Positions 1-64,000 of a DNA stretch of 64,000 nt are shown here, piece by piece (position 1 is the stretch's first letter; every line of letters begins with the position of its first letter). This DNA comes from Hyunsoonleella jejuensis (GTDB taxonomy: Bacteria; Bacteroidota; Bacteroidia; Flavobacteriales; Flavobacteriaceae), in the NCBI RefSeq assembly GCF_900111025.1, contig NZ_FOFN01000001.1, positions 496,001 to 560,000 of the forward strand, in the 5' to 3' direction. Under the pieces are notes generated by a model, which made no database searches, had not been told where the DNA came from, and was given only the letters and a program-made list of their open reading frames with translations. The translations under genes and the position numbers were made by a program.

Positions 1-2527
1 TTAGAATTTCTATATTCATCCATTCGCCGACTATTATAAGATCTTCATCTTCATCATTATCAATATCTGTGAAAACAGCATCTGTAACCATTCCAATATC
101 CTGAAGGCTTGGAGCCTTATCAACTGATGCCTTAGTAAACTTTCCATTGTTATTGATGAGTATATAACTAGTAGGAGGGAAGCCATATTTACCGGAAATA
201 AGACGCACACCAACAAACAAATCTAGATCACCATCTTTATCAATATCAGAGGTTTTTACACATTGTGAGCTTTCAAAAATATTTGGCAGTGCATTGCTTG
301 TTGTAAATAAACCTGAGCCATCGTTGAGGTAAAGCCTATCTTTAAGTAAGGCATCACCTCTTTTATATTCGCTTCCTCCACTGGCAACATACAAATCTAA
401 ATCACCGTCATTATCAGCATCAAAAAATAATGCCTGCAGATCTTCTGCTGCCTTATCTGATTGCCATGGTTGTGATTGGGCTTCTACGAAGTTTCCTTCT
501 TTGTTTTGAATATATAATATGCCGCTTTGTCCTGCAGCACCGCCAATAAACAGATCTTCCAGATTATCACCATTTACATCAGAAACTGCCATAAAAGGTC
601 CATTTTGTGAAACATTATGTGGTAATAAAATCTCACGCTGATACTCGTTAAAATCATTTTCTTTGTGCGAATAACGTATTCCCAGTTCGGCCGGATTTAC
701 GCTAGATATAATTGTTTCCGGAGTTATTTGGCTTCTTTCCTCCTTACGAGACTTCGAGTACTTCGCTGTTAGTTCAATATTTGCGCCTATATCCTTAAAA
801 CTATTTGTTTTGCCATCTGGCCATATCACCTCAACCTTATCAACATTAGTGTCTTTTCCTAATCCAAAAAACAATCCGGGTTCAACAGAAGAGAGATAAC
901 CGCGACTAACCGTATTCTCTGCTACTTGCTTTTTACCGTTATGATGTATAATAACCTTGGTGCCATAGCCAAATTTATTGTTTTCAGACCCTTCTAAAGT
1001 AACTTTTAAAAAGTTTCCTGATGCATTATTCTTATACACGAATGCAACTGCATCCATATTGTTAATTACTACGTCTAAATCGCCATCATTATCTAAATCG
1101 CCATAGGCCATTCCGCTCGAAAAACCAGGAAAATCGAAACCCCAATCCTTTGCCACCTTCTCGAATTTCAAATCACCCATATTCTTGAAAGCATAATTGG
1201 ACAAAGGAACAGAGGGGGCTTTCTTAGCCATTTCGTAAAACTCTTGAGATCCTGTTTCGAGCTTCTGATTTAATTCCACTAAAAAATCATTATTTCTTAC
1301 ATCTTTTTTAACACCATTGGAAATAATAATATCTCTATTACCGTCATTATCCAGATCAACCAATAAGCCTGCCCAACTCCAATCTGTTTTAGCAATACCT
1401 GCTATATTCGATACATCGGAAAAACTCTTGCCTCCTCTATTTATTTGTAAGGTGTTTGTCATGTATTGATAGTGATTACCAGCGTTAACCAGACTATCGA
1501 ACTTAGCGGTGCTCATTGAACCCATATTTGTTTTGGATCTGTAATGATCAGCAGCCGCCATATCGAGGGTAATTAAATCTGTAAACCCATCATTATTAAT
1601 ATCTCCAGTATCGGTACCCATGCTAAATTGGGAGATGTGTTTTATTTTTTCATGAATTACATTTTTGAATGTGCCATCGCCATTATTGTAATACAAGAAA
1701 TCTGGTCCATCATAGTCATTTGCTATGTAAAGATCTACCCATCCATCATTGTTGAAGTCGGCTGCACTTACGCTTAATCCATATGTTAATTCCCTAGAAA
1801 TACCAGCGTTTTCGGAGACATCGTAGTATCTACCTCCCTCATTTTTATACAATTTATCACTGTAAAATTTCTCACGTTCTTTAGGAATATTAATGTAACG
1901 CATAAAAAGCCTTGCGTCTGGAAGTTGATTTACTTGATACATATCTAAATCCCCATCATTATCCATATCGAAAAACACTGCTTGAGATGAAAAGCCGGCA
2001 TCTGCAAGCCCATAAGCCATTGCAGACTCTGTAAACGTAAGGTCTTGGTTATTGATGTATAATTGATTTTTACGGTCTTCGGGAACCATTGATTCGCCAT
2101 TTCTGGAAACATAAATGTCTAAATACCCGTCCGAATTTACATCGGCCATCGTAACACCCCAAGACCAACCAGAATTTCGAGCTACTCTCGATTTCTTCGT
2201 TATATCCTCGAATTGAAAATTTCCTTTATTTAGAAATAATCTATCTGATACCTGATTGCCACAGAAAAAAATATCTGAAAGACCATCGTTGTTAATATCG
2301 CCAATTGCTACTCCAGCACCACTATAGATTTGATTGTAGTATAAATGGTTCACCTTTTCAGATTCCTTGATAGAATTATTGAAGTCAATTCCTGTGGTTT
2401 CTGAATCTAATAAAGTAAAGCCTCCAACAAGTGTTTCAGGATATAAGTCTCGAACTGGTTCTTGGCAAGAAACCAGGACAATGCTAAGTAACACACTTAT
2501 TTTCAAATAAATGAACTTAATTTTCAT
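1..2527 (-). CDS. FG-GAP/VCBS-repeat lipoprotein with ASPIC/UnbV domain (partial, runs off left edge)
   Basis: The reading frame starts at ATG 2527 and stays open to base 1, giving 842 residues with the C-terminus missing. The N-terminus is a lipoprotein signal with lipobox LVSC (Cys21), so the protein is probably exported and lipid-anchored. The body is a string of FG-GAP/VCBS-type repeats with DxNxDGxxD calcium-loop motifs such as DINNDGLSDI, DMDNDGDLDM and DLDNDGDLDV. An ASPIC/UnbV-like segment lies at about residues 497-575 (VEVIWPDGK), followed by more FG-GAP repeats. Such proteins are predicted extracellular beta-propellers, and relatives are common in Bacteroidota polysaccharide loci, often beside SusC/SusD genes. 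It is the last visible gene of the beta-glucan operon, 112 bp after the GH17 gene. A glycan-binding or enzyme-presenting surface role is inference. Confidence 0.85.
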   Translation of the reverse strand, partial: MKIKFIYLKISVLLSIVLVSCQEPVRDLYPETLVGGFTLLDSETTGIDFNNSIKESEKVNHLYYNQIYSGAGVAIGDINNDGLSDIFFCGNQVSDRLFLNKGNFQFEDITKKSRVARNSGWSWGVTMADVNSDGYLDIYVSRNGESMVPEDRKNQLYINNQDLTFTESAMAYGLADAGFSSQAVFFDMDNDGDLDMYQVNQLPDARLFMRYINIPKEREKFYSDKLYKNEGGRYYDVSENAGISRELTYGLSVSAADFNNDGWVDLYIANDYDGPDFLYYNNGDGTFKNVIHEKIKHISQFSMGTDTGDINNDGFTDLITLDMAAADHYRSKTNMGSMSTAKFDSLVNAGNHYQYMTNTLQINRGGKSFSDVSNIAGIAKTDWSWAGLLVDLDNDGNRDIIISNGVKKDVRNNDFLVELNQKLETGSQEFYEMAKKAPSVPLSNYAFKNMGDLKFEKVAKDWGFDFPGFSSGMAYGDLDNDGDLDVVINNMDAVAFVYKNNASGNFLKVTLEGSENNKFGYGTKVIIHHNGKKQVAENTVSRGYLSSVEPGLFFGLGKDTNVDKVEVIWPDGKTNSFKDIGANIELTAKYSKSRKEERSQITPETIISSVNPAELGIRYSHKENDFNEYQREILLPHNVSQNGPFMAVSDVNGDNLEDLFIGGAAGQSGILYIQNKEGNFVEAQSQPWQSDKAAEDLQALFFDADNDGDLDLYVASGGSEYKRGDALLKDRLYLNDGSGLFTTSNALPNIFESSQCVKTSDIDKDGDLDLFVGVRLISGKYGFPPTSYILINNNGKFTKASVDKAPSLQDIGMVTDAVFTDIDNDEDEDLIIVGEWMNIEIL

Positions 2528-2590
2528 TTGTATAAACCGTTTTTAAATTTTATTAAGGTGTTTTGTTCGCAAGTAAATATTATTATAAAA

Positions 2591-2621
2591 ATATCAAAAA
2601 AAAGAACTTAATTTTTGATAT
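2591..2621. repeat. AT-only inverted repeat in the gap between GH17 and the FG-GAP lipoprotein gene
   Basis: ATATCAAAAA (2591-2600) is followed 11 bases later by its reverse complement (2612-2621). The stem is almost pure A/T and so is a weak hairpin. It lies in the 112-bp spacer and could be a processing site or mRNA-stability element, or chance in AT-rich DNA. Confidence 0.25.
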
Positions 2622-2639
2622 ACTTCTAAATTTCAGGTC

Positions 2640-3569
2640 CTAAACAAACCTATTTCTGTTTCTTAAAGACAATGGCTTTTTATAAAACTTAGGGATTTCA
2701 TTCTTGTCCCATAAACCCCAATATGCGCCAACATCTCCTTCGGTTCCAACTTTCCACGACTCATCAAATGATGAAAAATAGAAAATGTCGATATCTTCTT
2801 CTTGAGCCCATAATTGCGTATTTATAAAATACTTCATTGCATTGTCTTTAGATGGAAATGCGCTATTAATACCGTTGCCTTCACTAGGCCATCCTGTTTC
2901 AGATATTATCACCTTCTTACCGTTACCTGCTTTAAGGGCTTTATTGTACATATCCTTCATATAAATTAGAGCATACTCAATGCTACAACCTTCCCAGTAT
3001 GGGTAACAATTGGCTAAAATAACGTCACAGGCCTCTGTAATTTTTGGGCGTAACGTGAACTCATAATAGGCATCAACATAGCCTACTGGAATATTGTTAA
3101 TGTCCTTTTTCACATCATAAATAAAACTCAATAATTCATCTTCAGTTAAGTCTCCCCTGTACATCACCTCATTTCCTACGGCAGCAATATCAACAGCGTC
3201 GTTTTTCGCTAATTCCTTCAATCCTGCAATTTCTTTTTGATTAATTTCGGGATCATCACCTAACCAGGCACCTACCATAGTTTTCATGCCCATTTCTTTA
3301 GCTATTATCGGAATTAGTTCATTACCTTCTGTACAAGAAAACGAACGTACCCATTTTGTATAAGGTTTAATAATTTTTAAACGTCGTCTAATCTGTTTTT
3401 CTGAAAGCTGATCTCCTGGTTGTTGTCCTTCTTTATATGGACTAAAACCTATACCATGCATACCGCCTTTTAAAATTCGTTTAAAACAGTTTTGGAGGCC
3501 TTTTGATGTTTTATTATCTAAATTATATCCAGATAACGACATCAATTTATGCGATCTATACGAGGACAT
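2640..3569 (-). CDS. GH17 beta-1,3-glucan hydrolase, cytoplasmic (309 aa)
   Basis: A glycoside hydrolase family 17 enzyme, expected to cleave or transfer beta-1,3-glucan oligosaccharides. The clan GH-A catalytic pair is visible: acid/base Glu134 in AVGNEV and nucleophile Glu224 in SETGWPS. The conserved NCYPYWEG and FSSFDESWK segments lie around the active site. There is no signal peptide (the N-terminus is MSSYRSHKLM), so it probably acts in the cytoplasm on imported oligosaccharides. It starts 13 bp after the stop of the MFS symporter gene. It is a close paralog of the GH17 at 5072-5983: both share EGNE, VGYVDAYYEF, EGDVGAYWGLWDK and other long motifs. Exact linkage and chain-length preference cannot be read from sequence. 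Confidence 0.9.
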   Translation of the reverse strand: MSSYRSHKLMSLSGYNLDNKTSKGLQNCFKRILKGGMHGIGFSPYKEGQQPGDQLSEKQIRRRLKIIKPYTKWVRSFSCTEGNELIPIIAKEMGMKTMVGAWLGDDPEINQKEIAGLKELAKNDAVDIAAVGNEVMYRGDLTEDELLSFIYDVKKDINNIPVGYVDAYYEFTLRPKITEACDVILANCYPYWEGCSIEYALIYMKDMYNKALKAGNGKKVIISETGWPSEGNGINSAFPSKDNAMKYFINTQLWAQEEDIDIFYFSSFDESWKVGTEGDVGAYWGLWDKNEIPKFYKKPLSLRNRNRFV

Positions 3570-3582
3570 TTTCTGTAATTTT

Positions 3583-5010
3583 TTAATTTAATTCTTTCTC
3601 TTTTCTTTTATTTAATTCTGCTCTTATCACGTTAGCACGTTCTTCAGTAACATCATAGTCATGCATTATATACATAGCAAATAGTGTTCCTGCCATCGGA
3701 AAGAAGCAAAAGAATGCATGCAATCCATCAACAGCAGTTTGTTGATCTACTGTTGCCAAATCTGGATTGAAGCCCACAATGGCAATAATAATACCGCTAA
3801 GTCCTCCTGCTATTGCAAAACCAACCTTAACCATCCACCAGTAAATAGCGCCAAAAATACCTTCTCTTCTCAATCCAGAGTTTAATTCATCAATATCAAT
3901 AACGTCAGCCGTCATAGACATCATAATGGTAAACAAGCTACCTATTCCGAAGGAAAAAAACGGTAATGCAATAATGTACATCCACGGTTTGCCGGGAACA
4001 AATAAAAACCATAGCATTATATACCCTATAACAGAGATACCCTGAGACAATAAAAACGCATTTTTTTTACCCATAATTTTAGACATCCAAGTAACTATAG
4101 GAATTACAATAAAGGTTGTACCCAAAGCACCTATACACCCAAATAAGGACACCCAAATACCGCTTGCCGCGGCATCGCCGTTAAACAATTTATATACAAT
4201 AACAAAAAAGGTAAGTGCTGCAACAGTGTTGAAGGCATTAAAAATTAAAAAAGTAGCGGCGCACAGTTTCCTAAACTCTTTAATCTTGAAGGCTTCGATA
4301 AAACTACGCAGTATATTAATTAAGCTACTGCCTACACTTGCTATATTCAAAGGCTCATAATCTTCGTTAACAGTAGATTTGCTCTTAATGAATAATGCTG
4401 GAACCATTGCGCAAATGGTACAAGGAATGGCTACCCAAATTGCTAGTTCTCTTGCCGCGACATCTGCAGACGGAAACCATTCTGGGTCGTACATTATAAT
4501 CCAAAAAAGTGGTGCAATTACCCATGCCCATTGCCCAATCCACTGAGCCACTGCCATGATATTTGTGCGCTCATGAAAGTCATCGCTCATCTCATAGCCC
4601 ATAGCAACGTAAGGCACGCTAAAAAACGTAAGACCCAAATAAAAAAGAATAGACCATAAGAAAAAATACCAAAAATTATAATCGAGACTATTGTCCTTAT
4701 ACAGTTGCCACATAAATACATACGCAATACCCATCATGATTGCGCCGATTAAAACATATGGTCTTCTACGTCCCCATTTTGATTTAGTATTGTCTGAAAC
4801 ATAACCCATTATAGGATCTGTAATCGCATCAAATATTCTTGGAAAGAAATAAATTAATGACCACATCCACCCTGGAAAACCCAAGTCTTGTACCAAAACC
4901 ACCATGAATATACCCAGAATAGCAGGAAACATTTGGTTGGCTAGCATACCAATACCAAAGGCCACCTTTTGTCCTGTTGACACTTTTTTTCTAGATATTA
5001 TTTCACTCAT
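3583..5010 (-). CDS. MFS sugar:cation symporter, GPH type (475 aa)
   Basis: A polytopic inner-membrane transporter of the glycoside-pentoside-hexuronide:cation symporter type, with about 12 hydrophobic segments. The diagnostic N-terminal motif is DAITDPIMGYVSDNT followed by WGRRRPY (about residues 60-87). The motif MTADVIDIDELNSGLRREG lies in the C-terminal half. Its place between two cytoplasmic GH17 genes in a beta-glucan operon suggests import of laminari-oligosaccharides or glucose from the periplasm. It is paralogous to the symporter at 6707-8137. The substrate is inferred from context only. Confidence 0.9.
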   Translation of the reverse strand: MSEIISRKKVSTGQKVAFGIGMLANQMFPAILGIFMVVLVQDLGFPGWMWSLIYFFPRIFDAITDPIMGYVSDNTKSKWGRRRPYVLIGAIMMGIAYVFMWQLYKDNSLDYNFWYFFLWSILFYLGLTFFSVPYVAMGYEMSDDFHERTNIMAVAQWIGQWAWVIAPLFWIIMYDPEWFPSADVAARELAIWVAIPCTICAMVPALFIKSKSTVNEDYEPLNIASVGSSLINILRSFIEAFKIKEFRKLCAATFLIFNAFNTVAALTFFVIVYKLFNGDAAASGIWVSLFGCIGALGTTFIVIPIVTWMSKIMGKKNAFLLSQGISVIGYIMLWFLFVPGKPWMYIIALPFFSFGIGSLFTIMMSMTADVIDIDELNSGLRREGIFGAIYWWMVKVGFAIAGGLSGIIIAIVGFNPDLATVDQQTAVDGLHAFFCFFPMAGTLFAMYIMHDYDVTEERANVIRAELNKRKEKELN

Positions 5011-5071
5011 TTACTTCATAAAGTTATTTTAATATGTTGTCATGCATTACAACAAAACATTCTATTTGTTT

Positions 5072-5983
5072 TTAAAATTTTAAATTCTCATGCTTATCCC
5101 AAAGCCCCCAATAGGCACCAACATCACCCTCGTCACCAGTTTTCCATGATTCATCGAAAGATGAAAAGTAAAAAACAGGAATGTCGTTTTCTTTGGTCCA
5201 TCTAATTGTATCTATAAAATACTTCATAGCCCCTTCTTCTGTAGCTATTGCTCCATCAAGTCCTCCGCCTTGACTAGGCCATCCTGTTTCAGTAATAATT
5301 ATAGGTTTTCCTTGGGCCGCATCTATAACAGAACCATACATCGCTTGCATATGACCTAAAGCATACTCTATAGGACAACCTTCCCAATACGGATATAAAT
5401 TAGCCAAAACCACATCAGTACTTTCAACCAAAATTGGATGTCTTGAAAATTCGTAATAGGCATCTACATAGCCAACGGGGATATCTAATCCTGAGAGCGC
5501 TTCTTTAACACGGTTTATATAACCAACTAACTCTTCTAAAGTTAAATCGTTTCTATATAACACTTCATTACCTACTGCAGCAACATCTACGTGCCCAGCT
5601 TTAGCCAATTCAATTAAACCCTCTATTTCCCTTTCATTATCGGTTTTATCATCGCTAAGCCATGCCCCAACCAATGTTTTTAATCCATGCTTTTTTGCCA
5701 TCATTGGCACAAATTCATTTCCTTCAATGCATGAAAACGATCGAATAGCACCCACATAAGGCTTTAATATTTTGATTCGCTCCTCTACTTGAGCCTTACT
5801 AATGTCGTCCCCTGGAGACTGCCCGTCTCTATACATACTAAAGCATATACCGTGAAACCCGTCATGAATAGTTTTATGCCATAGCGCCTTCAATTCTTCT
5901 AATGAATAGTCTTCTAGGTTAATACCTTTTGTGGCAATTTGACTGTAATTAGATGTATAATATGATTTTTCTCTGTAAGACAT
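5072..5983 (-). CDS. GH17 beta-1,3-glucan hydrolase, cytoplasmic (303 aa)
   Basis: The second short GH17 enzyme, with acid/base Glu140 in AVGNEV and nucleophile Glu232 in TETGWPS. Like its paralog at 2640-3569 it lacks a signal peptide and shares nearly all active-site segments (EGNEF, VGYVDAYYEF, LYPYWEGCP, FSSFDESWK). It differs in the N-terminal 40 residues and in the acceptor-side loops. It lies 61 bp upstream of the symporter gene in the same operon. Two near-equivalent intracellular enzymes may differ in chain length, branching tolerance or transglycosylation. That split is inference. Confidence 0.9.
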   Translation of the reverse strand: MSYREKSYYTSNYSQIATKGINLEDYSLEELKALWHKTIHDGFHGICFSMYRDGQSPGDDISKAQVEERIKILKPYVGAIRSFSCIEGNEFVPMMAKKHGLKTLVGAWLSDDKTDNEREIEGLIELAKAGHVDVAAVGNEVLYRNDLTLEELVGYINRVKEALSGLDIPVGYVDAYYEFSRHPILVESTDVVLANLYPYWEGCPIEYALGHMQAMYGSVIDAAQGKPIIITETGWPSQGGGLDGAIATEEGAMKYFIDTIRWTKENDIPVFYFSSFDESWKTGDEGDVGAYWGLWDKHENLKF

Positions 5984-6039
5984 TGCTAAATTGTTTTATT
6001 TAATTATTCATTTTTAGTTTAGAAATAATTCATTTCTAT

Positions 6040-6672
6040 CTAAAACACTCCTCTACAATTTTTACGGGTATATATTTTTATTCTATCTACTTCTTTTGCT
6101 CCAGCGGGTATTTCTTCAAGTTCTAATCCAGGATAATCGTCTGCTGCTTTCCAATTTACAATGGTAGTAGTAAAAAAATCTGAAGCTTCTGTGTCTGCTT
6201 CATAAACTATCAAATCGTAAGCTTCTCCTAAGTCTCCCCCAAAACGAGTAACTACCTGCCATTCGCCATCCCGTTTATAGGATGTGTTTGTATGGTCTGA
6301 TTGTGGATAATAACGATCATCCGTTGGCCGTATTAGCACCCAAATATCCTTTTCGTTGCCTTCTGGATATACACCCATTGTAAGAATTCTGCAATCCACG
6401 GAGTCTTTATCTATTGGGGAAATAACTTTTGCCGTACTTACTGGACCTTCAATTCTTAGCTTATTACCAATAGAAATTTGTTCAATTTGTCTGTTGTACT
6501 TTACAAGATCAGATGAGTAGCTCGAATAAATCAATACTAAAACCCCTATGATTCCTGATGGTATTCCAAATTTGGTGCTAATAAATGATGCACCTGAGTT
6601 CTTTTTTATACTGCTAAGGATTGCAATTAATATCAATACAATTCCTACTATAATTAATACTTTTGTTGACAT
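6040..6672 (-). CDS. two-TM membrane protein of unknown function in the beta-glucan operon (210 aa)
   Basis: I do not recognise this family. Two hydrophobic segments are visible at about residues 4-22 (VLIIVGIVLILIAILSS) and 37-53 (FGIPSGIIGVLVLIYSS). A soluble region of about 155 residues follows, rich in acidic and aromatic residues and ending in KIYTRKNCRGVF. The soluble part would face the periplasm or cytoplasm depending on topology; I cannot decide which. It lies between the second MFS gene and a GH17 gene, 34 and 56 bp away, so it is almost certainly co-transcribed with the glucan genes. No catalytic motif is evident. A transporter accessory or sensor role is possible but unsupported. 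Confidence 0.7.
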   Translation of the reverse strand: MSTKVLIIVGIVLILIAILSSIKKNSGASFISTKFGIPSGIIGVLVLIYSSYSSDLVKYNRQIEQISIGNKLRIEGPVSTAKVISPIDKDSVDCRILTMGVYPEGNEKDIWVLIRPTDDRYYPQSDHTNTSYKRDGEWQVVTRFGGDLGEAYDLIVYEADTEASDFFTTTIVNWKAADDYPGLELEEIPAGAKEVDRIKIYTRKNCRGVF

Positions 6673-6706
6673 TATATTCTGGTTTTTTAGTTAGACGCTT
6701 GCGCAA

Positions 6707-8137
6707 TTACAGAACGCCTCTTTTTTCCTCTAATTCAGCTTTAATTTCTCTTGCTCGTTCTTCGGATAAACTGTATTTCCACATTACCCAAATTGCCAAA
6801 GCTGCCGTTACCACGGGTATAACTATATCTGCTATTCTAAGTTTTGTTAATGTGTCTGCAGTTTGTGTCGCGGCATTACCATCAAAACCTATTAAACTCA
6901 ATACAAGACCTCCTAAAACCAATGCTAAGCCTTGACCAAGCTTTACAACCCACCAGTACAAGGCTCCAAAAGTTCCCTCTTTCCTAGGTCTGCCGTTTCT
7001 AAGTTCATCTAAATCACAAACATCCGCGGTCATACTCATCATTAACGTAAATAAACTTCCTAAACCGAATGACATTAAAGGGATTGGAATAAATGATAAC
7101 CAAACATTATCTGGTGTAAAAGACCACCACTTTAAAATATACCCAATAATAGAAAGTGCTGTTGAGATAATAAAAGCTTTCTTTTTACCCCACTTTGTAG
7201 CCATTTTTGACACAATTGGAATAACTAGAAATGCCGACACCAAAGCTCCAATGGAACTAAACCATGCTGGCCATGTTGCTGTTGCCTCGTAACTTCCATT
7301 AAAAATATAAAAAACGAAAATAAAGAAGCTAAAAGATGCCACAATTTGGTAACCATTAAATACTAAAAATGTTGCCCCACATAATTTCATAAAAGGCTTA
7401 TTCTTAACAGCTTCTCCTATACTTTTAAATAAGTCTTTCATATTAGCCATTATATTTTTAAGTGATAGGGGTTTTCTATCTCCCATATTACCAGTATCTA
7501 TACCTCTACAAAAAATGGCTGGTAATATTCCTAATATTAAACAAGCAATACCAACATAAATAGCCATTGTTCTTACTCCTTCAGCTTGATCTTTAAATAT
7601 ATCAGGGTCTGCAATAATTACCCAAAACCAAGGCACTATTACCCAAGCTATTAAGCCTACTGTTTGAGAAAAAGCCATCAATCGTGTTCTCTCGTTGTAG
7701 TCTGAAGTCATTTCATACCCTAAGCCTACAAGAGGTGTAGCAAACATGGTATTTCCAATTAAGAATACCATGGACATTATTAAAAAATACCAAAAGTTGA
7801 AGTTAGAAGAGTTGTTCTCGTCTAGTTGCCATAGAAGCACAAATGTTATAGCGCTTAAAATACCTCCAACAAAAATATAGGGTCTACGCCTGCCCCATTT
7901 TGAACTTGTATTATCAGAGACGAATCCCATAATAGGATCAGTAATTGCATCAAAAAATCTAGGTAATCCTCCCAAAAGGCCTGCTAAAAATGGATCCATA
8001 CCAAAAGCAGTTAGCAAGAAGAACATGAAGAAACCTAATGCTCCAGGATACAGGTTTAAAACCAAGTGTCCTGCTCCAAAAGCTGCTTTTTGCCCTAATG
8101 GTACTCTATCGCTTGCTGCTGTTTTTACGTTTGACAT
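6707..8137 (-). CDS. MFS sugar:cation symporter, GPH type (476 aa)
   Basis: The second GPH-type symporter of the operon, about 12 membrane segments. It carries the same signature DAITDPIMGFVSDNT plus WGRRRPY, and MTADVCDLDELRNGRPRKEG in the C-terminal half. It is downstream of the GH30 gene (27-bp gap) and upstream of the two-TM protein. With the 3583-5010 paralog it gives two inner-membrane routes for glucan breakdown products; one could take glucose or gentiobiose and the other longer beta-1,3 oligosaccharides. That division is inference, but the family call is firm. Confidence 0.9.
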   Translation of the reverse strand: MSNVKTAASDRVPLGQKAAFGAGHLVLNLYPGALGFFMFFLLTAFGMDPFLAGLLGGLPRFFDAITDPIMGFVSDNTSSKWGRRRPYIFVGGILSAITFVLLWQLDENNSSNFNFWYFLIMSMVFLIGNTMFATPLVGLGYEMTSDYNERTRLMAFSQTVGLIAWVIVPWFWVIIADPDIFKDQAEGVRTMAIYVGIACLILGILPAIFCRGIDTGNMGDRKPLSLKNIMANMKDLFKSIGEAVKNKPFMKLCGATFLVFNGYQIVASFSFFIFVFYIFNGSYEATATWPAWFSSIGALVSAFLVIPIVSKMATKWGKKKAFIISTALSIIGYILKWWSFTPDNVWLSFIPIPLMSFGLGSLFTLMMSMTADVCDLDELRNGRPRKEGTFGALYWWVVKLGQGLALVLGGLVLSLIGFDGNAATQTADTLTKLRIADIVIPVVTAALAIWVMWKYSLSEERAREIKAELEEKRGVL

Positions 8138-8164
8138 ATCTTTTTGATTTAGTTAGTTTTCATT

Positions 8165-9658
8165 TTAGGTTTTCGGAATTACAACAGTTTGAATTGCTTG
8201 CGCATCTATTGCAAAACCAACATTTTTGCCATTTAGTGATAAGCTAATAGATTTAGGGGTTTTTGTTTCATTAAAGAGTACTACTACAGTTGAACCGTTA
8301 GGGTTTACAGCTGCAGTTGCCATTAATTGCTCATCAGAGTTCTCTAATCCAATAACTTTAGCCTCTGGCCTTATGTATTTGCTAAAATGCGCCATGGTAT
8401 AATACAAAGGTGTGAAGTACACCTCATCAGTATCTGGATTCACAATTACTGGCGCAATACACCAATTTTTAAACCAGTTTGGTCCTCCTTTAGTGTCCAA
8501 AACCATATTCCAATCTACCCAACCATCAACCCAATTATTTAAGCAACCAATAATATCCCTGGCGTAACGGTTTACTGGGGCATATTTCGGGTGCATGTGC
8601 TTGTCTTCTTCTGGTGCCCATTGAAAACCCCAGTCGGTAGCTTCTTTCTTCCAGTACCAAGCATCATCATTCCAAACAGGAACCTCAGCATCCACACAAG
8701 CCTCAGATTGAATTAAAAGTTTATTTGGAGCTTTGTTATGAGCATACTGTAATTCTTCAGGAAAATAATGAAATGTACTTGCATACCAATGAATGGCGGT
8801 ACCATCAAAATATTTAGAAGTTGCTTCATTTTTAAATTGAGCATCAATCCATTCCTTTAAATGTTCCCTGTTTTGATCGTAGCCCAAAATTTTTAAATCA
8901 CCTTTTCCATCTGCCTCCAGTTTTGGCCCTAAATGATTCATAACAAAGTTGGTCATTTCATCTGGCGTGAAATGCATACTTTCCCAGTTGTTGCCGTTTC
9001 CTAGTGGTTCGTTTTCAACCGTAAAACCCCAAATATCAATACCTTCAGCTTTATAAGCATCTGCATACTTCGAAAAAAACAAAGCCCAACTGTCATAATA
9101 TTCGGGTAGCAACTTACCACCAACCCATGCGTTATTATCTTTCATCCATGGCGCGGCTGTCCATGGTGACCCAAAAATTTTAAAGCCATCTGAAGACGCT
9201 GCCATGGCTTCTTTTATGAACGGAATTAAATCATCTTTATCCTCTTCAATAGAAAAATGTTCTAGATTTTTATCGCCTTCAACAGGTGTATAAGAATAGT
9301 TGCTTAGAGCAAAATCACAAGAATTCATATGGGTTCTTGTTAACGAATAATGCGCACCTTCTTTACTGAAATAGGCATTGATAATCTTTTTTCGATTTTC
9401 TTTACTTAGCTTATTTAATAAGTATGCCGATGCCTCTGTAAATGCACCTCCAAAACCTGTGATGGTTTGAAACTTTTGCTCAGGATTTAAGTTGATAACG
9501 ACTTTCTCTTCAGTAGTTTTAAACTGAGTGATCTTAGACAATTTATGCCCCCCCTCTGAAGTTTCAAAAACTTCAATTGCCAATGTTTTATCTTCTGTAT
9601 TACAACCTATCATAAGCAATGCTACCGTAAAAACCGTTATGTATTTTATAACTTTCAT
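8165..9658 (-). CDS. GH30 glycosidase lipoprotein (497 aa), likely acting on beta-1,6 branches
   Basis: A family GH30 enzyme with the clan GH-A pair: acid/base Glu217 in VENEP and nucleophile Glu319 in QSEAC. ITGFGGAFTEASA near residue 66 is the typical N-terminal barrel motif. I place the start at ATG 9658, which gives a lipoprotein signal with MIGC (Cys19). An upstream in-frame Met at 9721 would overlap the preceding GH17 gene and bury the signal peptide. The catalytic barrel fills residues about 60-420 and a small beta-domain follows. GH30 enzymes in flavobacterial laminarin loci are known to remove beta-1,6-linked glucose side chains. Here the surface or periplasmic location and the neighbours fit debranching of laminarin before import. 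Confidence 0.88.
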   Translation of the reverse strand: MKVIKYITVFTVALLMIGCNTEDKTLAIEVFETSEGGHKLSKITQFKTTEEKVVINLNPEQKFQTITGFGGAFTEASAYLLNKLSKENRKKIINAYFSKEGAHYSLTRTHMNSCDFALSNYSYTPVEGDKNLEHFSIEEDKDDLIPFIKEAMAASSDGFKIFGSPWTAAPWMKDNNAWVGGKLLPEYYDSWALFFSKYADAYKAEGIDIWGFTVENEPLGNGNNWESMHFTPDEMTNFVMNHLGPKLEADGKGDLKILGYDQNREHLKEWIDAQFKNEATSKYFDGTAIHWYASTFHYFPEELQYAHNKAPNKLLIQSEACVDAEVPVWNDDAWYWKKEATDWGFQWAPEEDKHMHPKYAPVNRYARDIIGCLNNWVDGWVDWNMVLDTKGGPNWFKNWCIAPVIVNPDTDEVYFTPLYYTMAHFSKYIRPEAKVIGLENSDEQLMATAAVNPNGSTVVVLFNETKTPKSISLSLNGKNVGFAIDAQAIQTVVIPKT

Positions 9659-9677
9659 TGAACTAAGTTTATTACTA

Positions 9678-10952
9678 TTAATTTGCATGCCATTCCTCGG
9701 CATTTGGAGGAACTTCAACATCTTTCATCATAGCGTCTTTATCTCCGTTATAGGTTTTTGTTATCCGGTTGCCATTTCGTGTTAGCCCATCAAATGTTCC
9801 TTTGTCCACTTCGCCCCAAAGTGCATATTTTGCTTTTCCATCAACTTTGAACAACCCAAAGTGTTTTTCAGAATTTCCTGAGTTTTCTCCACCTTTCCAT
9901 GGCTCGTCAAAGCCTTCAAAGTAAAAACATGACATACCAGCCCCGTTAGTCCAATCTCTCATATGCTGATAATACAAGGCTTCTTTGTATTCATCACAAG
10001 CTTTTGAGCCTGTTGTACCATAATGTCCTGAAGAGAAACTCGCCCATCCTGTTTCGCCAATGTGAATTGGCTTGTTAACTCCAAGACTTTCCATATATTT
10101 CTTCACATTAGCTGTTTGGGTGATGGCATATTCCTTAGCCCTTAACATGGATATTTCTATTTTTTCCATATCTGTTTTACCTTCAAGACCATCTTGATTT
10201 AACCAAAATTCAGGTTGATAATGTGTATCATGCATAGGGTAGGTGTGAACCGAAAGAAAATCTACTGCCTTGATTAAATTGTTCAAATCTTCAACATGGT
10301 ATTCCTCGCCGCCACCGCCCCAAGAGGCAAAATTATCGGAACTTGTTACCCATACATCCTGAGATAACTTTCCTTCTTTCTTTAAATCTTGAAGATAATT
10401 CACCCATTTCAAGATTACCCAAGGCTCAACATAATAACTGGCTGCCCATTTTACCATAGCTTCGTTACCTACAGCAATTACTTTTACAATATCTGGATAC
10501 TGGTTTGCTAGAGCAACAGCTTTTTCCATTTGTGGTTTATTGGCTTCACTTTCTTCGTTATGAATTGGTTCTTGGTCTGTCCAAGCATTTTTACAGTCAA
10601 TCCAAGCACCCAACATTACATACATTTCAAAACTTGGGTCGTTTGCTTTTAGCTCGCTTATAGCTTGTAAAAGATTTTCGGCTTGGGGCAAATGCACTTT
10701 GTAGGTACGAACTATTCTGATACCCATAGCATGCAGAATTTTCATGTCGTCCTTAAGTTCTTCTAGTGTAGGCTCAATACTATGATCGGCATACCTATAT
10801 CCTCCATAAGACATGGCCAAATACTTTGGGTTTCCCAAAATATCTTTTGCGGTTAGTTGCTTGTTTTCTTCTCCTTTGTTCACATTACTCTTTTTGGAAT
10901 TATTGCAAGACCACATAAAACAGGCTAATAGTATGATTAGAACCTTTTTCAT
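9678..10952 (-). CDS. GH17 beta-1,3-glucanase lipoprotein (424 aa)
   Basis: A longer GH17 enzyme with a lipoprotein signal (MWSC, Cys16) and a short polar linker to about residue 33. Acid/base is Glu164 (AVGNEAM) and nucleophile Glu300 (IGETGWAS). The region FYFEGFDEPWKGG replaces FSSFDESWK of the shorter GH17s. The lipid anchor puts it in the periplasm or on the cell surface, upstream of import. It follows the paralogous cytoplasmic GH17 gene (10955-12163) with only 2 bp between stop and start, indicating translational coupling. The pair look like a gene duplication in which one copy has an export signal and the other does not. Confidence 0.9.
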   Translation of the reverse strand: MKKVLIILLACFMWSCNNSKKSNVNKGEENKQLTAKDILGNPKYLAMSYGGYRYADHSIEPTLEELKDDMKILHAMGIRIVRTYKVHLPQAENLLQAISELKANDPSFEMYVMLGAWIDCKNAWTDQEPIHNEESEANKPQMEKAVALANQYPDIVKVIAVGNEAMVKWAASYYVEPWVILKWVNYLQDLKKEGKLSQDVWVTSSDNFASWGGGGEEYHVEDLNNLIKAVDFLSVHTYPMHDTHYQPEFWLNQDGLEGKTDMEKIEISMLRAKEYAITQTANVKKYMESLGVNKPIHIGETGWASFSSGHYGTTGSKACDEYKEALYYQHMRDWTNGAGMSCFYFEGFDEPWKGGENSGNSEKHFGLFKVDGKAKYALWGEVDKGTFDGLTRNGNRITKTYNGDKDAMMKDVEVPPNAEEWHAN

Positions 10953-10954
10953 AA

Positions 10955-12163
10955 TTAATAATTAAATGTCATTTCAGTTCTTAACGGTGGAATATGAACT
11001 TCTGAAAGTAAATCTTCCTTGCTCCCGTTATACGTTTTGGTAATTGAACGACCGTCTCTGGTTAAACCCTTAAAAATACCCTTGTCCACCAAATCCCAAA
11101 TGGCATATTTTGCTTCACCTTTTAGATTAATTAGCCCAAAATGGTTTTCAGATCCTAAAGGGTTATTAGCGTCTTTCCATGGTTCATCAAATGCTTCAAA
11201 ATAAAAACAAGATATCTCTTCGCTATTTGTCCAATCTCTCATCAACTGAAAATATCGTCCTGATTTATATTCGTCTGCCGCTTTTGAACCATCGGCCCCG
11301 TAATGTTCGTTAGATAAAGTAGCCCAACCTGTTTCGCCTATATGAACGGGCTTGTTAATACCCAAACGCCTCATATAATTTACCACTGCATCAAATTGTT
11401 GTTGAGAAAACAGTAAAGCGCGTTGCATTGCCGATTCTATCTTCTCTAGATCTGATAATACTGCCTCTTCCTCTGGAACTAACCAAAATTTAGGATTATA
11501 ATGTGAATTATGCATAGGGTAGGTGTGCATTGAAATATAATCTACTGCTCTAATAAGCTCATTTAAATCTTCGGTGTGATAGATTTTGTCACCACCGCCC
11601 CAAGACGAAAAATCATCTGAACTCGTTATCCATAGGTCCTTGGATAATTCTCCTTCTTTTTTTAAGTTTTGTAAATGATTTACCCATTTAAGTATAACCT
11701 TAGGACGCACAAAATAACTTGTGGCCCAGTGCACCATAGCTTCATTACCAACAGCAATAATTTTTACAATGTCTGGGTACTGTTTTGCTAGTGCCACGGC
11801 CCTGTCTATTTCACCAGCATTTTGTTCGCTTTCAATCTCATGGTTAGGCGCCAAATCTGTCCATGCGTTCTTACAATCAATCCACGCACCCAACATTACA
11901 TACATTTCAAAACTTGAGTCTTTAGCTTTTAACTCCGATATCGCTCTCAATAGGTTAGGGGCTTGCTGTAATTGCACATTATAAGTTCGCAATATCCTAA
12001 CGCCCATTGCAAACAATATTTTCATATCGTCCTTAAGTTCAGATATCGTAGGTTGAATATCTCGAGTTTTATGGCGATAACCCCCATAGGAAATAGCTAA
12101 ATAATTAGGGTTTCCTAATATATCCGCAGCTGTAATATGTTTTTTTTTGTTAGATCTCATCAT
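10955..12163 (-). CDS. GH17 beta-1,3-glucan hydrolase without signal peptide (402 aa)
   Basis: A GH17 enzyme aligned along its whole length with the lipoprotein at 9678-10952: ILGNPNYLAISYGGYR against ILGNPKYLAMSYGGYR, and YVMLGAWIDCKNAWTD identical in both. The catalytic pair is Glu141 (AVGNEAM) and Glu277 (IGETGWAT). It begins MMRSNKKKHI with no hydrophobic segment, so it is predicted cytoplasmic. The gene starts 12 bp after the GH149 phosphorylase gene. The likely job is trimming imported beta-1,3-glucan oligosaccharides or transferring them so that the phosphorylase can use them; that partnership is inference. Confidence 0.88.
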   Translation of the reverse strand: MMRSNKKKHITAADILGNPNYLAISYGGYRHKTRDIQPTISELKDDMKILFAMGVRILRTYNVQLQQAPNLLRAISELKAKDSSFEMYVMLGAWIDCKNAWTDLAPNHEIESEQNAGEIDRAVALAKQYPDIVKIIAVGNEAMVHWATSYFVRPKVILKWVNHLQNLKKEGELSKDLWITSSDDFSSWGGGDKIYHTEDLNELIRAVDYISMHTYPMHNSHYNPKFWLVPEEEAVLSDLEKIESAMQRALLFSQQQFDAVVNYMRRLGINKPVHIGETGWATLSNEHYGADGSKAADEYKSGRYFQLMRDWTNSEEISCFYFEAFDEPWKDANNPLGSENHFGLINLKGEAKYAIWDLVDKGIFKGLTRDGRSITKTYNGSKEDLLSEVHIPPLRTEMTFNY

Positions 12164-12175
12164 TTCGTTAGGCCT

Positions 12176-15100
12176 CTATTTTACTATAGAAACGATAATT
12201 TTATTTACTTCGCCCTTTCTTTCAAAAATTGATTTGGAAGCTGCCCAATCTAGCTCTAGCGAATCGAAAACTACAAGTCTACCATTATTGAAAAACACCT
12301 GTGTCTTTTCTTTGTCAGACAATTTGTAGACAATCGGCACTTGGCAATAAGTAAACCCTAAAGTGTTTTCTTCCATTGCCATTTCTTCAGTTTCTCCTTT
12401 TACATTAGTGAAAATGAAAACTGAAGATGCTTTTAAGAACTCCTTGGTTTGTAACAAACTAGGTTTGAAGCTTAATTTTCCGTCTTTAACAAAAACGCCT
12501 AATTCGCCAAAACGACTCAGAATATCTTCTTTTACTTGCCCCGTCATTCCAGGCTGTTGTGCACCTTTTGTAGCCGGCGTATGCGAATATGGATCGGTTG
12601 GGAAAGCTCCATATAATTCTGGTGATTTATGTACGCCAATACCTGCATTAATTTCGTAATAATGATCTAATAGTCTGCCAACAACTTCTGGTGTTTCGTT
12701 AGTGTCTACTGCAAGCAAACAATTCTCTTGAACAGCCAATAATAATTTCGACACCATATGCCAATAAATTGAGCCTAAACCTTCATAACCAAAGAAGGTT
12801 CCGGAACGCCCCGTGAAGGATTTATGGTCAAAAATATCCTCAAATAATTGCAGTAAAGCCCCTTCTTCCTTTTCAACTAAACCTTGATAAGAATCATCTA
12901 AATTTGATAATGCTGTTTTTAAACTATTAGCATTGTTAAAGTTGCCATTAAAGTGATACCCACCTTTAATATCTTTCTCAATTATGTGTCGGTTTCCATC
13001 CTCCAGCAATCGCTTTAATAAAAGTGATTGGTTAACTTTTTCCGAAGGAATATTGTTCTTTTTATCAAATCTTGGTAGCTCTTTATTTGGGTATAATATA
13101 TAGCTGTATTGATCTTCTCTAAATAGTGCGCTTTCTTTTAAACCATCTAATAAATTGAGTGCCTGAGCAGGGGAGAGATAACCCGAACTTAAAGCCGCAA
13201 CCTGACCTTCTAACATTTCCGATAGATAAGAGATAGAAACCTCATCATGGTTCTCAACCGTCATTAAATTATAGGCGTGATACATGTTGTCATCACGCTT
13301 ATTGGCACCAATACTATGTTCTAAATATGATTTTGTAACTTCAATAAAACTAGAAATTTCATCTAGGCTTAATATTGATTTCTTACTTGTAAAACCTTCT
13401 TTATAAATGGTTTCTCTATAATTGCTTCCCGCATTTCCTAAGCCATCAAGTACAGTTTTACGGTCTTTATCTGAAATCGGACCTGATAAAATGTTGGCAT
13501 TATCTTGAAGCGTTGCCTTAACTTTACCAAAAAATGTTAATAGTTCTTCTGAAATCGTAACTTCTTTTATTTCAGTTTTAGCAACGATTTTTTCAAAGAA
13601 ATTTAAAAACCTGTAAATGTAATACAGGGTCACCATAGATACGCCATTACCAACCAAAGCGTTGTTAGCGTCGTTCCATTCAGGACGTTGTGTGTTTAAC
13701 CAAATACCGCCTTCTGGAATAAAATTAGAAATTTTTGAAAGTACTGTAGCCAGTAATTTTTCAATAAAATTAACTTTATGAATACCGTCTTTTTGGTTTC
13801 TTAGCAATGCACCATCTGCACCAATTTCCTTTCTTCTCTCGTTGATTAATGCATCTAACTTGTGATCGAAATCAATAGTGTCTTTAGGGTTTTTTAATGT
13901 ATCTGCATAGCTTTTGATTTTGTATGGCACATTGGCATATACAAATACATCCTGATTGAAACGCTTTTCTAGAGCATTGGGGTAGTGGTTTTGGATAATC
14001 TCTAGAAACTTTAGTAAATAAATAATTTGATGATCGCCCCAATAACCAATGTAAGACCAAGGATCATGTTCTTCTATAACCTCCCAATCAAAACCATCTT
14101 TAGTCACACGATAAGGATTGTACCCTTCAAAAGTTGTAGCGTTTAAAAACTTGTGAATCATCCCTTCCAGAAACTCAGGATATGACAGCGATAGCGCTTC
14201 CCAATTTTGGAAAATATCGCGCCAGTTGCCTTCGTAGTCTAAAATTTTAGATCCATCTACTTCACTTCGGGTATTAATAGAAAATTTATTCCATGGACGA
14301 CTTGGGTCACCATGTCTTCTACTGAACTTTAGAGGTAAATATTCAAAACATAAACGTTTGAAGTTTGTATTGCTACTTTTTTCAGCAAATCCATAAATAT
14401 CATTAATACTAAAGTTTTCGGGTAACGTAGTTAAAGTGTTTTGTTTTTCCTTGTAAACTTGATTATTTGCCTTTAAAATATAAGTAATGAAATCTCCCTT
14501 TTCAATAGTGTAGCCGTCATCAAAAATACCACCTCTCATAATATTGAAAAGCGTATTAGAAAAATGACGCACGTTAATTAAGGGGTCTTCTGTGACCTGC
14601 AACCCATCTGACGCTGCGGCTAACTTTATCAAGTTCTCGGTTCCTAGATCAATGTTTTTTTGAACCAGAGCATCTAAGTTGGTTTCATTTTTTATTAGCT
14701 CACAAATCTCTACCACATCTGAAATTGATTGATTTACATTGGCAGCAAACAACCAGCTTTCTTTGTCTCCAGCAGGTATTTCTAAATCAGCTGAAACAAA
14801 ATAAGCGCCTTTTTCCGCTTTAACATCCACTTCTTCAGTAATACTTTCTCCTCTTCTAAAATTATCCAACTGCAAAGATGAAATAAGATGTGTGGGGTTT
14901 TCTAATCCTGTAGACCAAACTATATTTGCTTTTAAAGCCTCACTAGGTTCTGCTTTGTCAACTATTACCGCACTAAGCGCATAAATACCTAAGCCTGCAT
15001 CTTGTTGAAGTTCACTTTTCTTGTAGGCATCCACTAAATTACTTCTACTATTCTGCAAATCGGCTGTTACGCTTGCAGGCAAAAGATTCTGTAAGCCATC

Positions 15101-15586
15101 AAGGACCGTTACTTTAAGAGTCGCATCTGAGTTGTTAATTAAGGATGCCTTTTTAATAAACCCATATTTATTACTAGAATTCCACTCATATCTATAAGTA
15201 ATGCCAATATCTGTATTCTGTTGTTCAAAGATTATTTTATTGCCATAGATGTTCTTGTAAAGATTGGTTTCTGTTTTGTAAATGCCCATTTGACGAATTG
15301 AAAAAGGTTCCCAAATACTGGATTTTCCTTCAATATCAATCTGAAGAATCGTCTTACTCCCGGTAAACTCCGCCATTTCAGTGATTTTGTCGTCTGTGTA
15401 GTAAGGAAACAGTGAGTACTCAGCATTTTTACGTCCCGCCGTTAAGCCACCGTTACTTGAAATAAACATCCAATGGTTAGAGTCGCTTACGATACTCATA
15501 AAAAACGGTCGCATCTTATCACTATTGGAAATCTTATAGAATTGCTCGCCATCGAGATTTACTAATTCTCCCTTTACCCCTTTCAT
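12176..15586 (-). CDS. GH149 beta-1,3-glucan phosphorylase (1136 aa)
   Basis: A very long cytoplasmic protein related to GH94 cellobiose-type phosphorylases. Its length (over 1100 residues against about 800 for GH94) and beta-1,3-glucan context match GH149 beta-1,3-oligoglucan phosphorylases. Visible landmarks are the N-terminal beta-sandwich (SNGGLTAGRKNAEYSLFPYY), EGNWRDIFQNWEAL in the alpha/alpha barrel, RPEWNDANNALVG with probable general acid Asp639, and a C-terminal PATKGAQQPGMTGQ-like loop (TKGAQQPGMTGQVKED). The reaction is beta-1,3-glucan(n) plus phosphate to glucan(n-1) plus alpha-glucose-1-phosphate. No signal peptide is present, as expected for a phosphorylase. It follows a terminator-like hairpin at 15640-15685 and leads the cytoplasmic half of the operon. 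The GH149 assignment rests on length and motifs, not on a search. Confidence 0.85.
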   Translation of the reverse strand: MKGVKGELVNLDGEQFYKISNSDKMRPFFMSIVSDSNHWMFISSNGGLTAGRKNAEYSLFPYYTDDKITEMAEFTGSKTILQIDIEGKSSIWEPFSIRQMGIYKTETNLYKNIYGNKIIFEQQNTDIGITYRYEWNSSNKYGFIKKASLINNSDATLKVTVLDGLQNLLPASVTADLQNSRSNLVDAYKKSELQQDAGLGIYALSAVIVDKAEPSEALKANIVWSTGLENPTHLISSLQLDNFRRGESITEEVDVKAEKGAYFVSADLEIPAGDKESWLFAANVNQSISDVVEICELIKNETNLDALVQKNIDLGTENLIKLAAASDGLQVTEDPLINVRHFSNTLFNIMRGGIFDDGYTIEKGDFITYILKANNQVYKEKQNTLTTLPENFSINDIYGFAEKSSNTNFKRLCFEYLPLKFSRRHGDPSRPWNKFSINTRSEVDGSKILDYEGNWRDIFQNWEALSLSYPEFLEGMIHKFLNATTFEGYNPYRVTKDGFDWEVIEEHDPWSYIGYWGDHQIIYLLKFLEIIQNHYPNALEKRFNQDVFVYANVPYKIKSYADTLKNPKDTIDFDHKLDALINERRKEIGADGALLRNQKDGIHKVNFIEKLLATVLSKISNFIPEGGIWLNTQRPEWNDANNALVGNGVSMVTLYYIYRFLNFFEKIVAKTEIKEVTISEELLTFFGKVKATLQDNANILSGPISDKDRKTVLDGLGNAGSNYRETIYKEGFTSKKSILSLDEISSFIEVTKSYLEHSIGANKRDDNMYHAYNLMTVENHDEVSISYLSEMLEGQVAALSSGYLSPAQALNLLDGLKESALFREDQYSYILYPNKELPRFDKKNNIPSEKVNQSLLLKRLLEDGNRHIIEKDIKGGYHFNGNFNNANSLKTALSNLDDSYQGLVEKEEGALLQLFEDIFDHKSFTGRSGTFFGYEGLGSIYWHMVSKLLLAVQENCLLAVDTNETPEVVGRLLDHYYEINAGIGVHKSPELYGAFPTDPYSHTPATKGAQQPGMTGQVKEDILSRFGELGVFVKDGKLSFKPSLLQTKEFLKASSVFIFTNVKGETEEMAMEENTLGFTYCQVPIVYKLSDKEKTQVFFNNGRLVVFDSLELDWAASKSIFERKGEVNKIIVSIVK

Positions 15587-15639
15587 TTGGTTAAAAATTT
15601 TTGGTTTGTCTTTTAAGACTATTGTGGTTATTATAGTTT

Positions 15640-15685
15640 GGTAAAAAAAGGCTAGCCAAAATAAACTTAAGCCAGCCCTTTTAAT
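15640..15685 (-). terminator. intrinsic terminator or attenuator inside the beta-glucan operon
   Basis: Read on the minus strand, AAAAGGGCTGGC (from 15682) pairs with GCTAGCCTTTTT over 12 bp, with two G-U wobbles and a 14-nt loop, and runs into seven U residues (15649-15643). It lies in the 115-bp gap between the PKD/CBM lipoprotein gene and the GH149 gene. On the plus strand the two wobbles become A-C mismatches and no U-run follows, so the signal is directional. Confidence 0.6.
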
Positions 15686-15701
15686 GTCTTTTATTAAAAA
15701 A

Positions 15702-17876
15702 TTATAACTGTTTAACTACTACGTCATCAATGTATACAACACCGCCACCATCAGCATTACCACTTCCAGTTAACTGAAGTAACAATGAAATACCTTCTGC
15801 AATATCTCCAGCAGTTTCAAATGTGCCTGTAAAAGTATTCCAAGTATTTAAAGGTTGATCTGTTGCATTGCCCAAATTATGCTCAACAGCTCCTTCCGTT
15901 TTTTCAGAAAAAGCCAAGACTTGTAAAATCGACCCTGTTCCAAGTGCGGTTGTAAATCTATATTTAAAAGTTACTTCCACTGTAGTTCCTGGAGCAATAG
16001 TTGATGCAAAACGCTCCCATTTAATATTCGGTGCTTGATTAGCTCCAGTAGTTAATTTTGCAGAATAGGTACCCGTGTTTGCTTGCTCGGTACTAACAGC
16101 AGCAATTCCTCCGTTTAAATTAAACTGCCAACAAGCGCCATCGCCATTATTAGCTTCAAAACCACCATTAGCTAGCAACTCTCCAGAAGGAGGTTCAGGA
16201 CAAGCGCCACCTCCGCCGCCGCCTCCACCGGAGCCGCCGCTGTTAAGTTTTAAATCGTCAAAGTAATAGACATTGGTATTTGCTGGCCCTTCTAGATCAA
16301 AGAATATTACTAACCTATCATAAATACCACTATCAGCAGTTCCAAACGGAATGGTCAGTTCTTCCCAGTCGTTCGTTTTAGTTGTTACAGCAGAGAACCT
16401 GTCTCCAGAATTTGTAGCTCCTGAGGATGTTTTATCTTCTAGTTTCAATGCCACCTTATAACCCGATACTGGGGAAAAGACTTTTATAGAGAAACTATCT
16501 CCATCTGAAAAAGTAAATTTTTCATCAAAATCTATCTGTAGATTATCCCATGGTTGTACGCCAGATTTAGTTACTTTTCCAACTTTACAGGAGGTATTTA
16601 CCGACCCATTAAAATCTGGATTGTCAACATACTCATACGTTACGTTATCTTGGAAGAATTTATTTGACTCGGACCCTTGAGTAGCTGTCGTGCCTGGGTC
16701 GTTCATAAAAGTCAAATTTAAATCAGATGGACTTAAAGACTGCATGGTTTCAGCAGTACAGCCGCCTCCACCGCCTCCGCCACCCCCGAGGTTAAGCTTA
16801 ATGTCATCTATGTAGTACGCATTCGTATTTGCAACGCCTTGTAAATCAAAGAAAATCACCATCTTATCATAAATACCACTCGCGCTAGCATTAAATGGAA
16901 TGGTTAACTCTTCCCATTCGTTCGTTTTTGTAGTTTGAGTTGTAGATAATACATCACCAGAATTTATAGCTCCAGCCGAACCTTTATCTTCTAGTTTCAA
17001 GGTAACGTTATAGCCAGCAACCGGCGAGTATATTTTCATTGTAATACTTGAGCCGTCTGTAAACGTAAATTTATCATCGAAATTTATTTGTAGGTTATCC
17101 CATGGTTGCACGCCAGATTTAGTAATTTTACCAACTTTACACGATTTGTTTACATCATTGTCAACATCTGGGTTGTTTACATATTCGTAGGTTACATTAT
17201 CCTCGAATATACTAACCCCTCCACCGGCAACTTCAGGATCGGTTAAGAAAGTAATATTAAGGTCTGCCGTATCATAGGACTCTTCGGTTTCTGCCTCACA
17301 TGCAATAGCAGAAACTATTACCGTTCTTTCAACTTCATCTGCTGCGTTACCTTGAGAATCCGAAACATTATACGTTATTACATAAGTACCCTCTGTACTC
17401 GTGTCTACAGTATCGCCTCCAACAACGATATTAGCGGTAATATCACCATCAACTTCATCAAGCGCTGTAGCACCAGGATCTGTGAATGTATCCCCTAATG
17501 TTACATTTATTGTTGCATCTCCTACTAAGGCAATTAGTGGCGCTTCGGTATCTAATACCATTATTGTTGACTCGAACGTATCTGAAGCTCCAGCAACATT
17601 TGTTGCAGTTAATTTTACCGTGTAAGATCCAATTCCATAGGCAAATACAGGATTAATTAAGCTTGAGGTCGTATTATTTTGATCACCAAAATTCCAAGTA
17701 TACTTATTAGCATTCTCTGATACATTTATAAACGTAGCTACCCCTGCATCGCTTAGCGTATAGGTAAAACCTGCAGTAACTGTTGGTAAAACCGCATCAT
17801 CTTCTTCGCAACCAATAAAAGCTATCGCTAAAATTAGTAATGAAATTTGTTTAAATTTTATAAATAATTGTTTCAT
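15702..17876 (-). CDS. multidomain surface lipoprotein: PKD, Ig-like, two CBM-like repeats and a C-terminal CBM (724 aa)
   Basis: A lipoprotein signal with FIGC (Cys23) is followed by a PKD domain (about residues 35-108, YTWNFGD), a DUF5011/HYR-type Ig domain (about 112-190, with the motif DEVDGDIT), and two tandem copies of a module of about 165 residues (about 195-363 and 378-545). A C-terminal carbohydrate-binding-like beta-sandwich (about 565-724, starting LLANGGFEANNGD) ends in YIDDVVVKQL. Poly-glycine linkers of 8-10 residues separate the last three domains. No catalytic motif is seen. It probably binds glucan at the surface, like SusE/SusF-type glycan-binding proteins, and follows the GH16 gene by 18 bp. 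Ligand specificity is not readable from sequence. Confidence 0.82.
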   Translation of the reverse strand: MKQLFIKFKQISLLILAIAFIGCEEDDAVLPTVTAGFTYTLSDAGVATFINVSENANKYTWNFGDQNNTTSSLINPVFAYGIGSYTVKLTATNVAGASDTFESTIMVLDTEAPLIALVGDATINVTLGDTFTDPGATALDEVDGDITANIVVGGDTVDTSTEGTYVITYNVSDSQGNAADEVERTVIVSAIACEAETEESYDTADLNITFLTDPEVAGGGVSIFEDNVTYEYVNNPDVDNDVNKSCKVGKITKSGVQPWDNLQINFDDKFTFTDGSSITMKIYSPVAGYNVTLKLEDKGSAGAINSGDVLSTTQTTKTNEWEELTIPFNASASGIYDKMVIFFDLQGVANTNAYYIDDIKLNLGGGGGGGGGCTAETMQSLSPSDLNLTFMNDPGTTATQGSESNKFFQDNVTYEYVDNPDFNGSVNTSCKVGKVTKSGVQPWDNLQIDFDEKFTFSDGDSFSIKVFSPVSGYKVALKLEDKTSSGATNSGDRFSAVTTKTNDWEELTIPFGTADSGIYDRLVIFFDLEGPANTNVYYFDDLKLNSGGSGGGGGGGGACPEPPSGELLANGGFEANNGDGACWQFNLNGGIAAVSTEQANTGTYSAKLTTGANQAPNIKWERFASTIAPGTTVEVTFKYRFTTALGTGSILQVLAFSEKTEGAVEHNLGNATDQPLNTWNTFTGTFETAGDIAEGISLLLQLTGSGNADGGGVVYIDDVVVKQL
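16210..16245. repeat. GC-rich poly-glycine codon tract
   Basis: The plus strand is almost pure CCG/CCT/CCA, encoding a Ser-Gly8 linker on the minus strand in otherwise AT-rich DNA. A sister tract lies at about 16760-16792. Tracts like this tend to change length by slippage. Confidence 0.7.
16760..16792. repeat. second GC-rich poly-glycine codon tract
   Basis: A run of glycine codons (CCG/CCT/CCA/CCC on the plus strand) encodes the linker between the first and second CBM-like repeats of the 15702-17876 lipoprotein. It is distinct in sequence from the tract at 16210-16245. Confidence 0.7.
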
Positions 17877-17894
17877 TGTCTTTTTTATTTTGAG

Positions 17895-18743
17895 TTAGTT
17901 GTTTCTTTTATATACTCGCACATAATCTACCAGCATGGTTTGTGGAAAAACGGTTTCTGCGTCAGGATTTCCAGGAAGTGATCCGCCAACCGCTACATTT
18001 AAAATTATATAAAACGGGCCTCTGTTAAAGACCCATTCGCCAGGGACATCTTCTGGTGTAATTTGACTGTATAACTTGTCGTCTACATACCAATTGATAT
18101 AATCTGGCCCCCATTCTATTCCGAAAATGTGGAAACCTGAGTCAAACCTAGCGCCTTCCAACTCATAAGATTTACTAATTGATTCTCCTCCAGAATATCC
18201 AGGACCATGTACAGTTCCAAAGACTGTTGTTGGTTCGTCTCCAACATATTCCATGATATCAATTTCGCCAATTTGAGGCCAAATCTCAGTGCCATTGGAA
18301 TCATCACCCAAAAGCCAAAAAGCAGGCCATAACCCTTTTCCATTGGGTAACTTAATACGTGCTTCAAAACGCCCGTAGGTTTGCTCTAGCTTGCCCTTAG
18401 TAAGCAGTCTTGCCGAAGTGTAGTTTGATCCCTGAAATTGCTCTTGTTTTGCAGTTATAATAAGGAAACCATTTTGAACAGTTACATTTTCTGGGCGGTC
18501 TGTATAATACTGCAATTCGTTATTTCCCCATCCATTTTGTCCAGTACCAATTTCATACCCCCAAATACCAGGGTTAGGTGCGCCATCTGTATCAAACTCA
18601 TCTGCCATAACAAGGTTCCTAAAAGTGGCTACGGTTTGAGTTTCATCTGTTTCACAGCTATAGATAACAAATACCGCTATCAATAGAAAAGACATAAACA
18701 GTAAGGTTTTTTCCTTAATATTATCATTTATTGTTTTATTCAT
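17895..18743 (-). CDS. GH16 endo-beta-1,3-glucanase (laminarinase) lipoprotein (282 aa)
   Basis: A family GH16 enzyme with the signature GEIDIMEYVG: nucleophile Glu160, assisting Asp162 and acid/base Glu165. WPAFWLLG precedes it and the typical HGPGYSGG follows. The lipoprotein signal ends IYSC (Cys30), so the enzyme is probably anchored on the outer membrane. The catalytic domain fills nearly the whole mature protein, with no accessory CBM. Motif details and context favour laminarin over agar or carrageenan. It is 32 bp downstream of the surface glycan-binding protein gene and 18 bp upstream of the PKD/CBM lipoprotein gene, so one transcript would provide binding and first cutting at the cell surface. 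Confidence 0.92.
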   Translation of the reverse strand: MNKTINDNIKEKTLLFMSFLLIAVFVIYSCETDETQTVATFRNLVMADEFDTDGAPNPGIWGYEIGTGQNGWGNNELQYYTDRPENVTVQNGFLIITAKQEQFQGSNYTSARLLTKGKLEQTYGRFEARIKLPNGKGLWPAFWLLGDDSNGTEIWPQIGEIDIMEYVGDEPTTVFGTVHGPGYSGGESISKSYELEGARFDSGFHIFGIEWGPDYINWYVDDKLYSQITPEDVPGEWVFNRGPFYIILNVAVGGSLPGNPDAETVFPQTMLVDYVRVYKRNN

Positions 18744-18775
18744 CTTTTATCTTTTTGAATTTTAAATAATATAAA

Positions 18776-20233
18776 TTACTCACTATAGAAGTAAATGTTG
18801 TCTAAAATGAAATTTGGTCCTCCAGCTAAGATGAGGGCTCCTAAATTGTTCTTTTGAGCAGTAAGGTCTCCATCTAAAGGAATATCTAAAGATGTCCAAG
18901 CTCCAACAGTTAAACCAGTAGCATCAAATCTTTTATCCTTGTCATCTCCATCAGGCAAACCAGTGAAGATATTTGTTTCTATCTCGCCATTCGCTCCAAC
19001 GTCTCTAATTTGTATATTAATATTGGTTCCTGCTTCTTCTGTATAAATATCGACATGCATGTGTGTTAATGTTGACGCATCCACTCGATTATTAAAGAGT
19101 ATTCCTGTAAAATTATTATTGGCATAAACTTGAACTAACTGTCCTGGAGGTCCAACCTCCGTAACCTCTGTAGTTGATCCACCGAAACCAGGACTAAAAT
19201 TACTTTCCGTGACCGCAGTATAAACATCACTATATATAGATTTAACATTGGCAGCTGGCCTCATTGGCACCGGAGCTAGAGGCAACGCACCGCTAGAGGT
19301 TACTGTTAAAGATCCTTCTGCTTTAACACCTGCTAATTCTGCTGTTATTTCAGTCGCTCCTTCTCCAATAACGCTAACAATACCTAGTTGATTTACAATA
19401 GCAACATCGCTATCTGAAGAAATGAAATCGAAATATGCTGGAGCTCCACTAACTTCCACATTATCACCAGCAACATCGTATTTTATTGATAGGCCTTGGG
19501 ATGCAATATTTAATTCGCTTCCTGTAAAGGTTTGTTGCACTAAATCCTGCCCACTAAATACAATTGGTCTTGGTTGAGAAACAATTCCTGTTTTTTCGAA
19601 CTTCAACTCATCGATCCAAAAAGTCCAAGCTATTTCATTTCCATTCGGACCATCTCCAAGTGAGTCAAAACCGCCTGCAGCAAAGAAGAACATACCAGTT
19701 TCTTGAATTAACTTTGATGGATCTGGTATCGGAACTATATATTTCTTCCATCCAGTGGTCATTTGTATAACATTGGCAACAGCGTAGGAAGGTTCACTTT
19801 CTAATCGATCAAAATCGGTACCAAAACCAACTTCTACGGTTCCAGATGTAGTTCCTTGCGCCCAGAACGTTAGGGCATCATATCCTGTTAAATTTCTTCC
19901 CGCTCCACGGTCTTCAAAAATTCCGCCAATAAAGTTTCCATTGGGATCGTTAGAAGCGGGTACATCAATTCTTATCGCAGAAGTTCCTTTGTAGAATGTG
20001 TTATTATCTACACCAAAACCGTCAGTATTTGCGCCTGCTGCTGGATCGAAAGATCTAAAAAATTGATCTGTAAGTCCTACTGGGGCATCTATAAAGATGT
20101 CACCTGCTGTTGGGAATTTAGCAAATGTTGCTTCATCAGAAAGCTCTCTTTCGCAACTAAGAACAAGCACCATCGTACACGTTAAAAGGAATGTGTACTT
20201 GAAATATGTAAATTTTATATTTTTCATTTTCAT
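18776..20233 (-). CDS. surface glycan-binding lipoprotein with Big_2-type Ig domain (485 aa)
   Basis: A lipoprotein signal (VLSC) follows a basic N-terminus. I place the start at ATG 20233 (MKMKNIKF), 1 bp after the upstream stop. A longer frame from 20287 would run 53 bp into the GH2-barrel gene. The first 200 residues form a beta-rich, CBM-like domain (WTFWIDELKFEKTG at its end). A bacterial Ig-like domain follows (SDSDVAIVNQLGIVSVIGEG), and a second CBM-like domain ends in FILDNIYFYSE. No hydrolase motif is visible. Position and architecture match SusE/SGBP-type proteins of laminarin loci, which hold glucan at the cell surface. That role is inferred. Confidence 0.8.
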   Translation of the reverse strand: MKMKNIKFTYFKYTFLLTCTMVLVLSCERELSDEATFAKFPTAGDIFIDAPVGLTDQFFRSFDPAAGANTDGFGVDNNTFYKGTSAIRIDVPASNDPNGNFIGGIFEDRGAGRNLTGYDALTFWAQGTTSGTVEVGFGTDFDRLESEPSYAVANVIQMTTGWKKYIVPIPDPSKLIQETGMFFFAAGGFDSLGDGPNGNEIAWTFWIDELKFEKTGIVSQPRPIVFSGQDLVQQTFTGSELNIASQGLSIKYDVAGDNVEVSGAPAYFDFISSDSDVAIVNQLGIVSVIGEGATEITAELAGVKAEGSLTVTSSGALPLAPVPMRPAANVKSIYSDVYTAVTESNFSPGFGGSTTEVTEVGPPGQLVQVYANNNFTGILFNNRVDASTLTHMHVDIYTEEAGTNINIQIRDVGANGEIETNIFTGLPDGDDKDKRFDATGLTVGAWTSLDIPLDGDLTAQKNNLGALILAGGPNFILDNIYFYSE

Positions 20234-20234
20234 C

Positions 20235-23200
20235 TTATTTACCGATATTAATATGTATATATGTTCTGATTTCCCATTCATTTCCATTGTCGAAACCTAC
20301 CGGACTTAATGGAGGAACGCCAGGAAATGTATTTGGTGGAACCGCGGTAGGTGCATACCTTGGTGAGAACTCATCTAATGAACGCCAAATACCACGGATA
20401 CCAATTTTAGTTTCTGGCATAATAAACCAATCTGGTTTGCTAATTGATGTAGAAATATCAATCATGTTTTGCACAGGGAATGTTAAATTAAAGTCACGAT
20501 GGTAATCAAAAGGCCCCCAATCGTTAATTTTACAACTGTACTCCATTTTCCACTTTTTGTAAATCATTTTGATATCGCCACCAAAGCGGTCTATAGTTCT
20601 ATCGCTATCACCTTGGGCTTGCGCTGTACCTCCATAAAAATTACCAATTATGCCTATATCTGGACTAACCCTAGATACAATACGAGAGCTTAACTCCCAT
20701 AAATCTTGTGCTGGCGCAGCTTGAGGAAATGCGAAAAAAGTACGATTCGCTAAGAAACCAATATGTGCGTCTTGTGCTGTTGGATGGTGTCTATACACAA
20801 AACCTAAGTTAAAGGCAAACTTTGCATCCTCTGCCCTGTCGTTATCCCATTCGTAGAACCATGATCCCGGAGTAGGGTCGAAGGTTAAAAGCAACTCTCC
20901 TGCCGTAGTTTCTCTGTTGCCTCCTCGGACAGCAAAAGGATCGTCAATAAAATTTCTTAATCTTCCTGGAGCTGAAACATCGTTTGGCATTGGGTCTACC
21001 AACGGTTTTTGCCAAAGAAAATTAGGTGCTATTTGCCAATTTCCTATTAGGTAAGTAAATCCAGAAAGTATGTTGGTTTGGTTACCACTTCCAGAATCTT
21101 TAAGCTTCCATCCTGTAAAAGTTCTAGTAGCATCTGCACCACCATTGGCTACCAAGCCCATATAAGCTGCTTGTCCATACCAGTTAAACTTACCGGCTTG
21201 AAGGGTTATTTTAGCTTTCCCTCCCCAGTTATCATCTGAGTTTATTTTGTCTTGGTAAACTGTATAGTTACCTGGCCCTCCTGTTACATCTTGGAAGGTA
21301 CTACCATTTAATGGACTACCTCCCCAAATTCCCCCAAGTGAAATACCTAATTTTCCAAATTCTTTTTCAAGAACCAAAGTTGCACGTTCTGTTGGCCATG
21401 GTGGAATTACACCCGATCTAACTTGGTTAGGATCCAAAATTCGACGACCGTTTTCATCAAAACTTAGTGAAGTGTTTACATCTCTATGATAAATCCCGGT
21501 AATATCCCAGTGTTTAAATTGGGTTCGGTATTTTAAAAGCATTGTTGGATTTGCGCCCCACCATAATTGCGGCCCAAATGCTGCTTTTAAACCTTTAAAG
21601 GCACGCTTTCCGTCTATCTCTAGTCCTAAAATTTCACCGTTGTAAATGTCTAGGTTAGGCCCATAATTCGCTTCTGGATACAACCCGAAAAAATCACCTT
21701 CATATCCCCAGTGGTAGTGCCCTGTTCTGTAAAAGCCTCTTACATCTGCATGTTTTGTTTGCCAATCAAACTCCGCATTGTAAACTCTTAGGCGATTATT
21801 ATCTGTAATTACAATTTCTTCACCATTATCATTAATCACAGTAATTGGCCTGCCAACATTCTCGTAGAAAATCTCGTTAATCGGGTTTTGTGCCACATTT
21901 CCCAAGATATTGAAGTTGACCTCTGCAGTCATATTAGATGTTGGTTTCCCCTCAACCCCTACATAGTAAGATTGCATATGATCGAAACCAAGTTGGTTTG
22001 GAAATGTATTTGTATCTGGATCTGCATTTTCCGGGGTGGTAATTAAACTACCTCCTGTGTTAAAAGTTGTAAACTCCGCTCTAAGATTGCTTAATTTAAT
22101 TTTTCCACCGCTTTGAGCATCAAGGGCTGCCTTATCTCCCCGTGCTGTTAAAACTGCATCCATTAAATTGATGCTGTTAAAATAATTTTGAATGAAATCT
22201 TGATTGACACCTTCATCGTAAGGATTCAATTGATGGGCTTCTTTTAGTGCATAGTATGCTGCTCTTGGATATAAATCGTATAAACCTCTTGGGCTTGTTG
22301 GGCCTTTGGCGCAGATACCAAACCACTCTTCATTCATATTATTTTCACCTGGTGCTAGGTCTATTGAGTATCCACCATTAGCCCATGATGCATTATTATC
22401 ATGCACGTCGGCATTTTCTCTTTTATCGAAACCATACTTCCACCAGCCATCACTGAATTGAAATGTAAACCCTCCTATAGAGTTTTGTGCTTTTCCTAAA
22501 CCAGCAGCATTTGCATAAATTTCTCTCCAGTTTTCTACCATGTAATAGGCCTGAGACTTCTGGTCTTCTTTATTTTCAATAGCATTGAACGCATCTGCAC
22601 CGAACTCTGTAAACATAATTGGTTTATCCAATTTCGTTTTAACAACATCAAACATGTCTGTGAATGATGAGCCTCGATAAGAGTTTACGCCATAGATATC
22701 CACATCCTTACATTCCTCAGCCACAATATCAATAAATAACACATCTCCATTACATATTGCTACTGGATGTGAATCATCCATCTCTTTCATTATCTTTGCA
22801 GCCTCGTTCATTAATTTATACATGGGCCTTCCACGACTTTCTCCAATAAAGTTTATTCTGCCTTCATCATCAGGGAAATCTTCTGTTTCTGCTCCTGCCC
22901 AAAACAACCCATAGTTGTTTTCGTTACCCAATAGGTACAGCAACAGACCTGGCGTGTTTTTATATTCCTTTACTAAGTTCTTAACTTCAGAAATTAGAAA
23001 TTCACTTGTTTTTGGATCATCGTATATTGTTACTGGTGTCCAAACGCCTTCAAGCGTTAATCCGTAGCGTCCAAATGAATGATTTAGCATAGTGTATATG
23101 CCATAGTTTTCGTAGATATACTTAATCCACCTTGCCGGCACACCTGTATACTGTCGAATCACATTAACATTCATGTTTCTAAGTAAAGACATCTCGGTAT

Positions 23201-23426
23201 CTAAACCCGCTTTTATGACATCGTCTGATTTGTTCCAAAAATCAGCATTAACAGTGTTGGTGCCAATAGGAATATAATCCCAGTTCATACCATTAATCAT
23301 GAAATCCTCTCCATTGACCACTAACTTCTGGCCCTCTTCATTTTCAACGACCTGTACTTTTGCTGCTTGAGCAAAAACAGAGCATGTAAATAAGAAGAAA
23401 AAGAATCGTAGAAATTTGTTTTTCAT
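20235..23426 (-). CDS. GH2-like glycosidase or transglycosidase fused to a C-terminal outer-membrane beta-barrel (1063 aa)
   Basis: A type I signal peptide ends near FAQA (residue 21). Residues about 25-400 form a GH-A TIM barrel of the GH2 TIM type: acid/base Glu169 in LGNENN and nucleophile Glu274 in FTEFGADAF. No GH2 sandwich domains precede it, and some segments recall GH72 glucanosyltransferases. Residues about 450-1063 alternate aromatic and polar residues in many short amphipathic strands (for example FAFNLGFVYRHH, WKMEYSCKINDWG). They finish with EWEIRTYIHINIGK, as outer-membrane beta-barrels do. It is the first gene after the operon promoter. It may process beta-glucan at the outer membrane and perhaps also provide a pore. 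The family number and activity are open. Confidence 0.75.
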   Translation of the reverse strand: MKNKFLRFFFFLFTCSVFAQAAKVQVVENEEGQKLVVNGEDFMINGMNWDYIPIGTNTVNADFWNKSDDVIKAGLDTEMSLLRNMNVNVIRQYTGVPARWIKYIYENYGIYTMLNHSFGRYGLTLEGVWTPVTIYDDPKTSEFLISEVKNLVKEYKNTPGLLLYLLGNENNYGLFWAGAETEDFPDDEGRINFIGESRGRPMYKLMNEAAKIMKEMDDSHPVAICNGDVLFIDIVAEECKDVDIYGVNSYRGSSFTDMFDVVKTKLDKPIMFTEFGADAFNAIENKEDQKSQAYYMVENWREIYANAAGLGKAQNSIGGFTFQFSDGWWKYGFDKRENADVHDNNASWANGGYSIDLAPGENNMNEEWFGICAKGPTSPRGLYDLYPRAAYYALKEAHQLNPYDEGVNQDFIQNYFNSINLMDAVLTARGDKAALDAQSGGKIKLSNLRAEFTTFNTGGSLITTPENADPDTNTFPNQLGFDHMQSYYVGVEGKPTSNMTAEVNFNILGNVAQNPINEIFYENVGRPITVINDNGEEIVITDNNRLRVYNAEFDWQTKHADVRGFYRTGHYHWGYEGDFFGLYPEANYGPNLDIYNGEILGLEIDGKRAFKGLKAAFGPQLWWGANPTMLLKYRTQFKHWDITGIYHRDVNTSLSFDENGRRILDPNQVRSGVIPPWPTERATLVLEKEFGKLGISLGGIWGGSPLNGSTFQDVTGGPGNYTVYQDKINSDDNWGGKAKITLQAGKFNWYGQAAYMGLVANGGADATRTFTGWKLKDSGSGNQTNILSGFTYLIGNWQIAPNFLWQKPLVDPMPNDVSAPGRLRNFIDDPFAVRGGNRETTAGELLLTFDPTPGSWFYEWDNDRAEDAKFAFNLGFVYRHHPTAQDAHIGFLANRTFFAFPQAAPAQDLWELSSRIVSRVSPDIGIIGNFYGGTAQAQGDSDRTIDRFGGDIKMIYKKWKMEYSCKINDWGPFDYHRDFNLTFPVQNMIDISTSISKPDWFIMPETKIGIRGIWRSLDEFSPRYAPTAVPPNTFPGVPPLSPVGFDNGNEWEIRTYIHINIGK

Positions 23427-23508
23427 TGTTATAGTTATTTTAAGTTGTTAGTTTTATGTAGTGAAACAATTTCATGTCTTCACCGATTTATGAAATGAGG
23501 CAGGATAG

Positions 23509-23538
23509 TAAAATTACCTTAAAAGATTACAAATTCAA
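23509..23538 (-). promoter_or_regulatory. candidate promoter of the beta-glucan operon
   Basis: On the minus strand TTG (23538-23536) is followed after 19 nt by TAATTTTA (23516-23509), close to the Bacteroidota -33 TTG and -7 TAnnTTTG signals with one mismatch at the last base. Transcription would begin near 23502, leaving a leader of about 75 nt before the ATG at 23426. Confidence 0.45.
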
Positions 23539-23714
23539 TATAATTTACCCCAACAAAAAACATACATGTTAAAAAAACACCCCAAAAAATAGCAAATACG
23601 TAATAATAGAAAGGGTTTCTTGATAATTCCTTCCTATCAATTTGCAATCGATTTAATTAAATAAAAGCTTAAATGTTGTGGTAATGTATAGGTGTTTGGA
23701 GGTGTTGTATGGGA
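23539..23714. promoter_or_regulatory. A-rich upstream region of the operon, possible regulator-binding site
   Basis: This stretch between the regulator gene and the -33 element contains AACATACATGTT (23559-23570, arms AACA/TGTT). The arms sit inside a near mirror-symmetric A-rich segment bounded by CCCC on both sides (about 23548-23583). No clear terminator for the upstream regulator gene is seen. A SusR-like regulator site here is plausible only from position. Confidence 0.3.
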
Positions 23715-26528
23715 TTATATCTCTAAAATATAATCTGAAAGGCTGGCTTCATGGGGTAAATCCATTTTTTTTCTTAGTCTGTAGCGCTTTACCTCCACGC
23801 TTCTAGATGAGATATTAAGCAATGGCGCTATTTCTTTGGAAGTTAAATTGAGGCGTAAATAAGCACAAAGCCTTAAATCGTTAGATGTTAAACTAGGATG
23901 CAGTTCTTTAATTTTTTTAAGGAAATCTTTATCCGCGTTATTGAAGGCTTCTTGAAACAAGTTCCAATCGTCGTTGTTATTTAAATTTCTATCGATGATT
24001 TTTATCACTTTACCCAAGGCTTTAGTGTCCTTTATACTTTCAAGCTCTTGTTTTAAACTACTTAAGAACTCATTCTTTTTAATAAGGCTCATTGTGGATA
24101 TACCAAGCTCTCGGTTTTTATTTTCAATATCTTCCCTAAGTTTTTCGTTTTTGAAACGCATCAATTGTTGTTTGTTCTCAAGCTCCTTAAGCTCAAACTC
24201 TCTTGTTGATTTTTTTATCAAACGTTCTCTTTGTTTTCTATAATACCGTTTATAAATATTATGCATTAACAAAGAAAAGAGTAGAACAACTAAAACATAC
24301 AGCCCAATAGCTAAATTAGATAACAACAAAGGTCGTTTAATTCGAAACGCGTAAGTGGCATTATTGGATGTTATCTGATTACCAACCCTTCCCTTTACAA
24401 CAAAATTATAATCGCCGTAAGGTAGGTTTTCAAACAAAACACTTCCACGCGTTGACCAATCGCTCCATTCATCATAAATACCTTCCAATTTATAACTATA
24501 TTCCGGCCTTTCAGTTTTTGAAAACTCTGAAATACTATATCTAATTCTGAGATTGTTTTCTTTATTTCTTAACTCTGGTTTTGTTGATAAATCCATGAAT
24601 GTAATATCGCTTCCGCCTTTAGATGTATTTACTGTAACCCGATTGATATCGATTTTATGGTCATGGCTTTTAATTTTATCTAAATCTAAAATAACATATC
24701 CGGTGGTAGAGCCCAGTAAAAATTGCTGTTCTTCAATTGGTGTAACGCTCTCGTAACCCCTCACGTCTTCACGAATGTCTTCTGGAAAAGGAACGGTAAA
24801 TATCTTTTGCTCACCACTAAGTTTAGACGGTGCTAAGTAATGTATCCCTCTGGATGAAAAACTCCATATTTTATTTGTTTTAGAATCGGCTATTATTTTT
24901 GCCGAAGTGAAATGTTCTATATTTATTAATTTACTTAATGTACTGTCTTTTTCAAAAGCCTTACGTGCTCTATTATAACTAAATACTCCATTTTTATGTG
25001 CATACAACAGGTTATCGTTATAACGAATAAGACTAGAATTTAGACCTTTTTTTAATAGTGTGTCTTTTGAATAGGTAAGTACTTCCGTAAGATCTTCGCT
25101 TAAGGTTAATTTAAAGACACCTTTATATTCATGACTTAAATAAATCTCGTTTGTATCTGCAAACTCAAAATATCTGCTTGAAATATTGAAACCCTTAACT
25201 TTATGTTTTAAGCGCCATTCTCCATTACTTTTATTCAAAATATATAATCCATCGTAATTACCCTGAATTAATTCATTAGGCTTATTCGGTAATTTTTTTA
25301 TTTGCCATGTACCTTGCACATTTGCGATTTTCGAAGCCGTTGACTTGTTAATTATGAACGTTCCAGAATTATGACCACAGAACAGCGTATTTTCAATGAT
25401 ATTTAAAAACCAAACCTGTCCTTGTGTGCCTTCAATAAATTTAAAGTCTTCGTCACTTTTTAAAGGTTTGTAAAACAAACCTTGGTTAGTTCCCAGATAC
25501 AACATTTCGTCGAACACTTTGGAAGCATAAACACTTCCAATAACGCCAGTTTTGTCAAAATAAAACTTAAAAGGAGAATTACTATTTATGCAGTTTATAC
25601 CATTATCTAACCCAAGCCAAATATTATTATCTAAATCTTCAAAAACAGATAAGACCGTATTGTTGGTTAAACCTTCTTTTTGATTTATTTGGTATTTTAT
25701 CTCTCCATTAATAGAAATATGTATAATACCGTCACCAATAGTACCTATTACATAGCTCTTGTCCTTTAATTGAATACTACTAAAAGCACTTACGTCTTGT
25801 AACATAGTATTAGCTGGAATATCCCAAGATGATAGACGATTATTCTCAAGCTTTAAGAACCCTTTATCCTGAGTAAGTATATATAATGCATTGTTACGAT
25901 TATATATATTTACAATAAGATTGTTTTTCAAAATACTATCATTTGAAACTAAAACAGCATTACCGTTTTTTATAACAAATAACCCGTTGTTTATAGTCTG
26001 AAAATATATATCAGTATTTACCTTGAATACACCGGTAATTTTTGATTTTTGATCTATATAGGTGTAAGATTTTGTCTCCTTGTTATAAATATGAATTCTA
26101 TCTAAAGACTGAAAAATAATAACATCTCCTAGTGTAAGTATTTTCCAAAACTCTTCGTCTTCTAGAAACTTTATTTGAAGTTCTTTAGCCAGCGAGGTAT
26201 ATTGTAATCTGCCAAACCTGTTTTTTTTCCAATACCCAAAGTCATGATAACTGCCAGTATAGATTAAATCATCTATTACTGTTACAGCACGAATTATTGT
26301 TTCATTAGGAGACCTGTATAAATTCCAAATTGCACCATTATATTCCAACAAACCTTTATTGTTGGCCACATAAATAAATCGGTTTTGAGATTGAGAAATA
26401 GACCAGTTTTGAGATTCCCCCTGATAATCGCTAGGATAAAATACATTAATAGGCGGACTCTCTTGCCCCGCTATTTTTAAAAATAAACCAGATATTACAA
26501 ACAGTATACAATAACTGATGCGTTTCAC
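23715..26528 (-). CDS. SusR-like membrane regulator: Reg_prop repeats, Y_Y_Y domain, TM, LuxR-type HTH (937 aa)
   Basis: A signal peptide is followed by a periplasmic beta-propeller of two-component-regulator propeller repeats (for example LSVFEDLDNNIWLGLDNGIN, about residues 295-315). A Y_Y_Y domain comes next (about 665-725, YSYKLEGIYDEWSDW), then one membrane helix (about 735-757) and a cytoplasmic coiled coil (about 760-850). The C-terminal helix-turn-helix of LuxR type has the motif LTSKEIAPLLNISSRSVEVK. Unlike hybrid two-component systems it has no histidine-kinase or receiver domain, so it resembles SusR of the starch system. It would sense a glucan fragment in the periplasm and activate genes directly. 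The beta-glucan operon starts 288 bp downstream on the same strand, the obvious target. Confidence 0.88.
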   Translation of the reverse strand: MKRISYCILFVISGLFLKIAGQESPPINVFYPSDYQGESQNWSISQSQNRFIYVANNKGLLEYNGAIWNLYRSPNETIIRAVTVIDDLIYTGSYHDFGYWKKNRFGRLQYTSLAKELQIKFLEDEEFWKILTLGDVIIFQSLDRIHIYNKETKSYTYIDQKSKITGVFKVNTDIYFQTINNGLFVIKNGNAVLVSNDSILKNNLIVNIYNRNNALYILTQDKGFLKLENNRLSSWDIPANTMLQDVSAFSSIQLKDKSYVIGTIGDGIIHISINGEIKYQINQKEGLTNNTVLSVFEDLDNNIWLGLDNGINCINSNSPFKFYFDKTGVIGSVYASKVFDEMLYLGTNQGLFYKPLKSDEDFKFIEGTQGQVWFLNIIENTLFCGHNSGTFIINKSTASKIANVQGTWQIKKLPNKPNELIQGNYDGLYILNKSNGEWRLKHKVKGFNISSRYFEFADTNEIYLSHEYKGVFKLTLSEDLTEVLTYSKDTLLKKGLNSSLIRYNDNLLYAHKNGVFSYNRARKAFEKDSTLSKLINIEHFTSAKIIADSKTNKIWSFSSRGIHYLAPSKLSGEQKIFTVPFPEDIREDVRGYESVTPIEEQQFLLGSTTGYVILDLDKIKSHDHKIDINRVTVNTSKGGSDITFMDLSTKPELRNKENNLRIRYSISEFSKTERPEYSYKLEGIYDEWSDWSTRGSVLFENLPYGDYNFVVKGRVGNQITSNNATYAFRIKRPLLLSNLAIGLYVLVVLLFSLLMHNIYKRYYRKQRERLIKKSTREFELKELENKQQLMRFKNEKLREDIENKNRELGISTMSLIKKNEFLSSLKQELESIKDTKALGKVIKIIDRNLNNNDDWNLFQEAFNNADKDFLKKIKELHPSLTSNDLRLCAYLRLNLTSKEIAPLLNISSRSVEVKRYRLRKKMDLPHEASLSDYILEI

Positions 26529-26685
26529 ATGAATTAGTTTTGTTGGGTTGTGAAGATAGTAAAATCAGGGGTTATAACCAACTTTGTATAGTTAGTGTAT
26601 AGTACAATTAATAATATACATATACTTACAAAGTAAAAATTTAAGTTTTAAACAATTTTCAGTACTCGAAAAATAGTTCGAACTA

Positions 26686-27363
26686 TTATTCTGTAACACG
26701 TTTAATTCTACCGCCAAGTACCCTGCTTTCGTCTATGCTTTCTGGGTTTCCATAAATAAATATATCACCTCCCGCACGTACTTTAGCTGTTACTTTTTTG
26801 GTAGCGTAAACATGCGCTTCGCCTGCAGCCCTGATGGATACTTCGGTTTGCTCAGTAATTAGTGTTTCGCCATTATAATCGCCCCCAGTATAAATTGATA
26901 CATCTTGATGTTCAGCTTTACCTGAGGCATGTATATCTCCTCCTGTAACCGCCCTCACATTTATGTATTTTACATCAACTTTTACCTTAATTTCTGCACC
27001 TTCTTGAGCGTTCAAATCTATTTCAAATTGTTTTATAACATCATCTGAATAAATTTTTGTCCCCTCGTTTCCATCAATTACATCGATGTTGGTGTAGTGT
27101 AATTTTATTTTTGTGTTGCTGCCATCGAAGGCTTCCTCTAGCTTCATTTTAATTTTTAAGGTGCCATTCTTGTTATTTACTACAACATCGTTTTTATTCT
27201 TTCCTGTGATAACAACCTTATCAAAATCAGACTTAATTAATTCTACTTCAATTAAATCATACACTTTAAGTTCGCTAAACTCACCAACAGTTTTTTCTAT
27301 TGTTTTTTGTGCTGAAGCAGTTAAAGACATTAAACATACGAGTATAATCGCTAAATATTTCAT
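26686..27363 (-). CDS. secreted GIN-domain (DUF2807) protein (225 aa)
   Basis: A type I signal peptide (cleavage near TASAQ, residue 19) is followed by one GIN/DUF2807 domain. This is a parallel beta-helix-like fold with recurring short strands (GGDIHASGKAEHQDVSIYTGGDYNGE). GIN proteins are common in Bacteroidota and are sometimes called putative autotransporter adhesin heads; function is unproven. The mature protein is strongly beta-predicted, without catalytic motifs. It is monocistronic, 157 bp upstream of the regulator gene on the same strand. The gap between them contains two TATAGT repeats 11 bp apart (26587, 26598), of unknown meaning. Confidence 0.8.
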   Translation of the reverse strand: MKYLAIILVCLMSLTASAQKTIEKTVGEFSELKVYDLIEVELIKSDFDKVVITGKNKNDVVVNNKNGTLKIKMKLEEAFDGSNTKIKLHYTNIDVIDGNEGTKIYSDDVIKQFEIDLNAQEGAEIKVKVDVKYINVRAVTGGDIHASGKAEHQDVSIYTGGDYNGETLITEQTEVSIRAAGEAHVYATKKVTAKVRAGGDIFIYGNPESIDESRVLGGRIKRVTE

Positions 27364-27445
27364 GTTATGGTTTTAGTTTATTGCTAAACACAAAATTATC
27401 AATAATTATTCCTTTGTTGCTTCGCTTTAAGAAAATATAAACATT

Positions 27446-27742
27446 TTAAACTAAAACCTTTACCGCTGTACCTGTAACGGAAACGAAAAAATACATACCA
27501 GAAGAGGTTTCAAAATCCAATGTAATTCCCACTACAGCGTTAGCGCCTAGTTGCGCTGCATTAGATTTTAAATTTTGAAACGCCTCTTCCTTGGCTTCGT
27601 CTATCAATGAAGACGTAATTTCTAAATTTTTCTCGGTTTTAAAAGAGTACTTCTTTTTTAAATTACTTGAAACTCCAGTAACTATTCCTAAATAATCTTT
27701 GATCTTATGGTCTTCTATAGAGTTTGTTGTTGTTAAAATCAT
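27446..27742 (-). CDS. YbjQ/UPF0145 family protein (98 aa)
   Basis: A small cytoplasmic protein of the YbjQ (UPF0145, DUF74) family. The family pattern is visible in YLGIVTGV near the N-terminus and in LGANAVVGITLDFET (about residues 65-79) near the C-terminus. The fold is a beta-sandwich that assembles into oligomers; some members are annotated heavy-metal-binding, but the role is not established. It is transcribed divergently from the SulP gene 130 bp away. Confidence 0.85.
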   Translation of the reverse strand: MILTTTNSIEDHKIKDYLGIVTGVSSNLKKKYSFKTEKNLEITSSLIDEAKEEAFQNLKSNAAQLGANAVVGITLDFETSSGMYFFVSVTGTAVKVLV

Positions 27743-27801
27743 TTGTTCTTGTTTTAAAGCAGTACTAAGATAAAAATTCTCTTTGACTGTTTTGAGGCGA
27801 A

Positions 27802-27832
27802 TTGATTATGTACAAATTTTCATTTAACTTCG
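27802..27832 (+). promoter_or_regulatory. candidate promoter of the SulP-GH20 unit
   Basis: TTG (27802-27804) and TAACTTCG (27825-27832) are separated by 20 nt, resembling the Bacteroidota -33/-7 pair with one mismatch. The predicted start is about 35 nt before the ATG at 27873. Confidence 0.35.
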
Positions 27833-27872
27833 TTAATATTAGATTCGATAAATTCATACTAAAACATAAAAT

Positions 27873-29543
27873 ATGCTATCAAGATTTTACAATATTAAAA
27901 ATTTAAAAAGTGACTTTACAGGTGGGTTAGTAGCTGGTGTAGTAGCTCTACCATTAGCTTTAGCTTTTGGGGTTCAATCTGGTATGGGTGCTACTGCAGG
28001 TTTATATGGTGCTATAGCCGTAGGCATATTTGCGGCGTTACTTGGTGGTACAGAAACACAAGCTAGTGGGCCTACTGGACCAATGACCGTAGTTTCAGCA
28101 ACATTGGTAGCAGCAGCAATTGAAATAACGGGAAGCCTTGAAAGCGCCATGAGTATCGTTTTATTGGCCTTTCTGCTAGGTGGATTATTCCAAATAATTT
28201 TTGGGTTTCTAAACATCGCTAGTTACGTAAAGTACTTTCCTTACCCTGTAGTTTCAGGGTTTATGAGTGGTGTTGGCTTAATTATTATTATTTTACAATT
28301 ATTCCCGTTTGCTGGTTTAAGTTCAGCTAAATCTACATTGGCTGTTATTCAAGATCTACCCCGCTTGTTTTCTGAAGCAAACCTAAATGCACTTCTACTC
28401 GGGGGTATCACAATTCTTATTTATTTTGTGTTTCCAAAAATTTCGAAGGCTATACCAAGTGCTTTGGTGGCACTAATAACCGCAACCCTAATAGCATATT
28501 TTATGAAAATGGATGTGCCTTTAATTGGTGAAATACCTTCAGGGTTACCCTCGTTTCAATTAGGTGGTATTTTAGAGGTAGATTCTAGTACCTATGGTAT
28601 TATTTTGGAATACGCCGTAGTTCTTGCTGTTTTAGGAAGTATAGATTCTTTATTAACCTCCGTAATTGCTGATAACATGACCAAAACCAAACATAATAGC
28701 AACCGAGAACTTATTGGTCAGGGTATAGGTAATATGATTGCTGCTGCTATTGGTGGTATTCCTGGTGCTGGTGCTACAAAAGGTACTGTAGTAAATATCA
28801 ATGCCGGCGGGAAAACACGCTTGTCTGGTGTATTTCATGGAATTTTTCTTTTAGCAGTTCTCTTGGGGTTAGGGCAATTGGCAGCACATATTCCGCTTTG
28901 TGTATTGGCTGGTTTATTAATTCCTATAGGTTTTAAAATTGTCGATTTTAAGGGGTTAAAACACTTGCTAAAAGTGCCTCGTGCTGATGCTGTAGTATTA
29001 ATATTGGTGTTACTAATAACTACTTTTGGAAGTTTAATTCAAGCTGTGGGTATAGGTGTTGCATTGGCGTGCTTGCTATTTATGAAAAAATCTGGAGACA
29101 TAAGCGAACAAGGTATGGAGGTTGGTGCAGTAGCAGATTTAGATGGCTCTAAACCATGGCAAGATGAAATAGAATTTTATGATACCTATAAAGATAAAGT
29201 TATTATTAAACATCTTTATGGGTCGTTGTTTTTTGGATTTACCTCTTATTTTAAGGATCAGATTTCACAGTTACCAAATGAAGTTAAAGCCGTAATATTT
29301 AGAATGGACCGTGTACCATATATGGATCAATCTGGTTTATATGCTTTAGAGGATATTATTTTTGATTTACGCAATGAAAACATAGAAGTTCTTTTAGTTG
29401 GTTTAAAGGAACAACCAAAAGATATGCTTGAAGGAGTTGATATTATTCCAGATTTAGTACCTAAAGAAGATATATTTGATGATATTGATGACGCCTTTAT
29501 TTATTTAAAAGGGCGGTTAAGGTTAAATGAAATTAAAACATAG
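27873..29543 (+). CDS. SulP-family anion permease with STAS domain (556 aa)
   Basis: An inner-membrane transporter of the SLC26/SulP family. About 10-14 hydrophobic segments fill residues 15-420, including the conserved TQASGPTGPMTVV region (about 62-74). The cytoplasmic C-terminal STAS domain (about 440-545) has the typical core VIFRMDRVPYMDQSGLYAL. Substrates in the family include sulfate, bicarbonate and dicarboxylates. No adjacent carbonic anhydrase or sulfur-assimilation gene is present to decide. The GH20 gene begins 8 nt after its stop, so the two are probably co-transcribed although their functions seem unrelated. Confidence 0.92.
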   Translation: MLSRFYNIKNLKSDFTGGLVAGVVALPLALAFGVQSGMGATAGLYGAIAVGIFAALLGGTETQASGPTGPMTVVSATLVAAAIEITGSLESAMSIVLLAFLLGGLFQIIFGFLNIASYVKYFPYPVVSGFMSGVGLIIIILQLFPFAGLSSAKSTLAVIQDLPRLFSEANLNALLLGGITILIYFVFPKISKAIPSALVALITATLIAYFMKMDVPLIGEIPSGLPSFQLGGILEVDSSTYGIILEYAVVLAVLGSIDSLLTSVIADNMTKTKHNSNRELIGQGIGNMIAAAIGGIPGAGATKGTVVNINAGGKTRLSGVFHGIFLLAVLLGLGQLAAHIPLCVLAGLLIPIGFKIVDFKGLKHLLKVPRADAVVLILVLLITTFGSLIQAVGIGVALACLLFMKKSGDISEQGMEVGAVADLDGSKPWQDEIEFYDTYKDKVIIKHLYGSLFFGFTSYFKDQISQLPNEVKAVIFRMDRVPYMDQSGLYALEDIIFDLRNENIEVLLVGLKEQPKDMLEGVDIIPDLVPKEDIFDDIDDAFIYLKGRLRLNEIKT

Positions 29544-29551
29544 TTGAATAC

Positions 29552-31129
29552 GTGCTTTTCAAAACAAAAATTATAGGTTATATCGTTTTAATGTTTGGTT
29601 TTTTATACACTTCTTGTAAGGAGGAAAAAAGAATTATCAATTTTCCTTACACGGACCTCTCAAAATCCTATTTCATACCCAAGCCTTTAAAGGTAATACC
29701 TACCCATAGCGGATTTCCTTTAGACAAGTTTACTGCTATTCATATAGGTGAAACGACAAAAGATTTTAAAAATATAGCGGGTTTTCTTGCTGAAAAAATA
29801 ACGAAACAAACAGGTATTTCTCCTCATTTAAAAGCAAATGATTCTACTGAAAGTATTATTTACATCAATGCATCAAACGATTTTGATTTAGAACACCCTG
29901 AAGCGTATCATTTGAAGGTTTTAAAAGACTCAATTATTTTAACATCAAATACAGCTACGGGAGCTTTTAGAGGTATTCAAACCTTGAGACAACTAATTCC
30001 AAACAAAGCTAATGACACACTCGCTAAAAATGATATTTGGGTAATTCCTTCAGGAGAAATTACCGATACACCACAATTTGAATATAGAGGCACCATGCTT
30101 GATGTAGCAAGGCATTTTTTCAGCGTTGAGGATATAAAAAAGTATATCGATGTTTTAAGTTATTATAAAATAAACGTATTGCATTTGCATTTATCAGACG
30201 ATCAAGGTTGGCGCATAGAAATTAAATCGTGGCCAAAATTGACCGAAATAGGTAGTATTACCGAAGTTGGCGGTACCAAAGGTGGTTTTTACACCCAGAA
30301 AGATTACACCGAAATTGTTAATTACGCGGCGTTACACCATATCACTATTGTTCCAGAAATTGATATGCCAGGGCATACTAATGCAGCATCATTATCGTAT
30401 CGTATCTTAAACGGCAATGGTAAAGCAGTAAAGCCATATACGGGCATGCGTGTTGGTTTTAGTACTTTCGATACGCGAAAAGATACTGTTTATACTTTTA
30501 TTAATGATGTTGTAAGAGAACTAGCTGCAATTACTCCAGGACCTTATTTTCATATTGGTGGCGACGAAAGTCATGTTACCAAAAAAGAAGACTACAACTA
30601 TTTTGTTAATAAGGTTGAAGCAATAGTTCAAAAACATGGTAAACGCATGATTGGCTGGGATGAAACAGCTAATGCAGGTGTTGATTCTACCTCAATTGCA
30701 CAAATATGGCACAGTGAAAAGAACATGAAAACTGCTATTAAAAAAGGTATGAAACTAATACTTTCTCCTGCTAAAAATGCTTATTTAGATATGAAATATG
30801 ATGCGTCATCTAAATTTGGATTGGACTGGGCTGGTTTTGTTCCCGTTAATGTTGCTTACAATTGGTATCCTGAAACCATGGCTCCTAAAGCAAATATTCT
30901 AGGTATTGAAGCGCCCTTATGGTCTGAGACTATTGGTACACTATCAGAATTAGAATATTTAGCTTTTCCAAGAATTATTGGACATGCAGAAATAGGCTGG
31001 TCATTAAAAGAACATCGCAATTGGGAGGATTATAAAACACGATTAGCGCATCAATATTCATTCTTAAATCGTAATGGTGTAAATTATTACGCATCACCTT
31101 TAGTTAATTGGATGAAGGACGATTTTTAA
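29552..31129 (+). CDS. GH20 beta-N-acetylhexosaminidase lipoprotein (525 aa)
   Basis: The start is a GTG at 29552, needed to include the lipoprotein signal (lipobox YTSC); the first internal ATG would truncate it. A GH20b N-terminal alpha/beta domain (about residues 40-160) is followed by the GH20 barrel. The catalytic pair is Asp338-Glu339 in HIGGDES. Other GH20 landmarks are YRGTMLDVARHFF, HLHLSDDQGWRIE and PEIDMPGH. The enzyme would release terminal GlcNAc or GalNAc from chitooligosaccharides or glycoconjugates in the periplasm or at the surface. It is 8 nt behind the SulP gene. It is not obviously part of the beta-glucan system. Confidence 0.92.
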   Translation: MLFKTKIIGYIVLMFGFLYTSCKEEKRIINFPYTDLSKSYFIPKPLKVIPTHSGFPLDKFTAIHIGETTKDFKNIAGFLAEKITKQTGISPHLKANDSTESIIYINASNDFDLEHPEAYHLKVLKDSIILTSNTATGAFRGIQTLRQLIPNKANDTLAKNDIWVIPSGEITDTPQFEYRGTMLDVARHFFSVEDIKKYIDVLSYYKINVLHLHLSDDQGWRIEIKSWPKLTEIGSITEVGGTKGGFYTQKDYTEIVNYAALHHITIVPEIDMPGHTNAASLSYRILNGNGKAVKPYTGMRVGFSTFDTRKDTVYTFINDVVRELAAITPGPYFHIGGDESHVTKKEDYNYFVNKVEAIVQKHGKRMIGWDETANAGVDSTSIAQIWHSEKNMKTAIKKGMKLILSPAKNAYLDMKYDASSKFGLDWAGFVPVNVAYNWYPETMAPKANILGIEAPLWSETIGTLSELEYLAFPRIIGHAEIGWSLKEHRNWEDYKTRLAHQYSFLNRNGVNYYASPLVNWMKDDF

Positions 31130-31207
31130 CTTTTAAATTAGTGCTTAAAATTATTCTGTTTTAGAATTTCACTTAAACTCATAGATTTATTTCAATAATT
31201 AGAAACT

Positions 31208-33442
31208 TTAGTTTGCTTTTCCAATTAAATTGAAATCTAAATGTTTTTTTACTAAATCAGTGTTCTTAACTTTTACAATAACTTCATCACCAAGTTGATA
31301 AACTTTTCCGTTACTTCTTCCAACCATAGCATATAAATCCTGATCGAATGCATAATGATCGTCTTTCATATCACGAACACTTACCATTCCTTCACATTTG
31401 TTTTGAATAATTTCAACATAAATACCCCAATCTGTCACCCCAGAAATTACACCTACAAACTCTTCATCCTTATGATCTTCCATAAAACGAATTTGCATGT
31501 ATTTAATAGAATCGCGTTCCGCTTTTGTGGCTAACATTTCCATATTACTAGAATGTTGGCATTTTTCTTCATAATCTGCTTCATTTGCAGACTTTCCACC
31601 GTCCAAATAGCGCTGTAATAAGCGATGTGCCATTACATCAGGATAACGACGAATTGGTGAGGTAAAATGGCTATAGTAATCAAACGCTAAACCATAATGC
31701 CCAATATTATGTGTGGTATATTCAGCTTTACTCATACTTCGTATAGCTAAAGTATCTACTAAATTTTGCTCTTTCTTACCAACAACGTCCTGTAACAAAT
31801 TGTTTAAGGATGCTGTTGTAGATTTTCTATCCTTGAAATTAAGTTTGTACCCAAAACGACTTACTACATTTTGTAACGAAGCAAGTTTACTTTCATCTGG
31901 TTCGTCATGCACCCGATATACAAACGTTTTTTTAGGTGATTGTTTTCCTATAAATTCTGATACTTTTCGGTTTGCTAAAAGCATGAATTCTTCAATCAAC
32001 TTATTAGCAGCTTTACTGGTTTTAAAGTATACGCCTTCTGGATTATTATCTTTATCTAAATTGAATTTTACTTCAACTTTATCAAATGAAATAGCACCAT
32101 CGCGCATGCGTTTACTTCTCATAATTTTAGCGAGTCTGTCTAGAGTTAAAATAGCTTTTGCTAACTCTGGTGTGGTATTGTACGCTTTTCCTGTAAGCGC
32201 AACTTCTTGTGGAATTTGAGTATTAATTTGTGACGTTTCGACTGCGCTCAACGTGACATTCGCATTATTTTCGATAACCGCTTGTGCTTCTTCATAAGCA
32301 TAACGGGCATCACTGTAAGTAACGGTTCTTCCAAACCATTGGTTTTTAATTTCAGCTTTATCATTCATTTGAAATACTGCAGAAAATGTATATTTCTCTT
32401 CATTTGGACGCAGTGAACACGCATTATTTGATAATACTTCCGGCAGCATTGGTACTACACGATCTACTAAATACACTGAGGTTGCACGCTCGTAAGCTTC
32501 GTCATCTAAAACTGTACCTTCTTGTAAATAATGCGATACATCAGCAATATGAATGCCTATTTCGTATAATCCATTATCTAACACTTCAAAAGAGAGCGCA
32601 TCGTCAAAATCCTTAGCATCTTTTGGATCTATAGTAAAGGTTAAATCTTTACGCATATCCCTACGTTTTGCAATTTCTGCTTCAGTAATAGAGGTATCCA
32701 ATTCATTAGCAAAAGCTTCTACTTCATAAGGAAATTCGTGTGGTAATCCGTACTCTGCTAAAATCGCATGGATTTCAGTGTTATGTTCTCCAGGTTTTCC
32801 TAGAATTTTTAAAACCTTTCCATACGGTGAATCTGCTTTTTCTGGCCAATCTTCAAGCGATACTAAAACTTTATCTCCATCTTCGGCTTTTAAGGTTTTA
32901 TTAATTGGTACAAAAATATCTTTGTACATTTTATTGCTATCTGGAATTACAAAAGCGTAATTACTATTCTTTTGAATTTGAATAACACCAACATATTCAG
33001 ATTTTGCACGTTTAATAATATTGGTTATTTCCCCTTCAACCTTGCCACGTTTCCTTCTCTTGTACGCATAGAATTCTACTTCATCCCCATTCAAGGCTTT
33101 ATTAATATTGTTTGATGCGATAAAAACATCTTCTTCAAAATCATCTGATATAATATAACCAGATCCTTTTGCAGACATATCTAAAACACCTGTGTGATAT
33201 TCGGTATTCACTATAGCTTTAAATTTACCGCGTTCTACTTGTTCTATTTCTTGTTTTGCAGCAAGTTTAGCTAAGGTTTTTATTATTTGATTGCGACTAC
33301 TAGCATCGTTTACACCAAGTTTTGCAGCTATTTGTTTGTAGTTAAAGGCTTGGTTTCTTTCTTTTTTTAATATACTTAAGATTGTATTTGTTAGGTTGGA
33401 AATCCCTTTTTTTCCGGATTTACCTTTTCTTTTTTTACTCAT
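31208..33442 (-). CDS. rnr: ribonuclease R (744 aa)
   Basis: A 3'-5' exoribonuclease of the RNase II/R family. An N-terminal winged-helix segment (about residues 14-72) precedes two cold-shock domains (about 80-215). The RNB catalytic domain (about 262-590) has the metal-binding cluster TIDPKDAKDFDDA (Asp272, 275, 278, 280, 281). A C-terminal S1 domain spans about 640-725 (GVISGVTDWGIYVEI). It degrades structured RNA and takes part in RNA quality control. One oddity is that residues about 395-405 (NVTLSAVETSQ) are encoded by a palindromic sequence resembling a dispersed flavobacterial repeat, inserted in frame in a variable loop of the RNB domain. Confidence 0.95.
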   Translation of the reverse strand: MSKKRKGKSGKKGISNLTNTILSILKKERNQAFNYKQIAAKLGVNDASSRNQIIKTLAKLAAKQEIEQVERGKFKAIVNTEYHTGVLDMSAKGSGYIISDDFEEDVFIASNNINKALNGDEVEFYAYKRRKRGKVEGEITNIIKRAKSEYVGVIQIQKNSNYAFVIPDSNKMYKDIFVPINKTLKAEDGDKVLVSLEDWPEKADSPYGKVLKILGKPGEHNTEIHAILAEYGLPHEFPYEVEAFANELDTSITEAEIAKRRDMRKDLTFTIDPKDAKDFDDALSFEVLDNGLYEIGIHIADVSHYLQEGTVLDDEAYERATSVYLVDRVVPMLPEVLSNNACSLRPNEEKYTFSAVFQMNDKAEIKNQWFGRTVTYSDARYAYEEAQAVIENNANVTLSAVETSQINTQIPQEVALTGKAYNTTPELAKAILTLDRLAKIMRSKRMRDGAISFDKVEVKFNLDKDNNPEGVYFKTSKAANKLIEEFMLLANRKVSEFIGKQSPKKTFVYRVHDEPDESKLASLQNVVSRFGYKLNFKDRKSTTASLNNLLQDVVGKKEQNLVDTLAIRSMSKAEYTTHNIGHYGLAFDYYSHFTSPIRRYPDVMAHRLLQRYLDGGKSANEADYEEKCQHSSNMEMLATKAERDSIKYMQIRFMEDHKDEEFVGVISGVTDWGIYVEIIQNKCEGMVSVRDMKDDHYAFDQDLYAMVGRSNGKVYQLGDEVIVKVKNTDLVKKHLDFNLIGKAN
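32230..32260 (-). repeat. probable dispersed repeat embedded in frame in rnr
   Basis: The minus strand reads TGTCACGTTGAGCGCAGTCG then AAACGTCA. The ends are imperfectly inverted (TGACGT / ACGTGACA). I recall near-identical sequences as scattered short repeats in Flavobacteriaceae genomes; this needs a genome-wide count. The frame of RNase R is preserved through it. Confidence 0.5.
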
Positions 33443-34057
33443 TTAATTTTGTAATCATATTCATTTCCTAAAAGTGTTAGGAATTCATTCTAAATAAACT
33501 CAATAGAAGGTGAAGTAAAGCTATTAAGTTTTTACAAAGCTACGGTTTTAATATTAAACTATATAAAATCTTTGTTAAATCGAAGTTATCCACATTATAT
33601 ATTATATAATAATTTTTCTTTTAAAATTTAAAAAAATAAATGATGGTTATTATAGTGTGTTGATAGCGGTATAACTTTTTTAAGTTTTATTTTGATATAT
33701 ATGTTATTGAATGTTGTTGATAGGAAATTAACAGCTTTAATAATTGTAATAACTTAAAATTTAGTTGATTTCAATTTACTATGAACAATTGTTCACAACC
33801 TAAACTAACAGCTATTTTTTAATAAGTATTTTAATTAACAACACTTAAAAGTACACAATGAAGTGCTGATAACTTAACTAAAAATTTACATTAACTTATT
33901 TGCATGTAAACTAAAGGTTACGGATTGAAAATTTTAAGTGATTTTCCTAATAATTTTTATAAAAATCCATCAATAGATATTAACAAGTGATTAAAAGTTT
34001 AGTGAACAGAAATTGCTTTTAGTAACTTTGCAACATAAATGTATTATTTTAATTATT
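33443..34057. other. 615-bp AT-rich intergenic region with DnaA-box-like sites
   Basis: No gene or RNA is recognisable. The stretch contains a perfect DnaA consensus box TTATCCACA (33586-33594) beside an A/T-only segment of about 25 bp (33595-33616). It also has two copies of TGTTGATAG (33658-33666 and 33715-33723), each one mismatch from a reverse box, and TTGTTCACA (33789-33797), one mismatch from consensus. The arrangement is origin-like, but AT-rich DNA makes near matches common. Confidence 0.4.
34023..34030 (+). promoter_or_regulatory. -7 promoter element of rpiB
   Basis: TAACTTTG matches TAnnTTTG exactly. It lies 27 nt before the ATG at 34058, which supports that start over an in-frame TTG at 34013 upstream of the element. 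No clear -33 TTG is present at the usual distance. Confidence 0.4.
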
Positions 34058-34492
34058 ATGACAATCTCTATAGGAAACGATCACGCAGGAACAGATTATA
34101 AATTTGCGATAAAAACGTTATTAGAAAGTAAAGGTATTACAGTTAATAATTATGGTACCGATACTAATGATAGTGCTGATTATTCAGACTTTGTACATCC
34201 TGTAGCAGAAGATGTAGAAAATGGTAAATCTAAATACGGCATCTTAATTTGTGGTAGTGGTAATGGTGTAGCTATGACGGCAAATAAACATCAAAATATT
34301 AGAGCTGGTTTGTGCTGGAATAAGGAAATTGTCCATCTAACCCGCAGTCATAATAATGCTAATATTTTATGTATTCCTGCAAGATATACGGCTTTAAAAC
34401 AAGCTGTAGAAATGGTAGAGGTATTTTTAAATACAGAATTTGAAGGCGGTAGACATAAAAGGCGTATAGATAAAATACCATTATCTTGTTAA
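34058..34492 (+). CDS. rpiB: ribose-5-phosphate isomerase B (144 aa)
   Basis: A LacA/RpiB-family sugar-phosphate isomerase interconverting ribose-5-phosphate and ribulose-5-phosphate. Conserved features are the N-terminal MTISIGNDHAG (Asp8, His9), DYSDFVHP, and the catalytic Cys65 in ICGSGNGVAMTANK. The start at 34058 gives the normal family N-terminus; a frame opening 45 nt earlier would add 15 residues and cover the -7 element. It is followed after 3 nt by the CDF transporter gene and then an acetyltransferase gene, so the three probably form one transcript. Confidence 0.93.
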   Translation: MTISIGNDHAGTDYKFAIKTLLESKGITVNNYGTDTNDSADYSDFVHPVAEDVENGKSKYGILICGSGNGVAMTANKHQNIRAGLCWNKEIVHLTRSHNNANILCIPARYTALKQAVEMVEVFLNTEFEGGRHKRRIDKIPLSC

Positions 34493-34495
34493 TAT

Positions 34496-35416
34496 ATGTC
34501 ACATTCTCATGGTCATAATCACTCGCATCATCACCATGGCGACTTAAAAGGTCGTAATCTTTTCATATCTATTTTACTAAATATAGTTATTACTGTAGCT
34601 CAGGTTATTGGTGGTATAATTTCCGGTAGTTTATCACTTTTAAGTGATGCGCTACATAATTTTAGTGATGTACTTTCACTTATTATCAGTTATGTAGCTA
34701 ATAAACTAACTAAAAAAAAGGCCTCAACAAAAAAAACATTTGGTTATAAACGTGCTGAAATTTTAGCAGCGTTTATTAATGCGGCCACATTAATTATTGT
34801 GGCTATTTTATTAATAATTGAAGCTGTAAAACGTTTTCAAAATCCACAAGAAATAGAATCTAATTTAGTGATTTGGTTATCTTTTATTGCAATTTTAGGT
34901 AATGGTTTTAGTGTTTTATTACTCAAGAAGGACTCTGAAACTAATATGAATATGAGAAGTGCATATTTACATTTATTAACCGATATGATGGCCAGTGTAG
35001 CAGTTTTAGTAGGAGGCTTATTAATGAAATATTACGAATTGTATTGGGTTGATAGTGTTTTAACATTTATAATTGCGTTGTATTTAGTTTGGATGGGGTA
35101 TGATTTATTAAAAAACTCAACAAAAGTATTGATGTTATTTACACCTGATGCTATTCCTATTCAAAAAATAGTAGATGAAATAAATGCTTTTGATGCTATA
35201 GAAAATGTTCATCATGTACATGTATGGCAACTAAATGAAGAAGAAATACATCTTGAAGCACATATTGATTTTACTGAAGATATCACGTTATCAAAGTTCG
35301 ATGAGATCTTAAAAGATATTGAAACTTTAGTATTCAAAAAGTATGACATTAACCATGTAAATATTCAGCCAGAATATGGTAAAGATGATGCAAAAGAAGT
35401 AATTGTTCAGGATTAA
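34496..35416 (+). CDS. cation diffusion facilitator metal exporter (306 aa)
   Basis: A CDF-family (CzcD/ZitB-like) divalent metal/proton antiporter. The N-terminus is a histidine-rich metal-binding stretch (MSHSHGHNHSHHHHGD). Six membrane helices follow (about residues 22-210), with the paired metal-site motifs LLSDALHNFSDV and HLLTDMMAS. The cytoplasmic C-terminal domain (about 215-300) contains ENVHHVHVWQL. Zinc is the most common substrate of this subtype. It is in tight array with rpiB upstream (3 nt) and the acetyltransferase downstream (3 nt). Confidence 0.93.
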   Translation: MSHSHGHNHSHHHHGDLKGRNLFISILLNIVITVAQVIGGIISGSLSLLSDALHNFSDVLSLIISYVANKLTKKKASTKKTFGYKRAEILAAFINAATLIIVAILLIIEAVKRFQNPQEIESNLVIWLSFIAILGNGFSVLLLKKDSETNMNMRSAYLHLLTDMMASVAVLVGGLLMKYYELYWVDSVLTFIIALYLVWMGYDLLKNSTKVLMLFTPDAIPIQKIVDEINAFDAIENVHHVHVWQLNEEEIHLEAHIDFTEDITLSKFDEILKDIETLVFKKYDINHVNIQPEYGKDDAKEVIVQD

Positions 35417-35419
35417 GTT

Positions 35420-35863
35420 ATGATAGATATTAAAGTAAAATATTTTAAAGAACTTAGTATAAATGAGCTTTACGCTATGCTTCAATTACGCAGTGAGGTA
35501 TTTGTTGTAGAACAGGACTGTGTATATCAAGATATTGATGGTAAAGATCAAAAAGCGTTACATGTTTTAGGGTTTAAAAATGGAACATTAGTAGCATATA
35601 CGCGACTTTTTAAGCCAAGTGATTATTTTAAAGAAGCTAGCATTGGTAGGGTAGTTGTGAAACAAGACTTTAGAGACTATAAATATGGATATGACATTAT
35701 GAAAGCTTCTATAGATGCAATAGAAACGTATTTTAATGAAAGCAAAATAAAAATTTCAGCTCAAGAATATTTGAAACAATTTTATACTAATTTAGGTTTT
35801 AAACATCTAGGAACATCTTATTTAGAAGATGGTATTCCACATATAGCTATGATTAAAACATAA
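35420..35863 (+). CDS. ElaA-type GNAT acetyltransferase (147 aa)
   Basis: A small GNAT-fold acyltransferase of the ElaA type. It has the ElaA opening LYAMLQLRSEVFVVEQDC, the acetyl-CoA-binding region around IGRVVVKQDFRDYKYGYDIM, and the C-terminal FYTNLGFKHLG. The substrate is not known for the family. It is the last gene of the rpiB transcript and converges with the leucine-rich-repeat gene, with only 2 bp between the two stop codons. Confidence 0.88.
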   Translation: MIDIKVKYFKELSINELYAMLQLRSEVFVVEQDCVYQDIDGKDQKALHVLGFKNGTLVAYTRLFKPSDYFKEASIGRVVVKQDFRDYKYGYDIMKASIDAIETYFNESKIKISAQEYLKQFYTNLGFKHLGTSYLEDGIPHIAMIKT

Positions 35864-35865
35864 GT

Positions 35866-37413
35866 TTAACGTTTAAGAGCAAAATAACCTCTTAATATTT
35901 CTCTATTATTTAAGGTAATTTCGTACCAATAGCTATCGTTTGGTAGACGCTGTCCATTAAAGGTACCATCCCAACCTTGAGAATTTCTGGGTAGATATTT
36001 AATAAGTTTTCCAAACCTATCGTAAATTGAAATTGTGTTCACAATATTATTAGTATCACGTACTTGCCAAAAATCTCGTTTCCCATCGTTATTTGGTGTA
36101 AAGAACTTAGGAATAAATACACCATTATCTGAAATAAATACGTTAAAACTAGATTGGTTTTCGTAACAACTATTTTTAATATAAATATATATGGTTTGTG
36201 ATGTGGTAATATTGGTACCAGCATTTAATTGTACTCCTGCACCAAAAGCTTGTGTAAAATAATTTCCAAATGATAGAATGGGAAGTGTATATGATGGTGC
36301 AACTACATCATCAAGAACATCAATTTCAAGAAAATCATTTACCACGGTCGCGCATTCATCCCTAGAAGCAACAAATCTAGATTGTGTATCAATATTGGTC
36401 CAATTTGTTGTACTGTAAAGAACATCATCCACAAAAACACAAACCAGCTCACCGTTTAAAGTGGCATCAAAAAGCTGCATGTTCGTATTATTAGAGTTAT
36501 TAACATATAACTGACATAACTTATTATTACTACAGTCAAGAATATTTAATAGTGAATTATTGGAAACGTCAAGCGCTTCAATAAAATTACCTTGACAATA
36601 CAGTTCTTCTAAATTATTATTAACGCTTAGATTTAATTCTGATAGTTGGTTTTCACCACAGCTTAATACTTGTAGACCAGTAGTGTTTGTAAGATTTAGT
36701 GCATTGAGATTATTTGATAAGCAATAGAGCCATCTTAGATTTCTATTAAAGGATAAGTCAATAGTCTCTATATTATTATACTCAAAATTAAAATCCAAAA
36801 GCAAAGGATTATTAGTAACATCAAGCGTATTTAAATCATTATTTCCACAATGAAAAATTTGTAATTCGGTATTCGAACTAACATCAATATTTGATAATTG
36901 GTTACCAATACAGAAAAGCGTGTTTAAAGATGTGTTATTAGAAACATTAAGCTCTAACAATAAATTGTTATTACAAATTAACGACAATAGATTGGGGTTA
37001 TTAGAAAGATCTAAAGTTGGGATTTTATTAAAATTACACCAAAGTATGCGTAATCTAGGGTTAAAAGAGACATTTAAAGCGGTAATACCATTAAAAGCAC
37101 AAAACAATTGAATCAGATTTGTATTGTTAGAGATGTTTAGTGCCGTCAAATCGTTTTCAGAGCAATCTAATACTTCTAAGGCTGTAAAATCTTCTATTCC
37201 GGTTAAATCGTTAATGTTCAATAAAGAGACATCTAGCTCTCTTACAGTGTTAATGTTTGCTGTTGGCACAAAATTATCTAGAGGTGCAACATCGTAGCCT
37301 AAATTAATTAAAGCTTGCTCAAAATTATCATCTGGAACAAAGGTGTTTTGAGCTACACCAATAAAATTGATTAGTAAAAGGAAAAAAGAGAAAAAGTAGA
37401 GATTGTTTCTCAA
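35866..37413 (-). CDS. T9SS-secreted leucine-rich-repeat protein, type B C-terminal sorting domain (515 aa)
   Basis: A type I signal peptide (cleavage near GVAQN, residue 22) is followed by FVPDDNFEQALINLGYD, a segment common at the start of flavobacterial LRR surface proteins. About eleven 21-residue leucine-rich repeats of the pattern LdvSnNxxLxxLxCxxN follow (about residues 55-310). A C-terminal gliding-motility-associated (type B) T9SS sorting domain comes last (about 435-515: PKFFTPNNDGKRDFW, GWDGTFNGQRLPNDSYWYE, FALKR). It is exported through the type IX system and probably displayed on the surface for adhesion or protein binding. It follows a paralog of the same architecture (37495-38841). 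Confidence 0.88.
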   Translation of the reverse strand: MRNNLYFFSFFLLLINFIGVAQNTFVPDDNFEQALINLGYDVAPLDNFVPTANINTVRELDVSLLNINDLTGIEDFTALEVLDCSENDLTALNISNNTNLIQLFCAFNGITALNVSFNPRLRILWCNFNKIPTLDLSNNPNLLSLICNNNLLLELNVSNNTSLNTLFCIGNQLSNIDVSSNTELQIFHCGNNDLNTLDVTNNPLLLDFNFEYNNIETIDLSFNRNLRWLYCLSNNLNALNLTNTTGLQVLSCGENQLSELNLSVNNNLEELYCQGNFIEALDVSNNSLLNILDCSNNKLCQLYVNNSNNTNMQLFDATLNGELVCVFVDDVLYSTTNWTNIDTQSRFVASRDECATVVNDFLEIDVLDDVVAPSYTLPILSFGNYFTQAFGAGVQLNAGTNITTSQTIYIYIKNSCYENQSSFNVFISDNGVFIPKFFTPNNDGKRDFWQVRDTNNIVNTISIYDRFGKLIKYLPRNSQGWDGTFNGQRLPNDSYWYEITLNNREILRGYFALKR

Positions 37414-37494
37414 TTAAAAAAGGTTTTATTTAAATAGAATTTGTTTTGACAGAGATCAATTAAGCTCTTCGTATGTAATTATTTCTAGATATAA

Positions 37495-38841
37495 TTATCG
37501 TTTTAAAGCAAAATACCCTCTTATAATTTCTTTGTTATTTAACACTATTTCGTACCAATAGCTATCATTAGGTAAGTCTTTACTTTTAAATGTCCCGTCC
37601 CAGCCCTCGGATGCTGAATTTAAAGATTTTAATAACTGTCCATACCTGTTATAAATAGAAATATTGTTTATTAAGTTTTTATTATCAATTACTTTCCAAA
37701 CATCATTTTTACCATCATTGTTTGGAGTAAAATATTTAGGAATTAAATAACAGTCTTCTGTTATTAAAACTTTAAAACTAGATTCATTACTAAAACAATC
37801 ATCCTCATTATATATATATATTGTTTGTGATGACATTATTGTTTCACCTTCAAACAAAGGTACCCCACCTCCTTGAGAAGAGCTATAATAATCTCCATGA
37901 ATTAATTTTGGCAAAGTGTATGATATCCCTATAAAGTCCTCAAAACTATCAACAGGTATTCTCATATTGCATTCATTTACAGATATAACATAATTTAGGA
38001 AATTTAAAGGAGCCCAAAAAGATCGATCACTATTTATATCATCTACAACGACACAAGTTAAATCTATATTACCAGTAAAATCAATTAATATGGTATCTTC
38101 ATTATTTCCGTTATTTAAATTTAAATAACATAACTCATTGTTGCTACAATTCAACTCGATTAATTCAGTTTGTAAAGACAAGTCGAGTTCGGTAATAAAA
38201 TTATTAGAACAGTTTAGAATATTAATTTTAGTATTATTAATTAAGTTTAATAAAGTAAGATTATTGCCATCACAATTCAATTGAGAAAGATTAATATTCG
38301 CTTTTAAATCTAAATTTCTAATAGAATTATTACTACAAATTAACCTACTTAATTTTAAATTTGAAGACACATCTAATGTTGAAAGATTATTGTTTTCACA
38401 AGTTAAAACGGTTAATTCAGTGTTATTAGATATATCTAAAGTTGTTAAACCATTCCCTTCGCATCGAAAAGAAGTTAGGTTTAAATTTTTACTTACATCG
38501 ATGCTAGGTAACATATTGTTAAAACACCAAAAAATCTGTAAATTTTTGTTGTCACTCACATCTATTGTGCTCAATCTATTACCTTGAACAAATAACTGTG
38601 TTAATGCCTCAAAACCTTCTATCCCAGTGAGGTCTTGAATATTTCTACTACCTAAAGTTAAACTTTGAACATTAATAATATTTGCTGTTGGTACATAGTC
38701 GTCTAATGGAAGGGTGTCAAAACCTAAATCAATAAGTATCTGCTCAAAATTATCATCTGGAACAAAGGTGTTTTGAGAAAACCCTATAAGAGTTGATAAA
38801 ATTAACAAGCTAACTAAAGGGTAAAATTTGTAGCACATCAC
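37495..38841 (-). CDS. T9SS-secreted leucine-rich-repeat protein, paralog (448 aa)
   Basis: The same architecture as the 35866-37413 product but with fewer repeats. There is a signal peptide (to about GFSQN), then FVPDDNFEQILIDLGFD and roughly eight LRRs with the same pattern (SNNTELTVLTCENNNLS). A shorter middle region precedes a type B T9SS sorting domain (PKYFTPNNDGKNDVW, GWDGTFKSKDLPNDSYWYE, ending FALKR). The gene begins 3 nt after the OmpA-domain gene stop, so it is translationally linked to it. The pair arose by tandem duplication with gain or loss of repeats. Confidence 0.88.
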   Translation of the reverse strand: MMCYKFYPLVSLLILSTLIGFSQNTFVPDDNFEQILIDLGFDTLPLDDYVPTANIINVQSLTLGSRNIQDLTGIEGFEALTQLFVQGNRLSTIDVSDNKNLQIFWCFNNMLPSIDVSKNLNLTSFRCEGNGLTTLDISNNTELTVLTCENNNLSTLDVSSNLKLSRLICSNNSIRNLDLKANINLSQLNCDGNNLTLLNLINNTKINILNCSNNFITELDLSLQTELIELNCSNNELCYLNLNNGNNEDTILIDFTGNIDLTCVVVDDINSDRSFWAPLNFLNYVISVNECNMRIPVDSFEDFIGISYTLPKLIHGDYYSSSQGGGVPLFEGETIMSSQTIYIYNEDDCFSNESSFKVLITEDCYLIPKYFTPNNDGKNDVWKVIDNKNLINNISIYNRYGQLLKSLNSASEGWDGTFKSKDLPNDSYWYEIVLNNKEIIRGYFALKR

Positions 38842-38844
38842 TAA

Positions 38845-39708
38845 TTATTTAGTGTTGTCTCCAACATACGTAATTAAAATCTCTACGCGCCTATCAAATT
38901 TTGGGTCACCACCCAAGGGAAAACGTCTTCGCATACCTACGAAACGCATACGTTTTTTATCTACGCCTTTTTTAGCAAAATAATCGTACACATATTTAGC
39001 CCTGGCAACCGAAAGATTTCGTTTTTTAGTTCTTTTATCAACAGCATCTCTTGTGTATTTAGTGCAACATACGTGGCCCTGAATGGTAAAATAAATATCA
39101 TCGCGCTCAACTAAAGCTTTCGCTATTTCCTCCAATGTTTTTTTCGAGGAAGATACAACGGTACTATATCCCGTTTTAAAAAGAATATTTTCAAATATAA
39201 TTTTATCCCCAACGTTTAAATCTCCCTTTATGCGTTCTGGAACGGTAAGGTTTTCAGTTATTTGTTCTGTATCCGGTTCTTGTTTAGCTTTGGGCTCGGG
39301 TACTTTTTCAGTAACAATAATTTCTACTTTTCTATTAAGCCCCCTAATTTTAAGAATGTCTTTTTCGTCAACTATTTTAAGAAGTATTTCCCCTTTGCCA
39401 TCAACATTTCTGATTAAGGATTCGCTTATTTCATTATTTGAGAAAATCGTTTTAATTTCATCTGCACGTTGTTGAGATAGTATCATATTATAAGAATCTG
39501 CACCTACATCATCACAAAAACCATAAATTACGATAGATTCAATTTCTAAATCCTGAAGTTTGGAAATAAAAAGGAGTAACCGATTTTCTTCCGTTTTAGG
39601 CACTACAAATTCGTCAGTATTAAAATATACATCGTGTGTGTATTGGGTTTGAGAAAACCCTACACATATTTGAAAGCATAACAATATGATTACAAGTAGT
39701 CTATGCAT
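38845..39708 (-). CDS. periplasmic protein with two OmpA-like domains (287 aa)
   Basis: A signal peptide (to about VGFSQ, residue 19) is followed directly by a first OmpA-C-like domain (about residues 25-130: IVIYGFCDDVGADSYN, LSQQRADEI, LNRKVEIIV). An acidic linker precedes a second, canonical OmpA-C domain (about 170-283: TIQGHVCCTKYT, LSVARAKYVYDYFAKKG, FDRRVEILI). OmpA domains bind peptidoglycan. No transmembrane barrel or lipid anchor is visible, so it would be a soluble two-headed cell-wall binder. It precedes the two T9SS LRR genes and follows the S41 protease gene. Confidence 0.82.
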   Translation of the reverse strand: MHRLLVIILLCFQICVGFSQTQYTHDVYFNTDEFVVPKTEENRLLLFISKLQDLEIESIVIYGFCDDVGADSYNMILSQQRADEIKTIFSNNEISESLIRNVDGKGEILLKIVDEKDILKIRGLNRKVEIIVTEKVPEPKAKQEPDTEQITENLTVPERIKGDLNVGDKIIFENILFKTGYSTVVSSSKKTLEEIAKALVERDDIYFTIQGHVCCTKYTRDAVDKRTKKRNLSVARAKYVYDYFAKKGVDKKRMRFVGMRRRFPLGGDPKFDRRVEILITYVGDNTK

Positions 39709-39755
39709 TCTTGGGGAAAATCTATTAAAGGTTAAAGATAGTATTTTTTAGAAAT

Positions 39756-41390
39756 CTACCTTAAATAATCCATGTACGTCATGGTATTACCGAGGATTTG
39801 CGCACTTTTCTGTATATGCTCATCATTACTTTTATAATACTCGTACAAACCTTCGCGATAAGCGTAACGCTTTACAATTTCCTCCGTGAGTGATTGTAAA
39901 ATGAAATCTTTGTGTTCATCTATGGCCTGATCTTTTGAGTCTTTTAAGCCAGAAATTAATGCGTCGTAATCTGTTTTTATATCATCATTTAAATTTTCTT
40001 TAATAGAAGTCTCATAAGCCTTATATAGTGCTTTTTCAGTATCGGTTGTAAAGGAGAAATTGTTATTATCTAAATACTTTTTAAATGCATTAAAATCAGT
40101 ATCATTTAATTTTAAATTATCAATATGTAATGACGGGTTATTATAATAATAGTCCGTTGCAAAATCAAAAATTAAATCGCTGCTAAGTATGGCTTTTGTA
40201 ATTGTGGTGTTTTTTACTTTATTTATTGTAACATCAGGAAATATACCACCACCATCAAAAACCTTACGCCCGTTTTTGGTTTTAAATTCATTGTAGTTTT
40301 CTTGTTTTACACGAACCGCTTCACCTTTTTCATTTCTATTCCAATAATCTAAAGATTGAATACACCTTCCAGAGGGTGTATAATACCTCGAAATAGTAAT
40401 TTTTATTTGTGTGCCATAAGTAAGTTGTTTTGGGCGTTGCACCAAACCTTTGCCAAAACTGCGCGCACCAACAATTACAGCCCTATCTAAATCTTGTAAA
40501 GTACCTGATACAATTTCACTGGCCGATGCGCTCGAACCATCTATTAAAACCACTAATGGAATTTCGGTATCTAAAGGATCCCTAGTTGTAAAGTATTGTT
40601 TGTTATATTTTTTTACTTTAGATTTTGTAGTAACCACCAATTGGCCTTTTGGCACAAATAGATTTACAATATTTACAGCTTCGTTTAGCAATCCACCAGG
40701 ATTACCTCTTAAATCTAAAATGAGGCGTTCAGCACCTTGCGCTTTTAAGTCTCTTACGGCATAACTGGTTTCAGCAGAAGCTTTACGGTTAAATTTACTC
40801 AATACCACATACCCTGTTTTTTTATCTACCATAGAGTAATGAGGTACGGCTTTTATATCAACTTCTGCACGTTCTATGGTCGCGGTTTTTGTTTCATTAT
40901 TCCTTTTAAAAGTAACATTTACTGTGCTTCCGGAGGCGCCTTTAAGCAAATTTCCAGAATCTTCCTTGTAGTCAGACACAAGAATATCTCCAACTTTTAT
41001 AATTTCGTCCCCAGCTTTTAAGCCGGCTTTATCTGCGGGATAATCTTTGTAAGGTTCTACAATAACCAATTTATCTTTTAAGGTTTTTACGCGCGCACCA
41101 ATACCAGTATAGTCTCCCGTGTTATTAATTCTTGCAGCCTCTACATCCTGTTCGTTCATAAAACGGGTGTAAGGGTCTAAATCGTCCAACATACTTTTTA
41201 TGGCTGTATCCATTAAATCTGCAGGATTGGTTTCATCCACATAATTCATATTGATTTCTTTATATAGCGTAGTGAAAATTTCTATTTGCTTCGCTATTTC
41301 AAAAAAATCATTTTTAAATGCTGTTGTACTTAAGAACAAAACACATAAAAATGTTGGAACCAATATTTTCTTTTGAAGTAGTTTTTTCAT
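39756..41390 (-). CDS. C-terminal processing peptidase, S41 family (544 aa)
   Basis: A periplasmic protease of the CtpA/Prc type. The N-terminal hydrophobic segment (about residues 8-24) is a signal peptide or anchor. A PDZ domain occupies about residues 85-180 (YTGIGARVK, KAGLKAGDEIIKVGD). The S41 catalytic core (about 190-375) contains the substrate-binding LDLRGNPGG, the serine motif GSSASASEIVSG, and the general base Lys in GKGLVQ. A C-terminal helical region of about 150 residues follows. It is co-directional with rnpA and the DUF4349 gene upstream (9-nt gap). Its substrates are unknown; in relatives they are lipoproteins or cell-wall enzymes. Confidence 0.92.
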   Translation of the reverse strand: MKKLLQKKILVPTFLCVLFLSTTAFKNDFFEIAKQIEIFTTLYKEINMNYVDETNPADLMDTAIKSMLDDLDPYTRFMNEQDVEAARINNTGDYTGIGARVKTLKDKLVIVEPYKDYPADKAGLKAGDEIIKVGDILVSDYKEDSGNLLKGASGSTVNVTFKRNNETKTATIERAEVDIKAVPHYSMVDKKTGYVVLSKFNRKASAETSYAVRDLKAQGAERLILDLRGNPGGLLNEAVNIVNLFVPKGQLVVTTKSKVKKYNKQYFTTRDPLDTEIPLVVLIDGSSASASEIVSGTLQDLDRAVIVGARSFGKGLVQRPKQLTYGTQIKITISRYYTPSGRCIQSLDYWNRNEKGEAVRVKQENYNEFKTKNGRKVFDGGGIFPDVTINKVKNTTITKAILSSDLIFDFATDYYYNNPSLHIDNLKLNDTDFNAFKKYLDNNNFSFTTDTEKALYKAYETSIKENLNDDIKTDYDALISGLKDSKDQAIDEHKDFILQSLTEEIVKRYAYREGLYEYYKSNDEHIQKSAQILGNTMTYMDYLR

Positions 41391-41398
41391 GAGAACTA

Positions 41399-42202
41399 TT
41401 ATTTTTTATTTTTTTTAAGATAACGCCTTAACAAAAACACACCAACCCCAACGATAATAACTAAAGGCCAAATATAAAGCAGGCCTAAAAAGAATATTGA
41501 AATACCATTAAAACCGCCTTTTACTGCATTCCACATTTTTGTGCCATAACTTGATGCTATTGGGGCTTCAGAGGTTAGTTTATAAAATTCAATATCAATT
41601 GTACTTAACGATACTTTATTTTGAAGGTATTTTAAACGCCCTTGTTTTGCTTCAATTTCTTCTCTAATATTAGATAATTCTCGTTCAATTTCGAGAATTT
41701 CCTTAACATTTTTAGCTTTGTCTAAAAGCTCTAGATAACGTTTTTCTAAAGTCTGTTTTGCTTTTAATCGTGCTTCTAAGTCTATAAACTCCTCAGTTAC
41801 ATCTTTGGCTGAAATGCGTTTATTGTCAAAATAAGATATATTTTTACTAATAGAATCTATTGTGGGTTGAAAGTTTGAGGTTGGAACTCTTATAGTTAAC
41901 CTCCTTGTAATTGTGTTATAAGATTTATTAGAGTTATCGTCTTGCACAAAACCCTTATTGGCCTTTACTGCTGAAATAATTTGATGATAACTTTTTTCTA
42001 AGTCCTGTGTTTCAAATTTTAAGTAGGAGGTCTTTATTATTTTTTGAGGCGCTTCTTCGGGTATGGGTGATACCAAACCATTAATAGTCGAAGCGTCTTT
42101 GTAAACAGTTTCAGGAGCGGATGTAAAAGTGTCATTTTCTGATGGAGGGGACGAGCACAATAAAGGCAATGTAAGCAGCAAAAAGTAGGACAATAATTTC
42201 AT
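41399..42202 (-). CDS. DUF4349 membrane lipoprotein (267 aa)
   Basis: The signal region ends PLLC (Cys16), compatible with lipoprotein processing. A DUF4349 domain follows, with a long coiled coil (about residues 155-205, RLKAKQTLEKRYLELLDKA and NIREEIEAKQGRL). A C-terminal membrane helix (about 237-260) precedes a basic tail RRYLKKNKK. The family has no proven function. The gene lies between rnpA (10 nt upstream) and the S41 protease gene (8 nt downstream), so it is expressed with both. Confidence 0.8.
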   Translation of the reverse strand: MKLLSYFLLLTLPLLCSSPPSENDTFTSAPETVYKDASTINGLVSPIPEEAPQKIIKTSYLKFETQDLEKSYHQIISAVKANKGFVQDDNSNKSYNTITRRLTIRVPTSNFQPTIDSISKNISYFDNKRISAKDVTEEFIDLEARLKAKQTLEKRYLELLDKAKNVKEILEIERELSNIREEIEAKQGRLKYLQNKVSLSTIDIEFYKLTSEAPIASSYGTKMWNAVKGGFNGISIFFLGLLYIWPLVIIVGVGVFLLRRYLKKNKK

Positions 42203-42212
42203 AACACATGTT

Positions 42213-42590
42213 TTAATCGTTTGAACCGACGGTTAGAAATTTTTCAAATAGCCGTTTCATACTGGTTTCAACTTGGGCAAATGTGGGTTTTTCTTTGCCA
42301 ATGTACAAAATCATAAACGCGTGTTGTGTTGTTAAATTGTTAAAATAATGCGATTTATTTAACCTGTAAGCCTCTCTTAGTAAACGTTTTATTCTATTTC
42401 TATCCACTGCGGTTTTAAAATGACGTTTACTAACCGAAACTCCGGTTTTTACCAAAACGTCTTCATTAAAAGTCGTGCTTAAATATACCAGACGCAAAGG
42501 AAAAGCAGAAACTGATTGTCCTTCAGCAAAAAGCTGGTCTATCAATTTTTTGCTTTTGAGTTTTTCTTTTTTTGGGTAGGTATATTTCAA
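42213..42590 (-). CDS. rnpA: ribonuclease P protein component (125 aa)
   Basis: The protein subunit of RNase P, which matures tRNA 5' ends. The RNR signature is VDRNRIKRLLREAYR (about residues 62-76) and the N-terminus KKEKLKSKKLIDQLF is typical. The start is a TTG codon at 42590; no in-frame ATG lies nearby and the N-terminus matches the family. The usual partner rpmH is not upstream; instead the terminator of the GH31 gene is. The gene opens a co-directional run with the DUF4349 and S41 genes. Confidence 0.92.
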   Translation of the reverse strand: MKYTYPKKEKLKSKKLIDQLFAEGQSVSAFPLRLVYLSTTFNEDVLVKTGVSVSKRHFKTAVDRNRIKRLLREAYRLNKSHYFNNLTTQHAFMILYIGKEKPTFAQVETSMKRLFEKFLTVGSND

Positions 42591-42673
42591 GTTATAGGAA
42601 TTGTGGCGTTAAAGGTAATGAAATGGTGGAATTTTTATTTTTGTGTTACTCCAATTGATTTTGATGAAGGTAA

Positions 42674-42713
42674 TAAAAAAAGCCTCTACTTATTTCTTTA
42701 AGTAAAGGCTTTC
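42674..42713 (-). terminator. intrinsic terminator after the GH31 gene
   Basis: On the minus strand AGCCTTTACTTA (42710-42699) pairs with TAAGTAGAGGCT with one mismatch around a 6-nt loop, and runs into TTTTTTATTA. It starts 25 nt past the GH31 stop codon and isolates rnpA from readthrough. Confidence 0.75.
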
Positions 42714-42734
42714 ATTACTATAAATTGAGATATT

Positions 42735-45137
42735 TTACCCAACAATATGCAATTCAGTAAATTCTTTTGTTAAGGTTAAAGAATTATCTCCGTTAATCTT
42801 CAAGTCTTTTAAGTTAATATCAACATTATCCACTTGTACCTTTTTAATTTTAAAAGGCAACCCATGTAATTTCAGCTTAAAGGTCTTGTATGTTGTTGTA
42901 AACTTCCCTGTTTTGTGTTGCTGGATAATCAACTCATTTTTCTTTCCTAGCAACTTAAATGTTCTTAAACTATATCTACCCTTAATGTAATCATAACCGT
43001 CATTAGCATCTTCATATACCATAGATTCTTCTTTACCTTCTGTATAATATACATCGAGCGATAATTCATCAATGGTTTTCTCACCAACATACTGTTGAAT
43101 AGGATATTTAGGTATTATAGCACCTTCTTTAACAAAAATTGGCATACTGTCTAAATCTGCATCAACCCAGATCTCTTGTCCTCCCGTAACCAACTCATCC
43201 GTCCAGAAATTATACCATTTACCTCTTGGAATATACATACGGCGACCTTTTTGGTTAGGGCCGTTTACAGGGCACACCAATATTTTTTCACCAAAAACAA
43301 ACTCATCGTTTCTGTAATGTGTTTGAGGGTCTTCTTGATCGTAAAGTACTAATGATTTTAAAATTGGAATACCTTCCTCTGCATATCGCCAAAACGCTGT
43401 GTATAAGTAAGGTAATAACTGGTACCTTAACTCAATAAACTTTCTTACAACATCTGTAATGGTTTTTCCAAAAGCCCAAGGTTCTTGGTCTCCATGATCC
43501 CCAGAAGAATGCGTTCTGCAGAATGGGTGGAAAATACCTAATTGTATCCAACGCGCATATAATTCACCGTTAGGCTGCTCTGCAAAACCACCAATGTCTG
43601 ATCCTACGAATGAGAATCCTGACATTGCCATACGCTGCGCCTGTAGATTTGCAATATTTAAGTGATCCCAGGTTGCGATGTTATCACCTGTCCAACTTGA
43701 GGTATAACGCTGTGTACCAGAATAAGCAGCTCTTGTTATCACAAAAGGTCGTTTTGGATAAGAGAATTTTTTTAAGCCCTGGTATGTGGCGCGTGCCATT
43801 TGCATACCGTAAACGTTATGTGCTTTTCTATGACTACAATGGTTCCCGTCATAATCATGCCTAACATCGTTAGGGAAAGTCTTTCCTGGAACATCCATTA
43901 CTGCAGGCTCGTTCATATCGTTCCAAACACCTTTTACCCCTATATCTTCTACTAGTTCTTTAAAAAGATTAGACCACCAGTCTCTTACTTCTGGATTGGT
44001 AAAATCTGGGAAGTAACATTCACCAGGCCATACCTTACCTTTCATATATGGGCCATCAGCGCGCTTACAGAAATAATCTTTTTCTAGCCCTTCCTTAAAC
44101 ACAGAATAATCCATGTCTATTTTAATTCCCGGATCTATAATAACAATGGTTTTAAAACCATCATCCGCCAATTCCTTTACCATGCGTTTAGGGTTTGGAA
44201 AATATTCCTTACTCCAAGTAAAGCATCTAAACCCTTCCATGTAATCGATATCCAAATAAATGGCATCACAAGGAATTTGTAGTTCTCTAAATTTCGCAGT
44301 GATTTCTTTTACATTCGACTCTGGATAATAACTCCATTTACACTGGTGGTACCCTAAAGTCCAAAGTGCAGGCATTTCATGTGGCTTACCAGTTAAGTCT
44401 GTATAATTGGCGACAACCTCAGACATTTCGGGCCCGTAAATAAAATAATAATTCATTTCCCCACCATGCGCCCAAAAACTTGTGATATTTCTTCGTTCTG
44501 AACAAAAATCAAAGAACGAACGAAACGTATTATCAAAAAAGATACCGTAAGCTTTTTTATGGTGTAACGCTGTGTAGAACGGAATTGCTTTGTAGATAGG
44601 GTCTGTTTCTCTTCCGTAAGCATAAGAATCCGTTACCCAATTTTCAAAACGCTTACCTTTTAGATTGTTGTCTACAGGCTTGTCTCCAAGGCCATAGTAG
44701 CTTTCACCAGGTTGTGCCGTTTTAGACATTTTTACAACATCACCACCAAACTCATAACTTTCTTCCCAGTGGAATCCTAGTTCGTCTTCACAAATTAAGG
44801 TTTTGTCTTTAGCGTCAAAAATGGAAGCTCTTAAATCTGTTTTTGAAATATTACAGATTAACTTTGATGTTGTTATAATGTAATAGTCATCATCTTCGGT
44901 TACTTCTAAGTGGTTGTAACCTCTACTTGCATATTTTGTAATAGCATAAGAGAAGTCGTTTTCAAAAATACCAGTTGTTGTAAACCTGAATCGCAAAATA
45001 CTATCGCGACGTACGGTTACTTCTAAAACTACGCCATTATCGGCAGTAAATGAGAGCACGTTAAGGTTTTTTTCGTACTTGACTATTTTTGACGGAAATA
45101 AATTCCCTTTATATTCTAATTCTGTATTTAATATCAT
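42735..45137 (-). CDS. GH31 alpha-glucosidase, cytoplasmic (800 aa)
   Basis: A family GH31 retaining alpha-glucosidase. Nucleophile Asp407 is in GVWNDMNEP and probable acid/base Asp514 in VGSDIGGF. Other family motifs are YYGLGDKPVDNN near residue 145 and LWTLGYHQCKWSYYP near 260. No signal peptide is present, so it acts on intracellular maltose, malto-oligosaccharides or glycogen fragments. It lies downstream of the glycogen operon but behind that operon's terminator, with its own 353-bp upstream region, so it is a separate transcription unit with a related role in alpha-glucan turnover. Confidence 0.92.
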   Translation of the reverse strand: MILNTELEYKGNLFPSKIVKYEKNLNVLSFTADNGVVLEVTVRRDSILRFRFTTTGIFENDFSYAITKYASRGYNHLEVTEDDDYYIITTSKLICNISKTDLRASIFDAKDKTLICEDELGFHWEESYEFGGDVVKMSKTAQPGESYYGLGDKPVDNNLKGKRFENWVTDSYAYGRETDPIYKAIPFYTALHHKKAYGIFFDNTFRSFFDFCSERRNITSFWAHGGEMNYYFIYGPEMSEVVANYTDLTGKPHEMPALWTLGYHQCKWSYYPESNVKEITAKFRELQIPCDAIYLDIDYMEGFRCFTWSKEYFPNPKRMVKELADDGFKTIVIIDPGIKIDMDYSVFKEGLEKDYFCKRADGPYMKGKVWPGECYFPDFTNPEVRDWWSNLFKELVEDIGVKGVWNDMNEPAVMDVPGKTFPNDVRHDYDGNHCSHRKAHNVYGMQMARATYQGLKKFSYPKRPFVITRAAYSGTQRYTSSWTGDNIATWDHLNIANLQAQRMAMSGFSFVGSDIGGFAEQPNGELYARWIQLGIFHPFCRTHSSGDHGDQEPWAFGKTITDVVRKFIELRYQLLPYLYTAFWRYAEEGIPILKSLVLYDQEDPQTHYRNDEFVFGEKILVCPVNGPNQKGRRMYIPRGKWYNFWTDELVTGGQEIWVDADLDSMPIFVKEGAIIPKYPIQQYVGEKTIDELSLDVYYTEGKEESMVYEDANDGYDYIKGRYSLRTFKLLGKKNELIIQQHKTGKFTTTYKTFKLKLHGLPFKIKKVQVDNVDINLKDLKINGDNSLTLTKEFTELHIVG

Positions 45138-45331
45138 GCAAACGAGTATTAAAATTAATTAACGAAAGTACTAAATTTTAAATGCTTGAATACGTTATTT
45201 TTATAAAAAAAAGGGTTAATTAATTAGACAAAATATAATAATAGTTAGGTTAAACTATTAAGTTTTTAAGAATGTATTAATTGGCTATTTTTTATGGTCT
45301 TAGTTGGTGATGGAATTTGAAAAAACCGCTT

Positions 45332-45352
45332 TTAACAGTATAATATTGTTAA
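45332..45352. promoter_or_regulatory. 21-bp near-palindrome, candidate operator of the GH31 gene
   Basis: TTAACA at 45332 and TGTTAA at 45347 frame a core of nine bases. Eighteen of the 20 non-central positions are symmetric. It sits about 200 bp upstream of the GH31 start, downstream of the glgB terminator. It is AT-rich, so chance is not excluded. Confidence 0.3.
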
Positions 45353-45390
45353 GAAATTACTTTAAAAGCTTCTTTTTTGAAACCGAACAT

Positions 45391-45428
45391 TAAAAAAAGT
45401 GCGCAATACGGTAATTACGCACTTTAAA
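45391..45428 (-). terminator. intrinsic terminator of the glycogen operon
   Basis: On the minus strand AAAGTGCG (45425-45418) pairs with CGCACTTT (45403-45396). The stem extends by AAT/ATT across one mismatch around a 6-nt loop, followed by TTTTTTTAATG. It lies about 63 nt after the glgB stop. Confidence 0.75.
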
Positions 45429-45490
45429 ATATAGTTTTATAAGCGCCGAGTAGCACCTTAAGATAAATCTAATTTTCTTCTATGGGCATT

Positions 45491-47398
45491 TTATTTAAAC
45501 TCAAAAACAGTAATAGCAAGAGGCGGCAGTGTTATTTCTGCAGAATATGCCTTACCATTCCAAATTTCTTTTTTAATTGTGATTTGTTTTTTATTAGCAA
45601 TACCGCTTCCTCCGAATTCCTTACTGTCGCTATTAAAAATCTCAACAAGCTTACCTTTAAAGGGTACGCCTATTTTGTAATTTTTTCTAACGGAAGGTGT
45701 TAAGTTACATACCACAGCTACACTTTCCGTTTCATTATAACCTTTTCTCATATACGAAATCACGCAATTTTCATGATCGTCATAACTAATCCATTCAAAT
45801 CCTTCATTAGTAAAGGCTTTTTCATAAAGCGCTGGTGTATTTTTATAAAGTTTGTTTAGGTGTTTAAAGTAATTTTGAGTGTCTTCGTGGGGTTTAAAAT
45901 CTAATAAATTCCAATCTAAACTACCCTGAAAATCCCATTCATTGTATTGCCCAAATTCACCACCCATAAACAAAAGTTTCGTTCCAGGATGCGTAAACAT
46001 ATAGCCATATAACAACCTTAAATTTGCAAAACGCTGCCATTCATCTCCAGGCATTCGTCCTAAAATGGAGTTTTTACCGTATACTACTTCGTCGTGCGAT
46101 AGTGGCAACATAAAATTTTCGGTAAATGCATATGCCAAACTAAAAGTAATTTCGTTTTGGTGATATTTCCTATATATAGGGTCTTTTGCAAAATATTCCA
46201 ATGTATCGTGCATCCAGCCCATCATCCATTTCATTCCAAAACCTAAGCCTCCCATAAAAGTTGGTTTAGATACCATTGGAAAAGCCGTAGATTCTTCAGC
46301 TATGGTTTGCACATCTGGGAAAGACGCATAAACTTCTTCGTTTAATTGCTTTAAAAAGTCAATAACAGCAAGGTTTTCCCTTCCACCGTAAATATTTGGT
46401 TCCCATTCGCCATCTTCTCTAGAGTAATCTAAAAATAGCATAGAGGCAACGGCGTCAACTCTTAATCCGTCAGCATGATATTGGTCTAACCAAAAAATAG
46501 CATTGCTGATTAAAAACGAACGTACTTCATTTCGCTCATAGTTAAAAATTAAACTTTTCCAATCTTGGTGGTAACCTTTGCGCCTATCGGGATGTTCGTA
46601 TAAATGTGATCCGTCGAAAAACCCGAGCCCGTGTGCATCTTCAGGAAAGTGTGATGGCACCCAATCTAAAATAATACCTATATCGTTTTGATGGAGCTTA
46701 TCCACTAAGAATTTAAACTCTTCTGGATAACCATAGCGTGATGTTGGGGCAAAATAGCCCGTTAATTGATAACCCCAAGACGGATCGTATGGGTATTCCA
46801 TAATAGGCATTAACTCTACGTGTGTAAAGTTCATTTCCTTAACGTAGTTTACTAAATCATCAGCCAATTCATGATATGACATGAAACGGTTTTCTTCTAC
46901 GTTTTTTTTCCACGAGCCTAAATGTACTTCGTAAACAGAATAAGGCGCATCAATAGCGTTATTCTTTTTACGTTTCTTCATCCAATTACTGTCTTTCCAT
47001 TTGTAATTATCGTCCCAAACAATAGAGGCCGTTTTTGGTGGATGCTCACAGCGTCTTGCATACGGATCTGCTTTTTCGGTTTTTACATCATTATGATGGC
47101 TCTGTATTTTGTATTTGTATATAGCGCCTTTTCCAACTAATGGTATAAAGCCTTCCCAAATACCACTGGCATCCCAACGCACATTAAGTTGATGTTCTCC
47201 TTCCATCCAAAAATTAAAATCTCCAATTACAGAGACCTGTTTGGCGCTTGGTGCCCAAACAGCGAAATATGTGCCTTCAATACCATCAACGGTAACAAGA
47301 TGCGACCCGAACTTCTCATAAAGGCGGAAATGTTTTCCTCCTTTGAAGAGGTTAATATCGAATTCTGTAAATAAACTGTACGGTTTAACGTGTGCCAT
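45491..47398 (-). CDS. glgB: 1,4-alpha-glucan branching enzyme (635 aa)
   Basis: A GH13 branching enzyme that introduces alpha-1,6 branches into glycogen. An N-terminal CBM48 domain (about residues 25-115, VWAPSAKQVSVIGDFN) precedes the GH13 barrel. The predicted nucleophile is Asp315 (GLRVDAVASM) and acid/base Glu368 (IAEEST). LSHDEVVYGK supplies the conserved His-Asp, and a C-terminal all-beta domain ends FEFK. It is the last gene of the glycogen operon, 9 nt after the maltokinase gene, and is followed by a strong terminator. Confidence 0.95.
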   Translation of the reverse strand: MAHVKPYSLFTEFDINLFKGGKHFRLYEKFGSHLVTVDGIEGTYFAVWAPSAKQVSVIGDFNFWMEGEHQLNVRWDASGIWEGFIPLVGKGAIYKYKIQSHHNDVKTEKADPYARRCEHPPKTASIVWDDNYKWKDSNWMKKRKKNNAIDAPYSVYEVHLGSWKKNVEENRFMSYHELADDLVNYVKEMNFTHVELMPIMEYPYDPSWGYQLTGYFAPTSRYGYPEEFKFLVDKLHQNDIGIILDWVPSHFPEDAHGLGFFDGSHLYEHPDRRKGYHQDWKSLIFNYERNEVRSFLISNAIFWLDQYHADGLRVDAVASMLFLDYSREDGEWEPNIYGGRENLAVIDFLKQLNEEVYASFPDVQTIAEESTAFPMVSKPTFMGGLGFGMKWMMGWMHDTLEYFAKDPIYRKYHQNEITFSLAYAFTENFMLPLSHDEVVYGKNSILGRMPGDEWQRFANLRLLYGYMFTHPGTKLLFMGGEFGQYNEWDFQGSLDWNLLDFKPHEDTQNYFKHLNKLYKNTPALYEKAFTNEGFEWISYDDHENCVISYMRKGYNETESVAVVCNLTPSVRKNYKIGVPFKGKLVEIFNSDSKEFGGSGIANKKQITIKKEIWNGKAYSAEITLPPLAITVFEFK

Positions 47399-47407
47399 AG
47401 TTTGTTG

Positions 47408-49030
47408 TTAGTTATTTATAATGTTTGAAATTCCCTTTAAAGGAATAATTGCCCATTGCGGACGAGAATTAAGCTCGTAACCTAACTCGTAAACAGCCTT
47501 TTCTAATAAGGCGTATTTTAATAAAAATATGCGTTCTTGGTTATAACCAATATTTAAATTAGCATCTCTAACTTCACTAATATAAGTACCTAAAAATAAA
47601 CCGTTAATATAATCATATAGTACTTCTCCTGCCGAAAAAAGCACTTCGGTTTTTTCTGTTTCAGAATAATTGAAAATTGTGGTATAAATGGCATAATGAA
47701 AGCTCCTGAATAAACCGGCCACATCCTTTAAAGGAGGTTGTTTTACTTTTCTATCACGAATGGTACTTTCGGGCTCCCCTTCAAAATCTAAGATATAAAA
47801 ATCGTTGTCTTTTACTAAAATTTGCCCTAGATGATAATCACCATGAACCCTGATGCGTTGCCCTTTAAGTTTGGTCCAATCAAAATTCACAAAACGTTTT
47901 CTAATACTATTCTTTTTATTCAAAAATTCCCGAGCCAACTCCAGTGCCATCCCATCTAGTTTGTGCAGACTATTTTCTACTGTATTTAATCTATTTTGAA
48001 ACTGATACAGCAATCTGTTTTTTAGCCAAACTTCATAATCACCATTGTAATGCGCCGGTGTAAATGCCATTTCTTCAAACTCCGAGCCTAGAGCTACGTG
48101 CATCTCTGCAGTACGCTTTGCTAGAGTTTGAATTTTCTTTAAAAAATCTAAACCAACCCAATCTATCAGGATTGGAGGGATATCATTAATGTTAAGTTTT
48201 AAAAATTGCTCTGTTTTTGGAACATCGCTTATCGTGATATTTTTATCATGAAACGCTTTAAATATCCTTTGAAACTCCTTTAACATATAATCCCACGCAT
48301 CCCCTTCGTTTGGAATTAGTTTTTGCATTAGGGCAATCGTGATGATATCTTTTTCAGAATCAATAATATTGATACTCCCTAAATACGGAGGCGTATTTTT
48401 AAAATCTTGTTTTTCAGATAAGTATCGGCTCATTTCGTAGTCAGGATTCTTGTCAGAGTAAATCCTTCTAAAGAACTTTAATACGCAACCATTGTTATAA
48501 ATAATGGATGTGTTGCTTTGTTCTAGGCCCATAAATTTTGATGATACGTATGATGTATCTTCAAGTAAAGCACTTTTATGGTACCTCACCTTAGTACGGT
48601 CTATTGGTTCGGCAGTTAAAATACGTTCGAAAGCCAGTTTTCTAAAGGCTTCAAGGTTAACGGCATCAATTATATAGCCTTCGCTACCATTTATGGAAAT
48701 GGGTAATATTCTGTCTTTATCTGCTAAGGTTTCATCGGTTACAAAAGCGATAGGTAAAAAATAGTGTTGATAAAAGGCTTCAACAAAATTTACTTCTAAT
48801 ATCAATCCGTAATACACTTCTTCATTCTGCTGAATCCTAAAATATTCAGATAATTCTATGTATTTTAACTTGCTGGCCTTTCCACCATACCAACGCTGTT
48901 TTTGAATGTACTCTTCTAAAACATCAGATAAAAACACTGTTATAAAGTTAGAGTCGTCTAGAAGTTGTTCCCAGGCAACATCAAAAACTAAAGGTGCTTT
49001 TATGTTATGTTTAGAAGCGGTTTCGGGCAT
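47408..49030 (-). CDS. maltokinase (Mak1/Pep2-like), 540 aa
   Basis: An aminoglycoside-kinase-like protein with the maltokinase N-terminal cap (QKQRWYGGKASK, about residues 45-56). The kinase signatures are HGDYHLGQILVKDNDFYILDFEGEP (catalytic Asp in HGDYH, metal-binding Asp in DFEGEP), given here as two motifs HGDYHLGQIL and DFEGEP. It would phosphorylate maltose to maltose-1-phosphate with ATP, the donor used by GlgE. I place the start at ATG 49030 (MPETASKHN), 4 nt after the glgE stop; a longer frame from 49099 would overlap glgE. In many bacteria maltokinase is fused to or beside trehalose synthase. No treS is seen in this window. Confidence 0.85.
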   Translation of the reverse strand: MPETASKHNIKAPLVFDVAWEQLLDDSNFITVFLSDVLEEYIQKQRWYGGKASKLKYIELSEYFRIQQNEEVYYGLILEVNFVEAFYQHYFLPIAFVTDETLADKDRILPISINGSEGYIIDAVNLEAFRKLAFERILTAEPIDRTKVRYHKSALLEDTSYVSSKFMGLEQSNTSIIYNNGCVLKFFRRIYSDKNPDYEMSRYLSEKQDFKNTPPYLGSINIIDSEKDIITIALMQKLIPNEGDAWDYMLKEFQRIFKAFHDKNITISDVPKTEQFLKLNINDIPPILIDWVGLDFLKKIQTLAKRTAEMHVALGSEFEEMAFTPAHYNGDYEVWLKNRLLYQFQNRLNTVENSLHKLDGMALELAREFLNKKNSIRKRFVNFDWTKLKGQRIRVHGDYHLGQILVKDNDFYILDFEGEPESTIRDRKVKQPPLKDVAGLFRSFHYAIYTTIFNYSETEKTEVLFSAGEVLYDYINGLFLGTYISEVRDANLNIGYNQERIFLLKYALLEKAVYELGYELNSRPQWAIIPLKGISNIINN

Positions 49031-49034
49031 ATAT

Positions 49035-50975
49035 TTACTTGTTAATATTGAAAATATGGAACGGTAGTGTGGGGTGTAATTCCACAAAATTCCATTCACT
49101 ATGCCAGTTGTAGCGATTATCGGTTATTAAATCATGCATTTCCAAATGATGTCCCGCGTGAACGCCCAATTCATGTAACGGTAGTTGTACGGTGCCTTGT
49201 TGCGAATTGTGCGCATCTAAACTTATTACCACAAAAATATGATTGGTTTTAGCGTCGTTCCATTTGTAAAAGGCCATTAAATTATCGTTTTCAACATAAC
49301 AAAATTTTATATTGTTTGTTTGCTGAAGTGCTTCATTATGGTGCCTGATGTAATTGATTTTCGCAATCACTGTGGTGAGCTTATTTTGAATATTCCAATC
49401 GTAATGTGCTATCTGGAATTTTTCAGAATTGAGATATTCTTCCTTACCAAGCAATGAATCAGATAACATATACTCGAAAACTGGCCCATAAATACCAATA
49501 CTGGAGCTTAAGGTAGCGGCCAATACATAGCGTTGTATATGTTTAGATTCTCCAGTACCTTGAAGCGGAAATGGATTAATATCTGGCGTATTTGGCCAAA
49601 AATTGGGTTGCATGTATTCCCGAAGTTCTGTTTTGGTTAATTCTTCAACATACTCTATTAATTCATGTTTGGTATTTCGCCAAGTAAAGTAGGTATAGGA
49701 TTGGGTATAGCCTTGTTTTGCTAATTGTTGCATTACTTTTGGAGCTGTAAATGCTTCAGCTAAAAATATAACATTAGGGTGCTTTTCTTTTACTTTGGTA
49801 ATAATCCAATGCCAAAAATAGAAAGGTTTTGTGTGTGGGTTGTCTACCCTAAAAATTTCTACACCACAATCTATCCAATGCATTAAAACACTTAGACATT
49901 CGTCCCATAGTGCTTTGTAATCTTTACTTTCCCAATAAATGGGTAAAATATCCTGATATTTTTTTGGTGGGTTTTCGGCATATTGCACAGTACCGTCAGG
50001 TCGCCATTTAAACCATTGAGGGTGCTCTTTTACCCAAGGATGGTCTGGAGCTGCTTGCAAAGCATAATCCATAGCGATTTCTAAATCTTGCTCTTTTGCT
50101 TTTTGAATTAGGGACTTAAAATCATCTAAACTACCCAATTGTGGATGTATGGCTTTATGGCCTCCATGTTTTGAACCAACGCCCCACGTAGAACCAACAT
50201 CGCCTTCTTTTGCTTCAGTGGTATTGTTTTTACCCTTTCTATTTACTTCACCAATAGGATGAATAGGAGGTAGGTACACTACATCAAACCCCATATTTTT
50301 TATTCTTGGGAGTAAACGCTCACAGTCTTTAAACGTACCGTGTACCCCTTCTTGTTGTGAAGCAGAACGGGGAAAAAACTCGTACCAAGTACTGAACCTC
50401 GCTTTTTTTCTGTCTACATACACCTGAAACGTTTTAGAGGTGTTTTCTAAATGTTTAATAGGATGGTTATAGAAAATGCTATGAAGCTTATCTGAAACCG
50501 CTTCATTTATAGCTTCACCATAAGCATCTTCATTTTTAAAAATAGACTCAAGGTGTTTTAAATAGTCTTTGTCCTCTTTTGAAGATACCTTTTTTAGAAT
50601 TTGAGTGACGTATTCAGCGCCTTCCAACAATTCAGAACGCACATATTGGCCATCTTCAATCTTTCTAATGATACCATGTTGCCAGTTTAAGGCGTAATCT
50701 ACCCATGCTTCAACCTTATAGTTGTAAAACCCTTGTTTTTCTACTGAAAAAGTAGCTTGCCATTCATCATTAAAATCTAAGGTCATTCTAAATTCGCTCC
50801 AGGTTTTATCGCTCTCGTGCTTTAACAACACTGAAGCTCCCAATACATCATGGCCGTCGGCTAGAATAAAAGCTCTTACATTAACAATTTCATTTACAAT
50901 ACGTTTGATATAAAAATCACCACAATTTACACTTGGTGAAACATAGTCTATTACAACTCTTTTTTGGTCTTGCAT
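49035..50975 (-). CDS. glgE: alpha-1,4-glucan:maltose-1-phosphate maltosyltransferase (646 aa)
   Basis: A GH13 subfamily 3 enzyme that extends alpha-1,4-glucan with maltosyl units from maltose-1-phosphate. An N-terminal beta domain (about residues 5-110) and a helical insertion precede the barrel. The signature NPPKKYQDI marks GlgE. Predicted nucleophile is Asp378 (FRVDNPHTKP) and general acid Glu407 (FLAEAF). A C-terminal beta domain ends HIFNINK. It separates this protein from trehalose synthase, which lacks the NPPKKYQDI segment. The gene is 33 nt behind glgC and 4 nt ahead of the maltokinase gene. Confidence 0.93.
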   Translation of the reverse strand: MQDQKRVVIDYVSPSVNCGDFYIKRIVNEIVNVRAFILADGHDVLGASVLLKHESDKTWSEFRMTLDFNDEWQATFSVEKQGFYNYKVEAWVDYALNWQHGIIRKIEDGQYVRSELLEGAEYVTQILKKVSSKEDKDYLKHLESIFKNEDAYGEAINEAVSDKLHSIFYNHPIKHLENTSKTFQVYVDRKKARFSTWYEFFPRSASQQEGVHGTFKDCERLLPRIKNMGFDVVYLPPIHPIGEVNRKGKNNTTEAKEGDVGSTWGVGSKHGGHKAIHPQLGSLDDFKSLIQKAKEQDLEIAMDYALQAAPDHPWVKEHPQWFKWRPDGTVQYAENPPKKYQDILPIYWESKDYKALWDECLSVLMHWIDCGVEIFRVDNPHTKPFYFWHWIITKVKEKHPNVIFLAEAFTAPKVMQQLAKQGYTQSYTYFTWRNTKHELIEYVEELTKTELREYMQPNFWPNTPDINPFPLQGTGESKHIQRYVLAATLSSSIGIYGPVFEYMLSDSLLGKEEYLNSEKFQIAHYDWNIQNKLTTVIAKINYIRHHNEALQQTNNIKFCYVENDNLMAFYKWNDAKTNHIFVVISLDAHNSQQGTVQLPLHELGVHAGHHLEMHDLITDNRYNWHSEWNFVELHPTLPFHIFNINK

Positions 50976-51008
50976 ACTAGTTTGTTGGTTAAAAAAGTAA
51001 GATGAGAT

Positions 51009-52277
51009 TTATTGAATGGTAAATTTCTTTGGTAGAACAGCTCCTTTTTTAATCACCACAATACCGTCTTTAATACAATAGTCGTCAGTTTCTGTATCTT
51101 CCAAATGCTTTCCTCCATTAATTTTTACATCGTCACCAATACGACAATTTTTATCAATAATAGCATTTTTAATAAAACAACGTTGCCCAATTCCCATGAG
51201 AATTTCAGTCTTGTTTTGATTTATTTCCTCAAGTGTTTCATACTTATCACAACCCATCATATAGGTGTTAATAACTGTAGATTCGTCTCCAATTCTAGAA
51301 CGGATACCAATAACAGATTTCTCAATTTTAGCTGCACTGATGATGCACCCTTCCGCAATAACAGATTTCTCAACAACCGTATTGGCTAATTTTGTAGTTG
51401 GCAACATTCTTGCCCTAGTGTAAATACGCTTACTTTTATCGTATAAATCAAATTTTGGTATATCGTCTGTTAAACCAATATTTGCGTCAAAGAACGAGTC
51501 GATATTTCCAATATCTGTCCAATAGCCTTCATATTGGTAGCTCAAGGTTTTGTGTTTATCTATAGCGCCAGGGATAATCTCTTTACCAAAATCATTAGTA
51601 TCAGGATTTTCCATAAGTTTCACTAGCAAATCTCTGTTGAAAATGTAAATACCCATGGATGCCAAATAATGACGTCCTTGGTTTTTCATATCGCCACTTA
51701 CTTCTGAAATCCATTCAGGTAATAGGTCTGCAGCTGGTTTTTCTATAAAAGATGTGATGACATTTTTATCGTCAGATTTTAAAATTCCAAACTCCGTGGC
51801 TTCTTTAGCTGTTACCGGTATTGTTGCAATAGAAATTTCCGCACCGCTTTCTTCATGAGCATTTATCATCAAATCATAATCCATTTGATATAATTGATCT
51901 CCTGATAGTATTAAAAAATAATCAAAATCATGTCGTAAAAAGTGATGCATACTTTGGCGCACGGCATCAGCAGTACCTTGAAACCAAGTTTTGTTTTGTG
52001 GTGTTTGTTCTGCAGCTAGTACATCCACAAAAGCACTACTAAAAAAACTAAAGTGATATGTATTTTTTATGTGGCGATTTAACGATGCCGAATTAAATTG
52101 TGTTAAAACGTACATGCGTTTGATATCAGAGTTGATACAGTTTGAAATAGGAATATCTACCAAACGGTATTTCCCTGCGATTGGAACTGCTGGTTTTGAT
52201 CTGTCCTTAGTTAAAGGATACAGTCTTGATCCTTGTCCACCACCTAAAATAATAGACAACACCTTATTATTAATCAT
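51009..52277 (-). CDS. glgC: glucose-1-phosphate adenylyltransferase (422 aa)
   Basis: It makes ADP-glucose from ATP and glucose-1-phosphate, the committed step of glycogen synthesis. The N-terminal nucleotidyltransferase domain has LGGGQGSRLYPLTKDRSKP (about residues 12-30), FQGTADAVRQ and SGDQLYQMDY. A C-terminal left-handed beta-helix (about 300-420) carries the allosteric region. Its substrate is also the product of the GH149 phosphorylase encoded upstream in the window. It lies 32 nt behind the glycogen synthase-type gene in the same operon. Confidence 0.95.
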   Translation of the reverse strand: MINNKVLSIILGGGQGSRLYPLTKDRSKPAVPIAGKYRLVDIPISNCINSDIKRMYVLTQFNSASLNRHIKNTYHFSFFSSAFVDVLAAEQTPQNKTWFQGTADAVRQSMHHFLRHDFDYFLILSGDQLYQMDYDLMINAHEESGAEISIATIPVTAKEATEFGILKSDDKNVITSFIEKPAADLLPEWISEVSGDMKNQGRHYLASMGIYIFNRDLLVKLMENPDTNDFGKEIIPGAIDKHKTLSYQYEGYWTDIGNIDSFFDANIGLTDDIPKFDLYDKSKRIYTRARMLPTTKLANTVVEKSVIAEGCIISAAKIEKSVIGIRSRIGDESTVINTYMMGCDKYETLEEINQNKTEILMGIGQRCFIKNAIIDKNCRIGDDVKINGGKHLEDTETDDYCIKDGIVVIKKGAVLPKKFTIQ

Positions 52278-52309
52278 ATCTAGTTGTTTTTAGTAATTTT
52301 TGTTTCGTT

Positions 52310-53512
52310 TTATATTAATGATCTGTATAGTTCTTCTACTTGTTTTGCTATTGCCACCCAATCAAAATAATCCTCTACCCGCTTTCTTCCTTTAGTGGCC
52401 ATAGATTCTCTAAGGTCTTTGTTTGAAATCACTTTGTTTACACCATCTGCCAGATCTCTAGCAAATTTATCAGGATTAATAGGTTCAAAAGGTGCCTCGG
52501 TTTGTTGTTCTAGCGGAATTAACAGACCGGTTTCGCCATGAACTACTACCTCTTTAATACCACCTACCGCACTAGCAACTACTGCCGTATTACAGGCCAT
52601 GGCTTCAATATTAATAATGCCGAAAGGCTCGTAAATTGACGGACAACAAAACACATCGGCATGAGAGTACAGTTGGATAATCTCTTGCTTAGTTACCATT
52701 TTATCAATCCAAATCACGTTATCACGTGTTCGCTTCACCTCATTTACGGCATCTTCCATTTCTTTACCAATTTCCTTGGTATCAGGAGCACCAGCACAAA
52801 GTACTATTTGTGTATCTGGATCTATATACTTTATAGCATTTACTAAATGAATAATACCTTTTTGGCGCGTAATTCTACCTACAAAAAGCACATAAGGTTT
52901 GTTTTTGTTAACACCATATTCGTCAAGTGTTGAACTTTCAGAAGTTTGCACGTATTGTTGCAAGTTAATACCGTTGTATATCACCTTAACTTTATCTTCA
53001 TCAACATTAAAATGTTTAATAACATCTTCTTTGGTTTCTTCAGATACGGCAATTAAGACATCCGCCATTTCAATAGCCGTTTTTTCTACCCAAGAAGAGG
53101 CATCGTAGCCTCTGCCCAATTGCTCACGTTTCCATGGGCGCAATGGTTCTAACGAGTGCGTGGTGATTACTAATGGTGTGCCATAGCACAATTTTGAAAT
53201 AATACCAGCAAAGTGCGCATACCATGTGTGGCAATGCACCACATCAGCATCTACCGCATCGGCATTCATATGAAGCGAGGTGCTTAGCGTTTTAAAAACC
53301 GATTTTAGTTTATCATCTGAATTTTTAAAAACCCCATCTTCAAAAGGAAACCCTTTCACACTTAAATTACCATCTTTAGAATTTTGATCCCCAAAACATC
53401 TTACATCCAGTTCCATTAGTTTCGACAGCTCATCTGCTAAATATTCAACGTGTACGCCAGCGCCTCCATAAACATATGGTGGAAATTCTCGTGTGTAAAA
53501 AAGTGCCTTCAT
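52310..53512 (-). CDS. GT4 glycogen synthase / maltose-1-phosphate synthase-like glycosyltransferase (400 aa)
   Basis: A GT-B glycosyltransferase of family GT4 (GYPPEFPP-like start FYTREFPPYVYGGAGVHVE, then VVHCHTWYAHFAG and the donor-site motif PSIYEPFGIINIEA with the E-x7-E pair). It belongs to the short actinobacterial-type glycogen synthase group, whose mycobacterial member GlgM makes maltose-1-phosphate from ADP-glucose and glucose-1-phosphate. With glgC and glgE downstream, a GlgM role is as likely as elongation of glycogen (GlgA). Sequence alone does not separate the two. It is the first gene of the operon. Confidence 0.85.
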   Translation of the reverse strand: MKALFYTREFPPYVYGGAGVHVEYLADELSKLMELDVRCFGDQNSKDGNLSVKGFPFEDGVFKNSDDKLKSVFKTLSTSLHMNADAVDADVVHCHTWYAHFAGIISKLCYGTPLVITTHSLEPLRPWKREQLGRGYDASSWVEKTAIEMADVLIAVSEETKEDVIKHFNVDEDKVKVIYNGINLQQYVQTSESSTLDEYGVNKNKPYVLFVGRITRQKGIIHLVNAIKYIDPDTQIVLCAGAPDTKEIGKEMEDAVNEVKRTRDNVIWIDKMVTKQEIIQLYSHADVFCCPSIYEPFGIINIEAMACNTAVVASAVGGIKEVVVHGETGLLIPLEQQTEAPFEPINPDKFARDLADGVNKVISNKDLRESMATKGRKRVEDYFDWVAIAKQVEELYRSLI

Positions 53513-54120
53513 ATAAAATTAAGTAAGGATTTTCAATTATAAAATCAACATCAAAAGAAAGAAATTAGTAGGATACAATACCTTCTTTTTTAACTATTAT
53601 TTTAAAAATTATTAAATCAGTTTTATAATGTTGTAATCGTTTGAAATATAATAAGGTACATTACAAAACAATGCGAAATTGTTAATAACAACTTCTGTAT
53701 TTTCGAGCAACCTACTACCTATGCCAACCGATTAAAACACTGTGTTTTTGGGATACCTAGCAATATGTTGCTTAACATAGCAATGCTAGAGAGGTAATTT
53801 ACAAAATAATTTATTAACAATTTTAAATGAAAACACTTTTAAAGAAAAACAGGTGTTTTTTACTTTACAAGAAATTTTTAATAAAAATTTTGGAGTTATA
53901 GTAATTACTATTGAAGAATATCGATGATTTATTTAAAAAGTATGAAGAAAATAAAAAAGCTATTCCAGTTTTGGGAATAGCTCTTAATAGAAGCTTTTTG
54001 GATTAGTTTATAGCTGGGATTTAGCTAAATTCCACACTAGAGACAATGCGAGTATTTTTTTTGGTACTATTAAGTTTTGTTATCAATAAAGAGATCCCTT
54101 TTTTTCAAAGGAATTTCTGG
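53513..54120. other. 608-bp intergenic region between lepA and the glycogen operon
   Basis: It holds the lepA terminator (53949-53986) and a small hairpin TATGTT-GCTT-AACATA (53764-53779) with further near-symmetric flanks. It must also contain the promoter of the glycogen operon; a TATAATTG (one mismatch from TAnnTTTG) lies on the minus strand about 28 nt before ATG 53512. No gene or recognisable RNA is seen. Confidence 0.4.
53949..53986 (-). terminator. intrinsic terminator of lepA
   Basis: On the minus strand AGCTATTCC (53982-53974) pairs with GGAATAGCT (53966-53958) around a 7-nt loop and is followed by TTTTTATTTTC. It is about 135 nt after the lepA stop codon. Confidence 0.75.
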
Positions 54121-55917
54121 TTAATCATTAAGCTTTAGTACTGCCATGAACGCTTGCTGAGGTATCTCTACATTACCTACTTGACGCATACGTTTTTTAC
54201 CCTTTTTCTGCTTCTCTAAAAGTTTACGTTTACGAGAAATATCACCACCGTAACATTTAGCCGTAACATCTTTTCTAAGTGCTTTTACGGTTTCTCTAGA
54301 TATAATTTTTGCACCAATGGCAGCTTGGATTGGAATATCGAATTGTTGACGAGGAATTAATTCCTTTAATTTTTCACACATTTTTTTTCCAATGTGCTGT
54401 GCATTATCGGCATGTATTAATGCTGAAAGCGCATCAACAGATTGGGCATTCAGTAAAATATCTAAACGCACCAATTTAGATGGCTTCATTCCAATTGGAT
54501 GGTAATCAAATGAGGCATAGCCTTTAGAAACGGTTTTTAGTCTGTCATAAAAATCGAAAACAATTTCGGCTAAAGGCATTTCGAACGTTAATTCAACACG
54601 CTCTGTGGTTAAATAGGTTTGATTGATAATAAGCCCTCGTTTTTCTATACAAAGAGACATAACGTTACCAACAAAATCAGCTTTTGTGATAATTGTAGCT
54701 TTTATAAAAGGCTCTTCAACACGATTTAAAGTTGAAGGTTCTGGTAAATCTGACGGATTATTTACAACAATAATTTCATCTGGATTTTTATTAGTGAACG
54801 CATGATAGGATACGTTTGGTACAGTGGTAATTACCGTCATATCAAATTCTCGCTCTAAACGTTCTTGGATAATTTCCATATGAAGCATACCTAAGAACCC
54901 ACAACGGAACCCAAACCCTAAGGCTGCTGAACTCTCTGGTTGAAAAACTAAAGAAGCATCATTTAGTTGTAACTTCTCCATAGAAGCCCGAAGTTCTTCA
55001 TAATCCTCAGTATCTACAGGGTAAATACCCGCAAATACCATAGGTTTTACGTCCTCAAAGCCTTCAACAATATTAGTAGTTGGTTTTGCAAAATCTGTAA
55101 TGGTATCACCTACTTTTACTTCTTTTGCAGTTTTAATGCCTGTAATCAAATAACCTACATCACCGGTTTTTATACTTTGTTTTGCTACTTGATTTAGTTT
55201 TAACGTCCCAACCTCATCGGCATAATAATCCTTATTTGTAGCAACGAATTTTATATGCTGCCCTTTTTTAATTTCACCATTAAACACCCTAAAATAGGTT
55301 TCAATACCGCGAAATGTATTATAAACAGAATCAAAAATTAAGGCTTGTAATGGTGCGTTAGGGTCACCTTTAGGTGCAGGAATACGCTCAATTATGGCAG
55401 ATAAGACATTATCTACACCAAATCCAGTTTTTCCACTGGCGTGAATTACCTCCTCGGGGTCGCAACCTAGGAGATCTACAATATCATCGGTAACTTCCTC
55501 TGGGTTTGCGCTTGGTAAATCTACCTTGTTCAATACAGGTATAATTTCCAAATCGTTTTCCAAGGCAAGGTATAAATTAGAAATCGTTTGTGCTTGAATA
55601 CTTTGTGCTGCATCTACAATAAGAAGTGCGCCTTCACATGCAGCAATAGAACGTGATACTTCATAGGAAAAATCTACGTGACCTGGAGTATCAATTAAGT
55701 TTAAAATATACTTTTCTCCGTTATATTCATAGTCCATTTGTATGGCGTGCGACTTGATGGTGATACCTCGTTCGCGCTCCAAATCCATATTATCTAATAA
55801 TTGATCTTGCTTTTCTCTGGCCGTAACAGAACCGGTGTGGTCTAGCAAACGGTCTGCTAATGTACTCTTGCCATGATCTATATGTGCAATGATGCAAAAA
55901 TTTCTAATGTTTTTCAT
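54121..55917 (-). CDS. lepA: elongation factor 4 (598 aa)
   Basis: A ribosome-associated translational GTPase. GTP-binding motifs are [15 protein letters not shown] (G1), DTPGHVDF (G3) and NKVDLP (G4). The EF-G-like domains II and III follow, and the LepA-specific C-terminal domain ends near [18 protein letters not shown]. The length is normal. It promotes back-translocation or helps ribosome biogenesis, depending on conditions. It is monocistronic, ending about 135 nt before a strong terminator. Confidence 0.97.
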
Positions 55918-56054
55918 AAAGGAATCTAAAAACCAGATGTAATTTGCAAATATAGACGATTTATCGGTTTATATCTACAGTTTTTTTCGCTTGTTAAAAC
56001 CTAAATGAAGCCTATTCTATAAGCGTTGGATAACAAAAACAGAATAGGCAGAAA

Positions 56055-58883
56055 TTATCTCACCATTATTTTTCTAACAATAGTAGTACCATCTATATTA
56101 ATCATTAATATATTAAATCCATGTGCTAGCTGGTCAATGGTATAGGCACCCTGACTATTAGGCTTAATGTGTTTTATATTTTTAAGTAATACACCTCTAA
56201 TATCGAATACTTTTATAGAATTAATTGCCTGCTTGGTTGTTATAAATACCTTACCATCATTGGTTGGATTAGGAAACACTTTAGCTATGGCATTTGTATC
56301 AAAACTATCAGCACTAAGAGATCCTGTAGTTGAATTCCACACTAATTTGGCCTCAGAATTCTGCGTTCCTGTAGCAATAATTTCGAAGAAATATTTCGTA
56401 CCAAGAGTCAAACCATTTGCTGTATAACTTCTGTCTGAAGCTCCAAGAGTGGCTAATGGCGTGAAATTAATACCATCCGTAGAAACATTAATTTGAAATC
56501 CTGTAGGGTTTGCTCCAGAAGCAATATCCCAACTTAAATCTAATGAAGTGTCGGCCGCATTACCTGCCATGGCGTTTATTACGGTAGATTCTTTACCTCC
56601 AGTAATCACTACTTTGTAGTCTTCCGTTTCACCGAAAGCTGCAGAATCACAGGCTCCTGAGATGGGATTGAAATAAGAACGAAATCTAATTCTAGTTTCG
56701 CCATTTACTGCATCGCTAGGGATATTAATGTTGATTGTTGCTTGTTCAAAATTCCCTCCTAAATCACTAAAAGTACCATCTTGATTTGTGTCTAAATATA
56801 CCTGAAAATAGCCCACAGTACCGAATCCTTGATTTTCTCTTGCAATAGTGTATGAATTTCCTGCAACTAAATTTATGGCAGGAGTGCTGTAATAATCTGA
56901 ATAACCATCGTTATCTGTGGTTCCACAGTCAGCGTTTGTTGAAACATGTTCAAAATTTATACTAGCAATGGCTATTTTAGAAATACCATAAGTGTTTCCG
57001 CAACCACTAGCACTCGATGGTGGGCAGTAATTTGAACTGTAGTCAGGGGTATTAATAATAACAGACTCGCTATATACACTTCCAGATTCTTTTTTTACAC
57101 GATATTCAACTTGAGTATTTGGTGGCGCCATCGTGTCACTGAAAGTATTAACGGTGCCATCAGCAGTTTTGTCAATTTCAATAAAATTAATGCCATCAAT
57201 ACTTCGTTCAACAATAAATGGATAGCTATCAAGGGCATCTGTCCAATTCAAATCAACTTCTTTGGTCGTATTATTAAATGTAGCCATCAAATTTTGAGGG
57301 GCTTGTTCCGCAACAAGCTTAACGACATAATCTTCAGTCTCACTAAAATTATAAAAATCGGTTGGACTTTCTGTAGAGTTTTGTGATGTACATCGCACCC
57401 TAAGTCTCGTAAAACCTGCCGTGGCATTAGGCCCTACATCTATTGTGGTATTAACGGTAAATTGAAGGTTGTTATCTGGGTTCTGAAATTTCAATTCTCC
57501 GGCATCATCAAAATCACCATCACCATTTTCGTCTAAATAAACCAGAAAGAAGGCGTTGCCTCCTTGGTTTAAATTATTTGTCATAATTTTCATTGTAGCA
57601 TCATAAGATCCGCCAATAAATAACTCAGGAGTGGTGGTATAGGTGTTTACGGTAAAGACGTTGTTTAAATTTGAAGTATTATTGATAGCCGTATTTGCAA
57701 GACTAAACTCTCCAATACCTGGTAAAACATCTTCATCTCTATGTACTACATAAGGCTTAAGCGGATGGCTTACCGCGGGTGCATAATCTGAAACAGCTGA
57801 ATAGGTTTTACTATTTAAGTGTCTCGCTCTTATTTTATAATTAGTACCTGCCAAAACATCCGATAGAATTACCGTGTTTTCTGATGCGGGAGTCCCAAGC
57901 ATAACATTCCATGAGGTGCCTCCATCTAAAGAATATTCTATCTGAGTACCAACTTGATTAGCTGCATTGGTCCATGATAATTCATCATAGCCGCCGTTAT
58001 TGGCTATAGCAAGACCAGTAGGAACAGTTGTTATTTGGCCATTACCAATATAACCCGTATGCCACTGCTCAAACCCTGCAATCATAGCCGAATACTGGCC
58101 TGGTGTAAATTCAAAACCGCAAAACCCTCCATAATAAGACATGATGTTTGCTACCGGAGGATTATATAAATCACCATTAGGATCTGTGGTATTGCTTGCA
58201 TTTACACAGTTAGTTATGGTAATGCCGCCTACACCAGGATCTGCTGGAGTATCACAAATTTTGTCCCCAGCGGTAGCACAATTACTACCATTTACAAGTT
58301 CAACCCCTGCGCTAGTATCAAAAGTGTGGGCTAAAGTTAAAAAATGTCCAAATTCATGTGGTACTGTAGCTTCTGAAATATCTAAAAGTTCTACACCAGA
58401 AACGCCTCCGTAGCCAGTTGCAGTAGCTGCAGCGCCAGGGCCTGACCATCCATCATTTATCCATACGTTAACAGTGTTTGCTGTTTTGTTTTGTAATAGT
58501 GCCGTATGATTAGCATCTCCACGCGTAGGCTTTAACCATGCACTATTATCCAAGTATGTAAAATTTTCAACATAAAATTGAATACCCATTTGGCTATAAA
58601 TGCGGTTGGTCTCAATTAAAGATTTATAAAATGGTTCTATAGATTTGTTCACGGAAAAATTACCGTTTGTCTCGCGCACAAAATAAATGGAAAGCGGTAT
58701 GCTTTGAATATTACTAGGGCTTGGATTAACAACTAATGATTTAGAATTGATTGTTTTACCATGTAGTTTAAAAAATTTTTGACGCTGTTCAGCTGTGTAA
58801 TTGGCATCAACTCCACAATAATTCTGCGCAGGTAAAAGGATTGAAAATAAAATAAATGATAAGAGAAGTAATAATTTTTTCAT
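56055..58883 (-). CDS. secreted M43-type zinc metalloprotease with T9SS type A sorting domain (942 aa)
   Basis: The start at ATG 58883 (MKKLLLLLSF) gives a clean signal peptide; an upstream in-frame Met at 58931 adds 16 residues before it. The pappalysin-like M43 domain (about residues 60-285) holds the zinc site HEFGHFLTLAH: His176, His180, His186 with Glu177. A fibronectin III domain follows (about 295-380). Two GEVED domains with DxNxDGxFxD motifs (about 390-530 and 620-770) flank and follow a second FnIII; another FnIII-like segment lies near 780-860. The C-terminal T9SS type A sorting domain (about 870-942, KVFPNPTNDGKVFI) ends KIMVR. It would digest external proteins. Confidence 0.9.
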   Translation of the reverse strand: MKKLLLLLSFILFSILLPAQNYCGVDANYTAEQRQKFFKLHGKTINSKSLVVNPSPSNIQSIPLSIYFVRETNGNFSVNKSIEPFYKSLIETNRIYSQMGIQFYVENFTYLDNSAWLKPTRGDANHTALLQNKTANTVNVWINDGWSGPGAAATATGYGGVSGVELLDISEATVPHEFGHFLTLAHTFDTSAGVELVNGSNCATAGDKICDTPADPGVGGITITNCVNASNTTDPNGDLYNPPVANIMSYYGGFCGFEFTPGQYSAMIAGFEQWHTGYIGNGQITTVPTGLAIANNGGYDELSWTNAANQVGTQIEYSLDGGTSWNVMLGTPASENTVILSDVLAGTNYKIRARHLNSKTYSAVSDYAPAVSHPLKPYVVHRDEDVLPGIGEFSLANTAINNTSNLNNVFTVNTYTTTPELFIGGSYDATMKIMTNNLNQGGNAFFLVYLDENGDGDFDDAGELKFQNPDNNLQFTVNTTIDVGPNATAGFTRLRVRCTSQNSTESPTDFYNFSETEDYVVKLVAEQAPQNLMATFNNTTKEVDLNWTDALDSYPFIVERSIDGINFIEIDKTADGTVNTFSDTMAPPNTQVEYRVKKESGSVYSESVIINTPDYSSNYCPPSSASGCGNTYGISKIAIASINFEHVSTNADCGTTDNDGYSDYYSTPAINLVAGNSYTIARENQGFGTVGYFQVYLDTNQDGTFSDLGGNFEQATININIPSDAVNGETRIRFRSYFNPISGACDSAAFGETEDYKVVITGGKESTVINAMAGNAADTSLDLSWDIASGANPTGFQINVSTDGINFTPLATLGASDRSYTANGLTLGTKYFFEIIATGTQNSEAKLVWNSTTGSLSADSFDTNAIAKVFPNPTNDGKVFITTKQAINSIKVFDIRGVLLKNIKHIKPNSQGAYTIDQLAHGFNILMINIDGTTIVRKIMVR

Positions 58884-59131
58884 AGAATTTATATTTAATA
58901 TCCTCAAATTTAATAAATTAAAGTATATCAAAATGGGTTAGGGCGCATTTAATCTCAGTGTCAAGGACCACTAGGGTTAAGTTGCTGATGACTATTAACA
59001 GCCTTGTTTTCGGCACAAAACATTAAACATAATAGTAAATTGATAGCTATCTTATATGTTACATATTGCGTAAAACACGCCACATTTTTTTAATTAAAAA
59101 AAACCTTAATTTTGCCCCAAAAATTATACGC
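58884..59131. other. divergent intergenic region between the M43 protease gene and dusB
   Basis: About 250 bp with promoters presumably facing both ways. Only the dusB -7 element (59107-59114) is clear. No gene is seen. Confidence 0.35.
59107..59114 (+). promoter_or_regulatory. -7 promoter element of dusB
   Basis: TAATTTTG fits TAnnTTTG exactly and lies 18 nt before the TTG start at 59132. The -33 region is T-rich without TTG. The position rules out the longer frame from 59066. Confidence 0.35.
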
Positions 59132-60124
59132 TTGGTAAAAATAGACAACATAGAACTTCCAGGTTTTCCATTGCTGCTAGCACCTATGGAAGATGTGAGC
59201 GACCCACCGTTTCGTGCGTTGTGTAAAGAGCAAGGCGCCGATGTGGTGTATACCGAGTTTGTGTCTAGTGAAGGCTTAATTCGTAACGCAGCAAAAAGCG
59301 TTATGAAGTTGGATATTTATGAAAAAGAACGCCCTGTTGGCATACAGATTTTTGGTGCTAATTTAGATAGTATGCTGCAAACTATTGACATTGTTGAGAA
59401 ATCTAACCCTGATATTATAGATATCAACTTTGGATGTCCCGTAAAAAAAGTAGTGAGCAAAGGGGCAGGAGCAGGTATTCTAAAAGATGTGTGTTTGATG
59501 GAGAAGCTCACTGCAGAAATGGTAAAACGCACCAATTTGCCTGTTACTGTTAAAACCAGATTAGGTTGGGATCATGATTCTATAAAAATTGTTGAGGTCG
59601 CAGAGCGTTTACAGGATGTGGGTTGTAAAGCCATTGCTATTCATGGGCGAACACGTGCACAAATGTACAAGGGAGAAGCCGATTGGAAACCTATTGCAGC
59701 CGTAAAAAACAATCCACGCATGCATATTCCTGTATTTGGAAATGGCGATGTAGATACGCCTGAAAAAGCGGTTTTAATGCGTGATGAATTTGGACTGGAT
59801 GGTGCTATGATTGGGCGTGCAAGTATTGGCAATCCCTGGTTTTTTAAGCAAGTAAAACACTACTTTAAAACAGGCGAGCATTTAGCACCAATTTCTTTAG
59901 AAGAACGCGTGGAGGCTGCACGTCGCCACCTACAAATGTCTATAGATTGGAAGGGTGAAAAACTAGGTGTTTTTGAAACCCGTCGTCATTACACAAACTA
60001 TTTTAAAGGCATTCCTCATTTTAAAGACTATCGAATGAAAATGGTAACCAGCGACCATTCTAAAGATGTTTTTGCCACGTTTGATGAGGTGCAAGAGAAG
60101 TTTGCGGGCTATCAGTTTACGTAA
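59132..60124 (+). CDS. dusB: tRNA-dihydrouridine synthase, DusB-like (330 aa)
   Basis: An FMN-dependent reductase that makes dihydrouridine in tRNA D-loops. The start is TTG at 59132 (MVKIDNIELPGF), the usual N-terminus of flavobacterial homologs. The open frame extends upstream to 59066 but that segment covers the -7 element. Motifs are LLLAPMEDVSDPPFR, NFGCPVKKVVSKGAGAGIL with catalytic Cys102, KTRLGWDHDS, AIHGRTRAQMYKGEADW and GDVDTPEKA. The helical C-terminal domain is complete. Nothing is tightly linked downstream; repeat-like DNA follows. Confidence 0.93.
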   Translation: MVKIDNIELPGFPLLLAPMEDVSDPPFRALCKEQGADVVYTEFVSSEGLIRNAAKSVMKLDIYEKERPVGIQIFGANLDSMLQTIDIVEKSNPDIIDINFGCPVKKVVSKGAGAGILKDVCLMEKLTAEMVKRTNLPVTVKTRLGWDHDSIKIVEVAERLQDVGCKAIAIHGRTRAQMYKGEADWKPIAAVKNNPRMHIPVFGNGDVDTPEKAVLMRDEFGLDGAMIGRASIGNPWFFKQVKHYFKTGEHLAPISLEERVEAARRHLQMSIDWKGEKLGVFETRRHYTNYFKGIPHFKDYRMKMVTSDHSKDVFATFDEVQEKFAGYQFT

Positions 60125-60150
60125 GCCCCCTAACCCCAAAAAGGGGGAAT
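60125..60150. repeat. C/G-tract hairpin repeat after dusB
   Basis: CCCCC (60126-60130) and GGGGG (60143-60147) flank TAACCCCAAAAA. I recall this CCCCTAACCCC...GGGG phrase as a common scattered element in flavobacterial genomes. It may also act as a weak terminator for dusB. Confidence 0.5.
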
Positions 60151-60223
60151 TCTTACTCAAATGGAGAAGTTGCTATGAATACTCTAGATTTATATTTTTG
60201 AATTGAAGTAAATTATAAAAATA

Positions 60224-60316
60224 GCTGTCAGTTCGAGTGATTCTAAGATTATCGAAATCAAAATATATTTTGATTGAAGATACCAAGCGAAGCTTGAGAA
60301 TTGTATCGAGAACCTT
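60224..60316. repeat. palindromic dispersed element (REP/MITE-like)
   Basis: The outer parts CAGTTCGAGTGATT and AATTGTATCGAGAACC are imperfect inverted repeats. Inside is a perfect 18-bp palindrome ATCAAAATATATTTTGAT (60257-60274) and a CAAGC-GAA-GCTTG hairpin. I recall GTTCGAG...TATCGAGAAC elements as frequent scattered repeats in this family; no transposase is encoded. Confidence 0.5.
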
Positions 60317-60343
60317 TTAACCAATAATTTTTAAATCAAAAAA

Positions 60344-60619
60344 ATGAAAACCCAAGTCAAAATCGTCTACTGTACGCAATGCAAATGGTTGCTTCGTGCT
60401 ACATGGATGTCTCAAGAATTGTTAACAACATTTAGCGAAGAGATTGACGAACTCACTTTAGTTCCTAGTACAGGTGGCATTTTTGAAGTTTATGCGAATA
60501 ACCGAAGAATTTGGTCGCGAAAGGATATGAATGGTTTTCCTGAAATCACTGCTTTAAAGCAACTCGTAAGAGATGTTATTGCTCCTAATAAAAGTTTAGG
60601 GCATATTGATAGAAAATAG
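60344..60619 (+). CDS. SelT/SelW/SelH-family (Rdx) protein (91 aa)
   Basis: A small thioredoxin-like protein of the Rdx family with the redox motif CTQC (Cys10, Cys13) near the N-terminus and the conserved TGGIFEVYANNRRIW and GFPEI regions. In eukaryotic relatives one Cys is selenocysteine; here both positions are ordinary cysteines. The family is thought to act in thiol redox control, with partners unknown in bacteria. It sits alone between repeat-like sequences. Confidence 0.88.
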   Translation: MKTQVKIVYCTQCKWLLRATWMSQELLTTFSEEIDELTLVPSTGGIFEVYANNRRIWSRKDMNGFPEITALKQLVRDVIAPNKSLGHIDRK

Positions 60620-60638
60620 ACTTAGGCAAATACACCTC

Positions 60639-60723
60639 GCGAGAAGGATTGCAGCGGCATCCTTTTTGCTTTTTCTGCAAAAAGATATAGCGGAAAGCCT
60701 GTTTGCCATTTTTCATGGCAACT
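60639..60723. repeat. palindromic dispersed element between the SelT/W-like gene and the permease
   Basis: It contains GAAGGATTGCAGCGGCATCC, then TTTTTGC-GCAAAAA arms (60663-60683), GATATAGCGGAAAGCC, and the hairpin TTGCCAT-TTTTC-ATGGCAA (60703-60721). The GGATTGCAGCGG...TAGCGGAAAGCC pattern resembles another family of scattered repeats in flavobacteria. Confidence 0.5.
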
Positions 60724-60736
60724 CGCCCAAAAAATA

Positions 60737-61942
60737 TTAATTTCCAGCAACCAATTTTTCGGTTACTCTCGTCGCGCTAATTTTCGAAGATAGAATACCT
60801 AAAACTGAAATGGTTAGGAACACAATGATAAAGTTTTCGAGTTTTATGCTTACAGGGTAGGCCAGTGTTGGCGTAATGGGAACAAGCCCAAATGTTTGCT
60901 GTAACAGCACTACTATAAAACCTAAAAGTAGACCCACAACACAACCAATGAGCGTTATGGCGGAGCCTTGAAAAAAGAAAATTTTGCGCATGTGTTTTAT
61001 AGGGACGCCGAGATTGAAAAGGGTATTTAACGAGGGTTTTTTTTCTAGAATCATCATGATAATAGAGCCAATAACGTTAAAGATTAGCAGTGCCGAAACT
61101 AGTGTAAGCAATAGATAAATTAATAGATTTTCACTATTGAGCATTTTATACAACGCATCGTTAAGCTGCACACGGTTTTTCACAACAATGTTGCTTCCTA
61201 AAATGGTTTGAATTTGAGATTGTACTGCAACTTGGTCAGCATCTTCACTCAGCTTAAACTCTAGGGCTGAAATTTGATGGGGTGCATAGTTTAACAAGCG
61301 GCGGGCTAAACTTATGGACGAATAAACGTATGTATCATTTAGTTTTTCGTTAATGTCAAAAATACCAACATTAATAGCCCTAACAGCATTAAATGCGTTT
61401 TTCGTTGAGGTAACTTGTCCGGTTCCCGGTTTTGGCACGTACATGTCTAAAGCCTTTCCATAGTCTAAAACTCCAAAAGACAGGTTTTGAGACACGCCCC
61501 AACCCGAAACAATTTGATTGCTTTTTTGTGTTAACCAACTGCCATGCGGAATTACAGAGTCTATACCGCTTACTTTGTTGTAGTTGCCATCTACGCCTTT
61601 TATACTAGCTAGATAGTTTTTACCTTCGGAATACACAATAACACGTTCTTCAATAACTTCAGAATACAATACGATATCATCAATATTGTTAAGCTGCTCA
61701 CGCTGGGCTTCGGTAAATGTAAAGGATTTGCCAATAATGGTTTCGGCTTTTAAATCTGGATCTACAATAGTAGAAAATTGTAAGGTGAAATCTTTTAAAC
61801 CTGCAAAGCCCGAAAGCACCACAAAAAGCGATGCGGCCCCTAAAACCACGCCAATAAGTGCTATTATGGTGATAAAATTAATAGCGTTGTTACTACTTTT
61901 GGAGCGCAGGTAGCGTTTGGCTATATATAAAGAAACATTCAA
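60737..61942 (-). CDS. LolC/E-type ABC transporter permease (401 aa)
   Basis: An FtsX/MacB-like permease of the LolC/LolE group. The N-terminal cytoplasmic motif YIAKRYLRSKSSNNAINFI leads into the first TM (about residues 20-48). A large periplasmic MacB-core domain follows (about 50-265), then three TMs at about 275-305, 325-355 and 365-390. In proteobacteria LolCDE releases lipoproteins for outer-membrane transport; no ATPase gene is adjacent, so the partner must be elsewhere. It begins 1 nt after the rbfA stop, so the two are coupled. Confidence 0.85.
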   Translation of the reverse strand: MNVSLYIAKRYLRSKSSNNAINFITIIALIGVVLGAASLFVVLSGFAGLKDFTLQFSTIVDPDLKAETIIGKSFTFTEAQREQLNNIDDIVLYSEVIEERVIVYSEGKNYLASIKGVDGNYNKVSGIDSVIPHGSWLTQKSNQIVSGWGVSQNLSFGVLDYGKALDMYVPKPGTGQVTSTKNAFNAVRAINVGIFDINEKLNDTYVYSSISLARRLLNYAPHQISALEFKLSEDADQVAVQSQIQTILGSNIVVKNRVQLNDALYKMLNSENLLIYLLLTLVSALLIFNVIGSIIMMILEKKPSLNTLFNLGVPIKHMRKIFFFQGSAITLIGCVVGLLLGFIVVLLQQTFGLVPITPTLAYPVSIKLENFIIVFLTISVLGILSSKISATRVTEKLVAGN

Positions 61943-61943
61943 A

Positions 61944-62339
61944 TTATGACTTCTTTCTTTTATCTAGTAAATCGGGGTTATCAATAGGATTGTCCTTACC
62001 TTTTAAAGACTGTTCAATACGGTCTATATACTCCAAGGAATCGTCAATAAAAAATTCAAGATTTGGCATGCGTCTTAACTGATTTTTGGTGCGTTGCGCT
62101 AATTCATGGCGAATTAACGGGGTGTTGCTTCTAATGCCTTCAACAATAGGCTTCGCTTTGTCGTTAGGAAATACGCTTAAATATACCTTGGCTACCGATA
62201 GATCTACTGTAACTTTTACTTTAGTAACCGATATAATTACACCGCGCATACCGCCTTGTGTTGCGGCACCTTGAAGTACATCCACTAAATCGCGTTGTAA
62301 CACCGAACCTATTTTTTTTTGTCTTTGACTTTCTTCCAT
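61944..62339 (-). CDS. rbfA: 30S ribosome-binding factor A (131 aa)
   Basis: A KH-like 16S rRNA-binding factor for late 30S assembly and cold adaptation. The N-terminus QRQKKIGSVLQRDLVDVL, the strand VTVDLSVAKVYLSVF and the C-terminal RRMPNLEFFIDDSLEY (about residues 90-105) are characteristic. A lysine-rich tail follows. The gene is the first of a pair with the LolC/E-type permease; this pairing is common in Bacteroidota. Confidence 0.94.
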   Translation of the reverse strand: MEESQRQKKIGSVLQRDLVDVLQGAATQGGMRGVIISVTKVKVTVDLSVAKVYLSVFPNDKAKPIVEGIRSNTPLIRHELAQRTKNQLRRMPNLEFFIDDSLEYIDRIEQSLKGKDNPIDNPDLLDKRKKS

Positions 62340-62418
62340 AGTTTTTTTGAATGTCTTGCATGCAAATATGATACAAAAATAAGGGATATTTTGTATCTTT
62401 CTGTAAAAGTAAGGTTTA

Positions 62419-62823
62419 ATGAATAAAATAGAACATATAGGTATTGCGGTAAAGAGTTTGGAGGACGCTAACGCTTTGTTTGCAAAGCTTTTTGGTGAAC
62501 CACATTATAAACTTGAAACAGTAAAAAGCGAGGGGGTGAGCACCTCGTTTTTTAAAGTAGGCGCGAATAAGATTGAACTTTTAGAAGCCACAAACCCAGA
62601 TAGCCCTATTGCGAAGTTTATTGAAAAAAAAGGAGAAGGCATTCACCACATTGCTTTTGATGTGGACAATATTGATGCCGAAATAAAACGCCTAAAAAAG
62701 GAAGGCTTTACAGTGTTGAACGATGCACCCAAAAGAGGGGCAGACAATAAACTTGTTGCGTTTTTGCACCCAAAATCCACTAATGGTGTGCTTATAGAGT
62801 TATGCCAAGAGATTAGGGAATAA
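62419..62823 (+). CDS. mce: methylmalonyl-CoA epimerase (134 aa)
   Basis: A vicinal-oxygen-chelate fold enzyme that interconverts (R)- and (S)-methylmalonyl-CoA in propionate/succinate metabolism. Metal ligands fit His6 (IEHIGIAV), a His in GEGIHHIAFDV (76/77) and Glu127 (VLIELCQE). The length is typical. A -7-like TATCTTTC lies at 62394. It is divergent from rbfA and followed by the tRNA gene. Confidence 0.92.
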   Translation: MNKIEHIGIAVKSLEDANALFAKLFGEPHYKLETVKSEGVSTSFFKVGANKIELLEATNPDSPIAKFIEKKGEGIHHIAFDVDNIDAEIKRLKKEGFTVLNDAPKRGADNKLVAFLHPKSTNGVLIELCQEIRE

Positions 62824-62898
62824 ATTTCTTGTAGAGTTTTAAGAAATATAGTAATATTGCACACTCTTATTTTTAAGAGAATTACATTTCATGTAATG

Positions 62899-62972
62899 GG
62901 TCCTATAACTCAGTTGGTTAGAGTATCTGACTCATAATCAGAAAGTCCCTGGTTCGAGCCCAGGTGGGACCA
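62899..62972 (+). tRNA. tRNA with CAT anticodon, probably elongator Met
   Basis: The cloverleaf is complete: acceptor GGTCCTA/TGGGACC, anticodon stem TCTGA/TCAGA, anticodon CAT at 62933-62935, T-loop GGTTCGAGCC. The 3' CCA is not encoded after discriminator A. CAT could also be tRNA-Ile2 (lysidine), but the body resembles the elongator Met type; initiator features are absent. Confidence 0.85.
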
Positions 62973-62986
62973 CGTTTTGAAATTAT

Positions 62987-63022
62987 AAAGCCTTGTAAAC
63001 GTTGAGTTTACGAGGCTTTTTT
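62987..63022 (+). terminator. intrinsic terminator of the tRNA gene
   Basis: AAAGCCTTGTAAAC pairs with GTTTACGAGGCTTT over 14 bp (one G-U wobble) around a 5-nt loop and runs into TTTTTT. It lies 15 nt after the tRNA. Confidence 0.85.
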
Positions 63023-63029
63023 AGTTTCA

Positions 63030-63048
63030 GGGGACGATGAGGGGACGA
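63030..63048. repeat. direct repeat GGGGACGA x2
   Basis: Two copies of GGGGACGA at 63030 and 63041 with 3 bp between them, just past the tRNA terminator. In this context it could be the edge of an integrated element, but no integrase is seen in the window. Confidence 0.4.
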
Positions 63049-63074
63049 CTAAATTCCTTTAAAATCAGCTATTA

Positions 63075-63812
63075 TTAGAAGAGCGTATCTTTTTGTACAG
63101 GCTCCACAATGTATGGTTTATTTGTATCTATGCCCTTTTTATAAATATCTCTACTAACAGGATGCGCTTTAAACTCTCTGTTGGTAAATCCAAAGGTCAT
63201 TAATTCATTAATTTGTGATTGATTAAGACCATCATCTAGCCAATCTTCATATAAATCGTTAGCTAGCACTAAGGGCATACGTTTCTTTTTATTATGTACT
63301 TCCGCAAAAAAATCATTTGCCTCAGTAGTTAATATCGTAGCTGAGAATAATGATGTTTCAGAATCAATTTCATTATAAAGTCCTGCCATCAAAAACAAAT
63401 CTCCTGTTGGAAATTCGTCGTTTGGTTGGTGGCAAAAATATGGGATAGCCACACCATTTTCATGATGGGGTTCAAAAAATCCATCGGCCAAAATCAAACA
63501 TCTTTTGCTCTCTGCACTATTTTTAAATGATGGCTTTTCAAACATAGATTCACTTCGGGCATTCAAAGTATTACTTTTTTTTAGGAACTTATTTGGATTA
63601 TGCAAAGCCCAATCTGGAACAAGACCCCAAGTTGCTGGATAAATTTGGTCTGGTTCATTCATTGGTATAATATAAACGTTACCGTGTGTGAACCCATTTA
63701 AGTGATAGTAAGGAGTGAATTCTAGCGGAATTTTATAGTTTAAATATAATTCATCATTTAGTCTTTCAAGAATTTCTGTATCTTTTTTTCTAAGTGATTT
63801 GGCGTAACACAT
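63075..63812 (-). CDS. SRAP family protein (YedK/HMCES-like), 245 aa
   Basis: An SOS-response-associated peptidase that shields abasic sites in single-stranded DNA by a covalent bond. Cys2 (MCYAKS), exposed after Met removal, is the crosslinking residue. NARSESMFEKPSF and RCLILADGFFEP carry the conserved Asn/Arg and Glu, and the C-terminal His lies in FKAHPVSRDIY. The length is normal. It follows a partial upstream gene by 34 bp, likely in one transcript. SRAP genes often occur in accessory regions. Confidence 0.92.
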   Translation of the reverse strand: MCYAKSLRKKDTEILERLNDELYLNYKIPLEFTPYYHLNGFTHGNVYIIPMNEPDQIYPATWGLVPDWALHNPNKFLKKSNTLNARSESMFEKPSFKNSAESKRCLILADGFFEPHHENGVAIPYFCHQPNDEFPTGDLFLMAGLYNEIDSETSLFSATILTTEANDFFAEVHNKKKRMPLVLANDLYEDWLDDGLNQSQINELMTFGFTNREFKAHPVSRDIYKKGIDTNKPYIVEPVQKDTLF

Positions 63813-63846
63813 AGTAAATAATTTAATTACCTCAATTTAACAAAAA

Positions 63847-64000
63847 TCACTCTACTATCAGAGATTGCAAAAGTTCATCCGGAGGTGTTGATTTTGTAAT
63901 TTTATTAATTGTTTCTTGAAGCGACAAAATGAGAACATCATGATTTCTATTGTCATATTTGTTATTCAATGCTTGTAGTAGTTTTATCCTATCTTCTAAC
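63847..64000 (-). CDS. C-terminal fragment of an unknown protein (partial, runs off right edge)
   Basis: The minus-strand frame is open from base 64000 to a TGA at 63847-63849 (about 50 residues, ending PDELLQSLIVE). It is rich in Leu/Asn/Lys and looks helical, with no recognised domain. The gene lies upstream of the SRAP gene, in the same direction. Confidence 0.55.
   Translation of the reverse strand, partial: LEDRIKLLQALNNKYDNRNHDVLILSLQETINKITKSTPPDELLQSLIVE

Follow-up and report, generated by a model that had tools for sequence, protein, structure and literature searches.

How laminarin fragments cross the outer membrane at a locus without SusC and SusD is the question raised by the stretch of Hyunsoonleella jejuensis DNA analyzed here (the window, 64 kb in full). 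In the sea, few carbon stores that are turned over exceed laminarin in size, and SusC/SusD is regarded as the main route by which Bacteroidota import glycans. Laminarin loci lacking SusC/SusD have been reported in passages of PMC10108472 and PMC10811738, which poses the question of outer-membrane passage for such loci. The window encodes a glycoside hydrolase fused to an outer-membrane β-barrel, followed by a lipoprotein predicted to bind sugar at the cell surface; this pair, often found where SusC/SusD are missing nearby, may constitute an unrecognized way of sugar uptake.

The fusion gene and its laminarin locus

The original prediction described a secreted enzyme and an outer-membrane barrel joined in one polypeptide, whose gene heads a β-glucan operon. 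Both statements were borne out, the former by a 1063-residue open reading frame, a signal peptide recognized by eye, two AlphaFold2 models, and Foldseek, and the latter by the position of the gene, which is the first in a same-strand run of glucan genes and lies 288 bp after a regulator gene. The layout of the fusion is as follows.

20235–23426, minus strand: enzyme–barrel fusion gene (ORF, 1063 aa; AlphaFold2 models and Foldseek)
23367–23426, minus strand: signal peptide, residues 1–20 (MKNKFLRFFFFLFTCSVFAQ), Sec-type by eye; the model shows a helix at 2–17
22227–23357, minus strand: clan GH-A TIM-barrel domain, residues 24–400, GH158-like (Pfam, AlphaFold2 model, Foldseek, PDB profile)
22107–22202, minus strand: helical linker, residues 409–440 (AlphaFold2 model)
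20247–22100, minus strand: outer-membrane β-barrel, residues 443–1060, 24–26 strands (models, Foldseek, strand analysis)

AlphaFold2 gave a mean pLDDT of 75.5 for the whole protein and 72.7 for residues 418–1063 alone (pTM 0.71); the confidence of the fusion model is moderate, and the mutual placing of enzyme and barrel is unsure (pTM 0.52). The last barrel strand, GNEWEIRTYIHIN, is followed by IGK. It contains Trp and Tyr as expected of the predicted aromatic-rich final strand, but the C-terminal residue itself is not aromatic in H. jejuensis; that of the Bacteroides finegoldii homologue is Phe. A search upstream of the gene for the Bacteroidota-type promoter pattern found none, and the pattern was not above chance frequency in the window. 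The genes surrounding the fusion were assigned as listed below.

23715–26528, minus strand: Y_Y_Y/LuxR-type regulator adjoining the operon (Pfam, NCBIfam)
18776–20287, minus strand: surface-type lipoprotein, the proposed partner of the fusion (lipobox Cys followed by an acidic stretch; translation probably begins at Met21, position 20227)
17895–18743, minus strand: GH16 lipoprotein, probable surface endo-β-glucanase (Pfam; post-Cys stretch)
15702–17876, minus strand: PKD/Ig-like surface-type lipoprotein (Pfam; post-Cys stretch)
12176–15586, minus strand: GH149 1,3-β-glucan phosphorylase, no signal peptide by eye (NF058639, E 0)
10955–12163, minus strand: GH17 enzyme that by eye lacks a signal peptide (narrowly misses the Pfam cut-off score)
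9678–10952, minus strand: GH17 lipoprotein, periplasmic type with few acidic residues after Cys (Pfam, N-terminus)
8165–9721, minus strand: GH30 enzyme with lipoprotein-type signal (Pfam, NCBIfam, N-terminus)
6707–8137, minus strand: MFS sugar transporter (Pfam)

One 210-residue gene of the same-strand run gave no Pfam or NCBIfam match.

The enzyme domain resembles GH158 in structural models

GH2 enzymes carry N-terminal jelly-roll and Ig-like domains ahead of their TIM barrel; these are absent from the fusion, whose TIM barrel begins directly after the signal peptide. The databases nevertheless label the gene GH2, and the GH2-type TIM barrel of the original prediction was recovered by Pfam, as PF02836 matched residues 33–283 (E = 4.9e-8) and 17 of the 18 enzyme family members, but structures place the domain nearer GH158. 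Its first five Foldseek matches were all GH158 endo-laminarinases (E = 6e-14 to 1e-12), the top PDB profile match was BuGH158 (E = 1.6e-6), and hhalign paired it with a GH158-like protein at a probability of 98.5. The identity to the best-matching structures, BuGH158 (PDB 6pal) and GH158(Pro) (PDB 9oro), is 12–15% in the Foldseek rows, PF02836 is the stronger Pfam match, and where BuGH158 has its C-terminal Ig-like domain the fusion has the barrel. Since the N-terminal GH2 domains are lacking and GH158 structures rank first, a plain GH2 β-galactosidase or glucuronidase was rejected. The models thus make the domain structurally nearer to GH158 endo-β-1,3-glucanases than to GH2. The two catalytic motifs of GH158, a family whose substrates are β-glucans, align with those of the fusion.

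22920–22922, minus strand: codon of Glu169, predicted acid/base (GNENN), aligned with the GH158 GNE motif
22605–22607, minus strand: codon of Glu274, predicted nucleophile (TEFG), aligned with the GH158 TEWG motif

Both residues occur where they had been predicted, are invariant in 65 aligned sequences including the fusion and in 18 enzyme domains including barrel-less versions, and follow TIM-barrel strands 4 and 7, as in GH158. According to passages of PMC7157763, the Glu of the GNE motif and that of the second motif are catalytic in BuGH158. The fused domain would accordingly be expected to act on β-1,3-glucan. The resemblance to GH72 that had been proposed proved weak: PF03198 is not among the Pfam matches of the fusion at E up to 1, and it matches 2 of the 18 family members (best E = 3.7e-5). 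A GH72 identity was rejected on comparing this count with that of PF02836 and on the nearest solved structures being GH158 endo-laminarinases; transglycosylation by the fused enzyme is possible.

Barrel topology and conservation

The two AlphaFold2 runs yielded an identical set of 26 strands between residues 443 and 1060, 24–26 of which may span the membrane. When the barrel-only model was searched with Foldseek, all 50 rows listed (the best 50 of 861 matches at E up to 10) were outer-membrane barrels, with a best E of 4.6e-10 and TM of about 0.2–0.4, and the sugar/polysaccharide channels ScrY and AlgE are among them. The amphipathic alternation within strands exceeded all 5000 within-strand shuffles. 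An even strand number, amphipathic antiparallel strands, loop asymmetry, and a signal peptide by eye, all typical of outer-membrane barrels, are present, so that the transmembrane barrel predicted for the approximately 600 C-terminal residues stands; no model lacked a closed barrel in residues 450–1063, where closure was assessed by the order of the strands and the structures matched. Loops average approximately 21 residues after odd strands and 5 after even strands, which puts both barrel ends on the short-turn, periplasmic side, and the enzyme domain is therefore probably periplasmic. Pfam gave no match above cut-off on residues 434–1063, and the barrel profile gave one chance match against PDB sequences (E = 1.4). 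Neither a plug nor a TonB-receptor domain was matched in the fusion protein by Pfam or NCBIfam, and a SusC or TonB-receptor identity was hence rejected.

The order of signal peptide, enzyme, helix, and C-terminal barrel recalls type V secretion, in which case the barrel would thread the enzyme to the cell surface to cut laminarin beside the GH16 and binding lipoproteins. Classical autotransporters use a 12-strand translocator barrel, against 24–26 strands here, and no autotransporter Pfam family matched the fusion. The helix preceding the barrel is disordered in the barrel-only model (pLDDT below 50 at residues 418–440) rather than filling the lumen. Relatives of the enzyme without a barrel bear on this display as well: a stricter script scored four of these lone enzymes as having a lipid-anchor-type Cys, and the acidic residues after it average 1.5 (0, 1, 2, and 3; n = 4) as compared with 3.9 in surface lipoproteins. 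We regard such surface display as unlikely.

Another reading reverses the direction of traffic, with the enzyme a β-1,3-glucanosyltransferase and the barrel exporting or inserting the bacterium's own glucan. It could draw on the GH72 matches mentioned above, on AlgE being an alginate exporter, and on a Muricauda locus with two GH17 enzymes, one of which is a transglycosylase (passages of PMC13188888). The Pfam and NCBIfam matches in the same-strand run are, however, hydrolases, a phosphorylase, and MFS carriers, with no glycosyltransferase among them, and a syntenic Formosa cluster is induced by laminarin according to passages of the same source. Remodelling of this kind is thus very improbable.

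The original prediction had left undecided whether the barrel is a pore or an anchor. Over 24 strands (710–717 and 720–727, which resemble a hairpin in an outer loop, were excluded), lumen-facing residues are conserved above lipid-facing residues in 20 (0.805 vs 0.673, compared within the fusion family only). This argues against a mere membrane anchor for a periplasmic glucanase, with import performed by SusC/SusD or other transporters elsewhere. Three outer loops (569–597, 621–627, and 971–981) reach a conservation of 0.94–0.99, while outer loops as a whole are not more conserved than strands (mean 0.726 vs 0.728); a barrel of 600 residues would also be a costly anchor. On the other side, in 6 of the 8 lone enzymes with an N-terminus the signal region closes, as judged by eye, with a Cys of the lipid-anchor type, which offers an alternative anchor and fits the notion that membrane anchoring itself matters.

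A proposed partner lipoprotein and uptake route

The gene next to the fusion encodes a surface-type lipoprotein that gave weak CBM11 and Big_2 Pfam matches below cut-off and no match to a SusD domain; the acidity of its post-cysteine stretch equals that of SusD. Its homologue is directly 3′ of the fusion in 74 of the 76 testable named loci (from the best-scoring 80 of at least 580, which lean to full-length copies close to the H. jejuensis fusion) and in 30 of the 31 testable sampled loci. Counting loci with more than 1.6 kb downstream, a surface-type lipoprotein gene comes next in 104/107 fused loci against 0/8 lone-enzyme loci, the former being slightly low, as L066 was scored without a lipoprotein although a homologue overlaps there. 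Across 5 independent pairs, the barrel and the lipoprotein shifted jointly in a mean of 4.8 and never in opposite directions; the tree covered 30 of the 80 named loci, with the fragment L163 excluded. We infer that the lipoprotein is a functional partner of the barrel. As regards pore or anchor, this joint gain and absence and the lumen conservation favor more than an anchor, while the lipoprotein signals of the barrel-less enzymes fit anchoring too.

The same two-domain layout was found to recur widely, in 33 of the 395 Bacteroidota genomes and in all 80 kept named loci, across the phylum and including a gut Bacteroides. Such recurrence led us to reject a chance fusion or assembly error. A free-standing barrel was rejected as well: in the 395 genomes the barrel profile hit 33 frames with the fusion plus two copies that are broken, and no barrel on its own, with at most three candidates scored per genome. 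As the original prediction held, the layout lies outside the standard Sus components, being neither SusC nor SusD and recurring in many β-glucan loci. It is like SusC/SusD in that a barrel gene precedes a surface-type lipoprotein gene within a glucan locus, and differs in having an enzyme in front, no plug or TonB-receptor match, a partner without a SusD match, and 24–26 strands against 22 in the SusC barrel.

Where 6 kb or more of upstream sequence was available, both SusC and SusD are missing from 67 of 91 fused loci (40/62 named loci, from the best 80 of at least 580, and 27/29 sampled loci), as counted with profiles from laminarin-locus and own-genome copies that could miss other types. 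Both share the locus in 23 of the 91 (22/62 named and 1/29 sampled), and the fusion is therefore not simply a substitute. A simple exchange of barrel for SusC/SusD was also rejected, the association being non-significant (SusC/SusD present in 12/55 fused vs 3/7 lone loci, p = 0.34). Co-occurrence would suit a fusion that assists a TonB-dependent transporter, for instance by gathering surface lipoproteins, as a scaffold, around one encoded nearby or elsewhere, and the conserved outer loops could serve as its docking face. That most fused loci have no SusC/SusD nearby, and that conservation is high inside the lumen and not outside alone, makes this very improbable.

The H. jejuensis genome holds 11 SusD matches, none of them inside the window, and laminarin import could fall to a SusC/SusD pair at another site of the genome or to TonB transporters that have no SusD. 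The 11 SusD matches and the 23 fused loci with SusC/SusD nearby speak for an anchor-only barrel. No GH16, GH17, or GH149 like those of the window was found in the flanking stretch examined near the own-genome SusC/SusD pairs, and the SusC members of these pairs show a likeness of no more than 25–39% to the SusC group found at laminarin loci. With this and the barrel–lipoprotein partnership, an anchor alone is rather doubtful.

We favor, at a probability of about 0.5, an outer-membrane channel that admits fragments of β-1,3-glucan (laminarin) and has a hydrolase attached at its periplasmic mouth. This reading builds on what computation supports, namely the fusion, the barrel, its likely sidedness and conservation pattern, the gene partnership, and the absence of SusC/SusD nearby in most loci; transport through the barrel and one-way trapping would be added to these. 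Outside the cell, laminarin would be bound and cut by the partner together with the GH16 and PKD surface lipoproteins, and oligosaccharides would pass into the barrel, with its strongly conserved lumen residues and some conserved outer loops. The partner would act on the barrel from outside, in the way that SusD serves SusC; a wide plugless pore would leak unless closed by loops or the partner. The GH158-like domain would cut the oligosaccharides on arrival at the periplasmic mouth, and we propose that passive entry would thereby proceed in one direction with no need of TonB energy. The breakdown would be completed by GH17 and GH30 in the periplasm, by the MFS carrier, and by the GH149 phosphorylase in the cytoplasm. 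More tentatively, such TonB-independent β-1,3-glucan uptake might extend over the phylum, from the sea to the human gut, with a plugless lipoprotein-capped barrel, in which the fused enzyme serves as periplasmic gate and hydrolysis replaces TonB energy, standing in for SusC/SusD in most carrying loci.

No published description of the enzyme–barrel fusion was found in the literature searched. Passages of PMC13188888, which describe a "GH2 β-glycosidase" of Muricauda laminarin loci, name contig SGIU01000001.1, the contig of fusion locus L051, and this GH2 gene is therefore very probably the fusion gene; the "GH0" of laminarin loci (PMC10108472) may be the same. Neither account refers, in these passages, to the barrel half. 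If the favored reading is true, a conserved protein that has so far gone under the name of GH2 glycosidase would provide an import route for laminarin loci without SusC/SusD, and its presence in a Bacteroides makes this testable in a genetically workable genus. The cellulose cluster chu_1276–chu_1280 of Cytophaga hutchinsonii (passages of PMC12016534) similarly comprises a barrel-type outer-membrane protein, an SGBP-B-like lipoprotein, and an endoglucanase without SusC/SusD, though barrel and enzyme are in separate genes and the likeness is by description, not sequence. The Formosa fusion FORMB_24740 (passages of PMC6246565) also unites a transporter with a laminarin hydrolase (MFS–GH17) in laminarin loci; its transporter is a 12-helix MFS carrier, hence of the inner membrane, and the H. 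jejuensis fusion would be its outer-membrane counterpart.

Domain structure of the fusion protein

The fusion gene comes first after a regulator gene in a same-strand run:

23715-26528, same strand as the fusion, regulator gene
20235-23426, minus strand, fusion ORF (1063 residues, Sec-type signal peptide at the N-terminus)

After the fusion, the run comprises genes for a lipoprotein (weak CBM11 and Big_2 matches), GH16, a PKD/Ig-like lipoprotein, GH149 (beta-1,3-glucan phosphorylase), two GH17, GH30 and an MFS protein, and goes on at 2640-6672 of the window with more GH17 and MFS genes and a 210-residue protein without a Pfam match. At 42735-50975 of the window, consecutive GH31, alpha-amylase/CBM48, maltokinase-cap and GlgE-type genes represent alpha-glucan metabolism.

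In the Pfam search, residues 33-283 of the fusion matched a TIM barrel of the GH2 type (E = 4.9e-8), and the C-terminal 600 residues gave no match above cut-off; no NCBIfam model reached its own cut-off on the protein. AlphaFold2 models were built from a 65-row alignment, and the whole-protein model (mean pLDDT 75.5, pTM 0.52) was searched with Foldseek, which gave GH158 endo-laminarinases in the top five rows (E = 6.3e-14 to 1.3e-12), followed mostly by beta-glucuronidases and beta-galactosidases. The top match of a profile from 18 enzyme domains was BuGH158 (6pal, 1.6e-6), with whose GNE and TEWG motifs the GNENN and TEFG motifs of the fusion align; the catalytic residues of BuGH158 are Glu137 and Glu220 (PMC7157763). 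A GH158-like protein from another genome, which matches 9oro (1e-87), also aligned with the enzyme domain across both motifs. The alignments and the model point to a GH158-like enzyme domain, though family membership is not proven, as matches to PF02836 (GH2; 17 of the 18 domains, best 1.9e-10) and GH72 (2 of 18) speak against it.

The remainder is predicted to be an outer-membrane beta-barrel at residues 443-1060, whose closure is judged from strand order and structural matches and whose placing relative to the enzyme is tentative. Residues 418-1063 modelled alone gave mean pLDDT 72.7 and pTM 0.71, and the same 26 strands were obtained in both models. Two short strands (710-717 and 720-727) may form a hairpin in an outer loop, leaving 24 spanning strands and the sidedness unchanged. 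Loops average about 21 residues after odd strands and about 5 after even strands, which places both barrel ends on the short-turn side. By convention, this side of an outer-membrane barrel is the periplasm. Hydrophobic/polar alternation inside the strands exceeded that of all 5000 within-strand shuffles. The best 50 PDB matches listed by Foldseek for the barrel-only model were exclusively outer-membrane barrels (TonB receptors, porins, ScrY, AlgE, LptD and ushers) with low TM-scores of about 0.2-0.4, and thus include no solved barrel of equal size and shape. Pfam and NCBIfam have no family for this region, and its profile found no related chain among PDB sequences.

Distribution and linkage to the partner lipoprotein

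Homologues were searched in overlapping order, phylum and class genome samples. The order sample gave matches in 29 of 296 genomes, namely 13 full-length (own genome included), one enzyme only (G201) and 15 weak ones to the enzyme part. Matches in the phylum sample (48/395) comprised 33 fused frames of 1028-1084 residues, nine to the enzyme part (among them a broken fused copy in G401 and one at a contig end in G585), one interrupted by stop codons (G502) and five weak ones. The barrel profile detected 35 of these 395 genomes, the 33 fused and two broken copies, with no free-standing barrel. The class sample (18/395) held 17 fused proteins and one enzyme alone. A scan of named genomes found at least 580 relatives, of which the best 80 were kept, all fused. 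In G093, a 1092-residue protein (L015) of different architecture has a TIM-barrel stretch 35% identical to residues 239-387.

A Bacteroides finegoldii record contains a fusion 57% identical to ours, annotated as 'glycoside hydrolase family 2 TIM barrel-domain containing protein'. Next to it, downstream, come a lipoprotein homologue (34%) and a GH16 homologue (50%); the source gene table, which is incomplete, annotates no SusC/SusD in the 27 kb covered. In NZ_OY725931.1 (B. finegoldii, L209), the cluster consists of fusion, lipoprotein, GH16 and BglX, with SusC/SusD not annotated, and is adjoined by valine-tRNA ligase, rpsA and mazG; this record, labelled 'plasmid 29', looks like a mislabelled chromosome piece.

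In Muricauda laminarin loci, the upstream gene was named a GH2 beta-glycosidase and elsewhere a beta-1,6-glucosidase (PMC13188888); SGIU01000001.1, a contig named there, carries one of our fused loci (L051). An MFS-GH17 fusion has been described (PMC6246565). The accessible parts of PMC11345257 and PMC6298971 do not mention a glycosidase-barrel fusion, and none was found among titles and abstract openings; a description may exist elsewhere.

Among loci with enough sequence, the basis of all neighbour counts, the partner lipoprotein lies directly 3' of the fusion in 74/76 named and 30/31 sampled loci; the corresponding count for lone enzymes is 0/8. Fisher's test on 60/62 fusions versus 0/7 lone enzymes gave 3e-8, with kinship ignored. 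In a phylogeny built from 70 enzyme domains (62 fused and 8 lone, of which L162 and L200 are on flagged long branches), the fused/alone label changes six times, at least five forced by starred branches. Barrel and lipoprotein changed jointly in a mean of 4.8 of 5 independent pairs and never in opposite senses, where the lowest p reachable by a sign test is 0.0625. The 62 fused versus 8 scattered lone rows suggest that lone enzymes arose by barrel loss, the tree itself being neutral on loss or gain. Two genomes of one genus (g293) illustrate the contrast: L191 (G851) reads SusC, SusD, PKD, GH16, fusion, lipoprotein, GH149, GH17, GH30, and L200 (G696) has the same order but with the enzyme alone and without the lipoprotein; their enzyme domains are not placed as sisters on the tree. 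Lone enzymes L158, L160, L161, L162 and L200 have long branches (0.56-1.22 versus a median of 0.16), as if constraint had been released; the other three measure 0.21-0.27.

Proposed channel function and relation to SusC/SusD

Conservation was measured on an alignment of 108 sequences (effective number 60.7). In 20 of 24 strands, the face towards the lumen scored higher than the face towards the lipid (0.805 versus 0.673; sign test 8e-4, for this family alone). Outer loops 569-597, 621-627 and 971-981 scored 0.94-0.99 and the remaining ten 0.46-0.88, and the mean of all outer loops (0.726) matches the strand mean (0.728). From this face and loop conservation, we favour a selective channel, or a binding site, over a bare anchor.

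In Bacteroidota, the Cys of surface lipoproteins is followed by an acidic export signal, whose consensus in Flavobacterium johnsoniae is SDDFE (PMC5080379). The number of Asp and Glu residues at positions +2 to +10 was 3.9 for the partner lipoprotein (n = 94), 4.04 for PKD (n = 45), 3.38 for SusD (n = 21), 2.62 for GH16 (n = 92), 1.06-1.52 for GH17, 1.69 for GH30 and 1.5 for lone enzymes (only four: 0, 1, 2 and 3). By its high count, the partner lipoprotein looks surface-exposed, and by their low count the lone enzymes rather periplasmic, in agreement with the barrel topology. The favoured reading is a channel with the surface lipoprotein at its outer face and the hydrolase domain at its periplasmic mouth, where, we infer, catalytic trapping could give direction without TonB. 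A Cytophaga cellulose cluster similarly contains a barrel, an SGBP-B-like lipoprotein and an endoglucanase (PMC12016534).

Both SusC and SusD were present in 22/62 named and 1/29 sampled fused loci, with SusC without SusD in one further sampled locus, and in 3/7 lone-enzyme loci; barrel presence showed no significant link to them (12/55 fused versus 3/7 lone, p = 0.34). PUL-like loci without susCD have been reported (PMC10811738), as have laminarin loci with an unclassified GH0, one of them without susCD (PMC10108472). The own genome has 11 SusD matches, all outside the window, and in the ten stretches holding them the GH16, GH17 and GH149 proteins of the window have no homologue. SusC proteins, surveyed around these SusD matches, showed best similarities of 25-39% to the laminarin-locus SusC group, whose members are at least 41% alike. 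In one stretch (L182, contig C8, about 75-83 kb), two GH30 genes come after a SusC/SusD pair; this is perhaps a separate beta-1,6-glucan locus.
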